Positions 1-64,000 of a DNA stretch of 64,000 nt are shown here, one piece after another (position 1 is the stretch's first letter; each line of letters opens with the position of its first letter). The notes below the pieces were generated by a model, which did not search any database, was not told the DNA's origin, and saw only the letters and a list, made by a program, of their open reading frames with translations. The translations under genes were made by a program, and so were the position numbers. This DNA is from Portulaca oleracea (taxonomy: Eukaryota; Streptophyta; Magnoliopsida; Caryophyllales; Portulacaceae), in assembly GCA_029582165.1 (NCBI GenBank), contig CM055870.1, positions 42,267,513 through 42,331,512 on the forward strand, written 5' to 3'.

Positions 1-2
1 AA

Positions 3-812
3 GAACAAGCATTGGAGTTGCTTGAATGGTTGTCTAGGGATTCCTATGAATTTTAGCAACAAAGTGTTAGTCCTAGCTTCCAACCTCCTTATGTACCACT
101 CTCCGGGACCGAAATTGAACAATCATGTGAATACCCCGTGTATGTCGATGATCAATCTTATAGTGGGGATTATGTGGAAAACTGCTATGATCTTTCCCAA
201 AGTGTCGATGTTGAGTCTCCTTCCGTGTGCTACTTGTGTGATTCACCGTACCATAGTTCTAATTCTTGTTTCAAAGCTACATTGGCTACCTTCGAGGCGG
301 AAGCAGAAAAATTATGTGCGAACATGACTGAGTTGATGCGTGGATTTGTCCATGAGACTAATCATAGAGTAGAAACTCCTTCACAATTGGTTGATTTGAA
401 TGTTGAAGTAGATCATTCGTCATCTTTTAGTCTTGAAATGCAAGTTAATTCTTCTGTGTATGATGAGGATAATGATTACTATAGCCGACCATGCCTAGGA
501 ATACTTAGTGATTCCTTAGCTATAGCCCCACCTAGTGGGCATGAGGAACATTATGATTTTGTGTGTGCTGATGTAGAATTAGCTGAAAACATGCTTGATG
601 ATGAACCAATGTCCACACCATTGTCCATGTCTTTATGTGAAGAAAAGGTTGAGTTTCGTGAATGCCATGATGCTTGTGATGTAATTGAGCATGGTCTTGT
701 TGAGAGTGAAATAGAAACGGTTGTGATTGAATGTGTGCTTGATACTGATTTGTTCACTTTCATTGAGGATCATTGCATTAGTGAGGCATTAGCTACCCTT
801 TTGAGTCCATAG
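3..812 (+). pseudogene. Retrotransposon Gag C-terminal part with CCHC zinc knuckle
   Basis: One frame is open from position 3 to 812 apart from a TAG near 54. It contains CYLCDSPYHSSNSC, a CX2CX4HX4C knuckle used by retroviral-type Gag proteins to bind genomic RNA. The rest is acidic and rich in Asp, Glu, Ser and Val, with no further domain I recognise. The N-terminal capsid part is outside the window. The in-frame stop near 54 shows decay. Downstream, where pol would be expected, an acidic frame continues instead (827-1417). Confidence 0.7.
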
Positions 813-826
813 TTGTTTGAACTTGG

Positions 827-1417
827 TTGTTGACAATGATGCTTTTGATGATGACATGCTTTATGAGTTATCCTTCTACTTTCACTTTTGATGTTGTTTT
901 GAATGATGCACCTTTGTCTTTTGATGTTGATAGTTCTTCTAGTGAGTCTGAAATTGATGAAGGTGAAGATGTGCTTGTGTGTGATGTTAGGAGTGTTATG
1001 ATGTGGTCTAACCCTCTGTTTTCCTTATCACCTATCGATGATTATGATGATTGTTTAGATGAAAGTTGTTATTTGGAATTTGTGTATGATAAAAATTGCA
1101 TGGAATTTGAGTGTGAATCATTGTTGGCATCCAAACATTTGTATGAGTATGTTCAAGATTGTGTTGTATTGTTCCCTCCTGTTGATTTGTATACCCAATC
1201 TCCATTTACAAATCAATGGGAGGATCCTTTTGTCATGTCTCACTTCATCGTGCCTAGAAAAGCCTTGTGTATTCATGCATTTCATCATTTCTATGACTTT
1301 TCTAAGGCATTTGATAAATTGTTAAGGGCACTAATGTTTGTTTATGTGCCAATGCGAGTGTGCTCTTACTTACACCACTCTGAGATGCATGAGAGGATGC
1401 ATGATTTGTTACTCTGA
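827..1417 (+). pseudogene. Acidic reading frame of unknown function following Gag
   Basis: About 196 codons in another frame than the preceding Gag piece. The true junction is near 885, where a one-base shift moves the acidic frame. Composition is very rich in Asp, Glu, Ser, Val and Phe (runs such as SSSSESEIDEGED), with no RT, integrase or protease motif. It ends inside a 34-bp tandem repeat. It may be an extra ORF of a non-autonomous element or a diverged Gag tail. I do not recognise a family. Confidence 0.5.
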
Positions 1418-1476
1418 GATGCATGAGATGATGCATGATTTGTTACTCTAAGATGCATGAGAGGATGCCTGATTTT
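1381..1476 (+). repeat. 34-bp tandem repeat, about 2.8 copies
   Basis: Units start at 1381, 1415 and 1449. Each begins TRAGATGCATGAGAKGATGC; the third is truncated. The unit contains ATGCAT-type palindromes. It overlaps the end of the acidic frame, and its length is not a multiple of three, so copy number changes would shift the frame. Confidence 0.85.
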
Positions 1477-2903
1477 CTTTTAATTTGGGGTGCTTGCTTA
1501 CTTACTTCTGTTTCCTTTGAGGATAAAACAACCTCTTTGTGTTGGAGTGGGAGGGATGTTTGCATTCCGGTTTTTGAGTCTAAGAAAAGAAAAAAAGAGT
1601 TGTTTTCTAAATATTTTAGTTTGTTTTCTTAGTTCTTAGTCGCTGGTGTCTTGTATAGTTTGTTTTTCCTTTTTGATCTTGCATGTGAACCATCACACAT
1701 AGTATGCTTTTCTTGTTTATTTCTAACCTTCGATGTGATGTTCGTTGGATCGCGGATTGAGTGCTTTTGATTGAAGATCTTGAGGTAATTTCTTTCCGCC
1801 CTCTCTTTATGTTAATATATCAATGATCCATGTTGCATGCTTGATTTCTCCTTTTTGGTGGCGAACCCCTTGAGTGTGATTGTTGGGAATATTTTGTTGT
1901 TGGAGCCGTGTGGGCTCGGGTCGCCACCGCTTTTTATGTGATAAGTGTTTTGTATATATGCTTTTCTTGGTTTTCTACCTTACTTGAGACACCCTTCTCA
2001 TGATGGAGACATTGTGATGTCTTGTGTTGGAGTGGGGGGTGCTATTTTCCATTTTTCATGGGTAGACCACCTAGTTGTTGAGTCTTTTATTTTCGTTTTT
2101 CGTAGTGTGTATCCAAAATCTAAAAATATTTTGTGTGTGAAAGAAAAAAGGGGAGAAATGTTGTGAAAAACCAAAAAGTTTCTTTTTCTTTTTGAAGATG
2201 TTTCCGTTCACAGTTGTGTAGATAGTCGTCTAATCAGTTGATTCAATCAGTTAGAAGCGGGCGGTATGAATAATGGTAGGCCATCGGAAGGATTTTTCCA
2301 TGACTTATCTCTATTAGACCTCTACATGGAATGGGAAAGCGGAATCCTCAAATCTTACATACTTTGACCGTGAATTCTTTCCTAAGTTGGACGGTTTTAG
2401 TTGTTCAATTGCTTAAGCTCTTAATTAATGAATTAATTAATTATTGTCGGGCCTACCGTCATGGGTTGGTTTGGGTGGATCGGCACCCTATGCCCCTTAA
2501 GTGCAATGACTCACGTATGGAGAAACCCAGGAGGGAGGGTAACCCTTTGCGAAGGCCGGTGCTTAAATCCCGCAAAACCCGACACAAACGCTCTAAAAGA
2601 CACAAAACGGATTGAGTAGAAAGAAAAGAGCGAAGCAAGAAAAAGAGAAAAAGAGTTGGGCAAATGAATTGTAAGAAAGAGCAAGAAAAAGTAGAAAAAG
2701 AAAGAAAAGAGCGAAGTAAGAAAAAGAAAGAAAAACCAAGAGTGAAGTATGATAGATAATCACGAGCTTGAGCATGAGAACAACTCTGATTGTCTGGTTT
2801 AGGATAGGAAGGACCGACTAGAGCCCACTTGCACATATGCACGAGGTGTTTTGCTCATCAGGAAGTGTTTTGGTTCAAAATTTCAAAGATTGGCAGTTTT
2901 CCA
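1477..2903 (+). other. 3' untranslated region of Athila-like element 1
   Basis: No supportable ORF. A block at about 1740-2175 is clearly homologous to 6820-7240 in the neighbouring element: shared stretches include GGCGAACCCC, GGAGCCGTGTGGGCTCGG followed by GTCGCCACC, and a degenerate form of the motif ACAATGAGGACATTGT followed by a G-rich purine tract. At about 2610-2740 there is an A/G-rich low-complexity stretch whose minus-strand ORFs I regard as shadows. Confidence 0.65.
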
Positions 2904-3096
2904 ACCTTCGTGTCTTAATTTGTTTATACTTGCTTCTTCCAATTGATTGTTGAGGCAGGTTGGGGAACTAGGTGCATGATTGGGGACTGGAATATTTTCT
3001 TTACTTTTGTTTTGTTTTGTCTTTCCGTTTTCACTTCTTTTTCTTTCCCCTTTTTCTTTTCTCGGGCTTTTGTGGGTATAGTTGCTATAAACCCTC

Positions 3097-3249
3097 ACGA
3101 GACCTATCTCGTCCACCCGGGCTGCCGGGGGATTTAAAGGGTTTGATGCATACGCTAAATGCATCTGCGATTCCTGCGAAAGTGAGTTAGGTTTTAGTTT
3201 TCTTTTTCTAGTCGTTTTCTTTGTTTTTAGTTTGCTCGGGGCGAGCAAA
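3097..3249 (+). other. Conserved row of predicted RNA hairpins before the 3' LTR
   Basis: Four inverted repeats in about 150 nt: ACGAG/CTCGT (3097-3112), CCCGG-GCTG-CCGGG (3116-3129), GATGCAT/ATGCATC with loop ACGCTAA (3145-3165), and TTTGCTCG-GGG-CGAGCAAA (3231-3249). Related copies lie at 3754-3905, 16991-17133 and, on the minus strand, 58130-58257. The stems are better conserved as pairs than as sequence (see findings). Function unknown. Confidence 0.7.
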
Positions 3250-3266
3250 CCCTTGCGTGGGAGTGG

Positions 3267-3560
3267 TGTTCGGTCTCGTTTTGAGCCGAATTCTTCTCTT
3301 TATTAGGGTGTTTTACATGTTCTAACCCCGTGTTTCATGTTAGTTATGAGATTTTTCTAGTTTTGTAGAAAATAAAAGAGTGACCCAAAATAGAGCCAAA
3401 ACGGAGCAAAACGCATCAAATAGAGGAAGAGGCAGAAGGATGGCTCGCCCGAGTCACATCCTGGCTCGCCCGAGTCAAGCAGCTTGAAGATTAGCAGACT
3501 TGCCGACCAAAGTTGAACCAAGAAGAAGTGAACCAAGAAGAACTTAAACAGAAGATTAGC
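3267..3560 (+). repeat. Partial LTR, family A (duplicated copy)
   Basis: Starts TGTTCGGTCTCG after a G-rich tract and matches the first part of the full LTR at 3925. It stops where the second copy of the 657-bp duplication begins. It carries two copies of GGCTCGCCCGAGTC, at 3442 and 3463. Confidence 0.85.
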
Positions 3561-3924
3561 ACCTTCGTGTCTTAATTTGTTTATACTTCCGTCTTCCAAT
3601 TGATTGTTGAGGCGGGTTGGCGAACTAGGTGGATGATTGGGGACGAGAATATTTTCTTTACTTTTGTTTTGTTTTGTCTTTCGGTTATCACTTCTTTTTC
3701 TTTCCCCTTTTTCTTCTCTCGGGCTTTTGTCGGTATAGTTGATATAAACCCTCACGAGACCTACATCGTCCACCCGGGCTCCCGGGGGGTTTAAAGGGCT
3801 TGATGCATACGCTAAATGCATCCGCGATTCCTCCGAAAGTGAGCTAGGGTTTTTAGTTTTTCTTTTTTGTCCTTTTCTTTGTTTTTAGTGTTCTCGGGGC
3901 GAGCAAACCCTTGTGTTGGAGTAG

Positions 3925-5212
3925 TGTTCGGTCTTGTTCCGAGCCGAGTTTCTTCTCTTTTATAGGGTATATTTGCTTGTTTTAACCCCGTGTTTCATGT
4001 TAGTTATGAGATTTTTCTAGTTTTGTAGGAAAATAAAAGAGTGACCCAAAATGGAGCCAAAACGGAGAAAAACTCATCAAATAGAGGAAGAGGCAAAAGG
4101 ATTGCTCGCCCGAGTCAAGCAGCTGGAAGATTAGCAGACTTGCCGACCAAAGTTGAACCAAGAAGAAGTGAAACAGAAGGTTGGCTCGCCCGAGCAACAT
4201 ACTGGCTCGGTCGAGCCATACCTCTGCAAAACCACCATGAGAATGTTGAAAAATTGGCTAAGGCAAGGAGAAACCAGAGGGCTGGCTCAGCCGAGCAAGG
4301 GCCCAGCTCGACCGAGCTTAGCACTTGAGCTGCCGAAGAGAAGCTGCTAAGAAGACATGGTGCGACTGTCCAGAACCCTGGCTCGCCCGAGCCAGGGGGT
4401 GGCTCGCCCGAGCCCCTCTAGTTTTCTGCTTTATGTTTAGATTTGAAATGCTGCGTTTTGTGTAACAGTTTGGGATAATTATAAATACTCTTAGCTGCGA
4501 TTTCATCCAGATAGTTTTAGCTTAAGTTTTAATTTGTATTAATCCAAGTTTTAATCAATTAGCCTACGTAGTTTAGGAGTAGAATTAGATTAGATTTAAT
4601 TGCTTTCTTTAATTGTTCTTCAAGTTTTCTTTGATTCTTCAAGCTTTCTTTGATTTCTAGCATTTGTTTTCAAACTTTCTCAAGCTTTCTCAATTCAAGC
4701 AAGTTTCCATTGAAGTTTTACAAGCTTTCTCTCTCTTCTTTCTCTCTCTAATCTCCATTGTTGACTTGATTTCAAAGCTTTCTAGGGTTAGCCACATCAA
4801 ATCCATCTTTTAGTGGGGAGGAGGGTCAAGGAATTCCATTCTACTTCCTAGTGAGAATTCGGGAGATCCTTGGTAATCCAATCAACAGTTTCTTGTTTGT
4901 TCCGGGGAAATTGCAAAGGTAGATTGAAGGTTAGAAGATTTTGGTCATCAAAGGTATAATTTCTAGTCTCTAATTTCATTGTTCATTCTAGATTTTCATT
5001 CCTTGCTTTAATTGTTTTATTTGATTTCATGCTTTTAATTGCTTTCTTTGGTTCATGCCTAGATTAGATTTAATTGCTTTATTTACATAATTTACCTCTT
5101 TTCCGCATTGAGAAAACCCCTTTACATAAACTGATTACCTCAATCAAGCCTAACACCCATCCCTGTGGACCGACAACCTTAACTTATAAAACCACAAAAA
5201 TTACAACCGAAT
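3925..5212 (+). repeat. LTR, Athila-like family A
   Basis: Begins TGTTCGGTC after a GTGTTGGAGTAG purine tract and ends near CAACCGAATA. Its last part contains ATCCCTGTGGACCGACAACC, matching the inner end of the minus-strand LTR at 56565 and, more loosely, 30581. It contains a palindrome cluster (4103-4414), a TATA box at 4480, CT-rich leader sequence at about 4600-4760, and no PBS after its end. The missing PBS argues that it is a 3' LTR rather than the 5' LTR of what follows. Confidence 0.8.
4103..4487 (+). promoter_or_regulatory. LTR-A promoter: paired palindromes 21 bp apart plus TATA box
   Basis: Words of the form GGCTCGCCCGAGCC start at 4103 (single), then in pairs 4183/4204, 4284/4305 and 4380/4401. 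The start-to-start distance within every pair is 21 bp. TATAAATA lies at 4480-4487, 66 bp after the last word. Position in U3 upstream of TATA suggests enhancer-like sites; this is inference from layout. Confidence 0.7.
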
Positions 5213-5221
5213 AGTTCTTTA

Positions 5222-5776
5222 GTGGTAAAGGAAGACGACACATCCAATGCCACTTTCTCTTACATTATGGCCAAGAAGGAGGTAGAGTGTATGGTCCAGG
5301 ACCTTTGCAATGCTCTCGGCCTTCCTGAGGACGGTATCTTCTACGGGGAATGTGTCAACTTTGATGACAAAGAAGCCATGCGAGCCCTCATCTATTGGAG
5401 GAGACGGTATCCTAAGGTTCGGACCTGAAAACTGCAAGTCCATTAGCCGAGCAATTCTAAGGCCAGAGACTTTTGTAATCTGAGCGTCCGCATCTTTCAC
5501 CGCATCATTTCCAACTCCGTCTTCGGCCGCGACACCGGACGTTCAAGCATCCAAAAAGACGACCTCTTCATCCTCTACAACGCGGTCAATGGTCGCCGGG
5601 TCAACACCGGCTCATGCATCTTCCACTGTCTTTGGGAAATAAGCCTTGAAACTCGGAACATGACCCTTGGCATGGGTCACATCATCTGCCATTTTCTAAT
5701 AAAGAAAGGGTTCGAGTCTTATCTAGCCAAGTGGACTCCACGGTACTTCCCTGATCCTATCGTGAAAATGGAATAA
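5222..5776 (+). pseudogene. Remnant of plant transposon / Athila env-like ORF, N-terminal part
   Basis: Two frames together read as one damaged protein. The second part contains IFHRIISNSVFGRDT, then KDDLFILYNAVNGRRVNTG, and a hydrophobic stretch GHIICHFLIKKGF. This pattern resembles the putative plant transposon protein domain common in Athila-type ORFs located after pol. A stop at about 5426 and a frame change break it, and a TAA at about 5774 ends it. No catalytic residues are recognisable. A Gag-proximal ORF is the alternative reading. Confidence 0.5.
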
Positions 5777-5864
5777 AGAAAGTGTTCGCCTAAGGAAAAT
5801 GGAATTCTTGGAGAAAAACAAAACGCGAACACTTTACCGCCACTGAAATGATTCCCATAGCGTC

Positions 5865-6242
5865 GTGGTTCACTTGAGCGATGACCATGCCGAGAAGCAA
5901 TTAGATGTCACCGACCAACGCAATTGGTCGTGTGGTCAAACATTTGGGAGCGATGACCATGCCGAGGAGGAGGGTGAAGAAGAACCTGAGGAAGAGGAAG
6001 AAGAGGGTGAAGAAGAACAAGAGGAAGAAGCCAAACCGAGCCAAGCAAGGGACGCCGCCTTGGAGCGTATCAGTGAACAACTCCAGGAGCTTCACGATGA
6101 ATTTGAAGAACAGCGGGAGCTTATTCAAAACCAACAGACCCTGATCGAAAACTTGCAAGGGCTGATTGAGACCCAACAAGAGATGCTAGTTAGCATCCAA
6201 TCGCAGCTCCAACCCCGTCCTCCTCCGGGAGGGTCCGCTTGA
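5865..6242 (+). pseudogene. Acidic linker and coiled-coil C-terminus of the same ORF
   Basis: About 90 residues from 5950 form a Glu-rich run (EEEGEEEPEEEEEE) followed by a predicted coiled coil with regular Leu/Ile spacing (RISEQLQELHDEFEEQ and onward to LVSIQSQLQ), then RPPPGG and a stop at 6240-6242. Acid run plus coiled coil at the C-terminus is often seen in Athila env-like/ORF proteins. It lies about 90 nt after the preceding remnant and is probably the same broken gene. Confidence 0.5.
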
Positions 6243-7631
6243 GGATCGTTTGTAAGCATTCCAGCCCCCACCCGATCTTTATCACTGTTTTTACTTACTT
6301 TATTTTGTGAAGTATAAGTGTGGGAGGATGCTTCATCGGGGTTTGGATGCAAGGTCTGATGGTTTTGGTTTGTTGGCATCTCGATTTCTTTTGGCACGTT
6401 TTAGCATGTTTTGGGGATGTTTGTTTAGGATGCTCGGGTTTGGCTTGCGTTGTTTGTCTTTTGATTGTAGCGGGGATGTCTTTTGGTTGTATGATGATTG
6501 TCTTTGTGGGCTAGGGACGGTATGTTTCATCATGTTTTGAATGTATTTTGGTTGTGGCTGGGTTTGTAAGAATGTTGTTTGAAATTAATGATATGAATCG
6601 ATTGTTTTGGTCAATGTGTATTGAATTTCACCCTTATTTCCCGCCTCAATGAGTGAGATTCGGGGATAAGGTAAGCAATTGCAATGTACATATTGTTTAT
6701 AGTTTTCTTTCAGAGTCTAGTTCGTTTTTTCTTTTGCTTTTGTTTGCAATCTCGCATGTGAATTTTGTCACTTGTAAAGTCGTCTTTTTCTCTAATATCG
6801 TTTTGATTCACTTGAACGACAACTTCGGATCGCATTTTCAACGCTTATGAAGAGCTTGAGGTAATATCTTTCCACCTTACTTTTTCTTATGTGAATTCTC
6901 ATCATGATCCGTTGCATGCTTGATTTTCTTTTGGATGGCGAACCCCTTTGAGTGTTTGTGTTGGGATATATTGTTGGAGCCGTGTGGGCTCGGGTCGCCA
7001 CCATTTTTACTTGCTAGATGTTTGTGTTTGTTTGTTTTTGTAGGTTCTCTACCCTTTTCATGTGACACCTTCCCACAATGAGGACATTGTCGCGTTTTAA
7101 GTGTTGGGGGGGGGGGATATTCTGTTTCAAGGGTAGATCACCTAGTAGTTTGATCTTTGTTTTCTTAGTTTTTGCCTAAAATTTGAAAAATTTTCGTGTG
7201 AAAAAGGAGAAAAAAAAGGGAGTGAAAACCTTAAAAGTTTTTCTTTCAGTTTTTTTTTCGCTTTGTTTCTTAGATCTTGTTGTCAAAATTGAGAAGTCGT
7301 TCTTAATATTCTTTAAAAGTAATCGATCTGAGCATTTTCGACCCTATCTCGGGTTCAAGTCAAGACTTACCCTAAATAGACTCCCTTCATTGAATGTCTA
7401 GTGAGACCCCCGATTCCTTTCTTGTTCCGATTGGAACCGGGAGATTCTAGGGGTTTGTGTCCGAGTTTGTTTTATTTTCTCGTTTAGCAAAAGCAAAAGC
7501 AAAAAGTTCAAAAAAAAAGAAAAAGAATTCATAAGATACAATAACTTGATTAAGTGGAGCGTGTCGCTGAATGACACTAACCACCTTACACTTAGCAAAC
7601 CTACACGGGCCCGGTATCAGTGGTACGGCAC
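6243..7631 (+). other. 3' UTR of Athila-like element 2, upstream part
   Basis: No supportable ORF. It shares a long block with 1740-2175. At 7075-7090 is the inverted-repeat motif ACAATGAGGACATTGT, followed about 20 nt later by a G9-type tract (GTTGGGGGGGGGG), which looks like an extra polypurine tract. The end is interrupted by the copia element at 7637. Confidence 0.6.
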
Positions 7632-7636
7632 GGATA
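7632..7636. repeat. Target-site duplication of copia element, left (GGATA)
   Basis: GGATA immediately precedes the left LTR and recurs at 16363-16367 immediately after the right LTR. Confidence 0.95.
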
Positions 7637-8496
7637 TGTTAGGTTTTAGGTTATCTATTTTCTAAACAGATACAGATTAATTAGCGGAATATTCATAACT
7701 ATTATAAAACAATTAATCATAACAATTGCAGAGACTTTAGTAATTATACCTGATCACTAATTCCTGTTGATGAAGAGGTTGACCTTCCAGATTCCAACGC
7801 TGAAATCCTCAACTGAAAAGTCCACGCAACATTCCGGGAACCCTATTGCTAGATCGACCCAATCGAGACGAATCTTAATCTAAGATGTATGTAAGATTGT
7901 TTCGGGAAACAGAGAATGTTTCCTGAAACTAGAACTACAAACTAAAAGAGAGAGGAACTCAGGAAATCACCTTAGTATCTCTCTAAGAGTCTTAAGCAGT
8001 TGGTGTTGAATAGTCTCTCCCAGAGACCCCTTTATATAGTGTTTAGAAAACCTAGTGAAAGGATTCAAAACCCTAAAGGGCCGACTTAACGCAACAGCAG
8101 ATTTCTCAGGCCCAATACGGTCCGTGTTCAATCAACACGGTCCGTGTTGGTCTCCAGAAAAGTCCATTAAATCGGCCCATGGACACCACGGACCGTGGTG
8201 TGTGAACACGGACCGTATTGGGTCAACACGGTCCCTGTTGAACCCAATTCGGTCCGTGTTGGGCTGATTTCTCACAGAAATCAATTTCTAACTTTTCTAA
8301 ACGTGATACAATATCACTTAGGTTACATACATTGTTCCAGGGCACTGACTTGTGTGACCCAGTAGGACCAAATAATATAGTTGTAATTAAACATATTTAA
8401 TTAATAATTATAGAGGTCTCTAGCAAGACATATAATTACTATATTACTTTGGTTTAATCTTCGTGTATATCGAACATTGTCGGTTCATTCCCAACA
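7637..8496 (-). repeat. copia 3' LTR
   Basis: 860 bp. On the minus strand it starts TGTTGGGAATG and ends AACCTAACA. A TATA-like box TATATAAA is at 8031-8038. Six words with core ACGGTCCGT or its complement have cores at 8117, 8137, 8188, 8208, 8228 and 8249, upstream of that TATA. Confidence 0.95.
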
Positions 8497-8509
8497 ATCT
8501 CCCACTTGT
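8497..8509 (-). other. copia polypurine tract
   Basis: The minus strand reads AAGTGGGAGAT directly before the 3' LTR start, a typical Ty1/copia plus-strand priming tract. Confidence 0.85.
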
Positions 8510-9793
8510 CCCACAAGTGTTCGATTCCTTGAATTCCCTTGTCACTTACTGTCTCTAGTTCGGATAGGGTAAGCTAAAGTCATCCTTATGTAAGACCCGA
8601 ACGTTCCTCAATCTCCGAGTTTAGACTTTGAAAAAACAGACGATCAACTATTGATTCAACTTAGCTCGGCCAAGCATTTTCAGTCCAATCTCACCGAGTG
8701 GCCACCGAGACAACTGTCCCTAATAGGGATGACAATGCCATCTTGTTCAGACACACATTCTCACATGATCCAACTGTAACCCAGACACCGCCTTTATAGC
8801 CTACTGTTACGAAAGGCGTTTGACGCGCTCCAAAGTCACAGCAGACCATGTAGTCTATGTATTGAACTCAGGATTTAGGAAATTTGAGTAGTGAGAGCTC
8901 TTATGACATTCCTAACTTAAAGAGCTTCCACTGCGGGTCAGTTCGGTAGTTGTTCTCAACAATACCCATGTGATTGATTTATGATGTCATCACATCACCA
9001 TGATCACGAAGCTTGATCATCACCTCAATCCTACATGCTAATGGTGTTGATATTATCACTATTCCTACGTGATAATACAATTAGGAACCAGGTCGACTGT
9101 CGACCAAGACAAGCGTTATCAAGTTCACTAATAGGGTTTCAAAAATCGGACCTCATCCAATTTCCCATTTTGAATGCGCTAACCTTTTTGGACATTTACA
9201 AAACTCCAAACCACAATTGATGTAAATTTTGGAATCTTATTCTTAATGATGAATCAACAAGGTCATAATTCATGAACAATTCATGTAAATTTGACTTGTT
9301 AATATTCCGGAATATGTTTAATACCTATTGCCCATGCATGACTATCATGCTATAACTACAACAGGGGTTTAGTACAATATTTGCAATGAACCTCGCACAT
9401 ATACCATCTCACTAATGACCTTTCATAAAGGAAGATATTTCCGGAACACATGTTTGGATTCATAGTGAGCTTCCGTTCCTTTGCTTGAGTGATGGCTCCT
9501 ATCAACAAGGCTCCATTTCTCTCGCAAGGCTAGAAACATCACCCAGCTCTAAAAACGAACTTCGTAATCCTAACAGTTTCTGCCACAACTTCTAAAGTCA
9601 TGCCATACTTGTCTTATTTGTAGAATTAACCGCATGTCATGTTAGGAACTTCTTCTAGTTCACCTCAATACCACTCAAAATAGATCGGATTTATCTGACC
9701 TTTCAGATAATCCTATTTCTCTACATGAATGTAGCATCAATGCAACTCTTCATACTTAGCTTTTATCAACCACTTTAGACTTAGGACACATCC
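8510..9793 (-). other. copia internal region, 3' end
   Basis: Located where the RT end and RNase H would be. I see no intact ORF and did not find convincing RNase H motifs. The region is heavily mutated. Confidence 0.4.
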
Positions 9794-10290
9794 TTAGTTT
9801 TGCTTATACATATACAATGTATATGTTATGTTGGACATTGAACATCTCATGGCATACATTAATCTCATGCCTGAAGCATGAGTTATATGTCTCATCCTTC
9901 TTAGAACTTCTGATTGTTTTGAGATAATCAAATTCCGTAAGGATATGCCATGATGTTTGGAAATTAATCCATTCTCCAAGTAAGTTGAACTATTCAACAC
10001 CTAGTTAACTTTGATTCAAACAATCAAAAATAATTAATCTATCATTATAGTTCTAGTCTCCAAGAAAATTCTTAGCCCCACCAATCCTTCACTTTGAAAA
10101 AATATTTCCAGGTCAACCTGAGTAGAAGCAACATTGGAATATTCTTCTCAGTAGGCAGTATGTCAATCATATACAATATCAGAGAACGCATTGCTCCCAC
10201 TGAACTTCTTGTAAACACAATATTATCTTTGGCACTTCCCAGTTTGTCAAACCTTTTTGATATCCTTGTCAAGAAGGTCAATGATTCCAA
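9794..10290 (-). pseudogene. copia reverse transcriptase, C-terminal remnant
   Basis: Minus-strand frames give ILYMIDIL where copia RTs have the YVDD catalytic box, then KYFFKVKDWWG resembling the following F-mKDLG segment. After a frame change comes LMYAMRCSMSNITYTL, resembling the conserved AMLCTRPDI segment after the RT palm. The catalytic YVDD is replaced by YMID, so this copy cannot be active. Confidence 0.75.
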
Positions 10291-11239
10291 CTCCTAGAAG
10301 CTTCCTTAAGACCACAGATGGTCTCTTGAAGTTTACAAGTTATTCCAACAAAAGACCACTAATTTGTGTCAAGTACACACCTTTCTTCAAAATTTAATTT
10401 TGAAGTCAGTCTTGATGTCTATCTTAATGAACCCATGCTTTGCCTTAAAACCCTCCTATGCCTGATGACTCACACCTTTAGACAAATCAACCGAGATCTA
10501 AACTTGGTTGTATGCATGGAGTCTGTCTTAATTAGACCTTATGGAATCTTGACTTGCTAAAGCTTCTGTGTTGTAGGTAGAGTCATTACTTTCTAAAAGT
10601 AACATCTCACGCTCATCCATAGAAGATCGAGAACTATGTGGTTGACGGAGTTGTTTACCTGACCTTGCTTGGAGTAATGTTCATGACACCTCCTCCTCAA
10701 CGTTTTGAGGAACTTCAACTGCGTCAACCTTGTTCTTAATTTTCCTACCAATAGGAAAATTTGAACTAGGATCAAGTAGCGGAGTTTCAGGTGATGATTA
10801 TAGTGTTTTGTATCTCTCGAACTTCGGTAAGTTCAAAAACTCTCCCACTCTTTCTTTTAGAGAATAACATCTCTAAGAAGAAAGCATTTTGAGACACAAA
10901 TACTTTCCTCTACAACATTTTGTAGAAGTGATACTCCTTTCTTTTAGAAAACGGTTCAAGAAGCTCTCTTCTCCATATCATATATGATGTCTTCTCCAGT
11001 GCTTCAGATAATCTCAGTAATTAGAGCTATGGTTAACTGTGTATATCCCCAAAAGGTAATCGACAATGTTGACTCAACCATCATTGATCGCACTATATCT
11101 AATAAAGTGTGATTTCTCTTTTAGATATGTCATTGAGATGTCGTATTCCTAGAAGAGAGAGTTATGAAACAATTCCACATTTTCTGGAATGGTCAGTGAA
11201 ATCATGGCTCAAATACTTACCTCCTCAACCATGTTGAAG

Positions 11240-11520
11240 GGTTTTGATTTTCTTGCTAAGTTGGTTTGGTACTTCACTTTGAAACTCTTTGAACATTTCG
11301 AAGGATTTGGACTTGTGGCGTTTTAAGTAGATATACCCATATCTACTAAAATTGTCATTGAAAGTGATGAGAAAGTACCGTAAACCTTCTTCTAGCACTA
11401 GCGCTCATTGGCCCACATACATCAATATGTTTGCATCCTAATAAGTCATTAGCTTGTTCACCAATTCCAATAAGAGGTGATTTTAGTCATCTTACCCATC
11501 AGGCATGCTTTACAAACATT
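11240..11520 (-). pseudogene. copia GAG-pre-integrase and integrase N-terminus, remnant
   Basis: The minus strand reads VCKACLMGKMTKI (about 11461-11517), the hallmark C-x-x-C-L-x-G-K-M of the region before copia integrase. It is followed, after frame breaks, by DVCGPMS and then DNFSRYGYIYLKRHKSKSFE (about 11300-11362), the integrase core. Stops and indels separate the blocks. A second, more diverged copy of the same region lies at about 11.8-12.0 kb. Confidence 0.75.
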
Positions 11521-14500
11521 AAACTTTTCAAAGTTTATGTTTTCCAAAGTCCTGCACTATGCAGTTTTCTAAATGCATTTCTGATTAATATGACATAAGC
11601 TTATAGTGCTAGAATTGTGTTTCATTTGAGTCATTTGTTCAAACTCGTGGCTCAACCATTAGCATCCTTTCGATCGTATCTAGGTGCTCTCATTGTTTCG
11701 CCAAAACTACTTTATTTTGGAAATCTTTAAACTATTTTGACATTCCAGCTTCAGATGAATCTCATAGACATGAATCACCATGTGTTATTTTATTCATCTT
11801 TGAAGATTTGAAGTAATTCATCCCTTGTACTTGTGCTCAATTGGACTACATACATCCATATGCATGAGTGTTTGTTGGCACATTCGCCTTTTCTTGTAAA
11901 AGGTACAGTCATGCTTTGCAGGCATCATATGTTTCAAAGTCTTATCATTCAAAAGTCTATCACTGTGACGCTTCTGAATGCGCTCTGATTTGCATGACTT
12001 AATAGATAGTTACAAGTTTTATGTTTGAACATGAGTTATTCCTTTTAAACCTTTTGGTTTCGATGTGTTGTGTGTGTTTATCCGAGATCCTCTCTCTCTC
12101 TAATTGAGAGCTCGAAATCAAATTTCTACTTATAATGAGAACATAGAATCACCTATAAATTTCTCTTATAATTCTTGAGGAAATGGATAAACAAGCAACT
12201 CTTCATGAGAAGCTACAACTAATTGCATATTCCCTTTTGTAGGCTGACTCTCATCCTTCAAAGCACATCTACTTTGCTGTATATCCTGCAAATTTGCATA
12301 AATGCGAGTTTCACATCCGATATCTAATACTCAAAGTGGGTTTAATAAAGGTAGTGTGTATCATATACGCATTTGCCTAGAATTGAAATCATATCTCAAG
12401 TCTTCCTTATAGTTATTCACGCTCCGAGTGTCATATATACATGATCTGGTTGTTAACCGGTTGCTGTCATTGGTTGGGTTTGTACAACTGTTTGTCCTTA
12501 CCTTTCCTTTGACTTCTTGTCTTTGATAGATTTCTTAAATCTTATTTTTCCTTTCACTAAAAGACTATCTTTGGTCGCCAATCTTTTGGCTAAAGGGGAT
12601 ATGAGGTTTCTCATGTTTTAAAATAGTCAAATTATTTAAGAAGATGAGTGCCAACAATTGGCTCTTATCTAGCTCAACCGAGACTATCTGGTTATTGGTT
12701 TCATATTTATAAACTCTAAGTAGTTCGATGAACTTGGTTATGAGTTGGTAATATTAAAATCTTTCCTCTAATCTTCAAACATTTTGAAGTTAAAGGAATA
12801 CTATGACATTACATGTATTCATTTGGCTTGATTGACCTCTAAATATTGATGCCTAGCTCAATGTTATATCAAAGACATGTTCCTTTTATTCGCCTCCAAG
12901 ACAATCTTGTGATGGTGATGTCATTTGGAGTAATTGTTTTCTCTTTCTCAAGGAGAAAACAATATTTTATTAGTGGTGGATGTTTGAGTGAAAAAGACAT
13001 AAATAATTGTACAAGACAAAATTGTTTCATTTTAGTTATTATTCATCAAAAGAAATTAAACTAATTTTAACTTCAAATCAAAACACTTTAACAACTCTCA
13101 TTTAGTGTTTTAATTTACAAAGACCCACAAGACTCATGGGCTCAAGTGGACTTTGACCCAACAAAACTCGATCCCATGTTATCTTTGGTGGATCATCTTA
13201 TGATCGATCATTCAAAACGACTCTTGGCAAGAAATTTGTATCGAATACAATATTTCTCTTCCTCTGCTCTTGGCCCAAAACCATTTTGATAGCCAATTTG
13301 AATTGACCTAGCTCCCACCCTACTTATTAATGATGGACAAATAATTCTCTTTGGCTTTCTTTATTTATCCATCTAAGTGGTGTTTCGATAGGTTGAACAA
13401 TAATTCAATTTAGAGAGTATGTTTTATTATCCTAAGCATGCGATTTAGGTTAACTCTTTCGAAAAGCATAAAAGGCATAATAAAACATGCAATAACGAAT
13501 TTAAACCATAAATAAAACCCCTAGTATGGCCACCTAGACTTAATCAAACTAATTTTTAACTAAGTCTTGATAGTCTTCAAGAAAATCTTCTTGGGTTTTG
13601 CAACTTCATTGGATGGGTTCCCACTCGAATCATCACCTCCATTGCTGTTGGGCTCCTACTCAACTTGATGTCTCCAATTACAACAAATTTACGATTTAGA
13701 CCTCACAATTGAGTCCTTACATGAATTAAAATAAACTTAACTGAAATTAAAATTTAAAATTAATTCAATGACGGCACGCAGGCCGTATTTCACCCAACCC
13801 GATACGCACACCGGTAAAACCGACTATCTATGGCCATACTAGAAGCACATGCAAACAGGTAATATTGCAATAATTATATCAGATATAACACATGCTTAAA
13901 TAACAAATTATAAAGGCATATATATAATTGCAATATAACACATAAGGAAATAAATACTAAATAAAATTTCCTAAAAGGTTTGCATGATTAATATAATAAA
14001 CAAATTCCAAATTTTATCTTGTTTACCTAAACAGATTTTGGATTTTATACCTATACACACAAAATACTCTATTTTCCTAAAATCAAGAAATCTAAATGAT
14101 ATTATATCTTTTAAAGATATTATAATTTTCCGAAACTTTACAAAATAATAGATTTTATGCCCATTATCTGATTTAGTAGAAATAGGATTTAATAATTAAT
14201 TTCTAAAATTAGTTACAAACCCTAAAGCACACGAATTCACCAAAACAGCTGGCAACACGGTCCGTGTTGGATCAACACGGTTCGTGTTGCTTCCCAGTGT
14301 AGGTTAATTTCGTGAATGAAAAACATAAATAAAATTATCATAACTTATCGAATTTAAAGATTTCATATCACAGTGTTATCTAAAAACCCAATATGAATAT
14401 TTTCCAGAATTTTAATAATTTTCAAAAGATTGTAAAATTTTAGGGAATTAAACCTTTTAATTCTCCGTTCAAGAGGAAAATAAATAATAATAGTCCGCTA

Positions 14501-15489
14501 AGTTTAAAAATAAAACTTTATAATTTTCCCATACAGTAGGTTCACTTAATATGCTACTGTAAAAATTTCAGATTTTCAGCAAATTTCGAAAATTAGAATA
14601 AAATTCATAAAAGTAAACAATTAGACTTTTCTGTTAATATGACAATTAAAGGAAAATTAGTAAACGATTTCGAAATTCACGAAAATTTTATCCATAACAG
14701 AATGGTTACCCAGTAACCTACTGTAAAATGTTCAGAAAATTTGCAAAGTTCTATAAATATACAAAATTCAGGGAAGCAACAAATTTATTTCTCTTAGATC
14801 TGAAAATCTAAATTAAAAACTATAATTTGACCGAATAAATTTACGGAAAATTTTTTCCCTAAAAGTATGGTTACCCAGTAACCTACTGTAAAAATTTCAG
14901 AAGTTTTACAAATTTCTACAAATTTATAAAATTCAGAGAATTAAACGTATTTTAATTCACTTCAGATATGAAAACTCGAGTAAAAATCCATTTTAAATGG
15001 GAAAAATATACAAACATTATGGAAAGTCCATAACACTTCCAGAAACCTCCAGTAAAAATTTCAGAAATTTTCGAATTTGTTTGATATTTTATTTCGATTT
15101 TTCATATTTACCGTAAATAAACTAAATAAGAAAATAATTCTACAAAACCCTATTTTGCGAATTTTAACCTATTTCATGTGTTTCCTAATGTTTAACAATA
15201 TTAAAAAAGATTGTTTCTAAAACATTCAAAAATAAATCAAGTTCATGCTATATTTAACGATTAAACAAACATAAAATCGATTAATTAAAGGCAATAAGAA
15301 ACAAATAATAACAAAGCATGAAATTTTACAATAAAATCTCATATTTATTATCATGAACATTAAAGATTAAAAATTTCATAAAGATTCAAAATTTTAGGCA
15401 TAAATCTACTCTAGCATATTCATAATATAATTCAACTATTGACAAAATTACTTATGAATACAAGTACAATACTTTAGCATGCAATTGGT
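11521..15489 (-). other. copia internal region, 5' half (gag side), decayed
   Basis: AT-rich and full of stops on the minus strand, with no intact Gag. A duplicate pre-integrase-like block occurs at 11.8-12.0 kb. At 14254-14285 there is a pair of the LTR words (AACACGGTCCGTGTT and AACACGGTTCGTGTT, cores 14257 and 14277, 20 bp apart), about 1.2 kb from the 5' LTR. At 14700-15060 a phrase with GGTTACCCAGTAACCTACTG recurs several times with drift. Confidence 0.5.
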
Positions 15490-15502
15490 GGCTCTGATAC
15501 CA
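15490..15502 (-). other. copia primer binding site (initiator tRNA-Met type)
   Basis: The minus strand reads TGGTATCAGAGCC one nucleotide after the 5' LTR end, the standard complement of plant initiator tRNA-Met. Confidence 0.95.
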
Positions 15503-15503
15503 C

Positions 15504-16362
15504 TGTTAGGTTTTAGTTTATCTATTTCTTAAACAAATACAGATTAATTGACGGAATATTCATAACTATTATAAAACAATTAATCATAACAATTGTAGAT
15601 GCTTTAGTAATTATACCTGATCGCTAATTCCTGCTGATGAAGAGGTTGAGCTTCCAGATCCCAACGCTGAAATCCTCTACTGAAAAGTCCACGCAGCATT
15701 CCGGGAACCCGATTGCTAGATCAACCCGATCAAGACGAATCTCAATCTAAGATGTATGTAAGATTGTTTCGGGAAATAGAGAATGTTTCCTGAAACTAGA
15801 ACTGCAAACTAAAAGAGAGAAGAACTCAGGAAATCACCATGATATCTCTCTAAGAGTCTTAGGCAGTTGGTGTTGAATAATCTCTCCTAGAGACCCCTTT
15901 ATATAGTGTTTAGAAAACCTAGGGAAAGGGTTCAAAACCCTAAAGGGCCGACTTAACGCAACGGCGGATTTCTCAGGCCCAACACGGTCCGTGTTGAATC
16001 AACACGGTCCGTGTTGGTCTCCAGAAAGTCCATTAACTCGGCCCATGAACACCACGGACCGTCGTATCTCAACACGGACTGTGTTGGGTCAACACGATCC
16101 GTGTTGAACCCAATTCGGTCCGTGTTGGGCTGATTTCTCACATAAATCAATTTCCAACTTTTCTAAACGTGATACAATGTCACTTAGGTTACATACATTG
16201 TTCCAGGGCACTGACTTGTGTAACGCAGTAGGACCAAATAATATAGTTGTAATTAAACATATTTAATTACTAATTATAGAGGTCTCTAGCAAGATATATA
16301 ATTACTATATTACTTTGGTTTAATCTCCGTGTATATCGAACATTGTCGGGACATTTCCAACA
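15504..16362 (-). repeat. copia 5' LTR
   Basis: 859 bp, the partner of 7637-8496, with TG/CA ends on the minus strand. It keeps the same word array with cores at 15984, 16004, 16054, 16074, 16094 and 16115 and the same TATA-like box. Confidence 0.95.
15898..16121 (-). promoter_or_regulatory. copia LTR promoter: TATA box and phased ACGGTCCGT array
   Basis: TATATAAA (minus strand) at 15898-15905, with six inverted-repeat words upstream at 15981-16121. Core spacings are 20, 50, 20, 20 and 21 bp. The most intact word is AACACGGTCCGTGTT. The nearest word is 76 bp from the TATA box. Confidence 0.7.
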
Positions 16363-16367
16363 GGATA
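16363..16367. repeat. Target-site duplication of copia element, right (GGATA)
   Basis: Matches 7632-7636. Confidence 0.95.
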
Positions 16368-17149
16368 CCCCTTAACCCTCCTCCTATATCGCTTTGCGAC
16401 GGAGAGGCGAATGGAAAAGACCGTGTTGGGAGGGTATAGCCCATTTATGGGTCGTCCAATTCCCGAAAGTAAGGCTAATACTGACTTTTGAAATGAAGAA
16501 AAAAAAGAGAAAAAGAAAAAGCAATTTTGTTGGTAAAACCAACCCAACAAGAGAAAAAGAAAAAGTTTTTGCTTCTAAAAAGAGTGGGGCCTCTCCTTGC
16601 ATCACCTACGGCCCTCACCAAGCCAAGGGCGACCAAATGCGAGAGAGGGCAACGCTTCTCTTGGTTGTTTCGCTGTTTTAGGACACGAGTCTTTAGAGTC
16701 TTTTGGTTCCAGTTAGAACCCACTTGCACATATTTGCACATAGGGTTTCGCTTGGTATAAGGTGTAGGGAGTTGAAAATCTTCAAGATTGACCTTTATCT
16801 GATATAGGTGTCTGTGAGATGCTCCTAACGGTTGCTTTTGGAGGCTTAATAATGTTTTCTTAGTTTAGGTTGCGAGATCTTTTGAATCAAAACCTTTGCT
16901 TTTCTTTCCTTTTGTTTTCTTCAGTTTTGTTTTCACTTTTCCTCTCTCCCTTTTCTTTGGCTTTTGTGGGCACAGCCGCTACAAACCCTCACGAGTCCAT
17001 CTCGTCCACCCGGGCTGCCGGGGGGTTCAAAGGGCTAGGTGCATACGCTAAATGCATCCGTTTCTCTCCCACAACAGAGGAGTTAGTGTTAGTTTAGTTA
17101 GTTTTTGTCTTGTTTTGCTCGAGACGAGCAAAAGTTTAAGTGTGGGGGG
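16368..17149 (+). other. 3' UTR of Athila-like element 2, downstream part, with hairpins and polypurine tract
   Basis: No supportable ORF; A-rich 16495-16575 gives only low-complexity frames. Hairpins: ACGAG-TCCAT-CTCGT (16991-17005), CCCGG-GCTG-CCGGG (17009-17022), GGTGCAT/ATGCATCC (17038-17059), TTTTGCTCG-AGA-CGAGCAAAA (17113-17133). The tract AAGTGTGGGGGG at 17138-17149 directly precedes the LTR. Confidence 0.7.
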
Positions 17150-18716
17150 TGTTTAGGCCCAATTTTGTGTCTAAATACCGCCTAAATCCTTAGGCTTTTG
17201 ACTTATTTCGTAGCTTAATTTAATAACTTTTAATGCGTTTTTGGTAATTTTTTAGATTTCGGAGTTTTTACTCAAAACGTGGTAAAAAGGGCCATTTTGC
17301 ACCTATTTTGGGGATCCCGAGATTTCCAGAGTCTTGGTCGAGTCGAAGTCAAAGGAATGCGGAAAGGCCGGGCATGTCAAGGCACCCAGAAGGCCTTTTG
17401 AAGCCGAGCTGGACCGTGGCCACGGTCATGATGACCGTAGCCACGGTGGGATCAAGCTACGCCAAAGGGAAGAAGAAATGGGAGTCGAGCAAGACCGTGC
17501 CCACGGTCAAGTTGACCGTAGCCACGGTGGGTTCATGACCTGTCTAAGTGTAGAATTGGCCGAGCAAGATCGTGGCCACGGTCTTGGGAGACCATAGCCA
17601 CGACGGTGCAAAGGAGCGAAAAGTTATCTGCCCTAATCGCCAGACCGTACCCACGGTCCAGGGGCACCGTGCCCATGGTGCTGCGAAGAGAAGAGAGAAA
17701 TCGCCTGCACTATGCAGGACCGTGTACAGTCGCCGTGCCTCATAAACCGTGCCACGGCCTCATAGACCGCGTTTTTACATTTAGCAAAGTGACGAGTTTT
17801 GAGTAACAAACTTGGATTTTATATATTGGTTTTAGGTCTTTTAGCTGGATATCATCTATTATCCTATCTTAGAAAACACTTTATCATACTTTCATCATAT
17901 TTAAGCTTTCAATTAGAGTGATTAGTGAGAGTTTATACTTAGATTATTGTTCTTGCATTGGATTCTATTGGATTCCTATTTGAAGTTTGAAGATTATTCT
18001 TATCTTTGGAGTATTGGAGCTTTATTATTCTGGAGTATTTCCTTTGGCATCGAAATCAATGAGCATTTGCATTTCTTAACCTTTCTCTCTTTAGTTCATT
18101 ATTTACTTGTCAATCTCGATCTGTTTTGTTATTATAATTGTTGGTGTTTGTTGATTGTTTTTTATTGTTAATTTGATTATCCTTTTAAGCATGAATGAAG
18201 TTGTTGATGTTATTAGCATGTTAGTTAGGATGTTTAGAGGCTAGAACCCTAATGGGTTAGGGAGATATTAGGGAGGTGAATGGTATATTAGGATTAGGTT
18301 AGCAATTTTAGGAGTAATTAGTAGTGGAATCAACTTCCCACTCCTATCCTTCCTTTAAGTAGGATGTGTTTGGGGTACGAAAGACCTCGAATACATCCAA
18401 CACTAGAGTTGGAACGTTGGAATTGAGATAGTTAGTATTCTATTCGCGAAAGCAAATAGAAGCTAACAAGAGAATCCCGTTCTTTTAACCCCCCGGGTCT
18501 GTCGAAGGATTTTGGGGAAGTTAATCCGGATTATCCTTGAAAAGGGAAATCTGGTGGGTTTATCTTAACGGAATTCTCATTTGATTCTACTATCTTATTG
18601 CCTCCTAGTTGTGAAACCTTTGTCCAAATTGCCATTTGCATCCCGAAGTCTCCCGACACCCATTGTTCCCCTTTTTGACCGAACCTTAGTATGTTTGTGC
18701 TGTTTTTACTCTAAAC
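17150..18716 (+). repeat. 3' LTR, Athila-like family B
   Basis: Starts TGTTTAGGCCC after the polypurine tract. It contains the GACCGTGGCCACGGTC array (17412-17731), TATATATT at 17820 and an AT-rich transcribed part. The end is uncertain; CTCTAAACA at 18716 is the best TG...CA candidate (about 1.57 kb), but no second LTR is present to confirm it. Confidence 0.65.
17412..17827 (+). promoter_or_regulatory. LTR-B promoter: four paired palindromes and TATA box
   Basis: Pairs start at 17412/17433, 17493/17514, 17568/17590 and 17643/17664. The first member of each pair is GACCGTGGCCACGGTC or a one- to two-base variant; the first is a perfect 16-bp palindrome. Within-pair spacing is 21, 21, 22, 21 bp; pair-to-pair spacing is 81, 75, 75 bp. 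TATATATT follows at 17820. Confidence 0.75.
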
Positions 18717-18766
18717 ATCTCATCATTTCATGACCGTAAACCCTACCTAGAGTCAAGTAGTCATAG

Positions 18767-19385
18767 CTAAGGCCCCTCGCTCCTTGAGAAAGAATGATAA
18801 AACCCGGGTCTACAAACCACGTTACAGCCTCTAATCTCTTTTTCTGTCTTAGCATCGACCCACGAGACCGCCTTAACTTCTCCGTCTTCAGAAATCATGA
18901 GACTTGGATCAAAGCTTGGGTTGGACAGAGCAGAAATAAAGGCATAAGCTTCAGACTTCTCTATGACAGCTTCTTGTCCAAACAGCATGCCAAAAATGTT
19001 GCTTCCGGCAAGATGAGTCCATTCTAATGGAGGTTGTTTGTCCCGAGCGAGAACAAAGATAGTAGCCATATTAATGGAGCAATCATCAAAGACTTCTAGC
19101 CCAGCGACTTGAATTCCCTGGTTCTTTAGATAGAATGGCTCAGGAAAACCCATAGTAGGGGAAGTCATCACCTTCCTTAACAAATTGTCCATTCAGGGTA
19201 AGTGGATAGGGCTTCATCTGGAATAAAGTGGGAGGATTGTTCATCCTCTTCTGTTCAACGATAGCCATCTTTGCGAGCCTGACCTCCTTCTCAGTTGGTT
19301 TGTAGCGTAGGCCAAATCTTCCTTTCTGCTTAAAAGTCTTGAACACCAGAGGAATTTTGTTTTTCGGATTCCTCCCTAACGGCAT
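18767..19385 (-). pseudogene. Ogre pol segment after the protease
   Basis: Two frames (19385-19140 and 19192-18767), one interruption between them. The first contains KQKGRFGLRYKPTEKE, resembling the Gly-rich G-patch-like stretch that follows the protease in Tat/Ogre polyproteins. The second is about 140 residues without a domain I recognise, ending at a stop at 18767-18769. It precedes the missing RT. Confidence 0.55.
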
Positions 19386-19403
19386 CCCAGGGAAATATCA
19401 TTT

Positions 19404-20078
19404 TCACTTGAGCATAGCATGTACCTTGAGATTTGAGTAGGGGTCGAAGTCCAAATGTGCTTCATCCTGGCTCATCATTGCCACAAGCTCAAAGTTGTGG
19501 AGTTCTTTGTCCATTAAGTTGTGCTCCACTTCGAGAGTTGACTGTTTAGGAGTGAAAACAACATTGATAGACTCTCCCGAGATGGTGATCACCTGACCTT
19601 GTACCAACATTTTTACCTTCTGATGTAGGGTGGATGCTATAGCATTACACTCGTGAAGCCACGGCCTCCCTAATAGCAAACTAAAGGAGGCCGGAATGTC
19701 TAGCACCACGAACTTCACATTCGGAGGGATGTTGTCGGTAGTAATGGGAAACACTACAGATCCGACCGATTTCCGAGGTGAATTGTCATAAGCCTTGAGT
19801 TGCACACCATTTTGAGCCAAATGTTGTTGCATTACCAATTTCTGTGCCGTCTTCCAAGGGCACACATTTATAGATGAACCATTGTCAACCAAAACTAGTG
19901 GGATGGTTTTGTTGGAGCATTGCACTGTGAGGTATAAGGCTTTGTTGTGAGATGCTCCTCCTTGAGGTAAATCTTCAATCCCAAAAGTAATCATCTCTTG
20001 TTGGGTGGTCACATGAGCAACCATGGATTCCGGAGTTGTTGTAGGCGATACCATGAGTGTTGTATGGGCGTCCAACAT
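19404..20078 (-). pseudogene. Ogre aspartic protease (retropepsin-like)
   Basis: Open for 224 codons. The active-site region reads VLVDNGSSINVCP (Asp-Asn-Gly in the D-T/S-G position, followed by the hydrophobic flap side), with the second hydrophobic box VLDIPASFSLLLGRPWL typical of retroelement retropepsins. The protease would process the Gag-Pol polyprotein. Asn in the middle position of the triad is unusual, and the flanking frames are broken, so activity is doubtful. Confidence 0.7.
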
Positions 20079-20081
20079 CTT

Positions 20082-20882
20082 CTATCTACGAACATGTGAT
20101 GTGCATATGAGTTTCCATATGGTGACCTCAGCCCTAGTCTTTTTGAGTTGAGAAAGAAGAGGGTCTTCAGGAGAGGTCTGATTGTCACTGTCAGTCGTTG
20201 GTGTAGGGTTAGGAATAGCCACTGGGATGGTGGTATTCCTGTTATTATTGTGGCGGCCAGACCGAGTAAGGAATGCCACATCATATGGTTCATCTTTCTC
20301 CATCCATTCTGTCTCGGAATGCTCGTGCTCATCATCCTCGTCACTGTCCCAAATACCATGGATGAATAGACCTTCCGGGAACCCAACTATTTCAGGGACA
20401 AGTTGCCTTTTCTTCAATCAAAGCGGAGGGGTCGAAGCTGAAATCCCCACATAGAATAGCATTTGCATGCTCTGGCATAGGATTGCTTTGATTGTTTGGT
20501 TTCTTGGCAGCTTTTGGCATTGGTAGCGTCCCTGCCCTTATCATATCTTCTATCTTGTTCCTTAAGGTCCAACATTTCTCAGTGTCGTGCCCTCAGCAAT
20601 GGTGATAGCGGCAAAATTGGTTGGCATCCCAGTTCCTGCCTTTGATTTATGACTCTTCTTTTGGTAAGGGCAAACCAGGATACCCTTCTTGACCAGACGG
20701 TCGAGAGCCTGAGAGTAAGGGACATCCAATGGTGTATAAGTCTCATATTTCGGTTTGTAAGGCCCCTTGCGCTGGTTAGAGTTTGTCTCCATAATTTTAG
20801 GAGGGTGGCTAGCTGCACTAGTAGCCCTCCTGTTGGAGCTGGACCCTTTCCATCCAGGCGAAGTTGTCTTATTATTGTGCAT
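20082..20882 (-). pseudogene. Ogre Gag C-terminal region with zinc-binding-like segment, frameshifted
   Basis: Three overlapping minus-strand frames are needed. One frame reads FCRYHHC, then a stop, then GHDTEKCWTLRNKIEDMI, the Tat/Ogre Gag-end signature with Cys and His spaced like a zinc finger. The stop in that motif and at least two frame changes show decay. It connects Gag (20892) to the protease (20078). Confidence 0.65.
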
Positions 20883-20891
20883 AGCTTCTAA

Positions 20892-21620
20892 TTAGACACA
20901 GATGTCCTTCAAGTAATCAAAGTCTTTGACGACATGATACCCCAAGTGCTTGGATAGGCTGCTCTTGAGTCCTTGCTTAAAGGTAGATAACTGCAGGCGG
21001 AGAGGGATTATCTCATTGATGTGGGACAATTTTGTATGCCATCTCTCAAAGTAATCCATAAAGGACTCATCATCCCGCTGCTTCATGGCGGTTAGGTCAT
21101 CCACTGTAGCTTGTTTCTTTTGGATGTGTGTGTAATGGTGGATGAAAGCTTTGAATAATTCAGTCCAGTTGGCTTTGATTTGGGGTGACAGCGCGTGATA
21201 CCATACCTTTGCTTCTCCATCTAAGGTGGATGGGAAGACGGTAGAGTATAAGTCAACATCAATTTGGTTCAAAGGTGCCAGCCTCATGAACTCCTCAAAA
21301 TGATGAATAGGGTTCTCAGAAGGTTTGAACCTAATATTCGAGACTTCAACTTTGTCAGCTATCTTCAAAGTCGGTTGAACAGGCAATGGAACCTCTAAGT
21401 ATTTATCTGCAAAGGCCGGCACAGAGCTCATTACCTTGGTGAGGCTCTCTACCTTCTGTTCAAGGGCCTTAACAGCGGGGTCCCTTGTAGGTTTTGACAC
21501 TTCACGTGTTTTAACCTTAGCCTTGGATATCCCTGTTCCTCCAGAATCTAGGGATGTCTTGATGATTTCAGGTTCAGATTCATATCCATGCATTTCTTTG
21601 TCATCCTCTTCAGCATTCAA
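20892..21620 (-). pseudogene. Ogre Gag core (retrotransposon gag domain)
   Basis: 242 codons. After an acidic start and a short coiled coil (VKALEQKVESLTKVM) comes the conserved gag core: KVWYHALSPQIKANWTEL, then FIHHYTHIQKKQATVDDL, then ESFMDYFERWHTKLSHI. This is the capsid-like segment of Ty3/gypsy Gag in the Tat clade. It ends at TAG just before the C-terminal pieces. It overlaps the upstream frame by 11 nt, which suggests a frameshift, not two genes. Confidence 0.8.
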
Positions 21621-21996
21621 CTAACTTGGTGTTGATCTTAGTGATGGCTTGCAGCATGCCATCCATCACCAGTTGTTGTTCATTCAGCCTTTTACCCATC
21701 TTCTGCTCCTGCTCTAGGGAATTAGCGAATACAAGACCCTGCATCTTAGCGTAGAGCTCGTCCAAATGCTTCGTGATGTTAACTTCGGTGCTTTGGACCG
21801 GGATCTCTTGGAATTGCTCTCCAGACATGATGTCGTCACTAGTTGCAGATGGATCGTAATACGGGTTCGGAATCAAACGACCAGTTCGCGGATCTCGAAT
21901 GCGGGCTCGGAGTCGATCACCAATGATACCTGCATGGAAATTTAAGGTTAGAACACTCGATGACATACTCTGACACATACTTTCCGATGCATGCAT
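21610..21996 (-). pseudogene. Ogre Gag N-terminal part
   Basis: About 128 codons in another frame than the Gag core. It contains RARIRDPRTGRLIPNPYYDP, then Glu/Gln-rich helices (SLEQEQKMGKRLNEQQL) that look like a coiled coil. There is no catalytic motif. Together with 20892-21620 it makes one Gag with a frameshift near 21615. Confidence 0.6.
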
Positions 21997-23275
21997 GTCC
22001 TAAGAGACCTATACGATCCTAAGTGACTCGACGCATATATGCTGACACAAGAGACTCACCCACTTTTGGGAGTGCATGACCTAACTCTATATGGACCTAT
22101 GAACAAAACATTATAAACGGCCGCACAAAGCCAAACATAGCGAGTGGGTCTTAAATCGATAGGTCCAAGTCAGTGTTTCTCAATTCGGATGGGCCCAAGC
22201 CATGACCGACCGTTTTAAGGAGAATCCATAACTTGGCCCAACAATTCAGACAGCTCGAGCCATAATGACTATTATGCGGACTAGAATAATGTTTCACCAA
22301 GACTGACGACCCATTTTTTTTTTACCTCTCTTTTATTTATTGCATTTTTTTTCTATTTTAGTCGAGGAAAATGGATATTGTAAAGGATTGAATAAAGTCA
22401 ACAATAAGCGAGCCGTAATTAATTTATGGGCCTAATCAACAAATCCAATATGGTTGGGCCTAACAAGGGGCCGACCATAAATGCGGGGGATTTATTAATT
22501 AAATCTACAAATTAATTTTCCCGAGCCTAGTGACTATTATGCAATCTAAAAGGCTATCCATTAACTTTGTTGGACTTTTTAATTTATCTTCGTTAGGAGA
22601 ATTTTGTAAAGGGTCATATAATATCATCAAAGGCGAGTCGATTTTATTTATTAATTAAAATAATCACCCTTCAAGCATAAATGGGCCCTTCCACTTGGGC
22701 TAACCATGATACTTTTTTTTAGTCAATTATTCTAATTAATCAATAATCATTTTCTCAACCAAATAAATTTTATATGGACTAGAACAAAACCTCTAAACTA
22801 TGGTCGACTCTAAAATAAAAGAAGAAAGGGAAGGGGTAGCACATAGCACATAGCATACAACATGAGGGGATACTCTAAACCAAGGTTCTATGTTCATGGA
22901 TTTTTCTACGGTTGGATTACATGGCCTACCTCACGTTTTCATCTCGGTGCTCCATACCCTTAGGTAAGGAGTGTCAGGTATTGCTGAAAGAACTTCAAGG
23001 AAGCCCTTTGAGTGTAACGCGGGGAAAGGAGAGGCCAAATGCTTGGCGATGTAGAGTGCATCACACAAGTAGTGGCCTACCCGCTCTCGAGGGAATCACC
23101 TAGGTATACTTAAACCGTCACCTTTGTGCTAACGTATCAAAAGACACGATTACTGTCCCGGTATGCAAAGGATGCCTAAAAAGAATTATAAAATCGCGAA
23201 ATAAATCAACTTCTCCCTTTTACAATTTCAAATTAATTCGATTTTTTCAAGTTTCACCCTCTTTTTAAGTTTAAG
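21997..23275 (-). other. Ogre 5' leader between PBS and gag
   Basis: About 1.28 kb with no supportable ORF. AT-rich, with many GGGCC/GGCCC words (for example TGGGCCC at 22191 and 22683). Confidence 0.6.
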
Positions 23276-23293
23276 TCCCCGGTGGAGTCGCCA
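23276..23293 (-). other. Ogre primer binding site
   Basis: The minus strand reads TGGCGACTCCACCGGGGA starting three bases after the LTR end. This is the PBS type I associate with Tat/Ogre elements (tRNA-Arg 3' end). The tRNA match itself should be confirmed by alignment. Confidence 0.85.
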
Positions 23294-23296
23294 ATC

Positions 23297-24876
23297 TGTA
23301 GGACTCGGAAAAATTCCTGTTTGGGGAAATTGTTTTCGGATGCGCTACTTAAGTGATCGGGAGCCGACTAAGGTTGCTTAATCCTTAAATAAAGATATTT
23401 TTATTTTATGAAATTCATTTTCGGGGGTAACTTTATTTATTTTACAAATTCTTTTATATTATTAAAATATACGAAATTACACTAAAATAATTTACTAATA
23501 AATTTAGTACCGGCCCATTATTCCATCCGGGCCCAAGAAGTAGCAAAGGGACCACCATGAGGCCCTAAAACCCGTGCGGGTTTTATGGCTCCATGGACTA
23601 GGCCCTGTGCAACTTCGACCCAGGGAAAATGGGATGAAGATTAATAAAACCCGTGTGGGTTTTGTTGATCTTTTGGCCCATTTTCTCTTGGGTAGCCTTA
23701 GATTAATAAAAAGTGGTACTAAAATATTCGTAAGGATTTTAGTGTAATTATCGTTTATTTTAAATAACTAAAAGAATTTATAAAAAGTGATAAGAATCGC
23801 CAGCTGATTTAAAGAAAATCGACAAACCATGAAAACAATAAAAATAACTCCGGTCTACAAAACCCGATTCTAAGTCCGGGGGTAAGGTTACGAATTCGAG
23901 AATTATAAGAACTCTCGAATTCGCCTGTTAGAAACCAAACTCTACTAAAATCGACATTAAAATGAAATACAACGGGGAGAAGTTTAATAGATTTCGCAAA
24001 ATTATATTTTTAATCATGCAATATAAAAGAACAAGGTTTTAATTTACAAAATATGCACACGTAATGGAAATGAAATACGAATTACATGATTAAATAATAC
24101 AATGATAAGAAAATGAGAGCGAACCTCTTGGATTTATAAGCCCGAATGCGCCGTCCGAAGATCTTGACCATGCCTTGACTTGGTGGATGGAAAGGGCGAG
24201 TATCAAGGTGATGAAAAGTGATATATGGGTAATGATTTGATGAGAATTTAGTAGAGTGAAGGTAGTGGTAATATGAGAGTTTAAGAGAGTGTAGGTAGGA
24301 TTATGATGATAGTTGGTGAGAATAGGAGTATAATGGTGATGGTTTGTGAGAGTTGTTGATGATTAGTGAGGGTGAAATGAGGGGTATTTATAGGTGAATG
24401 AGGTGGTGTTTAGGAGGGAAATGGAGGGAAAATCATGGGGGACACATCCCCATGATCATGCCATGCAATCACGTAGCACCCAAGTCAAGGGCAAAGGTCA
24501 AAGCACATGGGGCTAATATCAAGGGAGGGTGATCAAGCTGATTTTGGCACCAGATTCTAGAAATAAACCCCGCGCGGGTTTTATAGTTCCCGCACACGGA
24601 TCGTTGACGTGGAGCAGAACGACGCGTTTTGGCCAGAAGATAACCGCGCGGGTATTGAAGTCTGGGCTGGGGCGTGCCTTGGGCCTGTCCTGGTTCTGGG
24701 CCGCTTTCTTGATTAAAACCCGTGCGGGTTTTGTCGCTGGAACTGGGTCGTTTTCTTTTTTGTTGTTTTGCTTGTATTGCTCATTGAACCAATGATCCGT
24801 TTTGGTATCAGCCCAAATGCTTTATTCACACTTTTGATAAGTCGGGATTATATCGGTGAAAATCCCGGTGTCCACA
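23297..24876 (-). repeat. Ogre 5' LTR
   Basis: 1580 bp. On the minus strand it begins TGTGGACACCGGG and ends GAGTCCTACA. TATAAATA (minus) is at 24385-24392. Palindromic words of type AAAACCCGTGCGGGTTTT occur at 23567, 23646, 24565 and 24715, with weaker ones at 24588 and 24643. Confidence 0.85.
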
Positions 24877-24961
24877 GAGTGAAACACGGGTTGAGCAAGC
24901 CCTAAGCAAGGAGAGGGCTGTCATTGCCTTACTCCTCTTAGAAGCAAACAAATGTGAGGAA

Positions 24962-25975
24962 GTGAAACCCATGCACCCTCTGGTGGCACCCCTCATTGCC
25001 AAGTTCGGTGGCGTCTTTCTCGAAGAGTTACCACTGGGTTTTCCGCCCACGAGAGGTATTGAGCACCCAATCGATCTTATTCCTAGAGCTCTTCTCCCCT
25101 ACAAAGCAGCATATCGTTGCAATCCCCAAGAGACCAAGGAACTTCAACGACAAGTGGATGAGCTCGTTTCTCGGGGTTATGTGCATGAGAGTATGAGCCC
25201 TTGTTCCGTACCGGCTCATTTGGTTCCCAAGAAGGTTGGCACTTATCAGATGTGCGTCGATAGTCAGGCTATCAACAACATCACCATCAAGTATTGGTAT
25301 CCCATACCGAGGCTTGACGATGTAATCGACGAGTTGCATGGATCAAGTATATTTTCCAAGAACGACCTCCGGAGTGGTTATAATTAGATTCGTATGTGGG
25401 AAGGAGATGAATGGAAGAGGACTTTCAAAACTAAGGGGGGGTTGTATGATTGGCTTGTTATGTCCTTTGGCCTCTCCAACGCCCCTAGCACTTTCATGCG
25501 ACTTATGAATGAGGTTTTGAGACCATTCATCGGCAAGTTCATGGTGCTATATTTTGACGACATCCTTATCTATTCCAAGAGTGAAACCAAGCACCTTTCA
25601 CACTTGGAGTCCATCTTCCGGGTTTTACGACAGCAGAAGTTATTTGGGAAGCTCGAGAACTGTGAATTCTTCACACCCCAAGTCACTTTTCTTGGGTACA
25701 TTGTATCTGACCCGGGTTTCTCTATGGATCCCTCGAAGGTGGAAGCGATTCGATCTTGGCCTATTCTCTCCACCCTTACGGAGGTGCAAAGTTTACATGG
25801 TCTAGCCTCCTTTTATCGCCGGTTCACTCGAGGTTTTAGCACCCTTACCGTTCCCATCACCGAATGTATGAAAAAGGGAACCTTTGAGTGGACCAAGGCG
25901 GCACAAACAACTTTTGAGAGGTTTAAGGCCAAATTGTGTCAGGCTCCAGTACTTACTCTCCCGGACTTCGTGTAG
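24962..25975 (+). pseudogene. Chromovirus reverse transcriptase
   Basis: Two pieces split by an in-frame TAG at 25385-25387. Piece one holds PTRGIEHPIDLIPRALLPYK, then VPKKVGTYQMCVDSQAIN (the RT fingers; canonical D-x-R is D-S-Q here). Piece two holds the [20 protein letters not shown] block and [10 protein letters not shown], the catalytic YXDD box, then the connection region. It ends at a TAG at 25973. Inactive because of the stop and the fingers substitution. Confidence 0.9.
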
Positions 25976-26460
25976 GTTTTCGAGGTTGATTGCGACGCGA
26001 GTGGAGTTGGCATTGAGGTCGTCTTAATGTAAAACCAACGCTTTAAGAATGAGGACTTCAAATTACACCTCGATGGTGGTGATGGCTCCTGCGCGAAGTT
26101 CGGAATGAGGACTTCGCGCAGGTTTTTGAGGTTTATCACAAGTCTTGTAGCACGTAGGAACCAAATTTCAGCGAAACGCTTAGTGGGTCGAGGAAGAATT
26201 ATTTTACCTACGACTATGAGTTCTATGCCCTTGTACGTGCCTTCAATCACTGGTCCCACTACTTGAGGCCTAGCTAGTTTGTCCTTCATTCAGATCACGA
26301 GGGTCTTAAGTATTCGAACGAACAACACAAGTTTAACACTCGCCATGTCAAGTGGGTCGAGTTTCTTCAAAGCTTCAACTTTGTGGTAAAGCATAAGAAG
26401 GGGAGTGACAACACAGTTGCCGATGCACTTTTTAGGAGACATTCTCTTCTTTCGGTGGTT
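25976..26460 (+). pseudogene. Chromovirus RNase H, rearranged
   Basis: The start VFEVDCDASGVGIEVVLM resembles the first Asp motif of Ty3 RNase H. It is interrupted at about 26040-26122 by a copy of integrase-region sequence and a 12-bp hairpin. It resumes in other frames with the [12 protein letters not shown] and HSDHEGLKYS-like blocks and ends with FNFVVKHKKGSDNTVADAL. Multiple frame changes. Confidence 0.7.
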
Positions 26461-27135
26461 GAAGCGAGGGTCCTTGGATTCCAACACATGCGGGAGTTTT
26501 ACAAGGAGGATGAGGACTTCAAATTACACCTCGATGGTGGTGATGGCTCCTACGTGCTACAAGATGGGTTCCTTTTCAAGGGGAATAAATTGTGCGTGAC
26601 CAAGTGCCCTTTGAAAAAATTGCTCGTGCGAGAGGTTCACGAGGGTGGTCTTGACAGTCATTTCAGCATCAACAAGACCACCGACATGTTAAAAGAGCAT
26701 TTTTATTGCCCAAGAATGGGGACCGATGTACAAGATGTGATATCCAAGTGAATTTCTTGCCACTATGCCAAAATTCAGTTCCACCAAGGGCTTTATACTC
26801 CATTTCCTATTCCGAATGGCCCGTAGGACTTCTTAAGTATAGACTTTATTGTTGCTCTTCCTCGAATCGTGCACGGTAAACATGCAATACTCATCGTTTT
26901 GGACCGCTTCTCCAAAATGGCGCACTTCATTGCTTGTGAGAAGACCGATGACGCCACTCACATTGCTACTTTATTCTTTCGAAAGAGAGTGAGATTTCAT
27001 GGTGTTCCACAGACTATTGTCTCGGATCATGCTACCAAATTTGTGAGTCATTTTTGGCGGTCTCTATGGAAGCTCCTTGGAATTAAGCTACTCTTTAGCA
27101 CATCACATCATCCACAAACTGATGGTCAAACTTAA
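26461..27135 (+). pseudogene. Chromovirus integrase
   Basis: Zinc-binding region: HEGGLDSHFSINKT with the downstream Cys region broken by TGA (about 26749). Catalytic core: first Asp in [10 protein letters not shown], second in [10 protein letters not shown]. The expected Glu after TDGQT is a TAA stop at 27133-27135, so the DDE triad is lost by a stop at the Glu codon. Other features ([23 protein letters not shown]) are canonical. Confidence 0.85.
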
Positions 27136-27864
27136 GTGACAACAAGACTCTCAATACCTTACTATAGGGTCTTGTGAGCAAGAGTCTATGGGATTGGGAT
27201 TCCAAGCTTTGCTGCGCCGAGTTGGCCTACAACTTGGCTTCTTCTGTCGCTACGGGACATTCTCCCTTCGACTTGCTATGGGGTCAATCCTATCACTCCC
27301 ATCGAGCTCATCCCTCTTCCATTAGAGCCGAGAGCAAATTTAGAAGCTAGCGAGAAAGCCACCGAGATTCAAAAGCTTCACCGGCAAATTCGTGACAAGA
27401 TCTAGCGAACTAATGAACTTTAAAAATCCTGGGTCAACGAGTATCGACGTGAAATCACATTCAAACCCGGAGACTTGGTTTGACTTCACTTGAGGAAGGA
27501 ACGGTTCCTTTCCAGGAGGAAAAGTAAACTTATGCCACGAAGTGAGGGACCGTTCAAGATATTGGAGAAGATAAACAACAAAGCGTATAAGCTCGATCTT
27601 TCGGGGGATATGGGGATCTCCTCTACCTTCAACATTGGGGATCTTTCACCGTATATTGAGGACGACGAACCCGATGCGGATTTGAGGGAAAATCCTCTTC
27701 AAGAAGGGGAGGATGAAGATTCCCGAGTACCGTTCTCATCCCTCATCACATTCGCTAAGCGAGCCGCCTCTGCTACATCAAACCTTGAAGTTCAATTCAT
27801 GGCGAAACTCGGAAATTTGAGGTTAGTCTCGACCATCCAATGGATGGGCTCCGAGGCCTTCTAA
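27136..27864 (+). pseudogene. Chromovirus integrase C-terminal region
   Basis: After several frame changes, 27490-27864 reads KLMPRSEGPFKILEKINNKA and STFNIGDLSPYIEDDEPD, the GPY/F-type region and tail typical of chromovirus integrases. Final stop at 27862-27864. No convincing chromodomain. Confidence 0.75.
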
Positions 27865-27949
27865 GAAGGCTCGCACGAATCCATCAACCTCGGAGGCCTC
27901 GGGATCGGACCAGGCCGTCCCAAGAAGTTGAAATAGGTGGTAACGGGGT

Positions 27950-29320
27950 TCGGATGTGGTCTTGGATAAAAACATGCAAGGTGGAAAGAGTTGAGTGAAG
28001 GAAACATGCACAGCAAGCGGTCACGCCCGCTACAACACTTGTAGCACCCGCGACCATGGCAGTAAAAGCCAGGGGAAGGAATTATCATACCGTTACGCCC
28101 GCGATGCCATGGAGGCCAATACAGGGAAGTTGGACAGAACGTTGTGACACCCGCGATAGCACTTCGTCGCGCGTGCTACGTCCGGGGTGTCGCGCTCGCA
28201 ATAGCAAGTGTAGCGCCTGTTATATCGCGCCACTGCTGAATCGCCCTGTCCACTTCGACCCGTCACGCCCGCGACCATTTCTGACACGCCTGCAACTGAC
28301 CTGATTTACGCGTGTTTTTTGCTTAAAATGGTTGTGTTTAAGGCCTAATTTTCCCCCTTGCATAAATACTCTATTTTTCACTGTTTTCAAGGAGACTTTG
28401 ATTATTATGTTAATGATTTTGGGAATACCATTAATTCCTCCCCAAATCTTGTTTACTTTATCCAATTGATTATTGGTGGGGTTACAAGTCATTTCTTTAT
28501 TGATTAGTGGTGGATCACCGTTAGCTGATCATGGTGGAGTGTTAGGCCATTGATGGTGAATTTCTTCCTTTATCCAAGGGTCATACCCAATCTGATGGTG
28601 TTCAAGGTTATTGTTCTTGGTTGAGTTGTGAATTATTACTCAAGCTTCTTCTTTCCCTCCACACATATGCTCCAATATATTATCAAGGTTCATCATATGT
28701 GAGAGTGATGATGGACTTTGGGAAGTAAGCTTTAACTTACCACTCGAGAGAGGGAAGTTAATGCTATTGTATCTTTATGATCCTCACAATTAACAACTTA
28801 ATACCAATTACTCCTAAAACTATGAAAACAATGCTTAGTCCTTCACTACGTCGACCTGGTTGTTCCCCCGAGCCCTTGCTATTATCGTCTGTTAGATCTT
28901 TATCCTTTTTGTGTTCCCCGTGGTTTAGTTCAAAACATTCATTTCCATTACAATCGTGGACCTAACTTGAACCTAATATCCAACTAGAGTTTAAGGGCCC
29001 CAGCTCCCCAAGTCTGACTCGACCGCTAATATGGTACACTCGATTATTGTTAAACAGTCTTGTGCTCTTTATCCAAATTAACTATTTAGTGGTGCAAATA
29101 AGCCTTCCCTTAATTTATGTGTGGTGGATTATCCTTTATCAAATCATGGTGGGTTAATCAAATCTTGGTGGTGATTCTCTTTATCCAAGATTGTATGGGG
29201 TTCAAATTGTTCATCTTTTTGGTGTTCTTCAAGCCATCGTTGTGATTATTATTTTCAAGTTATCATCAATTATTGATACTCAAGCAAATTTGTCTTTCTC
29301 CCCATCCTGATACACTACAA
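27950..29320 (+). repeat. Chromovirus LTR (approximate limits)
   Basis: Follows the pol end. It has a GC-rich U3-like part (28020-28295) with recurring CACGCCCGC/CACCCGCG words, a TATA-like CATAAATACT at 28361 and a T-rich leader. Within it, 28490-28690 and 29090-29300 are related to each other. I could not fix the TG/CA ends because no partner LTR is seen. Confidence 0.5.
28022..28369 (+). promoter_or_regulatory. Chromovirus LTR promoter: CGCCCGC word pairs and TATA-like box
   Basis: Word pairs separated by 21 bp: CCCGC at 28026/28047, GCGCTCG/GCGCCTG at 28192/28213, ACGCCCGC/ACGCCTGC at 28265/28286. TATA-like ATAAATACT follows at 28362, about 70 bp after the last word. The words are not perfect palindromes here. 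Confidence 0.55.
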
Positions 29321-29329
29321 TTCCTTTGA

Positions 29330-30200
29330 GAATTTGAATGGGGAACTTTTTCATGGGGATGATGCTCTTAAGGAGTTGAATGATTCCAACCAAGCCTTTT
29401 GGAGGATCTAGAAGATTAATTACAAGGAAACAAATGAGTCAATTTTCAACAAATTAAGTGGAAGGAATCGAGTGGCAATTAAAGACATTCTTAGGCGCAT
29501 TGGTCAATCGTGGAGGCGTTTAGGAAATCTTCTTCTCTAAGAATAGTATCACTCATCCTCCTCCTTTCTATAAGGGGTCGAGGGATGCATAAGAGATTGG
29601 TCAATCGATGGAATGTGGAGTCATCTTTAAGTGCAATGACATAGTGGATGAGAGGAATAAGGTAAGAACCGGCCACTTCCCGCAACTTTAAAGATGTTGC
29701 CTTAATATAGTGACAATGCATGTGTGAGTATGGTACCATCGAGGGATATCATATGCCATCACTACTTGAGATCGACTCAAGAGGAAACCTAAGAGGCGAG
29801 TCTATGTGGAGGATGTCGAATTCGAGGCTCCAACTAGGCTTTGACACCTCTAATAAAAGGAGGGATATATTCGGGAGTATGTCAAGGAGGTCAAAGAACT
29901 CAAATTGGAGATAACTAACATGAGTGAAAAAGATAAGTTATTCATGTTTCTTAAAGGATTACAACCATAGGAAAAATGGTCTTGAAGTGAAAAGGCGTGC
30001 ATGATATCGAATCCGCAATTGTCGTCACTGATACCCTGCCCAAACGTATGTGAGAGTCCTAGAAAGGACCAAGAGAAAAGCCAAGTAACATCGACAAAGG
30101 TAGGAGAGTCAAAACAAGTCACCCGAGAAGGATGGACCCTTCAAAAGCTATGACAAAGACCAGGGTAATGGCAACAACGATGAAGCTTCAAGGCAACTTG
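29330..30200 (+). pseudogene. Chromovirus gag remnant downstream of the LTR
   Basis: 29870-29966 reads REYVKEVKELKLEITNMSEK, followed by a DKLFMFLKGLQP-type end, the well-known chromovirus Gag segment. Upstream, 29330-29520 gives damaged helical sequence that could be the preceding Gag part, with a stop and frame changes. No zinc knuckle is found. Gag directly after an LTR means that this LTR would be the 5' LTR of this piece, though it also follows pol of the preceding piece. Confidence 0.6.
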
Positions 30201-30580
30201 AGTTACTGGGTTGGCCTAGTTCGTATGACAGTTGGATTACTATCCCTAACCTTCTTCACAAGCGATTCAAAGTAAGACATGTCCTAGGATAATGGATACG
30301 CAACTACATTTGGTTGATCAAAATCGTCAATGACTTCAAGTTGCCTTCAAAACTTATGAATACTAGACACGTACAACTCAGATAGCTACAGATGGAGATT
30401 CTTCATAGTACAAGCACATGGAAGGTAATGGGATCTCCACAGGCCGGGATCACACAAATGGTCCACAGATACACTCATGGCCAGCATTCGATTGTACTCC
30501 TCGTTGATTAGGTTCATCGCATAGTGAGATACATTCCCATGAAGATGTTTGAACAATCTAGCTTTCATTCAAATTGAGTG
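30201..30580. other. Unassigned sequence between gag remnant and Athila-type LTR
   Basis: I see no ORF or structural signal here beyond short chance frames. It may be further decayed chromovirus sequence. Confidence 0.3.
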
Positions 30581-30982
30581 TGCAACAGTGTAAAATCATA
30601 ATATATTAAGGTCGTTCGCACAAGGACTAGTTCAACTTACGCACTGGACTATCCCATTACAAAGGATGTTAGGTCAATCAAATTTTGGGTTTTTACTGTT
30701 CAACTATCACTACTCTAATTAAAGTTGTAAACTTTTTTGTGTTTTAACAAATTTACAAAGATGTTAGAGGAATTTATAATCAATTAACTAAATAAGGAGC
30801 TAATCCCAACACTCAACAATTTGCCATAGTTTGGGTTCAATAATCATAATAAGGCCTGTCACCACAATCTTTCAATTTGAGGTGAGTTACTTTAACTAAA
30901 TTAAACAGTTATTCTCATGGCTAGTCAATTTAATCAAAGTTAATAATATACAATGACCCTAAGCATAAAAATGAATTATTTC

Positions 30983-31448
30983 CTAGAGGTCAGTCCCTTT
31001 GTCCCTACTGTGATTTGGAAGTTGAAACTATTGATCACCTCTTCCTCGACTACACTTTTGGGAAAGAGGTAAGGCAATCTTTGGGAATTTGGGGACTTAG
31101 TCATCTGACAACCACCCAAGAATGGAATCAACAGCTGTGTGATCTCCGAAAAACCAGTAAAGACGCTCAACTGAAGTGTGCTTTCCTCACAGCGTATGTC
31201 TATCATATCTGGACTGAAAGGAACAACCGTGTCCACAAGACTCAACGCATTACTCCTCAAATGCTAGTTACAAAAGTAAAAAATGATGTAATAAATAAGG
31301 TCATTATGGTAGCGAAAAATCGGAAAAAATACGACAGACTGGTTGATATAGTACTTAGAATGTAATTTGAGGGATCTTCCCTCCACCCCCTGTATGCTAC
31401 ATTGTTTTGGTTAATATAACCTGTTTTCTTGTGCAAAAAAAAAAAAAC
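30983..31448 (+). mobile_element. 5'-truncated LINE (zinc-binding C-terminal end)
   Basis: Flanked by a 10-bp direct repeat GAATTATTTC at 30973-30982 and 31449-31458, and ending in 13 A residues (31435-31447). The ORF (to 31365) reads CPYCDLEVETIDHLFLDY, the zf-RVT-like zinc-binding end of plant L1-type ORF2, then WTERNNR, which is also typical. Frame open from the truncation point to a TAA. Confidence 0.9.
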
Positions 31449-31869
31449 GAATTATTTCTAACCGAGTTTACACCTATTTAATCTTTGTCAATCCAACTCA
31501 AAATAACGATCTTTTGATCCGATAATTAAGAGTCTAAACCAAGTAAGAGTTGATCAATCAATTACTATGACAAGCAAACCACAAAGATTAAACAACTGCA
31601 GTAAATTACTTCGTACTGAAATTAAGTATCGAAGGTTAATTGATTAACAACGAGTTGATCCCCTAAACTATGAAACTAACTACTCATAGTTGATAAAAAC
31701 TATTACTAAAGTAACATAAATCAAACTGGGAATCATAATTGTATCTAAGATAAGAGATAGTCACGATTCAACAATCGATTAAAAATCCCTGCCTACAAAA
31801 GTTCTCCTTCAACCAAGCTTGAATCTCCTATCTCCAGAACGGTTGTTTTCTCTGGCGGTAGGGAAAAAC

Positions 31870-31940
31870 TTTGAATCATAATAATAATAAGCATAATGAT
31901 AATTATAATGATAATAATAATAACAACAACAATAATATTG
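31870..31940 (+). repeat. ATA/AAT/AAC-type simple repeat
   Basis: Runs of ATA, ATG and AAC trinucleotides with interruptions; low complexity. Confidence 0.8.
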
Positions 31941-31998
31941 AAAAATATATTAAAAAAATTTGGACGTCAGGTCGAGTTGAGGACGCATTCCGACTAAG

Positions 31999-32164
31999 GT
32001 CCGGACGCCCGACAAACGTAGCCAAACCATGGTCTAAACACGCCCAGATCGCGTCCGGGCCATGGTCCGGCCATGTCTGTAGGACGTCCTGCCTTGGCCC
32101 AAACGCGCCTTCAGGGAATTTCGGCCATGGTCCAAATGCAATTGAAGGGCATTTGGACCATGGC
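31999..32164 (-). promoter_or_regulatory. LTR-C palindrome cluster (CCATGG, GTCCGGAC, AGGACGTCCT)
   Basis: GTCCGGAC at 31999, CCATGG at 32027, 32060, 32125 and 32158 (two pairs, each 33 bp apart), AGGACGTCCT at 32081. The last pair forms a perfect 15-bp inverted repeat, GCCATGGTCCAAATG (32124-32138) and its complement (32150-32164). Confidence 0.6.
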
Positions 32165-32284
32165 TGAGCTACGATCTAAGGGTCGCTTCATGCTCAGCAA
32201 AATTTGAGTCAAAACAATTAACCACTTCTTCATCCGATGATCTTCTATATGCACTTTGATGTTTTAATCTGAAATTAAATAATA

Positions 32285-32829
32285 GGGATTTTGGACGCTA
32301 ATACACTGTACTTTGGGGGTGTTTGACAATAACGCAATGAACATTTTTCTTGGACAATAATATACTGTACTTTGGGGGTGTTGGACAATAATGCACCTAA
32401 AATAATTTCGACGATGGCTAACTTTGTGTTGGTCATGCGTGGCAGATTTAGTAGAAAAGAAATTAAAATCTTAACTAAATTAATGTCATGTAACCAAGTC
32501 CAAATAAGCAAAGATGAACTCTATTTTTTTGCAAACAAAAAACATTGTTTACGTTAGTGAAAATGTATAGTAATGAGGTGTTATTAGAAAAAAAATTAAA
32601 TTTCATTTCACTTGCTGACAATGCCTAATATAAAATTTAGTAAAGATTTTAATTTTTTTGCTTCTCAACAAACTACGTAAGACTGTCAGTGATTTAACCA
32701 CCATCGGAATCCTTCAGGTGCATTATTGTCCAACACCTCCCAAAGTACAATATATTATTGTATGAGAAAAAAGTTCACTGTATTAATATACAACACCCCT
32801 AAAATACAATGTATTTGGGTCCAAATCCC
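32285..32829. mobile_element. Mutator-like MITE with about 118-bp terminal inverted repeats
   Basis: The first and last about 118 bp are inverted repeats starting GGGATTTTGGAC / GGGATTTGGACCC. Flanks TAAATAATA (32276-32284) and TAAATTATA (32830-32838) match at 8 of 9 bases, the 9-bp duplication size of Mutator-like elements. No internal ORF. It ends 90 bp upstream of the RRM frame. Confidence 0.85.
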
Positions 32830-32919
32830 TAAATTATATATCGTAATTGATTTTGTAAAACATTTTGGATTTAAGAGAATTTTTGAATATGAAGAGAAAC
32901 TAGTTGAAGCTAGGGCAAG

Positions 32920-33968
32920 ATGATTAAAACAACAATATCTGTTGTTGTTTCTACTTCTGTCCCGGGGGCTGTGGTGTCTGCGCCTCATGGTGTAAAATCT
33001 GTGAGGCCTTCTGGTGTTAGTTCTTGGGATGGTAGGCTTTTCTCTATGTTTGTTGACAATTTACCGGTTGGGGTTGACAATGCTTGGTTGAAAAGATTGT
33101 TTATGAAGTTTGGTACTATTGTTGATGCATACATCCCTTGTAAGGTGGGACGTAACGGTAAGAGATATGGCTTTGTTCGGTTCAAGGACAAAAAAGCGGG
33201 TTCTAGTGCTATCCTTGAGTTGAATGGGTGGATGGTTAGCGGTTTCACTTTAAATGTTGCTTGGGCTAAATTCAGCAAGAAGCAAGGGTCTTCTCCTCCT
33301 TCTAGGAAGGGCTCTGAAAATTGGATTTGGGTTCCTAAGGTCAAGCAGGTTGGTGTGAAGGCTGGAGTTAGTGAGTATGTGAGTCCTAATGCTTTCGATG
33401 GTTCTGTTACTATCTCGGATCTTTGTCCTCGGATGGTCCCAAGGCGGTTAAGTCACCTTATAAAGATGCTCTTTTGAGGGGTATAAGTGTTGGTGGTAAG
33501 GATGGTGCTAATATGGTGGCTCTTTCTGATAGTGAGCGCACCGTTACTGAACCGTATGGCAAAGATGATGATGAGGTGGTCTATTATTCACTTCAAGCTG
33601 TTGAGGATTCTTTGCATAAGACTTTCAAAGTCAAGAGCCGACAAAAAAAGAATGTAAACTTTTTGTGGAACCCAAAGTGGAGGCTGGTAAGTAGAGCTTC
33701 ATATAGGGCCCGTTTTAATGGCCCTAGTCGTGTTAAAGGGTTAGAGAAGCCTTCTCGAAGTTGTAACTCTCTCAGTGATGATGCGGTTGATAGTCCTGCT
33801 GTAAGATCTTTGAACGGTGTGGATATATCCTTAGACAAGTTGAATGAGGAGGCTTCCAGAGCGGAAAAGGTTGCGCGGTTGTTGAAAATGTCTCGTGATG
33901 ATCATGATAGTTTGACTAAGGCTTTAAGAGATGATATGCTGGATCAGAAAAAGAGTTTGGTTAGATAG
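32920..33968 (+). pseudogene. RRM-containing ORF1-like frame of a LINE (BNR-type), frameshifted
   Basis: Starts at ATG 32920 and contains an RNA recognition motif: RNP2-like MFVDNLPVG at residues 43-51 and RNP1-like KRYGFVRF near residue 86. After a frame change at about 33430 it continues in another frame to TAG at 33966-33968, ending in Lys/Asp-rich sequence. L1-type LINEs of the BNR group in plants carry an RRM in ORF1, and no introns are visible, so I favour a LINE ORF1. A host RNA-binding retrocopy is the alternative. No endonuclease or RT follows. Confidence 0.6.
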
Positions 33969-34388
33969 TTGTTTGTTTCTTTTTTTGTGTTGTGTTCTTG
34001 TTGGAATGAGCTGTGCTGTATTTGCTTGTGCTTAACTTTTGGTGTTTTTGCTTTGTGGCGGTCTTTGTAGCATCTTTGATGCTTTCTTAGCCTTTTTTGG
34101 CTTATAAATTATCGAAAAACAATTAGGTGTATTATAATCCAACTTTCCCAATAAAATAGAGTACAAATTGTTGAAATTAAAATCAACGGGATAATTAATG
34201 AGTTGAAAATTGGGCGGGTTCAATTGCTTCAATTCCCAAGGTTGGAGTGAGTGAAGCATGTATCCGATGATCTTAAACATTTTACTATTAGAGTTACATT
34301 ATACATGGTTATTTTGTACAACCAGCAATAAAAAAGTGTAACAAGAACATAGATCGAACAATAGAAGGATTTTTGGTTTGATCAGATC
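33969..34388. other. Sequence between the RRM frame and the PLD gene
   Basis: A T-rich 3'-UTR-like tail to about 34120, then AT-rich sequence that would hold the PLD 3' UTR (minus strand). No ORF. Confidence 0.4.
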
Positions 34389-37300
34389 TCATGTAGTGAG
34401 GATAGGTGGGAGAATCTTGGATCTTCTTCCCTTAATTGGAGTATGTGTATCTGGAAAGTTGGTGCAACCTGGTAGATCCTCAAGGCAACCATCTTGTGTG
34501 ACATGAAGTGGGTAAGATAGCAGGTGAACTCCGTTCATGTCCACCACTTGATCTCCGCTGTAAACATTCCACATTTCTTGTCCAATGCAACGCAGTCTGT
34601 CCACGCATTCAATGCCATGGGGTTCCTGAAACACTTGGTCTGTTACTCCTGTGTGCTCATACCACAAAGACTTCCGAAATGCACCAATGTTATCGACGTT
34701 CATTTGTTGGGTTTCGTCTCCTAATTGGGTTTGATAGCACCCAATTGCAATCTCTGTGTCTCTTGCCCCGTCCATTGACCTTTGGTTGATATTTGCTGAT
34801 CCTATTATCATGTACCTGTCATCCACTGGGAAAACAAATTGCAAAATATTTGTTACGATTTTGGTCTCATTAACTATCAATTTTGCGAAGTTTAATATCG
34901 GTTGACTATGCCAATGAACATAAATAATATCCTAGTCGAATCAATCTTATTGATCAAGCACATTTTAGGCATTTTATTGTAATTTCAGAAAAACTATGTA
35001 TAGAATACAGTTTTATACAGTCTATATGTGGGTATAATTATAGTTATAAAATTTAATTATATCATTTTTAAATTTAATATGTAATAATATAAACATTATA
35101 CAAAGGCAAAGCACTCACAATGTGTCTTATCCCAAGACTCAATATGATTTTCATTTGTGATGTTATGTTGACATAAAATACTAAACTTCAAATGATATGA
35201 TTCTTGGGACATAACTCGTCTTAAGTGTTTCACTTTTGTATACAATCGATATATTTACATATAAATTTAGAAAATAAATGATATAATTGAATTTCACAAC
35301 TATAATACCAACACATATAAATTGCATTATATTTTTGTCCATAATTTTTTTTAACTAACAAGAAAGTGTATAAAATTTACCTAATTGCATGATGTGGTTC
35401 ATTGAGTTAGGGTGTCATTTGTAATTGCTGACTTACCCAAGGGCAATTAATAAGAGCTTCTTAAAAATTGATAATTAATAATTTCTAGCAAAAACATTGG
35501 TGTTAAAAAAATAAATGAATGATAAGATCAAAAGTAGTGATTTGAAGGAGTTAATTACATTTACCCTACATGACTTATGTGGTAATAATTTTTGCACACC
35601 CGACATTTGAGAAATAATTTTCACCCTACCTGACATTTATGTGGTCATAAATTTAAAGCCCCTCAGGTATGTTATAATTGATTTTTTAGTGACTTTTCCG
35701 GTGAGCTGTAAAAAAATAAATATGAAGTGACCTTTATGCCTTGTTATTATTTCCTTTGACTTTCAATTAAATGTGAAATGACTTTTGTACCCTTAATATT
35801 AATTGTTATGGCATTTTAAAACTCAACCACTCCACTGATTCCTCTCCCCAGCCCCCCTCCCATACAGAAAATGAAAACCTAACCCCTCCCAAACCACCAT
35901 GTCTGTCTTCTACTCTCCAACATAGTCTTTTCCTTCTCAAATTAAAGGGCAGCATCGTAATTTCAGATAGTGATATAAGGATATTATTGTATTTTTCCAT
36001 TTCCGATGACAAGTTACCGGATTCTAACACTAAAAAGCACTTTCACTAAATGTCAGGTAGGGAGAAAATTATTTCCCAAATGTCTGGTGTGCAAAAATTA
36101 TTACCGCATATGTCAGGTAGGGTAAATGTAATTAACTCGATTTGAAGTTTGTATGTTGCATACCTATCATTAACTTGGAATGAACATAAATCATGAACCT
36201 TCTACTCATTTGAGCCTTCCAGTAAAAGGTGGAAGGATGCGGAGACATAGGCGGCACAAATTCTCCTGCATGTTTCTCTTCTCTATTAGCAAGACAGAAG
36301 AAGTTCAAGTAATCCTTTGGATGTCCTCCTTCCTCCCCTAGACCTGTCTCTTTCAATGCATCTCCTATCAATCTGTACATCATCGCCATCGTCTCTCTCG
36401 TCCAGTGCAACATCTCCTGCACACTGTCACTCTCCGGCAATCCTTCCGGCCACATCGGTATCACCACATACACTGCGAATCTCTCTCTCAACCTGATCTT
36501 GTTCGCCACCTTCAGGGCTATTTCTATGGGGATCAGATTCTGGCACCCGCTGCTTTGATCTCGCTCCCAGAGATTGCACCCTCCGAGGAAGTACTGGTTT
36601 TCGATGTAGATGAATCGGTCTGCTTTCCTTATGGCTTCTACATAGGCTTCGTGAATGCTTCGCTCCGTGCTGATTGATCCTGCTCTTGATGCAGAGAAAC
36701 TGTCGATGGAGCGAAACACCTGGACGTTCCAATTTCTGTCTGAGGTGCTGCTCACAGAAGCTGTTGGCTTATCAAGGTTACCTGATGCAGTATAATGAGG
36801 GACCACAAATAATAAGATTTTGGAAAATAGGATATTTTCATTATTTAGAGATCTTCATGTTTTATATTTTTAAATATTTATTTTTATAAGAATATTATAG
36901 GATTATCAAAATAAAGATATATTAATGATATTTACAGTCTCCTAATATATTAAGATAACATTAGGTCATTACTCCCTCCATTCTTTTTTAATTGTTTCGA
37001 GGAGATGGTAAGTCAATTATCACCGAAAATTATGCAATAGTTGGAAAGAAAATTACATAAATATTCTCAATAAAATTATTTAGGAGGTTTTATTCCATGC
37101 TTGTTATGGGTAAAATAAGGAAAATAGTAATTAATATGTGTTTAAGATTGCGAGTGACAAGATAATTTGAAACTAAAAAAATTAATTAAAAAGTCATATA
37201 AAAAAAAACCTAGGTAGTATTTATTTATTTATTTTTTATGCTTCTCCAGATTATATCTTATCTTTTAGGTTCCCTATTGCTAGCTAGCCTCTTTAGTATC

Positions 37301-40300
37301 TAAACCCTTTATGCAATTGAAGAAGAAGGTAAACTTGATTAATGAATTGTATTGAATTTTGAGAGAATTGTGATTCTTTTTCTAATCCTGCATCATTCAT
37401 TACCAATGGTGGTTATTGGTAGGAGTGAGGAAGGATTGCATTGCTTAGTCCATCTCTGCTCAAAGTTAGCCAGAACATCCCATGCAGCTTCACCAGTTAC
37501 GCATGCATGCGCATCATGCCATGGCTCTCTCGGTCCGCCTCTATGGATGCTTGCTCCTGCAATGTTCGTCTGGTAGAAGTCATGCGCATGAGACTCTTTG
37601 TTCAATGTCCTGAACAACGAGTGTTGCTCGGTGTCATAGCGACCGTCGCAGAGATCTACACCACCAACGAAGCTCATGATCTCTCTATTGCTCGGGGAGG
37701 AGTCCTCGAGTCGAGCGTCGACGGTGATTGTCTTTTGATGGTGGCTAAACAAGGTGGGGAACCTGTTGTGGAGTCTTGGGCATAGTCTGCATATGACTCG
37801 GGTACCCTTGAAGTTGTGGAAGGCGTCTTCGTCGTGAGTTCGCATGAGGCCTTTGTTCTTGACGAGGGGGATGGATGTTTCATCGTCCCATAGCATTATC
37901 CTCACTGCTACACCTTCCTCCGCTTTCTGCTTCAACAATTCGCCTATCTGCACTCCTCTCGCACGGGGGATACTTGTTTCAGGATCTCGCACCTGCAAAT
38001 TAATGTGCAAGTTAGAAACTACTCCCTTCTTCCTATTTTATCCATCACTTTAACTTTCTTTTTTACATAATATTTATTACTTTACAATTTCAATTACACA
38101 TTAATTATTAATTTATCGGCCATTGATTTGCTGCCTACGAAGTGTTCGTAGCCGGATAATAAAATCTTGTGACCACTATGATTTTTATCGCAGAATAACA
38201 GTCATTGTGTCAGTGGTCGCTAACATACTTATTAGCCATACGAGCTTCCGTGCCAAATACAAAAAATAACCAAAGTTGAACATTAGTTAGCCCCTAACGA
38301 TTACTTGGCAAACGCTATGATGGGTGGTCATGCTAAGAATTTTTTTATTTTTTATTTTTTATTATGGCCATTGCGTTAGATATGGGCTTATATGCCACAA
38401 AACCAATTTCCATGGCTAATTAGATTGTCTGAGAAATTTATTCATTAGGCACAATTAATTTCATGGCCCAAGCAAGTGTTTCTTGCAGCAATGAATTAGA
38501 GATTTGAGTAGCTAGAAATTAGATTATAATTACCAGGACCATCTTGGGATTCAAAGACCAGCCCGCAATGTAAATGAGATGTTTGGCATCCTCAATAGCT
38601 TTGTAGACATCTTCCCATAGATTTCTTGCAACTCCGACGACATTTTGATGGAAAGAGGGGAGATGGTGAGCATCATGGTACAAAATCACCTTGCAGTTGG
38701 ACCTTTGTGGAAACGTCGCATTTCTTAGGCCATGGAAATCACCCTTTTCAATGAGCTTGCCCCATGTTGGCTCCAACTCAGCTGGCTTGAACCATAATAT
38801 GAACTGGAGCCCTAGCTTTGGGTTAGGTTTCCCTGATCCTTCAGACAGCAATTGAAAAAACCCATTTATCAAACTTTGTTGGTTTACCAGGTGATGGGCT
38901 TCAAAGTGTATCTTCCCCAGTACACGACACTTGGTTTTCATTGTGATGCTGATGGTTGAGTCGATTGGGTGGGCACATAGGATTTGGAAGCTCTGGTTCC
39001 AAACTCGGCTTCTTTCACTTGTTGTCTTTGCCATCTTCTGTTGCCCTACCTTGATTGTCACGTATGCTGGTTTGCCTCCCGCTGACAAGCACTGCAGATG
39101 ATTAACATCAAAATATATATCATTGTCTTTTGGCATGATTTATGAGTGTTATATTTACTAAAAAAAATAATTTAAAATGGTTGGAAAACCAACTATTTTA
39201 ACAACCATTTCATACTCCAACTATTTTTCAAAAAATTTAATGGGAAAAAGGGTTGGAAATTTTTCCTACCATCCTTTTTCCTACTATTTGAAGTTGGTTG
39301 GAAAATTGATTAGTAATCCAACCATTTTTCCAACCATTTTCAAATAGTAGGAAAAAGAATGGTATGAAAAATGTCGCACCATTTTAGCAAAAGTGGTTGG
39401 AATTTCCAACCTTTTTACCAACTAAAATTTTTGAAAAATAGTTGGAATATTAAATGGTTGTTAAAATAGTGGGCTTTTCCAACCATTTTATATTAGGTGG
39501 AAAAAAGTGGTTGGTAATACACATAATTTTAGTTGTGAGACCTGGCAATTTCTGACCCGACTCGATAACCCGACTTGAATCCGCCCGAAATTTATAGGTT
39601 TTGAACACAATTTTTTCAATGAAACCCAAATACAACGAACCGAAAATTAGCGGGTCAAACCCGACCCGCCTGTTTGACCCAAAACATTAACTTTTTAAGT
39701 TCAACTTTGTTGAAATTTGTGACTTTTCATTGGAACTTTTAACTATTAAACTATAAGCGCAACTTATTTATTTGTTACTTCTCTAATTTAAGTTAAAACA
39801 GTTACAATATTCTATCATTACTAGAAGATAATCATATTTTATTATGTACATTGTACAAAAAGTAGTATTTAGCGGCCATTTTTTTAAAAGCAAACACGGA
39901 AAAAGGTCGCAATCATAACATGTTGGGTTGACCCGAAACCAATATACATCGCTCGTATTTATCCGAACCCGAAATACACCCGACCCGTTTTTACCCAAAC
40001 CCTATATCACCGACCCGAAACCCACACGCCCGACCGAATTGACAGGTCTAAATCCGCGCACCATCTTTCACAACCGATTTATTAAAACAGTTGGATAACC
40101 TTTTTTAATTTTTCAACTATTTTTCTAATTTTAGGTGGGAAAAACATCTGGAAATTCCCACCCCTTTGATCTAAAATGGTGGAAAATTTTTGCTGCTAAT
40201 ATTTGTCCTATTGTATAAAAAGTTGTTGGATTATCAACCGATTTTCCAACCATTTTCAAACCCTAAAATGAGAAAAGATAGTTGGAAAATTTAGAAAAAT

Positions 40301-40694
40301 ATAAAATGGTTAGTTTTTCCAACCGTTTGAAATCGGTTGGAAAAAAGTGGTTGCTAATACACACATTTTTAGTAGTAATTGTGTTAATTTTTCTTTGAAC
40401 ATATATAAAAGCATTGTTGCCCTTTAGGAGCATTGTGATCTTAAGGTCCTTGTACTAAAATATTGTGTTAGCTAGGATGGATCCAAGCATGCACATTGCT
40501 GGGTAGGTGCTGTAATATTTCTCAGATTTTCATTCAGCCACATATGACTACAAATTAGCCTTTAAAAACTTATTATGTAACAACACGTAATCTCTTGTTT
40601 GACTACTTACACCGAGTGGAAATGATGGTGAAAAAGGTGTGGCATGGAAGATGGTGACTTCTAGTGTTCCATGCAGGAACTTCTTTGCTTCCAT
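34389..40694 (-). CDS. PLDEPSILON: Phospholipase D, epsilon/alpha4 type (five exons)
   Basis: Hydrolyses membrane phospholipids to phosphatidic acid. Exons on the minus strand: 40694-40611, 39091-38534, 37992-37404, 36781-36164, 34825-34389. All junctions have GT/AG and phases 0,0,1,1; the total is 2286 nt, 761 residues, matching the family's usual 760-770. Start MEAKKFLHGTLEVTIFHATP begins the N-terminal C2 domain (about 1-125), which in plant PLDs binds Ca2+ and lipid. First HKD motif HQKTITVD at about 299-306, second HSKLMIVD at about 611-618, then IGSANINQRSMDG. The C-terminus ends PPILTT. No premature stop, so probably functional. The epsilon assignment rests on overall resemblance and length; another alpha-class PLD is possible. 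Introns are rich in MITEs. Confidence 0.93.
35548..36138. mobile_element. Mutator-like MITE in PLD intron 4
   Basis: 591 bp with inverted arms of about 90 bp starting GAGTTAATTACATTTACCCT, and perfect 9-bp flanking duplications GATTTGAAG at 35539-35547 and 36139-36147. Its inner end lies only 15 nt from the exon 4 splice donor (GT at 36163-36162). No ORF. Confidence 0.93.
36970..37219. mobile_element. Stowaway-like MITE in PLD intron 3
   Basis: Begins TACTCCCTCCATTCTTTTTT and ends ACCTAGGTAGTA with TA at both ends, as expected for Stowaway elements. The interior is AT-rich with no ORF. The right arm is degenerate. Confidence 0.6.
39168..40377. mobile_element. Composite repeat cluster in PLD intron 1 (CACTA-like ends plus an inserted inverted-repeat element)
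   Basis: About 1.2 kb filled with GGTTGGAAAA / TTTTCCAACC words in both orientations, and two related ends reading CCAACCACTTTTTT followed by ACACA and AAAAT (near 39500-39537 and 40320-40375). This is the layout of CACTA subterminal repeats. Between them 39538-40049 has complementary ends AGACCTG...CAGGTCT and is rich in GACCCG words, so it looks like a separate insertion. No transposase ORF and no clean TSD. Confidence 0.5.
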
Positions 40695-40771
40695 TTTTCT
40701 TGGGATCAACAGTAGCTTCGATGTATGATGAATTGATGATCCTATGTGTGCGTGTCTTTGCCTCCTATGAA

Positions 40772-40773
<2 letters not shown>

Positions 40774-40808
<35 letters not shown>
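40774..40808 (+). repeat. (GA)n microsatellite in the PLD 5' leader region
   Basis: About 17 GA units, 80 nt upstream of the PLD start codon. On the gene strand it reads CTCTCT, common in plant 5' leaders. Confidence 0.95.
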
Positions 40809-40811
<3 letters not shown>

Positions 40812-42710
40812 GAAGTTTAATTAGGGTATAGGCTTTTGAGAAAACAGTGGTGTTGTAATTGGTGATGATATAATGAGAGGTAGAAGTTTCTTAGTATTGA
40901 AGTGCAAGGCAGAGTTTTAGGAGGGGTGCAAACTCTAAATATCATTGTCATATGGAAGGCCGGCAAGTTGGAGAAACTTGTAAAACTTTGTAAAGCTAGC
41001 TTCACAGGCAACCTTGTTTCTCTAATCTTAGAATTTCACTTTAAGCTCAAGTTGCCTTACTTGCCTAAATATTAAATCCATTTCAAATTCTTATTTGAAT
41101 AATTAGGACATTGTCAACATAGAATCATTAGCATATACCCTTGTGTCGCTATGCTGACTCTTGTATCAATACTAAGCTTTTATGTACATTTCCGTATGGT
41201 TAAAAATTGAGACAATTAAGTTGCCATGTAAATCTTTTTCTGTTAGTAGTAGGCCGTTTAGACCTACATTGAATCAAGTATAGGTTGCTCACGTCAGATG
41301 CTAACCCGACTGATGTATACAATTTCAGGTGGCTGTTATTTCTAATTTGATGGAGAACAGGAAACAAATAAATTTTAAAGACAAGAATTCAATATCCGAA
41401 GAATTCAACATCCCCGTGCTGGATTCAAACAAAGATTAGCATCTTCGTGCATAATCAATAAAAAGTCATAATAATTCAATATTCCATAATCATTGTACTG
41501 CTCAAATAGGCTATGAAAACTCTTATTTATGGATAAACAACCTGTATAATATTAAATCTAACAGAAATAGGAAACTATAATAAAATTCCTAATCAAACTA
41601 GAAAATTATATTATTGGTAACTAGAATAGCAAACTATATAATAAAACCATAAATCTATTAAATATTATTATTCCTAAATATTAATTTTATTTTTTATATA
41701 ATATTTTATTAATAATTGTAATATTATACTTCTATAAAAGTAATTTTCTTTATAAAACTAATGGTAGTAATTTTATTTAACAAATTATTATAAATATTGT
41801 GAAATTTATGGTCAAAATTTTATATTTTTAACTACACATTTTTCAAAGAGAACAAATAATATGAAATAGATGTAATAACAAAAAATGTTGACTTCATCAA
41901 CAAAAAATTCAGCCAAACTAGCTGGTGATTGTTGTTAGTGCATGGGTTGGCCTATGTTACAGTGGGTTTAATAACTGAAGTTAGGTGGGTTTGTTCTTGG
42001 CTGATGTAAAGCTGGCATAAGTAATAATGTGGTAAGAATATAATTTGGTATATATGGAGGATTATGCCTAGCCCAAGTTAAGCACTTAAGCCTACTCGAT
42101 CTTTTCTTGCTTGTACCCCTGCAGTTGGACTTGGTGTATTTCTTCCGGGAGATGTCGAGATTTTTTCATCGGTGAAAGTCAACTTCTTTGCCCAAGTCTA
42201 TGGGAACGTCATTTTCGCAAGTTATTAAGGGTTGGTGCAGAAAAGAAAAGATAAAACTTAAAATATTTGCACGCAATCTGAGTTACATTTGATAAAGTTG
42301 AATTACAACGGTGGGAATTGAGGTCGGAACCCATAGTTTATACTCCCAACCCAATGTAAAATACCTGAATAAGCCTTTCTTATTTATGGAAAATGATAAA
42401 TGTTTGCTAACAATCTTTAATATTTGTATTTTGATCCGGAGATATAGACTATGTTGTATCATATTAAAATTGTGATTATATTATATAATCGGAATATTTT
42501 GTATTTCATACATATGGATCCTATATGGGATTCTTACCATGTAATTCTTTATCATTTATATTAGTATATTTATGAATTATCAATAAAAACGATCATCATA
42601 TTTTCCCTTTTCAATTTGAGTTTTTAATATGTCTTATCTACATAATTTGTTGCTATCTATAGTCTCAAATCACTGACTGTTAGCGGGAGATTACTCAAAC
42701 GGGCGATAGG
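40809..42710. other. Intergenic sequence upstream of PLD
   Basis: AT-rich, with no supportable ORF. It must contain the PLD promoter (minus strand), but I could not fix a TATA box with confidence. Confidence 0.4.
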
Positions 42711-42912
42711 ATTTGCCCCATAAAGGAAGATGATTTGCCTCTTAAGGCGGAAGGATTGCCCCATAAAGTGGAAAAGTTTTCCCATAAGGTGGATTTACCA
42801 AGAAAAGCTGAATGATTGTCCATAAGGCGGAAGGTTTGCTCCATAAGGCAAAGGTTATACCCTGTAAGCTGGAAGGTTATCCCTCGTAAGGAGGAGGATT
42901 TCTCAATAAGAC
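42711..42912 (+). repeat. Degenerate minisatellite of about 21 bp, roughly 10 units
   Basis: Units resemble ATTTGCCCCATAAGGCGGAAG with drift (for example at 42711, 42733, 42755, 42816 and 42836). A TATA-like GAATATAAAACCCC follows at about 43030, so it may be the U3 part of a decayed LTR. Confidence 0.75.
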
Positions 42913-43477
42913 AGGTCTGACACGCACCTAGGTCCTAATCCTAAGAAAATGAAAAAGGTGTGGATTCGTGTAAAATCTAGGAAAACTAGGCAGCTCCGTC
43001 GGGACCCGTGAACCCTCACCTACAAGGGAATATAAAACCCCGAAAATTCATTTCTTTATGAGGATAATTGTTGCTATTATTGTTGTATTGCATACCTCTA
43101 TGGAATGTCTGAGGTCATAGGTAGCTAGTCAGGAAATCCGTAGACAATTATAATTAGGAGTACGTTATAAGGTTGTTGGGTTTAATAAAATTAATGTTGC
43201 CCTTTTATATTTATTTGCTTAAATGGTTTTAAAATATCTAGTTATTTGAACAACTACAATTATTTAATTAAAATCTAGAAGGTTTATTTTACGCTAAGTA
43301 TCAAATTTTATCTTAGAAAATTTACAAATTTAAGTTGTTCCTTATTAATTTCAGACTTAACCAAAAATTGATATTTAGGGGAAATTGAATATGCACAACT
43401 CATGCTCACCAAATACTACATCAAGATCTCAAACTACTATCCAACTCCTAACTCTAACCCCGATACTAATTATTAAC
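42913..43477. other. Intergenic sequence with a possible LTR remnant
   Basis: Contains TATAAAACCCC near 43032 and AT-rich sequence. No ORF. LTR identity is not proven. Confidence 0.3.
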
Positions 43478-45525
43478 AAAAAATTACTTAGAGGTACCCT
43501 AAGTTTTAAGAAAACTATTTTTTGGTACCCCAACTTTTCAAAACTCATTTTGGGGTACGCTTACTTTTAGGATTAGGAATTAATAGGTGAATTTCCGCCA
43601 AAGTCCGATTGATTATGTACACTGACCGAAATGCCCTTAATTTTTGACAAATATTGACTATAATGCCCTTTTAGTTCATTGCCTTGACTAGTTGGGTGTT
43701 GGAATGTTATGTCTTTGATGTATAATGGGATCAAAGAGATCTCATTACACACGAAAAATCAGAATCATTATGAACAAAGATAAGAATCTTCCTCTCTAAG
43801 TTCTTAAGGATCAAACGAAAGGGTAAAACAAGATGGAAATCGAAATGATTCAATGGAGTGTACCAATGATGGTTGAGATGAACGACCGATAGAATTTGAT
43901 ATGGCTTGAGAACTCTTGAAGATATAGACACACCACTTCAAGAAGATCTTCAACTCTTCCTATCACCAACCAAGCTAGCCAAGCAAGGAATAAAAGAATA
44001 GATTTGGCGATTCTTCCCTCAAGAAGAACGATTCTAGCAAAGCTAGAGAGAACACAAAAGCATGATGCCTTTACTTTGTCTTATTTTTGTGAATGATTGA
44101 ATGAATACAAAGGCCTCCCAAAGGGTCTATTTATAGTACTCCTAGGCCCTTTGAATGTGCACTATATCAAGATTACAAGAATTTCTAGCTTACATCATCT
44201 ATTACAAATATTACATCATAAAGAATCAAAATGTACATAGCTAGAAAGAAACATTGATATCTTGCTCAATTCTTCTCCAATCTTCAAGATTCAAAAACCA
44301 TTAGAAAACTCTTTGAATGATCTATCTTTGGCTCCCAAATGACTTTCCCAATAGCTTCATAGATCTTGAGTTATAGAGCAAAGTATCGAATTGCACTTGA
44401 TGAAGTCATTCATTATTGAGAGTGATGAGAGTGATCGAGGCTCTTCTTCCATATAAGCTTGTATGTGGTTCCCATGATGTGTATGTGATGTCTTCCTTGA
44501 TGACCTTGATGTATATGGCTATCAAATATACATCAGTCTTATCTGAAAAGCATCCTTCCATTCGATAATCAAACCCTTCAACTCCCCCTTTGTGCATTCT
44601 TCTGTTTGTCTGTATGATCTGATTTAGGGCTTAGGCGTTCTTCGACATTGTTGCTTCGCCATTGTCGCTTCGCCATTCTCGGTTGAGTTCGTCACTTCAC
44701 CGATGTCGCCGTCCAGATCGCCATTCTCCATAACCTACAAATTTCGAAAATGGTGAGTGCGTCAATATCTGTTGAAATTTTGTGGTAGTTCGATGGGTTT
44801 TTTGAATTTTTGGGACATGAAATTCGTAAATATTGGTCTGTGGAATGAAAATATATGACTGATTTTCAAATTCGTGTAAGATCCCAAATTCGTTTTCAAA
44901 TTTAGATCCCAATTGAACCCCAAAATCGCAATTGAACTCGAAAATTTATATCCCAAATTCGTTATCAAATTCATTTTTAACAACCGAAAAAACCACACTC
45001 TGATTTTAGATCCCAAATTCGTTTTCAAAAATCAAAATTGAACCCCAAAATTTCTTCATACCCAGTTACCAAGAACCCAAACTACCCCCACTTTGATGTA
45101 CGAACACATACATAGCGAAATACATACCTTATCTCTTATTTAACCAATCTTGGTTTCAATGCCTTCCAATCTTGTTTAACGAATTTTCCTTTCAATGCCT
45201 AAGTGACAGAGAAGAAGACAGAAGAACAAAAGAAGAAGAAACGATGAAGACATACATACCATATGACACAGAAGAAGAAACGAAGAAGGGAGGGATTTAT
45301 TAACGGCCAATTTTTTGTTTTCAAACAAACAAAGGGCATTTTCGTCCACTAAAACCCTTAATCAAGTTCCCTCCAAAAACTCACCGGTAAATTCAAATCT
45401 TTGGCCAGAAATTCACCTATTAATTACTAATCCTAAAAGTAAGGTTACCCCAAAATGAGTTTTCAAAAGTTGGGGTATCAGAAAAACATTTCACCAAAAG
45501 TTAGGGTACCTCTAAGTAATTTTTT
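43478..45525. mobile_element. 2-kb element with long terminal inverted repeats
   Basis: Left arm 43478-43606 (AAAAAATTACTTAGAGGTACC onward) and right arm 45395-45525 are inverted copies, about 130 bp or more. Interior matches (ACCGAAATGCCCTT against AAGGGCATTTTCGT) suggest arms of about 200 bp. No transposase ORF. No matching flanking duplication was found, so the superfamily is open. The interior may include an LTR-like segment. Confidence 0.75.
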
Positions 45526-46886
45526 GAACTATCAAACACTCTCTCTCTCTTCCCTCTCACTCAAACTCACGCCTCTCTCTCCCCTCCCTCTGACCGCTAA
45601 ACCACCACACTACCGCCCAGCCACTACTGTCGCCATCAAGCCGCTGCCGCTAGACCGCCAACCACCAACCACCCCATCCTTTTTTTTATCCAAGTAAGTT
45701 CAAATTTTATAGTTGCTGGAATTAGATAAAATTTCAGATGATTTCACAGCAAACTGGGTATTGGGTAATGGAGGAAAAAAATCACAGAAAAATTGGGTTA
45801 TATAATTATGAATTATCTTTAATTAAAAAATTTAGCTCAAAGGGTCATAGTTAAAGCAAATGGGATAAAAATTCTACACAAAAAGTGTGCAGTTCTATGC
45901 TAGTCTAGATAGTCTATGGTAAACGTAAATTTTGAGGGCTTTAGTGACGTTTTCGTCGATTTTTATAAATATAAAAGTTATAGTATGTGCAATATTTGAG
46001 CTTGCAGAATGATCTAAAACATCCTCATACCATGTCAGGAGTGAGTTATGACTTATGGAAATTTGGGTTTGAATTTGCCAAATTTGGAAAAGAAAAAGAA
46101 TTAGGGGTTGGTTTGATGAAATATAGAAGCTTTGGTGGCATTGCAACCCAAATTTAGTCCGTATGAAAGATGGAAATTAAGTCAGTGTGAAAGATGGAAG
46201 CTTTAGTGGAAATCAAATTATTTTAATATGAAAAAGAAGTGTTGATGCTTTTAGATAGACATTTTGAACAATTTTAGAAATTCACCAAAAATCATATTAG
46301 TAGAGTTACATCAAAATTTTTGGAAATAGGGTAGCCCTATGAGTTAGCTTTAATAGGAATTTTGAAGGTAGCATTTTCAATATTAATTGATCGAGTTATG
46401 GTTAATTTACCAAAGAAGTATAGTTGTGGGCATGGTTTTTTTTTCCCTTTTTGAGCCTCTTAGAATTGGCTTCGATAATCAAAGAAGAAGTTGTACGAAA
46501 CTTCTTCAGATTTCTAGAAAGACGTAGAACACCACCATACAATATCAAGAATATGTGGCTCTGGAATTTGAAGTTTAAATATGTCTAGTTCGGGATATTT
46601 TGGAGGTTTATTAGCTGGGTTAACTCTTTATGAGAGTTGTGAGGTTTATTTGTGTTTGTTTTTTTTTAAATTAAGTGATTAATTAGAATCGGCTGTTTTT
46701 ATAGGCTTGGGTTTGGACCAACTAGATGTTTGAGCTCAAGCTAGGAATCGTCATGCTATCCAAATAATATCTATGTCCTAAATCCTCTAGGATTCCTTTT
46801 AATTGCTCTTGATCTCTTTAAATTATATGTATGAAGCATCCACCTTGTTGGGCATTTTCTTTGAAAAGTGAATTGTTTGTATTTCA
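45526..46886. other. Intergenic sequence with a CT-rich, leader-like stretch
   Basis: 45540-45690 is CT/CCA-rich with a donor-like CAAGTAAGTTC at 45691, resembling a plant 5' leader and first intron, but no exon continues. The rest is AT-rich and without ORFs. Confidence 0.3.
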
Positions 46887-47601
46887 ACTTGGGATTCACC
46901 CATGAGTAAAATGTCCATCATCGAAAAAGCAAAGGGAAAGGACATGGTATATAAGTCAAGTGGGCTACTCCTCTTAACACCAATTGGTTTTAAGATGGAA
47001 CCTCACATAACTAGTGTACTATGGGCCTTGATTGAAGTGGGTTCTCGCCTTGGATCTCCCCAACAAGTGGTATCAGAGCCGATAGTTTTTTGGCTGGGCG
47101 CAAGGTGCGGGAAAGTGTTTCAGTAAAAATCACCATGGACAGGAGCAGAGACCATGGCACGTGCGTGGCTGGGTCTCCTGAAGGCACAGAGTGGTGGCAT
47201 GAGACTCGGGTGGAGTAGATGCGACTCTGTGGAGTAAGGTGCAGCTGGAACTCTTGAGGTAGAGTGGTGGCATGAGACTCAGGTGGAGTACGGTACGGCT
47301 CTGTAAAGTGAGGTGTGGCTATGATGGGCTCTTAATGGTGACTTGAAACCTTGGCAAAAAAAAAAAGAAAAAAAAAGAGGCTTCCGATCAAGAGAGAGAG
47401 ACTCATGTGTGAATGGGGAGATTGTTAGGATTCACCCATGAGTAAAATGTCCAACATCGAAAAAGCAAAGGGAAAGGACATGGTATATAAGTCAAGTGGG
47501 CTACTCATCTTAACACCAATTGGTTTTAAGATGGAACCTCACTTAACTTGTATACTATGGGCCTTGGTTGAAGTGGGCTCCCGCCTTGGATCTCCCCAAC
47601 A
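46887..47601 (+). mobile_element. TRIM (terminal-repeat retrotransposon in miniature), 715 bp
   Basis: LTRs 46887-47065 and 47423-47601, 179 bp each, differing at about 11 positions by eye. The right LTR has TG...CA ends; the left start has decayed to AC. PBS TGGTATCAGAGCC at 47068-47080 lies two bases after the left LTR, and a purine tract GAATGGGGAGAT precedes the right LTR. The 357-bp interior has no ORF and an internal repeat around GTGGCATGAGACTC. No matching TSD remains. Confidence 0.92.
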
Positions 47602-47884
47602 CAAATGTATGCGTATGTGTGTTTAATACTAAGATGTGTGTTTTGATGACCTAAGGATGACGGTTCATATTTAATTACGTGACTTTTAAACTGTATGTTT
47701 TACTTGAGATGGAATTGTGTTTGGGAATATGAAAGTTGAATATCATAAGGTACTAAATATCGAAGTGAAAGATTAAAGCAGGTTCGACTGTCATTCCCTA
47801 AGATCAGGATCTATTCCTGTAGGATTATTAGTCCAAGATCAAGTTGTGTGGGCCTAATAGTTTAGTATGAGTACCTCTCCGAGG
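47602..47884. other. Short intergenic gap
   Basis: No ORF or signal seen. Confidence 0.4.
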
Positions 47885-47887
47885 TAA

Positions 47888-47974
47888 CACTACAACAGAA
47901 ACGAGTGGCGGCGACCGTTTGTATCGGTTGCTGGAAGCGGCTAACGGTCGCCGTAGCTATTTCATGTTGTAGTA
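47888..47974. mobile_element. 87-bp CACTA-like miniature element
   Basis: Starts CACTACAACAGAAA and ends TTTCATGTTGTAGTA, imperfect terminal inverted repeats of CACTA type, flanked by TAA on both sides (47885-47887, 47975-47977). Inside is a perfect 11-bp inverted repeat CGGCGACCGTT / AACGGTCGCCG. Confidence 0.75.
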
Positions 47975-47977
47975 TAA

Positions 47978-48445
47978 GACATACACATTTGGTTGCAATA
48001 TGTGATATTGAAGATGTTATGCGTGAACTCGGTCCCAATTTGCGAAGGCTGCTGGCCAAATTTGAAATGTTGAGGACCTGTGAGCTCACTCTCTAAAATA
48101 ATGAATGTGTGTTTTTAATGGTAGGAGTCCTGCCTTTGATAACTACTCAGGGTTCGGAACTACTTAGTTTGACATTGTTTGACGTTATTCCGTTCTCCTC
48201 CTACATGTTTGAAATAAACTTCTAAATGTATTTTAAGTCTAGGGGTAGACATTATTGAGTTCAGTCTCATTCTCTTAAATATTTTGTTTTCAAATATTGA
48301 TTATGTTGAAGAGTATGGACCATAAGGCGAGCTTGCCTTGGTTATTAACCTGCTTTTTTCTGTGGTAAGGTTAAAATTATCAACACAAATGACACAATCA
48401 ACACTTTACCACACCACTTGTTCTCACTTTATCCACTTTACATGT

Positions 48446-48448
<3 letters not shown>
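47978..48448. other. Intergenic sequence
   Basis: No supportable feature. Confidence 0.4.

Positions 48449-48507
<59 letters not shown>
48449..48507 (+). repeat. (AT)n microsatellite
   Basis: About 29 AT units at the 3' side of the LINE fragment. Confidence 0.97.
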
Positions 48508-48509
<2 letters not shown>

Positions 48510-48529
48510 AAAAAACAATTAGTAATTTC

Positions 48530-50458
48530 CATTAACAAAGAAAAGTATAATAGCCATCCTTAACTTTATAGATTGAATTACTCTTACCCGGCCACAACAA
48601 CACATCCTCAATCTTCTGTTGAGGTGGGAAAACGCTCGCAACCATTTCCACCGTTTCCCTAGAGAAGAACTGTCTCAACAACTCCCAATTCCAGTCTCTT
48701 TGCCCCCTCCCATCCAGAACCCCAAGGGAAGCAACAGTCATGTCCTTAAGATTTTCAACGTCAATCCCCTCTCTCAAGGTTACATTCCCCCCGGAACCCA
48801 CCTCCCATCCATAACCCTAATCTGTTGACCATTCCCCACACTCCAACGAAGCTTACTTCTTACAGTCCTAGTCACCTGAGCAATACCCCTTCAAGGCATA
48901 GAGCAATTAGCGCTAAGCTTACTGCCCTCTTGGAAGGCAATAGGTGAAGAAGCCCCATACCTAGCTTTCCAAATTCTGGATATTAACAGATTTTGATTTG
49001 TATACGTCCTCCACGCTTGTTTCAGTAGCAAAGCCTTGTTGTAGCATCCCACGTTCCTCAAACCTAGACCCCCTGCCCCCTTAGGCTTAAACACAGTGAC
49101 CTTGTCCTTCCAATGAATGGATCTATTACCATCCATCTTACCCCACAGGAACCATACAATGATGGAGTTGATTTGGTCCACTACTCTCTTAGGCACCAAG
49201 TAGACACTGAAGATATGTTGATGAAGAGCCACCAACACCGCATTGATAAAAACTAATTTCCCGCCATTGACAACATCTTGAACTTCCAAGAATCCAATCT
49301 TTTCCTGACATCCTCAACCATAAAACCAAAATGATCAACCCATCTTCGAGGAACCTTTGTAGGGACCCCCAAATATGTCTGGAAGAAAACCCCTTCCGGG
49401 TACCCAAAGACCACCTTCATTCCCTCCTTGTCATCCTGAGAAGCCCCTTTAGAAAAACACATAGATGACTTATGCAAGTTAATCACCTGGCATGAAACCA
49501 AACTATACTTATCAATAGCTCCCTTCAGAGCCAGCCTCCAACTCAATGAAGAAAAGAACATCATCAGCAAAGAACAGATGAGTAACAGGGGGAGCTGCTC
49601 TAGCTACCTTCACTCCAACAATCTTCCCCCTAGCAGCCTCATTATCAATTATAGTAGACAATGCCTCCATACACAGAAGAAACAAATAAGGGGATAAAGG
49701 GTCACCTTGACGTAATCCCGCCTTTGGAACAATATGCTTTAAATTAAAACCATTAACTAAGATTGAATACCTAACAGTAGACACACACCTCATAAGGATG
49801 CACACCCATTTGTCCGGAAACCCCATTCGTTCGAGCACCTCCTCCTGGAAAGCCCATTGAATTCAATCGCAAGCCTTGCTCATATCTATCTTCAAAGCTG
49901 CAAATTGTCGTCCTGTTCTTTTATTTGCCAGATAATGAAGAATCTCATGCACCACAAGAATATTATCCTCTTTCAGCTTTCTTGGGACAAAAGCTCCTTG
50001 ACATTCGGATACGAGCGACCCCATAACTAGTCTCAACCGACTCACCAAGCACTTTGCAATGATCCGATACACCACATTACACAGACTGATCGACCGAAAG
50101 TCACTGACCAACTGAGCCTCAGGCTTTTTCTTGAGCAGGAAGATATTTGTATTATTTATCTCCCCAATGAACACCCCTTTATTCACAACCTCTAGGATCG
50201 TATTAACTACCTGATCGCCAATCAATCCCAACAATTCTTAAAGAATTCTGGGGGGATACCATCCGGCCCAGGACTTTTCCCCGGCTTTAGCTGAGCAATG
50301 ACCTTCTCCACATCACTCCTAGAGAAAGGTTGCAGGAGAAATTCTTTCTCCCCCTTAGATAAGGACTTATGAATGTTTCCTACCACTTGAGCCAAAACCT
50401 TAGACCTTACAGTTGACATTGGCACCTCAGGCCTAAAAAGCCCAGAAAACTCCACATA
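48530..50458 (-). pseudogene. L1-type LINE ORF2 fragment (reverse transcriptase)
   Basis: On the minus strand it begins in the RT fingers (LKPGKSPGPDGIPPEFFK), continues through SDFRSISLCNVVYRIIAK and CQGAFV, then LRQGDPLSPYLFLLCMEAL and the catalytic FADD in HLFFADDVLFF, then the post-RT segment (WFLWGKMDGNRSIHWKDKV, GGLGLRNV) and ends in the C-terminal WPGKSNSIYKVKDGYY. Several stops and frame changes. The endonuclease is missing at the 5' side, where another element abuts, and the zinc-binding end is missing at the 3' side. Confidence 0.9.
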
Positions 50459-50800
50459 AGGCCATGTTCTTTTATGCGGCTGGCTGGCTGCGGTGCTATA
50501 CCTCACTGCAACTTGCCATATTCTACCACAACCCACTAATCCACCACAATCTACCACAATCCACCAGAATCTACTTTTTCAATTTTAACTTATCTTTTTT
50601 GTTAAATGTTAAAATTTTCATAACCCATCACAATTTCACATTTTTCAATACATTTACAATTATTAAATCCAAAACTCACCACAACTTTCCACAACCCACC
50701 ATAATCAACCACAACTTCTCCAAACCCACCACAATTCACCACAATTCCACCCCACCACATCGCGCCACACCGCAGCCAGACGTATACAAGAACGGAGCCT
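50459..50800. mobile_element. Inverted-repeat element with CCACAA-rich interior
   Basis: About 342 bp with inverted ends AGGCCATGTTCTTTTATGCG and AGGCTCCGTTCTTGTATACG, both continuing into CTGGCTGCGGTG, between TA dinucleotides. The interior is full of CCACAACCCACC-like words. No ORF. It sits at the 5' truncation point of the LINE. Confidence 0.7.
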
Positions 50801-50802
50801 TA

Positions 50803-52184
50803 TTTGTAGCGCTGGCAAAAATCCGGGTCCGGGTAAATCCGGGTCGGACAAATTCGGACAATGTCAAAATTCGGACGAGAAATTTATGTCCGGACCCGGT
50901 TTTATTTCGGGTCAAACCGGGTCGGACAATTCGGACGAAGCTAAAATCGGGTTCGAACAATAGAAAAAAGAGAAATTTTATGTCCGAATATTCGGTCAAT
51001 TCGGACAAAATAAAAATTCGGACGAAAAATTTACGCCTGCTTTTTCCTTCGGACAATTCAGAATCCATGACAAAATTTTCACAAATTCTACTTATTTGAA
51101 AGGGAGGAAGTAGTGAGTGTGTTATATCACCAATATCAAAATATGCTATATTTTTCAATTTTGAGATCTCTAGAACATTCTCAATAGGAATGGGTCATAT
51201 TATACCGTTCAAGTTCTATGATGGATGTCATGATATGAACCACATGATATTCATTCATATTTCAATTCAATTGACCCTACACTCTCCATCAATCAATTAA
51301 AATCTATTACCGTAAGAGAAAGAAACTTGTAATATACCCCCTTCATCTCACTTCATACTTGATTATACTGTTCAACTTCTCCTTTGTAAGCAGTTTTCTT
51401 TTTTTTTTAATTTTGTTCGGTTTTTCTGTTATTTCATTCAAAAAAATATTAGTTTTGCTTTATTTTTTTAAAAAAATGATTGGTTAACTTTGTCGTATTA
51501 ATTTTCGTTTTGCTATACTATTAATTATTAATCAGTATAACTCGTCATTCTACAACAATCATATACTATTTTTTAATACACTTATCGCTCGAGTTAAAGA
51601 CTAATATTCAATTAACGTTTATTCAATAGTTTATCCTTTATTAATACGAGACTGAAAATAGTTATCATGTTTGTTAAGTTTCAAATTCTAATTGCCATGA
51701 TTCTTATACTCCTTGTAAGCATAAGGTTAAACATTAAAATTTAAAAACTTATACATATAACACATTAAAAATTAAATAGTAAAATTTGTATAATTTCTCG
51801 ATTTTTTTATCTGAATTTTTAACTAATTGCTTCGTTTTATATTATTTATCGGTCTAACATTTTATAATTTCAGAAATATATTAATTACTACTCCGTCTAT
51901 TTTTTCTCTTACTTTTTATCTAACTCTTAGCTAATTTTCTCATTTCATAGTATCTACTATTACTTTACTATTACTTTACAATCCTAATCATATATCAATT
52001 ATTTATTATTTATTTTGCTAACATTCAAGAAATTAAATACCAAAAATTAATTTTAATTGAATATTTTTTTATTCATCACTTTACGAATATTATACTAGTA
52101 GTTTTATACAATCTTTAATTTTATCCCAATCTTTTAATGAAAACAACAATTAAAAAAGCGGATGGAGAAATAAATAATAAATCA
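50803..52184. other. Repeat-rich and AT-rich intergenic sequence
   Basis: 50815-51060 is dense in CGGGTC and TTCGGAC words and may be a further MITE. 51100-52184 is AT-rich with no gene. A CTCCGTCTATTTTTTCTC start at 51892 is Stowaway-like, but the other end is unclear. Confidence 0.4.
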
Positions 52185-52192
52185 TATATAAG
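52185..52192 (+). promoter_or_regulatory. Candidate TATA box of the PRA1 gene
   Basis: TATATAAG, 137 nt upstream of the start codon at 52329. Confidence 0.5.
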
Positions 52193-52328
52193 ACGAAATC
52201 AAAATAGTAGCATAAGTTGAAGATATTATTCATTGAGACGTCGGCAGTCCCAATTTCCTTGCAGCAGTTGCCCTCTCTGGTTTCCCACTCCTAAATTCTC
52301 GAGGATTTCGCAATTGCTAACTACAGCC

Positions 52329-52940
52329 ATGGCGGCAGGTGCATCTCCATTCGCACCAATCCCGACGGCATCCACCAGCACGAACCTCGACTACATCTCC
52401 CGAGCCAAGCAGACCCTCTACGGAGCCCTCGCTACACGGCGGCCATGGAAGCAGATCTTCGACTACCACTCCATCTCTCTCCCTCACAACTTCTCCGACG
52501 CACTTTCTCGCCTCAAAACCAACCTCGCATACTTCCGAGTTAACTTCGCCATGATAATCCTCGTCATCCTCTTCCTCTCACTTCTATGGCACCCAATCTC
52601 TCTCATCGTCTTCATAGTCATGATGACTGCCTGGCTATTCCTCTTCTTCCTCCGTGACGAACCGATTCTTCTCTTCGGGAGGACAATCGATGATCGGATT
52701 GTCCTCGGCGTGCTTTCGATCCTCACCGTCGTTTTCCTACTCCTCACCGGAGCCACCTTGAATATAGTGATTTCTCTGTTGATCGGCGTCGGAATCGTCG
52801 TCGTTTATTCGGTTTTCCGGCGATCGGATGATTTGTTCATGGATGAAGAGGCCGCTGCAGCCGGCGGTCTGCTCGCCGGTCGGGCCGGGTTTGGGCCCGT
52901 TTCATACAATATGCCGACTTCGAGTTCTATTTCTGGCTAG
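52329..52940 (+). CDS. PRA1F: PRA1 family protein, F-type
   Basis: 203 codons, no intron. Prenylated Rab acceptor proteins are small membrane proteins of the ER/Golgi that bind prenylated Rab GTPases. I chose ATG 52329 (GCCATGGCGG context); the frame is open further upstream but without another ATG. Landmarks: LDYISRAKQTLYGALATRRP near residue 25, then DALSRLKTNLAYFRVNFA, a first hydrophobic hairpin (about 80-112, ILVILFLSLLWHPISLIVF), FLRDEP, and a second hairpin (about 128-165), then RRSDDLFMDEEAAA, a Ser-rich tail and a stop. Length and phrases fit plant PRA1.F proteins of 180-200 residues. Base composition is GC-richer than its surroundings, as expected for a gene in TE-rich DNA. Confidence 0.93.
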   Translation: MAAGASPFAPIPTASTSTNLDYISRAKQTLYGALATRRPWKQIFDYHSISLPHNFSDALSRLKTNLAYFRVNFAMIILVILFLSLLWHPISLIVFIVMMTAWLFLFFLRDEPILLFGRTIDDRIVLGVLSILTVVFLLLTGATLNIVISLLIGVGIVVVYSVFRRSDDLFMDEEAAAAGGLLAGRAGFGPVSYNMPTSSSISG

Positions 52941-53268
52941 TGGTAGTGGGGGTTGGAATTTGGGTTGTTGTTTTGTTTTTCTTGTTTGGTTTTTATGAAT
53001 GGGTTTTGTGCATTTCTTTGAGATGATTTTTGTAATCAAGTGATGGGCTTATGAATGTAATTGATTTGATTTGTAATGTATCAAATTTGGTAAATTAATA
53101 GGTAATTTGTTGTATAATAAGTAGTCTGAACAACTGTTACTTTTTTTTTTTTTGTTCTCTGGTTAATTCCTAGCTTCTATTTACTTTTACTTTATTCTAT
53201 TGGGGTGTGCACATTTCGGCAAGAACCAACCCGATTATGTTCGGTCTGGACTTCGATTCATAGTATTT
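52941..53268 (+). other. PRA1 3' UTR and spacer
   Basis: T-rich sequence with AATGTAAT and AATAAG type signals up to about 53120 and a T13 run at 53142-53154. No ORF. Confidence 0.5.
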
Positions 53269-53625
53269 TTAATTTCGGGTATCCAAGTCGGTCCTGGATA
53301 ATGGAGACCATCCATCATTAGCTACAGTAGAAGCACAGGAGGGATCAACACCTATTGGAGAGATAGGAGATGCACAAGCAACACCAACAACAACAGCAAA
53401 GCCAATAGGCTTCCATGCATCCTCTACATCATCTTCATCACCAATATCAGCTTCACCAGCATTTTCAGCAACAACAATAGGAGTAGCCACAGGAGCAACA
53501 AGACTTGCTGATTTACCAAACTCATTAACAGCAGCAAAGACAGCAGGCTTCCGAGCATCTTTGATCAAATTCAAGGATTCTACATCAGTTTCATCACCCA
53601 CCAGTCCATCAACAACATCCATCAA
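53269..53625 (-). CDS. Unrecognised acidic reading frame with an internal repeat
   Basis: 118 codons on the minus strand. It contains an imperfect repeat GDETDVESLNLIKDARKPAVF ... GDEDDVEDAWKPIGFAVV (shortened here by words). The opposite frame is also open, so coding is not certain. No domain recognised; possibly a captured gene fragment or low-complexity repeat sequence. Confidence 0.25.
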   Translation of the reverse strand: MMDVVDGLVGDETDVESLNLIKDARKPAVFAAVNEFGKSASLVAPVATPIVVAENAGEADIGDEDDVEDAWKPIGFAVVVGVACASPISPIGVDPSCASTVANDGWSPLSRTDLDTRN

Positions 53626-54618
53626 AGCTTGTTATACGATGGTAAAGCAAGTCTTGGCAATCACAACCATCCATCCCACCAACATTGGTCAATTGGACCA
53701 AGTTCAGTTCCAAACAGCATCAGTCCAAGCAGCACCTTTTCTCAATTCCGTATCTTTGGATTGAGGAAGATTCAGCCAAGTTTCCCTAGGAGAATTTTGT
53801 TCCTTGTCATGCATTTTCCAAGTCCAAGCCAAGTGCCAGCATGATCAAGTTTGATATCATCGAGTTACAAACACCAGAACATGGCATCTCACAATATCAG
53901 TTTTTCCAGAATTCCAGTTCTGTGTTAAGTAATTTTACAGCAACTTCTATGAGGGATATCTTGGTCATTTCCCACCTTGATCAAGCTATAGAGGTTCCAG
54001 CCAGCTTTGAGAGGGCCAGAAGATACCATAGTAACTTGGTTTTTACCCTCTTAGTTAGGAAACTTTGTTATTGGTTCATATTTTCAGCAACACATTATCT
54101 GGTCCAATCACATTTTAGCTTGTAATTTTCTTTTATTTTCAAATGTAATCCGGTTATATTATTTAGCCTAAGATGTAATACAATGTATTTGATTAGCTTA
54201 AGTATATTTAGAGTGTAGTCTATAAGTTGTGTTTTCAGCTGCTTAATGTATGAATAAGCAATATCAATAGCAGTTCAGTGCCTTGTTGAGCCTCTCGTTT
54301 ATGAGTGACAGTAAACTCTTATCTAGCTAAGTCTACTTCAGTATCCAGGATTGACATTCCTAGTGGTGTCTGTAGAGCTCGATTGTTTAGTGGTGGTGTG
54401 TCTGTATCCATTGAGGTAATCAAGTCCTTGCCCTTGTGACTCATTATGTGGTGTGTCTATATCAGATTGAATACAAGTCTATCCTTTTATTTCTTATTGG
54501 GTTGTCATCCATTCCAGCTAGTTGCATCCAATTAGCTATTGTTCTTTACTAATCAGAAGTGTGAAAGTCTGTGTGGTGTTTGTATGTCAATACTCTGATC
54601 TTTGTGACCTTGCATACA
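53626..54618 (+). repeat. 5' LTR region of a Reina/CRM-like chromovirus (start not fixed)
   Basis: Sequence preceding a PBS and gag in the correct order. A plausible end is TGCATACA at 54611-54618. No second LTR is present to fix the start; TG candidates lie around 53.8 kb. No ORF. Confidence 0.45.
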
Positions 54619-54624
54619 TTGTCT

Positions 54625-54637
54625 TGGTATCAAAGTT
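54625..54637 (+). other. Degenerate initiator tRNA-Met primer binding site
   Basis: TGGTATCAAAGTT against the standard TGGTATCAGAGCC, 6 nt after the proposed LTR end and 42 nt before the Gag ATG. Confidence 0.6.
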
Positions 54638-54678
54638 GTGTTCTGTCTTGGAAGGAAGTATTGATTGTGGTACTCTAG

Positions 54679-55770
54679 ATGGCTGGAGCTAGGAGAACAC
54701 CTCATGAGATAGCGGAACAAGTTTTGAAAGACAAAGAAGATTTGGAGAGAAAAATGAAGCTCATAAGTGATCAGTTGCAATATTATATGCAGTTGCATAG
54801 AACTAAGCTCAATAGAGAGACTGATGAAGAGTATGAAGAAGAAGAAGAGGAGAATCCAGTTAGTGGATCAAGAAGAGGAGGTCGAGGTCCTAGGCATTAC
54901 TACAGGAGGAGGAGATATACTAGAAGGTCACTTAGGAATAGTGAAGCTAAGGCTAAGAGTGAGAGTGACAGGGAAGAAGGGAGAAGAGAGAGGATAATAG
55001 AGAAGTTGGATTTCAAGATAGATATCCCTGAGTATGCAGGAGAGTTAGTCCTGATGTGTTTCTTGATTGGTTGCAATCTGTTGAGAGAGTGTTTGATTTA
55101 AAGGAGGTATCTGAAGAGAATAAAGTGAAGTTAGTTGCTTTGAAATTAAAGAAATATGCTTCTACTTGGTGGACTAATCTGCAAAGGAGGAGAATGGAGA
55201 TAAGTGAAAATAGGGTCAATACTTGGGTTGAGATGAGACGGAAGCTGAAAGAGAAGTTCCTTCCTGATAATTACATGAAGGAAAATTACTCGAAGCTGCA
55301 ACATTTGATCCAGGGGAGCATATCTGTAGAAGAGTATACTAAAGAGTTTGAGCATCTTATATGGAAGTGCAACATGCAAGAGAATGAAGTGCAGACCTAT
55401 GTCAAGTATCTTGCAGGATTGAATGATAACATCAAAAATATTGTTGAGTTACAGGTGTATGATTCACTTGATGAGCTGAGTTCTCTAGCTCACAAAGTGG
55501 AACAACAGAAGAAAGCTCGAGGGAAGGAGTTTAGCAGCAAGTATCAAGCCAAAACCTTCACCCAAGCCAAGCCTACTTCATACAACAGACGCTACAATAC
55601 CCCAAAAAGAACTATCCACCCCACAACACTCTCAAACCTGATATCCAACTCAAAGACCACCCCAAAACCAACCCCAAAATGCCCCACAAAGAACCCCATC
55701 CCCTGCCAGCAGAGCATTTCCTGAAAGGAGGTGCTTTAGATGTCAAGGTCTTGGACATATAACATCTGAA
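54679..55770 (+). pseudogene. Chromovirus Gag with CCHC zinc knuckle
   Basis: ATG at 54679; an acidic/Arg-rich N-terminus (EEEEEE, then RRGGRGPRHYYRRRRYTRRS). A frameshift near 55047 leads into the gag core: FLDWLQSVERVFDL, YASTWWTNLQ, LKEKFLPDNYMKENYSKL and SVEEYTKEFEHL, canonical Ty3/gypsy capsid phrases. After a second frameshift near 55725 follows the knuckle CFRCQGLGHITSEC (CX2CX4HX4C, about 55729-55770). Confidence 0.88.
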
Positions 55771-56564
55771 TGTCTAAACAAAAGAGTGGTTACCTTGGCT
55801 GAGTTTCAAGCAACACTTTTGCTTGACCTTGAGCCTACAAGAGAGGACGACCAGTATGAAGAACCCCAAGGAGACCCTATGTATGATGAGGAGGAAGTGG
55901 AAGCAGTGTCTGATGAAGGGGAAATGCTAGTGATCAGGAGGATTTTGAGTAGTTCAGCAGTTGAAGCAGGTGCACAGTTGGAGGAAGTGGAAGCAGTGTC
56001 TGATGAAGTGGAAGCAGAGCAACGGGAGAATATTTTCCACACCAGGTGCACAGTTGGAGGGAAAATTTGCTCTTTGATCATTGATGGTGGAAGTGGCACT
56101 AATGCAGCCTCAGAAACTATGGTACATAAACTCAAATTGGCCACCAATCTCCACCCAGCACCATACACCATCCAGTGGTTGAGTCAAAGCAAAGGTATTA
56201 TGATATCTTCTCGATGCCTTGTGAATTTTTCTATTGGTCCAACTTATAAAGATGAATTGTGGTGTGATGTTATCCCAATGGATGCTTGTCACTTATTGTT
56301 GGTAAGACCATGGATGTATGATAGGTCAGTCAATCATAATGGGAGAGCGAACACATTCCATTTGTCTGAACAACAAAAATATTATTCTCACACCCCTTAG
56401 ACGACCATCCCAACTGACAAAAAGAACCAAGAACCTTATTGTTGAACCATCCCTTGATATAATTCTGCCAGCTGAACAACATGAGTTTACTGAACAGAAA
56501 GAGCTCCTTTTGCTTGACATTGAGGATGAACCAGCCTCACAAAATGACCATCTCTTATTCCAGC
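55771..56564 (+). pseudogene. Chromovirus aspartic protease and start of pol
   Basis: In frame with the zinc knuckle. An acidic linker with a duplicated EEVEAVSDE phrase, then RCTVGGKICSLIIDGGSGTN, where D-G-G is the retropepsin active site of this clade, and DACHLLLVRPW as the second box. A stop at 56398-56400 and a shift in frame precede a continuation to the LTR insertion point. RT is missing. Confidence 0.82.
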
Positions 56565-58113
56565 TGTTCGGTTGTGGTAATTAGGGGTTTCCTAAGTAAG
56601 GGTTGTCGTACCTCAGGGATGGTGTGTTAGGTTTTTAGAAAATTGGTTTGGAAGGGTTTTCAATATGCAGGAAGTAGTAAATAATTAAACTAAACTAATT
56701 ATGAATTGTAAAACAAGAACAAGAAACTAACAAGAAATCAAAAGCATAATCAAGAAAGCAATTAAAAACACTCAGGAACGAAGAATGTGAAAATTGAATT
56801 TAATAGTGAATTTAAGGAAACAAAATTATACCTAGAATGCATGATGCTAATCTTCAATCTTGAAATCTTGAATCTTTCATCACGAATCTTCTCCCGAACA
56901 AACAAGAAAAAACATGATTTGGATTACTAAGACTGCTCGAATCCTTACCTGAAGGGAGAATTCAAGGAACCTTAATCCTCCTCTTCACTAAAAATTGGAT
57001 TTTTCTGGAACTAATACTAATGAATTTGAAAGTCAAAAGACAAGAATTGAAAGAAAACAAGAACTTAAAGAAAAGAATTGCATTAATCTAAAAAGGTTGA
57101 ATTACAATTGAAAGCTGGGGAAAACTCAAGAAAACTCCATTCTAAAACCTAGGTGAAACTAAAGCTAAGTAAAACTAATGAATCATCATACTAATGATAA
57201 TTGTTTAATGTATATATAACAAAGTAATAGGAAAGGGAAATAAATTAGACTAAAACCCCTAGCATTCGCACAGTCCGCACCGGCCACCACGGCCCAGTCC
57301 AGTGTACCTCGGACCGTGGCCCTTCCCACGGCCAGGCCGTGATATATGTTGCCTTAGTTTCCCCTTTTCTCTTGTTTTCTTTGCTTTCTTGTTGTGCTGG
57401 GCGGATGGATGACTGAACCGCATGAAATCAATGGCCTCACTTCTTCATGATTGGGCCGAGTCAAATGAAGGAGCATGATAACCTTTAATTTCCTCCACTT
57501 CCTTCTCTTCTCATTGGACGAATGAAGCATGGCCCAAAAGCACTTATTTTTCCTCCCTTTTCTTCTTCATGATTGAACCGACTGATTGTGTTTTAACGGC
57601 CCACTTCTCTCTTTTGATTGGACCAAATTAAGGATACCCCAAATCAATTAATTACCTAACCTTTCTTCTTCTTGTTTGATTAGGCCATTGAAATTAAACT
57701 AACGACCCATTTCTCCTTTTGGTAATTGGGCCGAGAGAAATGTTGAATGAATGAATTGATGGACCAAACCAAATTGTTGCTGCTGCTGTTTTACTCGCGC
57801 AAAACACGACCTAGCTAGGACCGTGGCAACCACCACGGTCAGACCGTGGTGTGCACTGCCAGGTCGCTCCTTGCTCCTTGCTCCTTTCCGTCCCAAAATT
57901 GCACTATGGTTTAGGTTTGACATGTAGAGGCCCATGGTGTCTTTACTCTTGCCTGAGTTGGTATGTTTTCTTCTCTTTTGTCTCCCTTTCCATTCTAACT
58001 CTTGATATTCTTATAAAAACACAAAATTATCAAAACTAATTCATAAATAGAGGACAAAAGCAAGAAAAATCCCTTATAAAAGGTATCAATTTGGCTCGAA
58101 TTGAGACCAAACA
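56565..58113 (-). repeat. 3' LTR of Athila-like element 3
   Basis: 1549 bp. The minus-strand start TGTTTGGTCTC follows GTGTGGGAGTGT; the end ACAACCGAACA is at 56565. It shares the ATCCCTGAGGTACGACAACC type inner end with LTR A. TATATATA at 57211-57218. Words: CACGGCCAGGCCGTG at 57327-57341 and a 21-bp perfect palindrome at 57831-57851 (arms CACCACGGTC around A). Confidence 0.85.
57211..57851 (-). promoter_or_regulatory. LTR-3 promoter: two palindrome clusters and TATA box
   Basis: GGACC- or GGCCAGG-centred words with centres at about 57292, 57313 and 57334, and at 57820 and 57841: spacing about 21, 21 and 21 bp. TATATATA (57211-57218) is about 75 bp below the nearest centre on the minus strand. 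Confidence 0.6.
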
Positions 58114-60345
58114 ACACTCCCACACAAGGGTTTGCTCGCCCCGAGCAAACTAAAACAAAGAAAGAAAATCAACTAAACTCTCCGAACTCACTTTTGTAGG
58201 AATCACGGTTGCATTTAGCATATGCAACAAACCCTTTAAACCCCTTGGCAGCCCAAGTGGACGAGGAAGGTTTCATGAGGGTTTATAGCAACTATACCCA
58301 CAAAAGCCAAAGAAAAAGAAAAGATAAAGTAGACTCAGATTAAAAAGGAAAAGACTCAAGAAAGAAAAAGGAAAAAGAAGAAATAAAATAAATAAAAAGG
58401 ATTAGCATTAGGGTTACAAATACAACGAAACACCCCCTCAAGCTAACCAATCAAAGACATCAATCCATCAAGCAAACACCAAGATCAATATGGAAGAGAA
58501 CAAAATCAATGTACAATAGATAGAATGAAGTTTTAGAAATCAAGTAGAGAGAACAAGTGGTTTAGATGCGAAAAATTGGCAACAAACTTAAGATGAATGC
58601 AAATATGCGCGGTTGGTTATGGACGTAGGCCAGTCAAAAGAGCAAACCTCACTTTAGGATAAAAATTGAACGCTCAAACACTCAAATTTGAATGTGTATA
58701 TGGGTTTTTCTCATACTCAGACCAAAAGAAACAACCTACCATAGGCTTGGTAAGAATCTCGCTCTCCACTGTTAGTATGCAAATACACAAGTGACAATCA
58801 AGAGGACGTTTTAGGGTTGTAATGAGGCTTAGGTTAGGGGAAAGGAGTGGTAATATTTGGGTATGAGGAGTTAAAGAGCCATGCTTGGATTGATTTTCAA
58901 TAAAAAAATTGCTCTCAATCTCACCTTCTTGCTTAATTATGCAAGGAACTCACTCTCCTTGATCAATATCGAACATCTCAACTAGCTTTACAACCAGGTC
59001 AAAGATTTTCAGAACTTTCAAATAAATCTCCCTAATCACCCCTTTTCTTTTGAGCTTTTTTTTCATTTTTTTTTTCATTTTATTCTATTTTTCTACTTCT
59101 CTTTTTTTTTTGTGGGTGATCAAGGGAGAAGAAAAACACAAAATATAGCTTTGACCTCAATATATGTTAAAATAACTTCATAACCAATTGGCTAACTCAT
59201 AATAATTGGGAAATATAATGTGTCCCAATTAAATTAAAAATCAAAACTATACCCCATTAACTCAATTCCTATTCACAGCAACACCGAACCAATTTTCCCT
59301 CACGAAATAATGAATTCTCACATATCCAAGCAAGGCAAAGGGTAGGAATTAATAAAGGTCATGGCATGTATTGTCAGGGTTTCATCACAAAAAGAAAGGT
59401 AATCAAAGGCTAGGCGGGGCTAAAGAACGGTAATAATATTATTAGGGAGGCTGTTTGACTATGTAGTTCAATTAATATAGAAAAAGGATTCCTCAATCAT
59501 ATTGTGACAATATGCAATGCAAAGATGCAGTCTCAAGCAAGATGCAAAACAAGTTCTATAGGTGCAACTAGTGGTGGAGTCACTCAGGAAATAAAAGAAT
59601 TGATAAAAGTGATCAATTCATACTTTTAGGCTATGTGGACTCAGGGGATAGGGCTCCTTCAACTAAACCTAGCCCAAAGATTTGCGGTATGCATATTTAC
59701 ACTTACTAAGATACTCAAAGCAGTTAAACACACCATTCATTACTTGACTCAAAATCAGAAGATTTGCAAATTCAGTTTCAAAAACTTTTGAGTTCTCAAC
59801 CAAACTTTTCAAGGTGAAGCAAGACAAACTGAAAGTCTAATCGGTTTACAAATCATCACTGAAAGTGTTCCGGACAGACTAAACCTAAAAATTTTAAAAA
59901 TTTTGCCAAAAACTAGTAAGGCACTTTGCCACCCCACTCCCACACAAAAACTCTACAATGTCCTCATTGTGAATAAGGCGACACCACACTAAAGAAAAAA
60001 ACAAACAAAAAAAAGGAAAAGAAACTCAAGCCGGAATGCATGCCTCCCCCACTCCCACACAAAAAGGCTAACAATGTCCTCATTGTAATCATAAATAGAG
60101 ATAAGCAAGCACACAAAGGGAAAGAAAAATAAACACACCAAAAGAAAATAAAATAAAAGAGGAAAAAGAAGGTCAACTCACTAACTGAAATAAGAAGACA
60201 AGGAAAGATATTACGTGGATGGTTTCTTGCCAAAAGTTTCAATCCTTCTCTCTTGACAAAGCAAAGTTAGGAGAAGCACTCAAGAAAAATCAAGAAAAGA
60301 AGGGTCAGATATACAATATATACAAGAATCTCAACTTACCTTCCT
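58114..60345 (-). other. 3' UTR of Athila-like element 3, with hairpin row and duplicated ACAATGAGGACATTGT motif
   Basis: No supportable ORF. The inverted repeat ACAATGTCCTCATTGT occurs at 59953-59968 and 60071-60086, each with a CCCCACTCCCACAC tract (minus GTGTGGGAGTGGGG) nearby. Hairpins at 58130-58150 (GTTTGCTCG/CGAGCAAAC), 58208-58228 (GTTGCAT/ATGCAAC) and 58244-58257 (CTTGG/CCAAG). Confidence 0.7.
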
Positions 60346-61521
60346 TCAAATACTAGGTGGGTCGTGGAATGTGACACATTCCATGTCACCAGTATCAGGA
60401 AACTCTAAGAAGGGCTTCAACCTGTGCCCATTCACTTTCCACACAGAATTGTTAGATGGGTCCTTGATCTCAACCACTCCTGAAGGATATACCTGAGTCA
60501 CAATAAAGGGTCTAGTCCACCTAGATCTCAACTTTCCAGCAAACAAGTGTAATCGGGAATCATAAAGGAGTACCTTTTGTCCCGGGAAGAAGGTCTTTCT
60601 ATGAATGATCTTATCGTGTAACATTTTAGACCTCTCCTTACTCAATCGCCCATTTTCATAGGCTTCTCTCCTTAACTCCTCAAGCTCACAAAGTGTAAGT
60701 CTCCTCACCTCACCAGCTGCTGACAAATCAAGGTTAAGAGTTTTTAAAGCCCACCAGGCTCTATGTTCAAGTTCAACCGGTAAGTGACAGGGCTTCCCAA
60801 AAACAGTTCTATAGGGTGACATCCCAATGGGGGTTTTATAGGTCGTTCGGTAGGCCCACAAGGCATCAATAAGCTTAACAGACCAGTCCTTCCTATTCCT
60901 AGACACAGTTTTCTCTAAGATCTGTTTAATTTGCCTATTGGAGACTTCTGCTTGACCATTAGACTGTGGATGGTAAGCAGTGGTGAGCCTATGTTGAACT
61001 GAGTACCTCTTCAGTAAGGCCTCAAAGGATCTATTGTTGAAGTGGGTTCCCTGATCACTAATAATGGCTCTAGGCATTCCAAATCTAGAAAAAATGTATT
61101 CGCTCAGGAACTTGGTCACTACCTGAGCATCGTTTTTCCTAGTAGGGATAGCCTCTGCCCACTTAGACACATAATCAACAGCTAGGAGAATATATTCATT
61201 CCCAAAAGAATTAGGGAATGGTCCCATGAAATCAATACCCCACACATCAAACACATCAACAAAAATCTCAGGTTGTAAGGGCATCATATCTCTCCCAGTA
61301 ATCTTTCCCAAACTTTGGCACCTAGGGCACCTTTGGGTATAGCCATGAGCATCTCTAAAGATAGTGGGCCAGTAAAACCCACTCTGTAAGACTTTGTAAG
61401 CTGTTTTCTTTCCACTATAATATCTCCCACAACATTGGTCATGGCAAAAAGAGAGGACATCCATGATGGACTCATCAGGAACACATCTCCTAAGTATCTG
61501 GGCAGGGCAATATTTAAACAA
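60346..61521 (-). CDS. Athila-like integrase (391 codons), intact catalytic triad
   Basis: Integrates retroelement cDNA into chromosomes. The N-terminus holds the zinc-binding domain remnant ([13 protein letters not shown], then CPRCQ; the second His pair is altered to YY). Catalytic core: D97 in [12 protein letters not shown]156 in [10 protein letters not shown]192 in SNGQAEVSN, with 35 residues between the last two as in DD35E enzymes. Further [14 protein letters not shown] and a C-terminal GPF-like part ([15 protein letters not shown]). It ends FHDPPSI. It follows RNase H after a stop and a one-base frameshift near 61545, so in this copy it could not be made as part of Pol. Confidence 0.92.
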
Positions 61522-61634
61522 ATAAGGGTCATCCCATATAAATTCTTCACAATGTGAAGAAATCTATCCCTGTTATTTTTATTCCAATCACTAGGCATCT
61601 CTCCAGTTACTTTAAAGTTCACAATATCAGCAAA

Positions 61635-62984
61635 CTAAGGTTCCACTCCCACACTAAAGAGTTGCTCATCAGGAAAATGAGCAGCAATAGGGGTGGTATT
61701 CACAGTATCAAGCACAATCCTAGATAAGTGGTCAGCTACAGGATTCTCAGCTCCTTTCCTGTCTTTAATCTCACAATCAAATTCTTGCAATAACAACACC
61801 CACCTAACTAGCCTAGGTTTGGAATCTTTCTTTTCCATTAAATACCTAATAGTTGAATCGTCAGTATAAACTATGACTTTAGCACCAAGCAAGTAAGGTC
61901 TAAATTTCTCAAAGGCATAAACAACAGCTAGAAATTCTTTTTCAGTCACAGTGTAATTTAATTGAGCATCATTCAAGTTGTGGCTAGCATAATGAATAAC
62001 AACAGGTTTCTTATCAATTCTCTGTCCTAGCACAACACCTACAGCATAATCAGATGCATCACACATAATCTCAAAAGGTTCTCCCCAGATGGGAGGTTTG
62101 AGAACAGGAGGGGAAATAAGGGCATCTTTAAGTTGATTAAAGGCCCTCATACAATCATCAGAAAAAGGAAAAGGTACCTCCTTAGCTAACAATGAAGACA
62201 AAGACATAGGAATTTTACTGAAGTCTTTTATGAATCGCCGGTAAAAATCGGTGTGTCCTAATAATGAACGGACTTCCTTAACAGAAGTTGGAGGGGATAA
62301 ATTCTTAACTAAGTCAATTTTGGCCTTATATACCTCAATCCCATCCTTAGAAATCACATGCCCCAAGACAATCCCCTTTTTAACCATAAAGTGACACTTT
62401 TCCCAGTTTAGTGTCAAATTCTTTTCCTGACATCGACTCAGCACACGATTCAGGTTAGCTAGGCAAGCATCAAAAGAGGTACCAAACACTGGAAAATCAT
62501 CCATAAAAATTTCCACACATTCCTCCACTAAGTCAGAAAATATTGAAATCATACACCTCTAGAAGGTTGCAGGGGCATTACACAAACTAAAAGGTATCCT
62601 TTGAAAAGCAAAGGTGCCAAAAGAACAAGTGAATGTGGTTTTTTCCTTGTCACAAGGGGCAATAGAGACTTGGGTATAACCAGAATAACCATCTAGAAAA
62701 CAGTAATAATCATGCCCTGCAAGTTTTTCAAGCATTTGATCCATGAAAGGGAGTGGAAAGTGGTCCTTCCTTGTGGCTTTGTTTAGTTTTCTATAATCAA
62801 TGCAGACTCGCCAACCAGAAGGGACACGATTAGGAACTAACTCTCCCTGTTCATTCTCAACTACAGTTAAACCCGCCTTCTTAGGGACTACATGGATTGG
62901 ACTCACCAACTTGCTATCAGAGATTGGGTAGATAATATCATGGTCTAGCGACTTAAGGATCTCTTTCTTAACTACCTCCTTCAT
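61635..62984 (-). pseudogene. Athila-like reverse transcriptase and RNase H, one internal stop
   Basis: Two open frames in register, split by a single TAG at 62559-62561 where related RTs have a Gln codon (CAG). RT: YPISDSKLVSPIHVVPKK, WRVCIDYRKLNKATRKDHFP, catalytic MDD in [11 protein letters not shown]. RNase H begins at [13 protein letters not shown] (first Asp), with [16 protein letters not shown] (Glu) and [13 protein letters not shown] (Asp), and ends PVADHLSRI. Stop at 61635. Nearly complete coding capacity. Confidence 0.93.
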
Positions 62985-63215
62985 CTGTGGGTTTAATCTC
63001 CTAAGGGGGTCTCTATGGGCAGCATTTTCATCTCCTAGGAAGATTTGATGCTGAATAATGGAAGGGCTAATCCCCTTAATGTCACCTAATGTCCACCCTA
63101 AGGCTCCCTTGTTCTTTCTAAGAACTTCAATTACTTGGTTTTCCTGGTCCCTACCTAAGTTAGAAGCAATGATTACTAGGTAGGTCTCACTTGGGCCAAG
63201 AAAAGCATATTTCAG
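62985..63215 (-). pseudogene. Linker between protease and RT
   Basis: Minus-strand sequence between the protease frame and RT reads in part as the usual RT-approach region with FSWPK-like and NHCF-like words; a stop at 63216-63218 and a later frame change interrupt it. Confidence 0.5.
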
Positions 63216-63857
63216 CTAAGAAGGGAGGGGTTTCATCTCAAGTGTCGTGGATGGAGGTGGTTCAGGCTTAACTATCTCATGTGTGGTTTGAGATGCAAAT
63301 AAAGATTCATACAACACATCACCGTCAAACACATCAGAATCACACAAAGAATTCAAATCATCAGGATTAATTCCTAGTGCAGTCAACTCATCAGCAAAAG
63401 ACACATCAACACAGTCAGGTTGCTCACTACCAACAAAATCACTCACCCAATTAAGGGTACTCTGCTCAAGCTCATCAAAACCTAAGGGTGACTTTTGCAG
63501 GTTAAAAATATTCAATTCCATGGTCAAATTTCCAAAAGTCAATTTCATCCTACCATCCTTACAGTTAATCCAGGCATTAGAAGTAGCAAGGAAAGGGCAG
63601 CCTAGAATAACATGAATCTCATCTCTAGTACTCTGAATTCTGGCAGTTTCTAGTACTACAAAATCAACAGGAAACACAAACTCCCCAACCTTAATCAGAA
63701 CATCCTCCACTACCCCCTTAGGTACTCTACTGGACCTGTTAGCCAATTGCAATACCATCCTAGTAGGCTTTAGTTCACCTAATCCCAGCATCTCATACAC
63801 ATGTAAAGGCAGCAGATTCACACTAGCTCCTAGGTTAAGCAATTCCCTTTCTATCAA
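63216..63857 (-). pseudogene. Athila-like aspartic protease, active-site Asp replaced
   Basis: Contains LLNLGASVNLLPLHVYEMLG, where the first residue of the D-L-G-A triad is Asn (AAC at about 63836), then VEDVLIKVGEFVFPVDFVVL and VILGCPFLATSNAWINC, the canonical remainder of the retropepsin. The Asp-to-Asn change removes the catalytic residue. The acidic C-terminal tail ends EMKPLPS at a stop. Confidence 0.9.
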
Positions 63858-64000
63858 ACTATCACCTATGGTAATAGAGATAGTGGGGCATCCAAGGTCA
63901 TTGTATTTTAATAGGCATTTGGTTCGACAGAATAGAACTCACATTCGAGGCTAAGAAAGCCTTCTTAGGTACTTGGGTGGCCCTCTTAGTGGTACAAAGC
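63858..64000 (-). pseudogene. Athila-like Gag-Pol upstream of the protease
   Basis: Minus-strand frame reads TKRATQVPKKAFLASNVSSI, then a one-base frame change near 63910 into YNDLGCPTIS, the usual lead-in to the protease. Runs off the window. Confidence 0.6.

Follow-up and report, generated by a model that had tools for sequence, protein, structure and literature searches.

Candidate enhancer arrays of paired palindromes in the U3 regions of Portulaca oleracea LTR retrotransposons

In LTR-B, a retrotransposon LTR of Portulaca oleracea, a 16-bp palindrome occurs as four pairs, about 150-400 bp before the presumed TATA box TATATATT, and palindrome arrays also lie upstream of the presumed TATA boxes of two further elements, A and D. 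On balance, and with some reserve, we favour the reading that these arrays are U3 enhancers, in which duplication has multiplied the dyad sites that a dimeric host factor would bind. The window, that is the whole stretch of DNA analysed, comprises 64,000 nt (assembly GCA_029582165.1, contig CM055870.1, positions 42,267,513-42,331,512, forward strand), and all positions given here are window coordinates. The sequence evidence comes from one copy each of elements B, C and D and from the two LTRs of element A, and TATA boxes were chosen among one to five matches per LTR. The features of LTR-B are as follows.

17115..17131, + strand: inverted repeat TTGCTCG-AGA-CGAGCAA, just 5' of the polypurine tract (PPT) of LTR-B
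17131..17149, + strand: PPT AAAGTTTAAGTGTGGGGGG, immediately 5' of LTR-B
17150..18717, + strand: LTR-B, a 3' LTR of 1568 bp that starts with TGTTTAG and ends with CTAAACA; its right end (near 18717) was placed by the inverted termini only
17412..17448, + strand: pair 1, sites at 17412 (perfect palindrome) and 17433, step 21 bp
17493..17529, + strand: pair 2, sites at 17493 and 17514, step 21 bp
17568..17608, + strand: pair 3, sites at 17568 and 17590, step 22 bp
17643..17681, + strand: pair 4, sites at 17643 and 17665, step 22 bp
17820..17827, + strand: presumed TATA box, TATATATT

The pre-PPT region of LTR-B resembles those of LTR-C and LTR-D, and the pol of element C is ordered protease, RT-RNase H, integrase, which is the Ty3/gypsy order. 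LTR-B was therefore placed with a Ty3/gypsy-type element, as its 3' LTR, an assignment that draws on the pol of C, that of B itself not being in evidence. Element B is perhaps of the Athila lineage. Athila elements are non-chromovirus Ty3/gypsy elements that lack a second RNase H and possess an env-like region. A scan of three pol ORFs of element C, which did not include the ORF at 62562-63215, matched neither a chromodomain nor RVT_3. The GC-rich inverted repeat TTGCTCG..CGAGCAA has counterparts at 3232-3248 and 58132-58148, and is kept across elements B, C and D.

Direct reading of the sequence bore out the arrangement given in a preliminary description of this DNA, namely four LTR-B pairs with 21-22 bp within pairs and 75-81 bp between them (81, 75 and 75 bp), all upstream of the TATA box at 17820. 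That description had spoken of a perfect 16-bp palindrome with close variants. Eight such sites were indeed present, but only the one at 17412 is perfect, the other seven pairing at 5-7 of 8 positions; site 17590 reads as a site with a 3-bp insertion (GACCATAGCC-ACG-ACGGTG), and the final site lies in register at 17665 (CACCGTGCCCATGGTG), with an 18-bp palindrome at 17664-17681. The pattern GACCGTGGCCACGGTC matched 6/8 sites with 0-2 mismatches each (three were allowed), and its matches in 100 shuffles of the window averaged 0.02, with a largest count of 1. The four central bases of the LTR-B site are variable in the left two and invariably CC in the right two. The LTR-B array was not among the rows listed by Tandem Repeats Finder (score 50).

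Element A is nested upstream of LTR-B; its insertion duplicated 5 bp of target (GGATA), and its two LTRs are 93% alike. From its PBS and PPT motifs we take it to be of Ty1/copia type, and no stop-to-stop frame of at least 80 aa was found between its LTRs (element 7637-16362). It is a non-autonomous or decayed Ty1/copia-type element beside a Ty3/gypsy element. The LTRs other than LTR-B are listed below.

7637..8496, - strand: LTR-A1, 3' LTR of the Ty1/copia-type element; presumed TATA box at 8038
8113, 8133, 8184, 8204, 8224 and 8245, - strand: palindromes of LTR-A1, steps 20, 51, 20, 20 and 21 bp
15504..16362, - strand: LTR-A2, 5' LTR of element A, adjoining TGGTATCAGAGCC; presumed TATA box at 15905
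15980, 16000, 16050, 16070, 16090 and 16111, - strand: palindromes of LTR-A2, steps 20, 50, 20, 20 and 21 bp
3267..5213, + strand: LTR-D, its start tandemly duplicated; presumed TATA box at 4480
3441, 3462, 4102, 4182, 4203, 4283, 4304, 4379 and 4400, + strand: sites of LTR-D, four pairs, all with a step of 21 bp, and one single site
56565..58113, - strand: LTR-C, a weak case; presumed TATA box near 57218
23297..24876, - strand: LTR-E, a weak case; presumed TATA box TATAAATA at 24392, one of five matches

Each LTR of element A holds one pair and one run of four sites, with short steps of 20, 20, 20 and 21 bp. Two more copies of the same palindrome, 20 bp apart, were seen at 14253-14289, inside element A and ~1.2 kb from its 5' LTR. 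The first pair of LTR-D lies ~1 kb above the presumed TATA box. LTR-C has CACGG at 57848/57825 and at 57341/57318, a step of 23 bp twice, in groups 507 bp apart, of which the first is ~620 bp above the presumed TATA box and includes CGGTCTGACCG at 57836. Palindromes of the type CCCG-YG-CGGG recur ~75 bp apart in LTR-E, where no pairs at 20-23 bp were found; they flank the presumed TATA box on both sides, the downstream ones being at 23567 and 23646. The end of LTR-E adjoins TGGCGACTCC, a PBS known from Tat/Ogre-type elements.

The preliminary description had further proposed that the same register holds across families while the word changes. Palindrome arrays upstream of TATA do recur in A, B and D, but the spacing is not constant: steps are 20-21 bp in A, 21-22 bp in B and 21 bp in D, with a weak 23 bp in C and none in E. 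The step is thus retained inside each family but differs from one family to the next. A constant two-turn rule was rejected, given steps of 20-23 bp and their absence in E. The word, too, changes less than had been claimed, as A, B and C have CACGG/CCGTG in common. This motif occurs 69 times in the window, and 41/69 occurrences fall in six U3 regions that make up 6.5% of its length (both LTRs of A counted). A, B and C may use one half-site, CACGG.

The preliminary description had also suggested comparing LTRs with dinucleotide-shuffled sequence, and this check was run on the LTRs of the window. Repeats of CG-containing 6-mers at lags of 19-23 numbered 8 in U3-B, whereas 200 dinucleotide shuffles averaged 0.22 and never gave more than 3. 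The other counts were 15 in A1, 16 in A2, 11 in D (for which U3 was 3925-4479 only), 3 in C and 0 in E, with shuffle means of 0.04-0.10 in these five and a maximum of 2 in C. The count exceeded all 200 shuffles in the U3 of A1, A2, B and D. Across the whole 64 kb, CG-containing 6-mer pairs numbered 32 at lag 20 and 35 at lag 21, compared with 0-10 at each other lag from 16 to 30. At lags 20-21, places with at least two pairs were confined to A1, A2, B, D and the copy inside element A (14254), which together hold 59/67 such pairs; the remaining 8 were not located. GC-rich words without CG gave no comparable lag peak in the whole window.

Palindromes themselves were likewise in excess. A generic palindrome finder returned 7 in U3-B (shuffle mean 1.16, maximum 4), and the count was above all 200 shuffles in the U3 of A1, A2, B and D; it was not above shuffles in the U3 of C (2, maximum 5) or E (3, maximum 4). 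Random placement of the found sites gave mixed results, the finder's non-overlap rule being too coarse for overlapping palindromes: spacing stood out from random placement in A2 (p 0.013) and in D (p 0.010), but not in A1 (p 0.26) or in B, where one step fell in range (p 0.30); in C and E none did. Judged by repeated 8-mers, 3/33 repeat places outside the U3 regions had a lag of 20-23 and 10/33 a lag of 17-30. By this criterion A and D qualify, and B and C, with one 8-mer each, do not. The chance of the lag agreement between A and D is ~0.008, rising to 0.09 once lags of 17-30 are presupposed, both figures being rough and post hoc. Since B and C fail the 8-mer criterion, the A-D agreement in register is suggestive only.

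The palindromes of LTR-B are 69-97% identical between units (six comparisons), whereas identity outside them is 40-57%. Shuffling the linkers of units 1 and 2 gave 45% identity (sd 4), a value that the linkers of units 1-2 and of units 2-3 still surpass somewhat. In-pair spacers appear unrelated in LTR-B; in LTR-D, 2/4 resemble each other. The gap in identity between palindromes and linkers, together with the unlike in-pair spacers, indicates that the sites of LTR-B were kept while the rest drifted.

From this layout we infer binding of a host factor, activation of transcription and any cooperativity. The arrays would be rows of dyad-symmetric sites, each suited to a dimeric host DNA-binding factor and mostly placed 70-400 bp above TATA. 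One site would have been duplicated into pairs or short runs, and pairs in turn into longer units, after which the sites may have stayed alike as the intervening sequence drifted. A site of 16-17 bp and a spacer of 3-6 bp would together make up the step, which comes to about two turns of the helix and was perhaps fixed when the site was duplicated, then tolerated or favoured.

We hold a neutral origin by tandem duplication to be the less probable account. Palindromes promote template slippage, and a 16-17-bp palindrome with a short spacer would on its own give 20-23 bp, with neither spacing nor symmetry under selection. Duplication itself is plain in LTR-D, where 2904-4179 is an 88% tandem duplication of the pre-PPT region and the start of the LTR, and one copy has a pair where its partner has a lone site, a difference of exactly 21 bp (one unit); the remaining gaps in their alignment measure 1-3 bp. 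This difference implies that units come and go, which argues against a story of pure selection. Units 1 and 2 of LTR-B are also recognisable duplicates (78%), and 11/37 Tandem Repeats Finder rows have periods of 20-23, two of them the A arrays and the other nine lying at seven places, none of which is a palindrome array. Neutral duplication accounts less well for LTR-B, with its unlike in-pair spacers, its kept palindromes and a unit remainder near chance, or for the rarity of 8-mer lags of 20-23 outside the U3 regions. Nor was any unit gained or lost between the LTRs of element A: unit number is unchanged since insertion, with one gap column in 161 bp, and substitutions are similar in the array (0.075 per bp) and in the rest (0.063 per bp). 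Slippage, which the preliminary description had named as the main alternative, is not the whole story but may have had a part, given the clean 21-bp unit difference in LTR-D. For LTR-B, recent slippage as the whole explanation was rejected, the sites being kept and the rest near chance level.

Symmetry gave a further point in favour of neutral duplication, there being no excess of symmetry-keeping double changes. Compensated cells numbered 1 in B, 1 in D and 2 in A, and paired cells did not exceed permuted arms in B (p 0.58), D (p 0.31) or A (p 0.13), the sites of A and D having been picked by their likeness to a palindromic word. With compensated cells so few and permuted arms not exceeded, strict maintenance of symmetry is unsupported.

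The palindromes, or a pair folding on itself, might instead act as RNA or cruciform hairpins, forming a transcript stem for small-RNA silencing, packaging or strand transfer. Predicted RNA folding energies are indeed below those of dinucleotide shuffles (LTR-B z -4.15, 0/200; LTR-D z -4.03, 0/100; LTR-A2 z -7.12, 0/200), and a small-RNA excess at palindrome clusters of maize Sireviruses is described in the available sections of PMC10760457, citing Bousios 2016. However, strong folding is expected of any palindrome array, a hairpin does not require a step of 20-23 bp, and covariation was absent. In broken pairs on the transcript strand G-U was not favoured over A-C (8 vs 7, hand tally), so we see no sign of selection on RNA structure and consider hairpins improbable.

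It is more improbable still that the arrays are simply CpG-rich cassettes that attract or escape DNA methylation, their palindromic form being incidental. CpG observed/expected is raised in most clusters (A1 0.98, A2 1.06, B 0.90, first group of C 0.99, E 1.22) relative to the window (0.61), yet the D cluster stands at 0.62, and this account predicts neither repeated 16-bp words nor constant steps.

Within the enhancer reading that we favour, a stronger version can be formulated. Ty1/copia and Ty3/gypsy elements would have converged on one enhancer grammar, with dyads for a dimeric host factor, partly built on CACGG, set about two turns apart above TATA and their spacing selected for cooperative binding; we think this rather unlikely. 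A rule that holds across families and puts the sites on the same face of the DNA may exist but is unproven. If the spacing were a functional rule, there would be a promoter grammar shared across the two main LTR-retrotransposon superfamilies, and a single family of host factors, exploited time and again by plant retrotransposons, would be indicated. Even without cooperativity, the present arrays extend the palindrome layout of Sireviruses to Ty3/gypsy elements.

Sequences from other genomes were also searched. In viral contigs a loose 14-base pattern matched at least 120 loci, and the 80 of them that were listed, each with the match at one place, were taken as chance; three stricter patterns gave no match there, and two protein scans found no relative. 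The spurious ORF that runs through the array had no match at E <= 1 among 194 candidates. Two contigs in bacterial assemblies (L121 and L122, Solirubrobacter and Geminicoccus), 99.6% alike, carry a plant-like Ty3/gypsy pol and are probably contamination. Neither showed a GC-rich palindrome at the threshold used or a long terminal repeat, the ends matching each other over 66 bp only, at 74%. The window also holds the following gene.

52221-52937: PRA1 gene, its named relatives led by Caryophyllales (Amaranthus, Chenopodium, Bienertia, Spinacia), with Nymphaea as second-best match

The preliminary description knew of no account of such a rule, but Sireviruses are known to have palindromes above TATA whose word changes between elements. 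According to the available sections of Bousios et al. 2010 (PMC2829016), 13 Sireviruses carry palindromic repeated motifs (RM), at least eight copies each, within CpG islands upstream of TATA; most have a CGG-CCG core, the words differ among elements, and no common site for one factor was found. A, B and D share with them LTR palindromic words repeated upstream of TATA, the word differing by element. Sireviruses are, in contrast, Ty1/copia elements, and RM are Sirevirus-specific within that paper's Ty1/copia set, whereas B, C and D are of Ty3/gypsy type; a spacing of 20-23 bp is not given in those sections (PMC2829016).

Set against the RM of Sireviruses, LTR-B has 8 palindromes, LTR-D 9 and element A 14 (6 per LTR, 2 internal), and C and E, with 2-5, stay below eight copies. 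In A, B and D the sites lie upstream of the presumed TATA boxes, as do those in the U3 of C and of E. The CGG-CCG core appears as CGGWCCG in A and in one C site (CGGTCTGACCG), and is missing from most D sites; LTR-B has CCG..CGG inside the 16-mer and CGG..CCG between the sites of a pair. The LTR-C site at 57836 is identical to the Osr10 word and, read on the opposite strand, to the Osr8 word; both words also match at 20254, outside these LTRs, with one mismatch. In a search of the window that had no shuffle control, 10/12 RM words tried had no match within one mismatch. The host element of LTR-B was not assigned to the Sireviruses, which are Ty1/copia, as it has its pre-PPT region in common with element C, whose pol is of Ty3/gypsy order. 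Sireviruses have an inverted repeat around the PPT, of which the pre-PPT inverted repeat of B, C and D is reminiscent (PMC2829016, available sections). Some Sireviruses likewise have extra internal motif copies, as element A has at 14253-14289. Element A did not show the several PPT copies that Sireviruses have upstream of the 3' LTR, the 1.2 kb preceding LTR-A1 holding a single PPT-like match.

In the accessible part of PMC10760457, the LTR of a maize Sirevirus resembles the present arrays in its cis-region palindrome clusters and strong predicted RNA structure. It differs in being Ty1/copia, in its word (CACCGGAC-N3-GTCCGGTG) and in having small-RNA data (PMC10760457). In ONSEN, as far as the sections at hand describe it, duplication of the symmetric proto-element nTTCnnGAAn led to a strong heat-shock-factor site (PMC5059998). 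ONSEN/COPIA78 is thus like the arrays in that a symmetric site was duplicated in an LTR for a host factor, and unlike them in its known factor (HSF trimers), its other word and its one composite site; its LTR has no CG sites, whereas the present arrays are CG-rich (PMC5059998, PMC3907296, both in part). The open-access papers searched gave nothing useful on LOB-domain sites and none for Tnt1 BII boxes. In the U3 of Tnt1, repeated short boxes upstream of TATA act as enhancers, with words and spacing other than those here. Symmetry of Tnt1 box I is mentioned in the available sections of PMC2829016. A register of 20-23 bp, or such arrays in Ty3/gypsy LTRs, was not reported in the open-access papers searched. 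Palindromes above TATA were already known from Sireviruses (PMC2829016, in part), and what is new is the presence of palindrome arrays in Ty3/gypsy LTRs and the 20-22-bp register.
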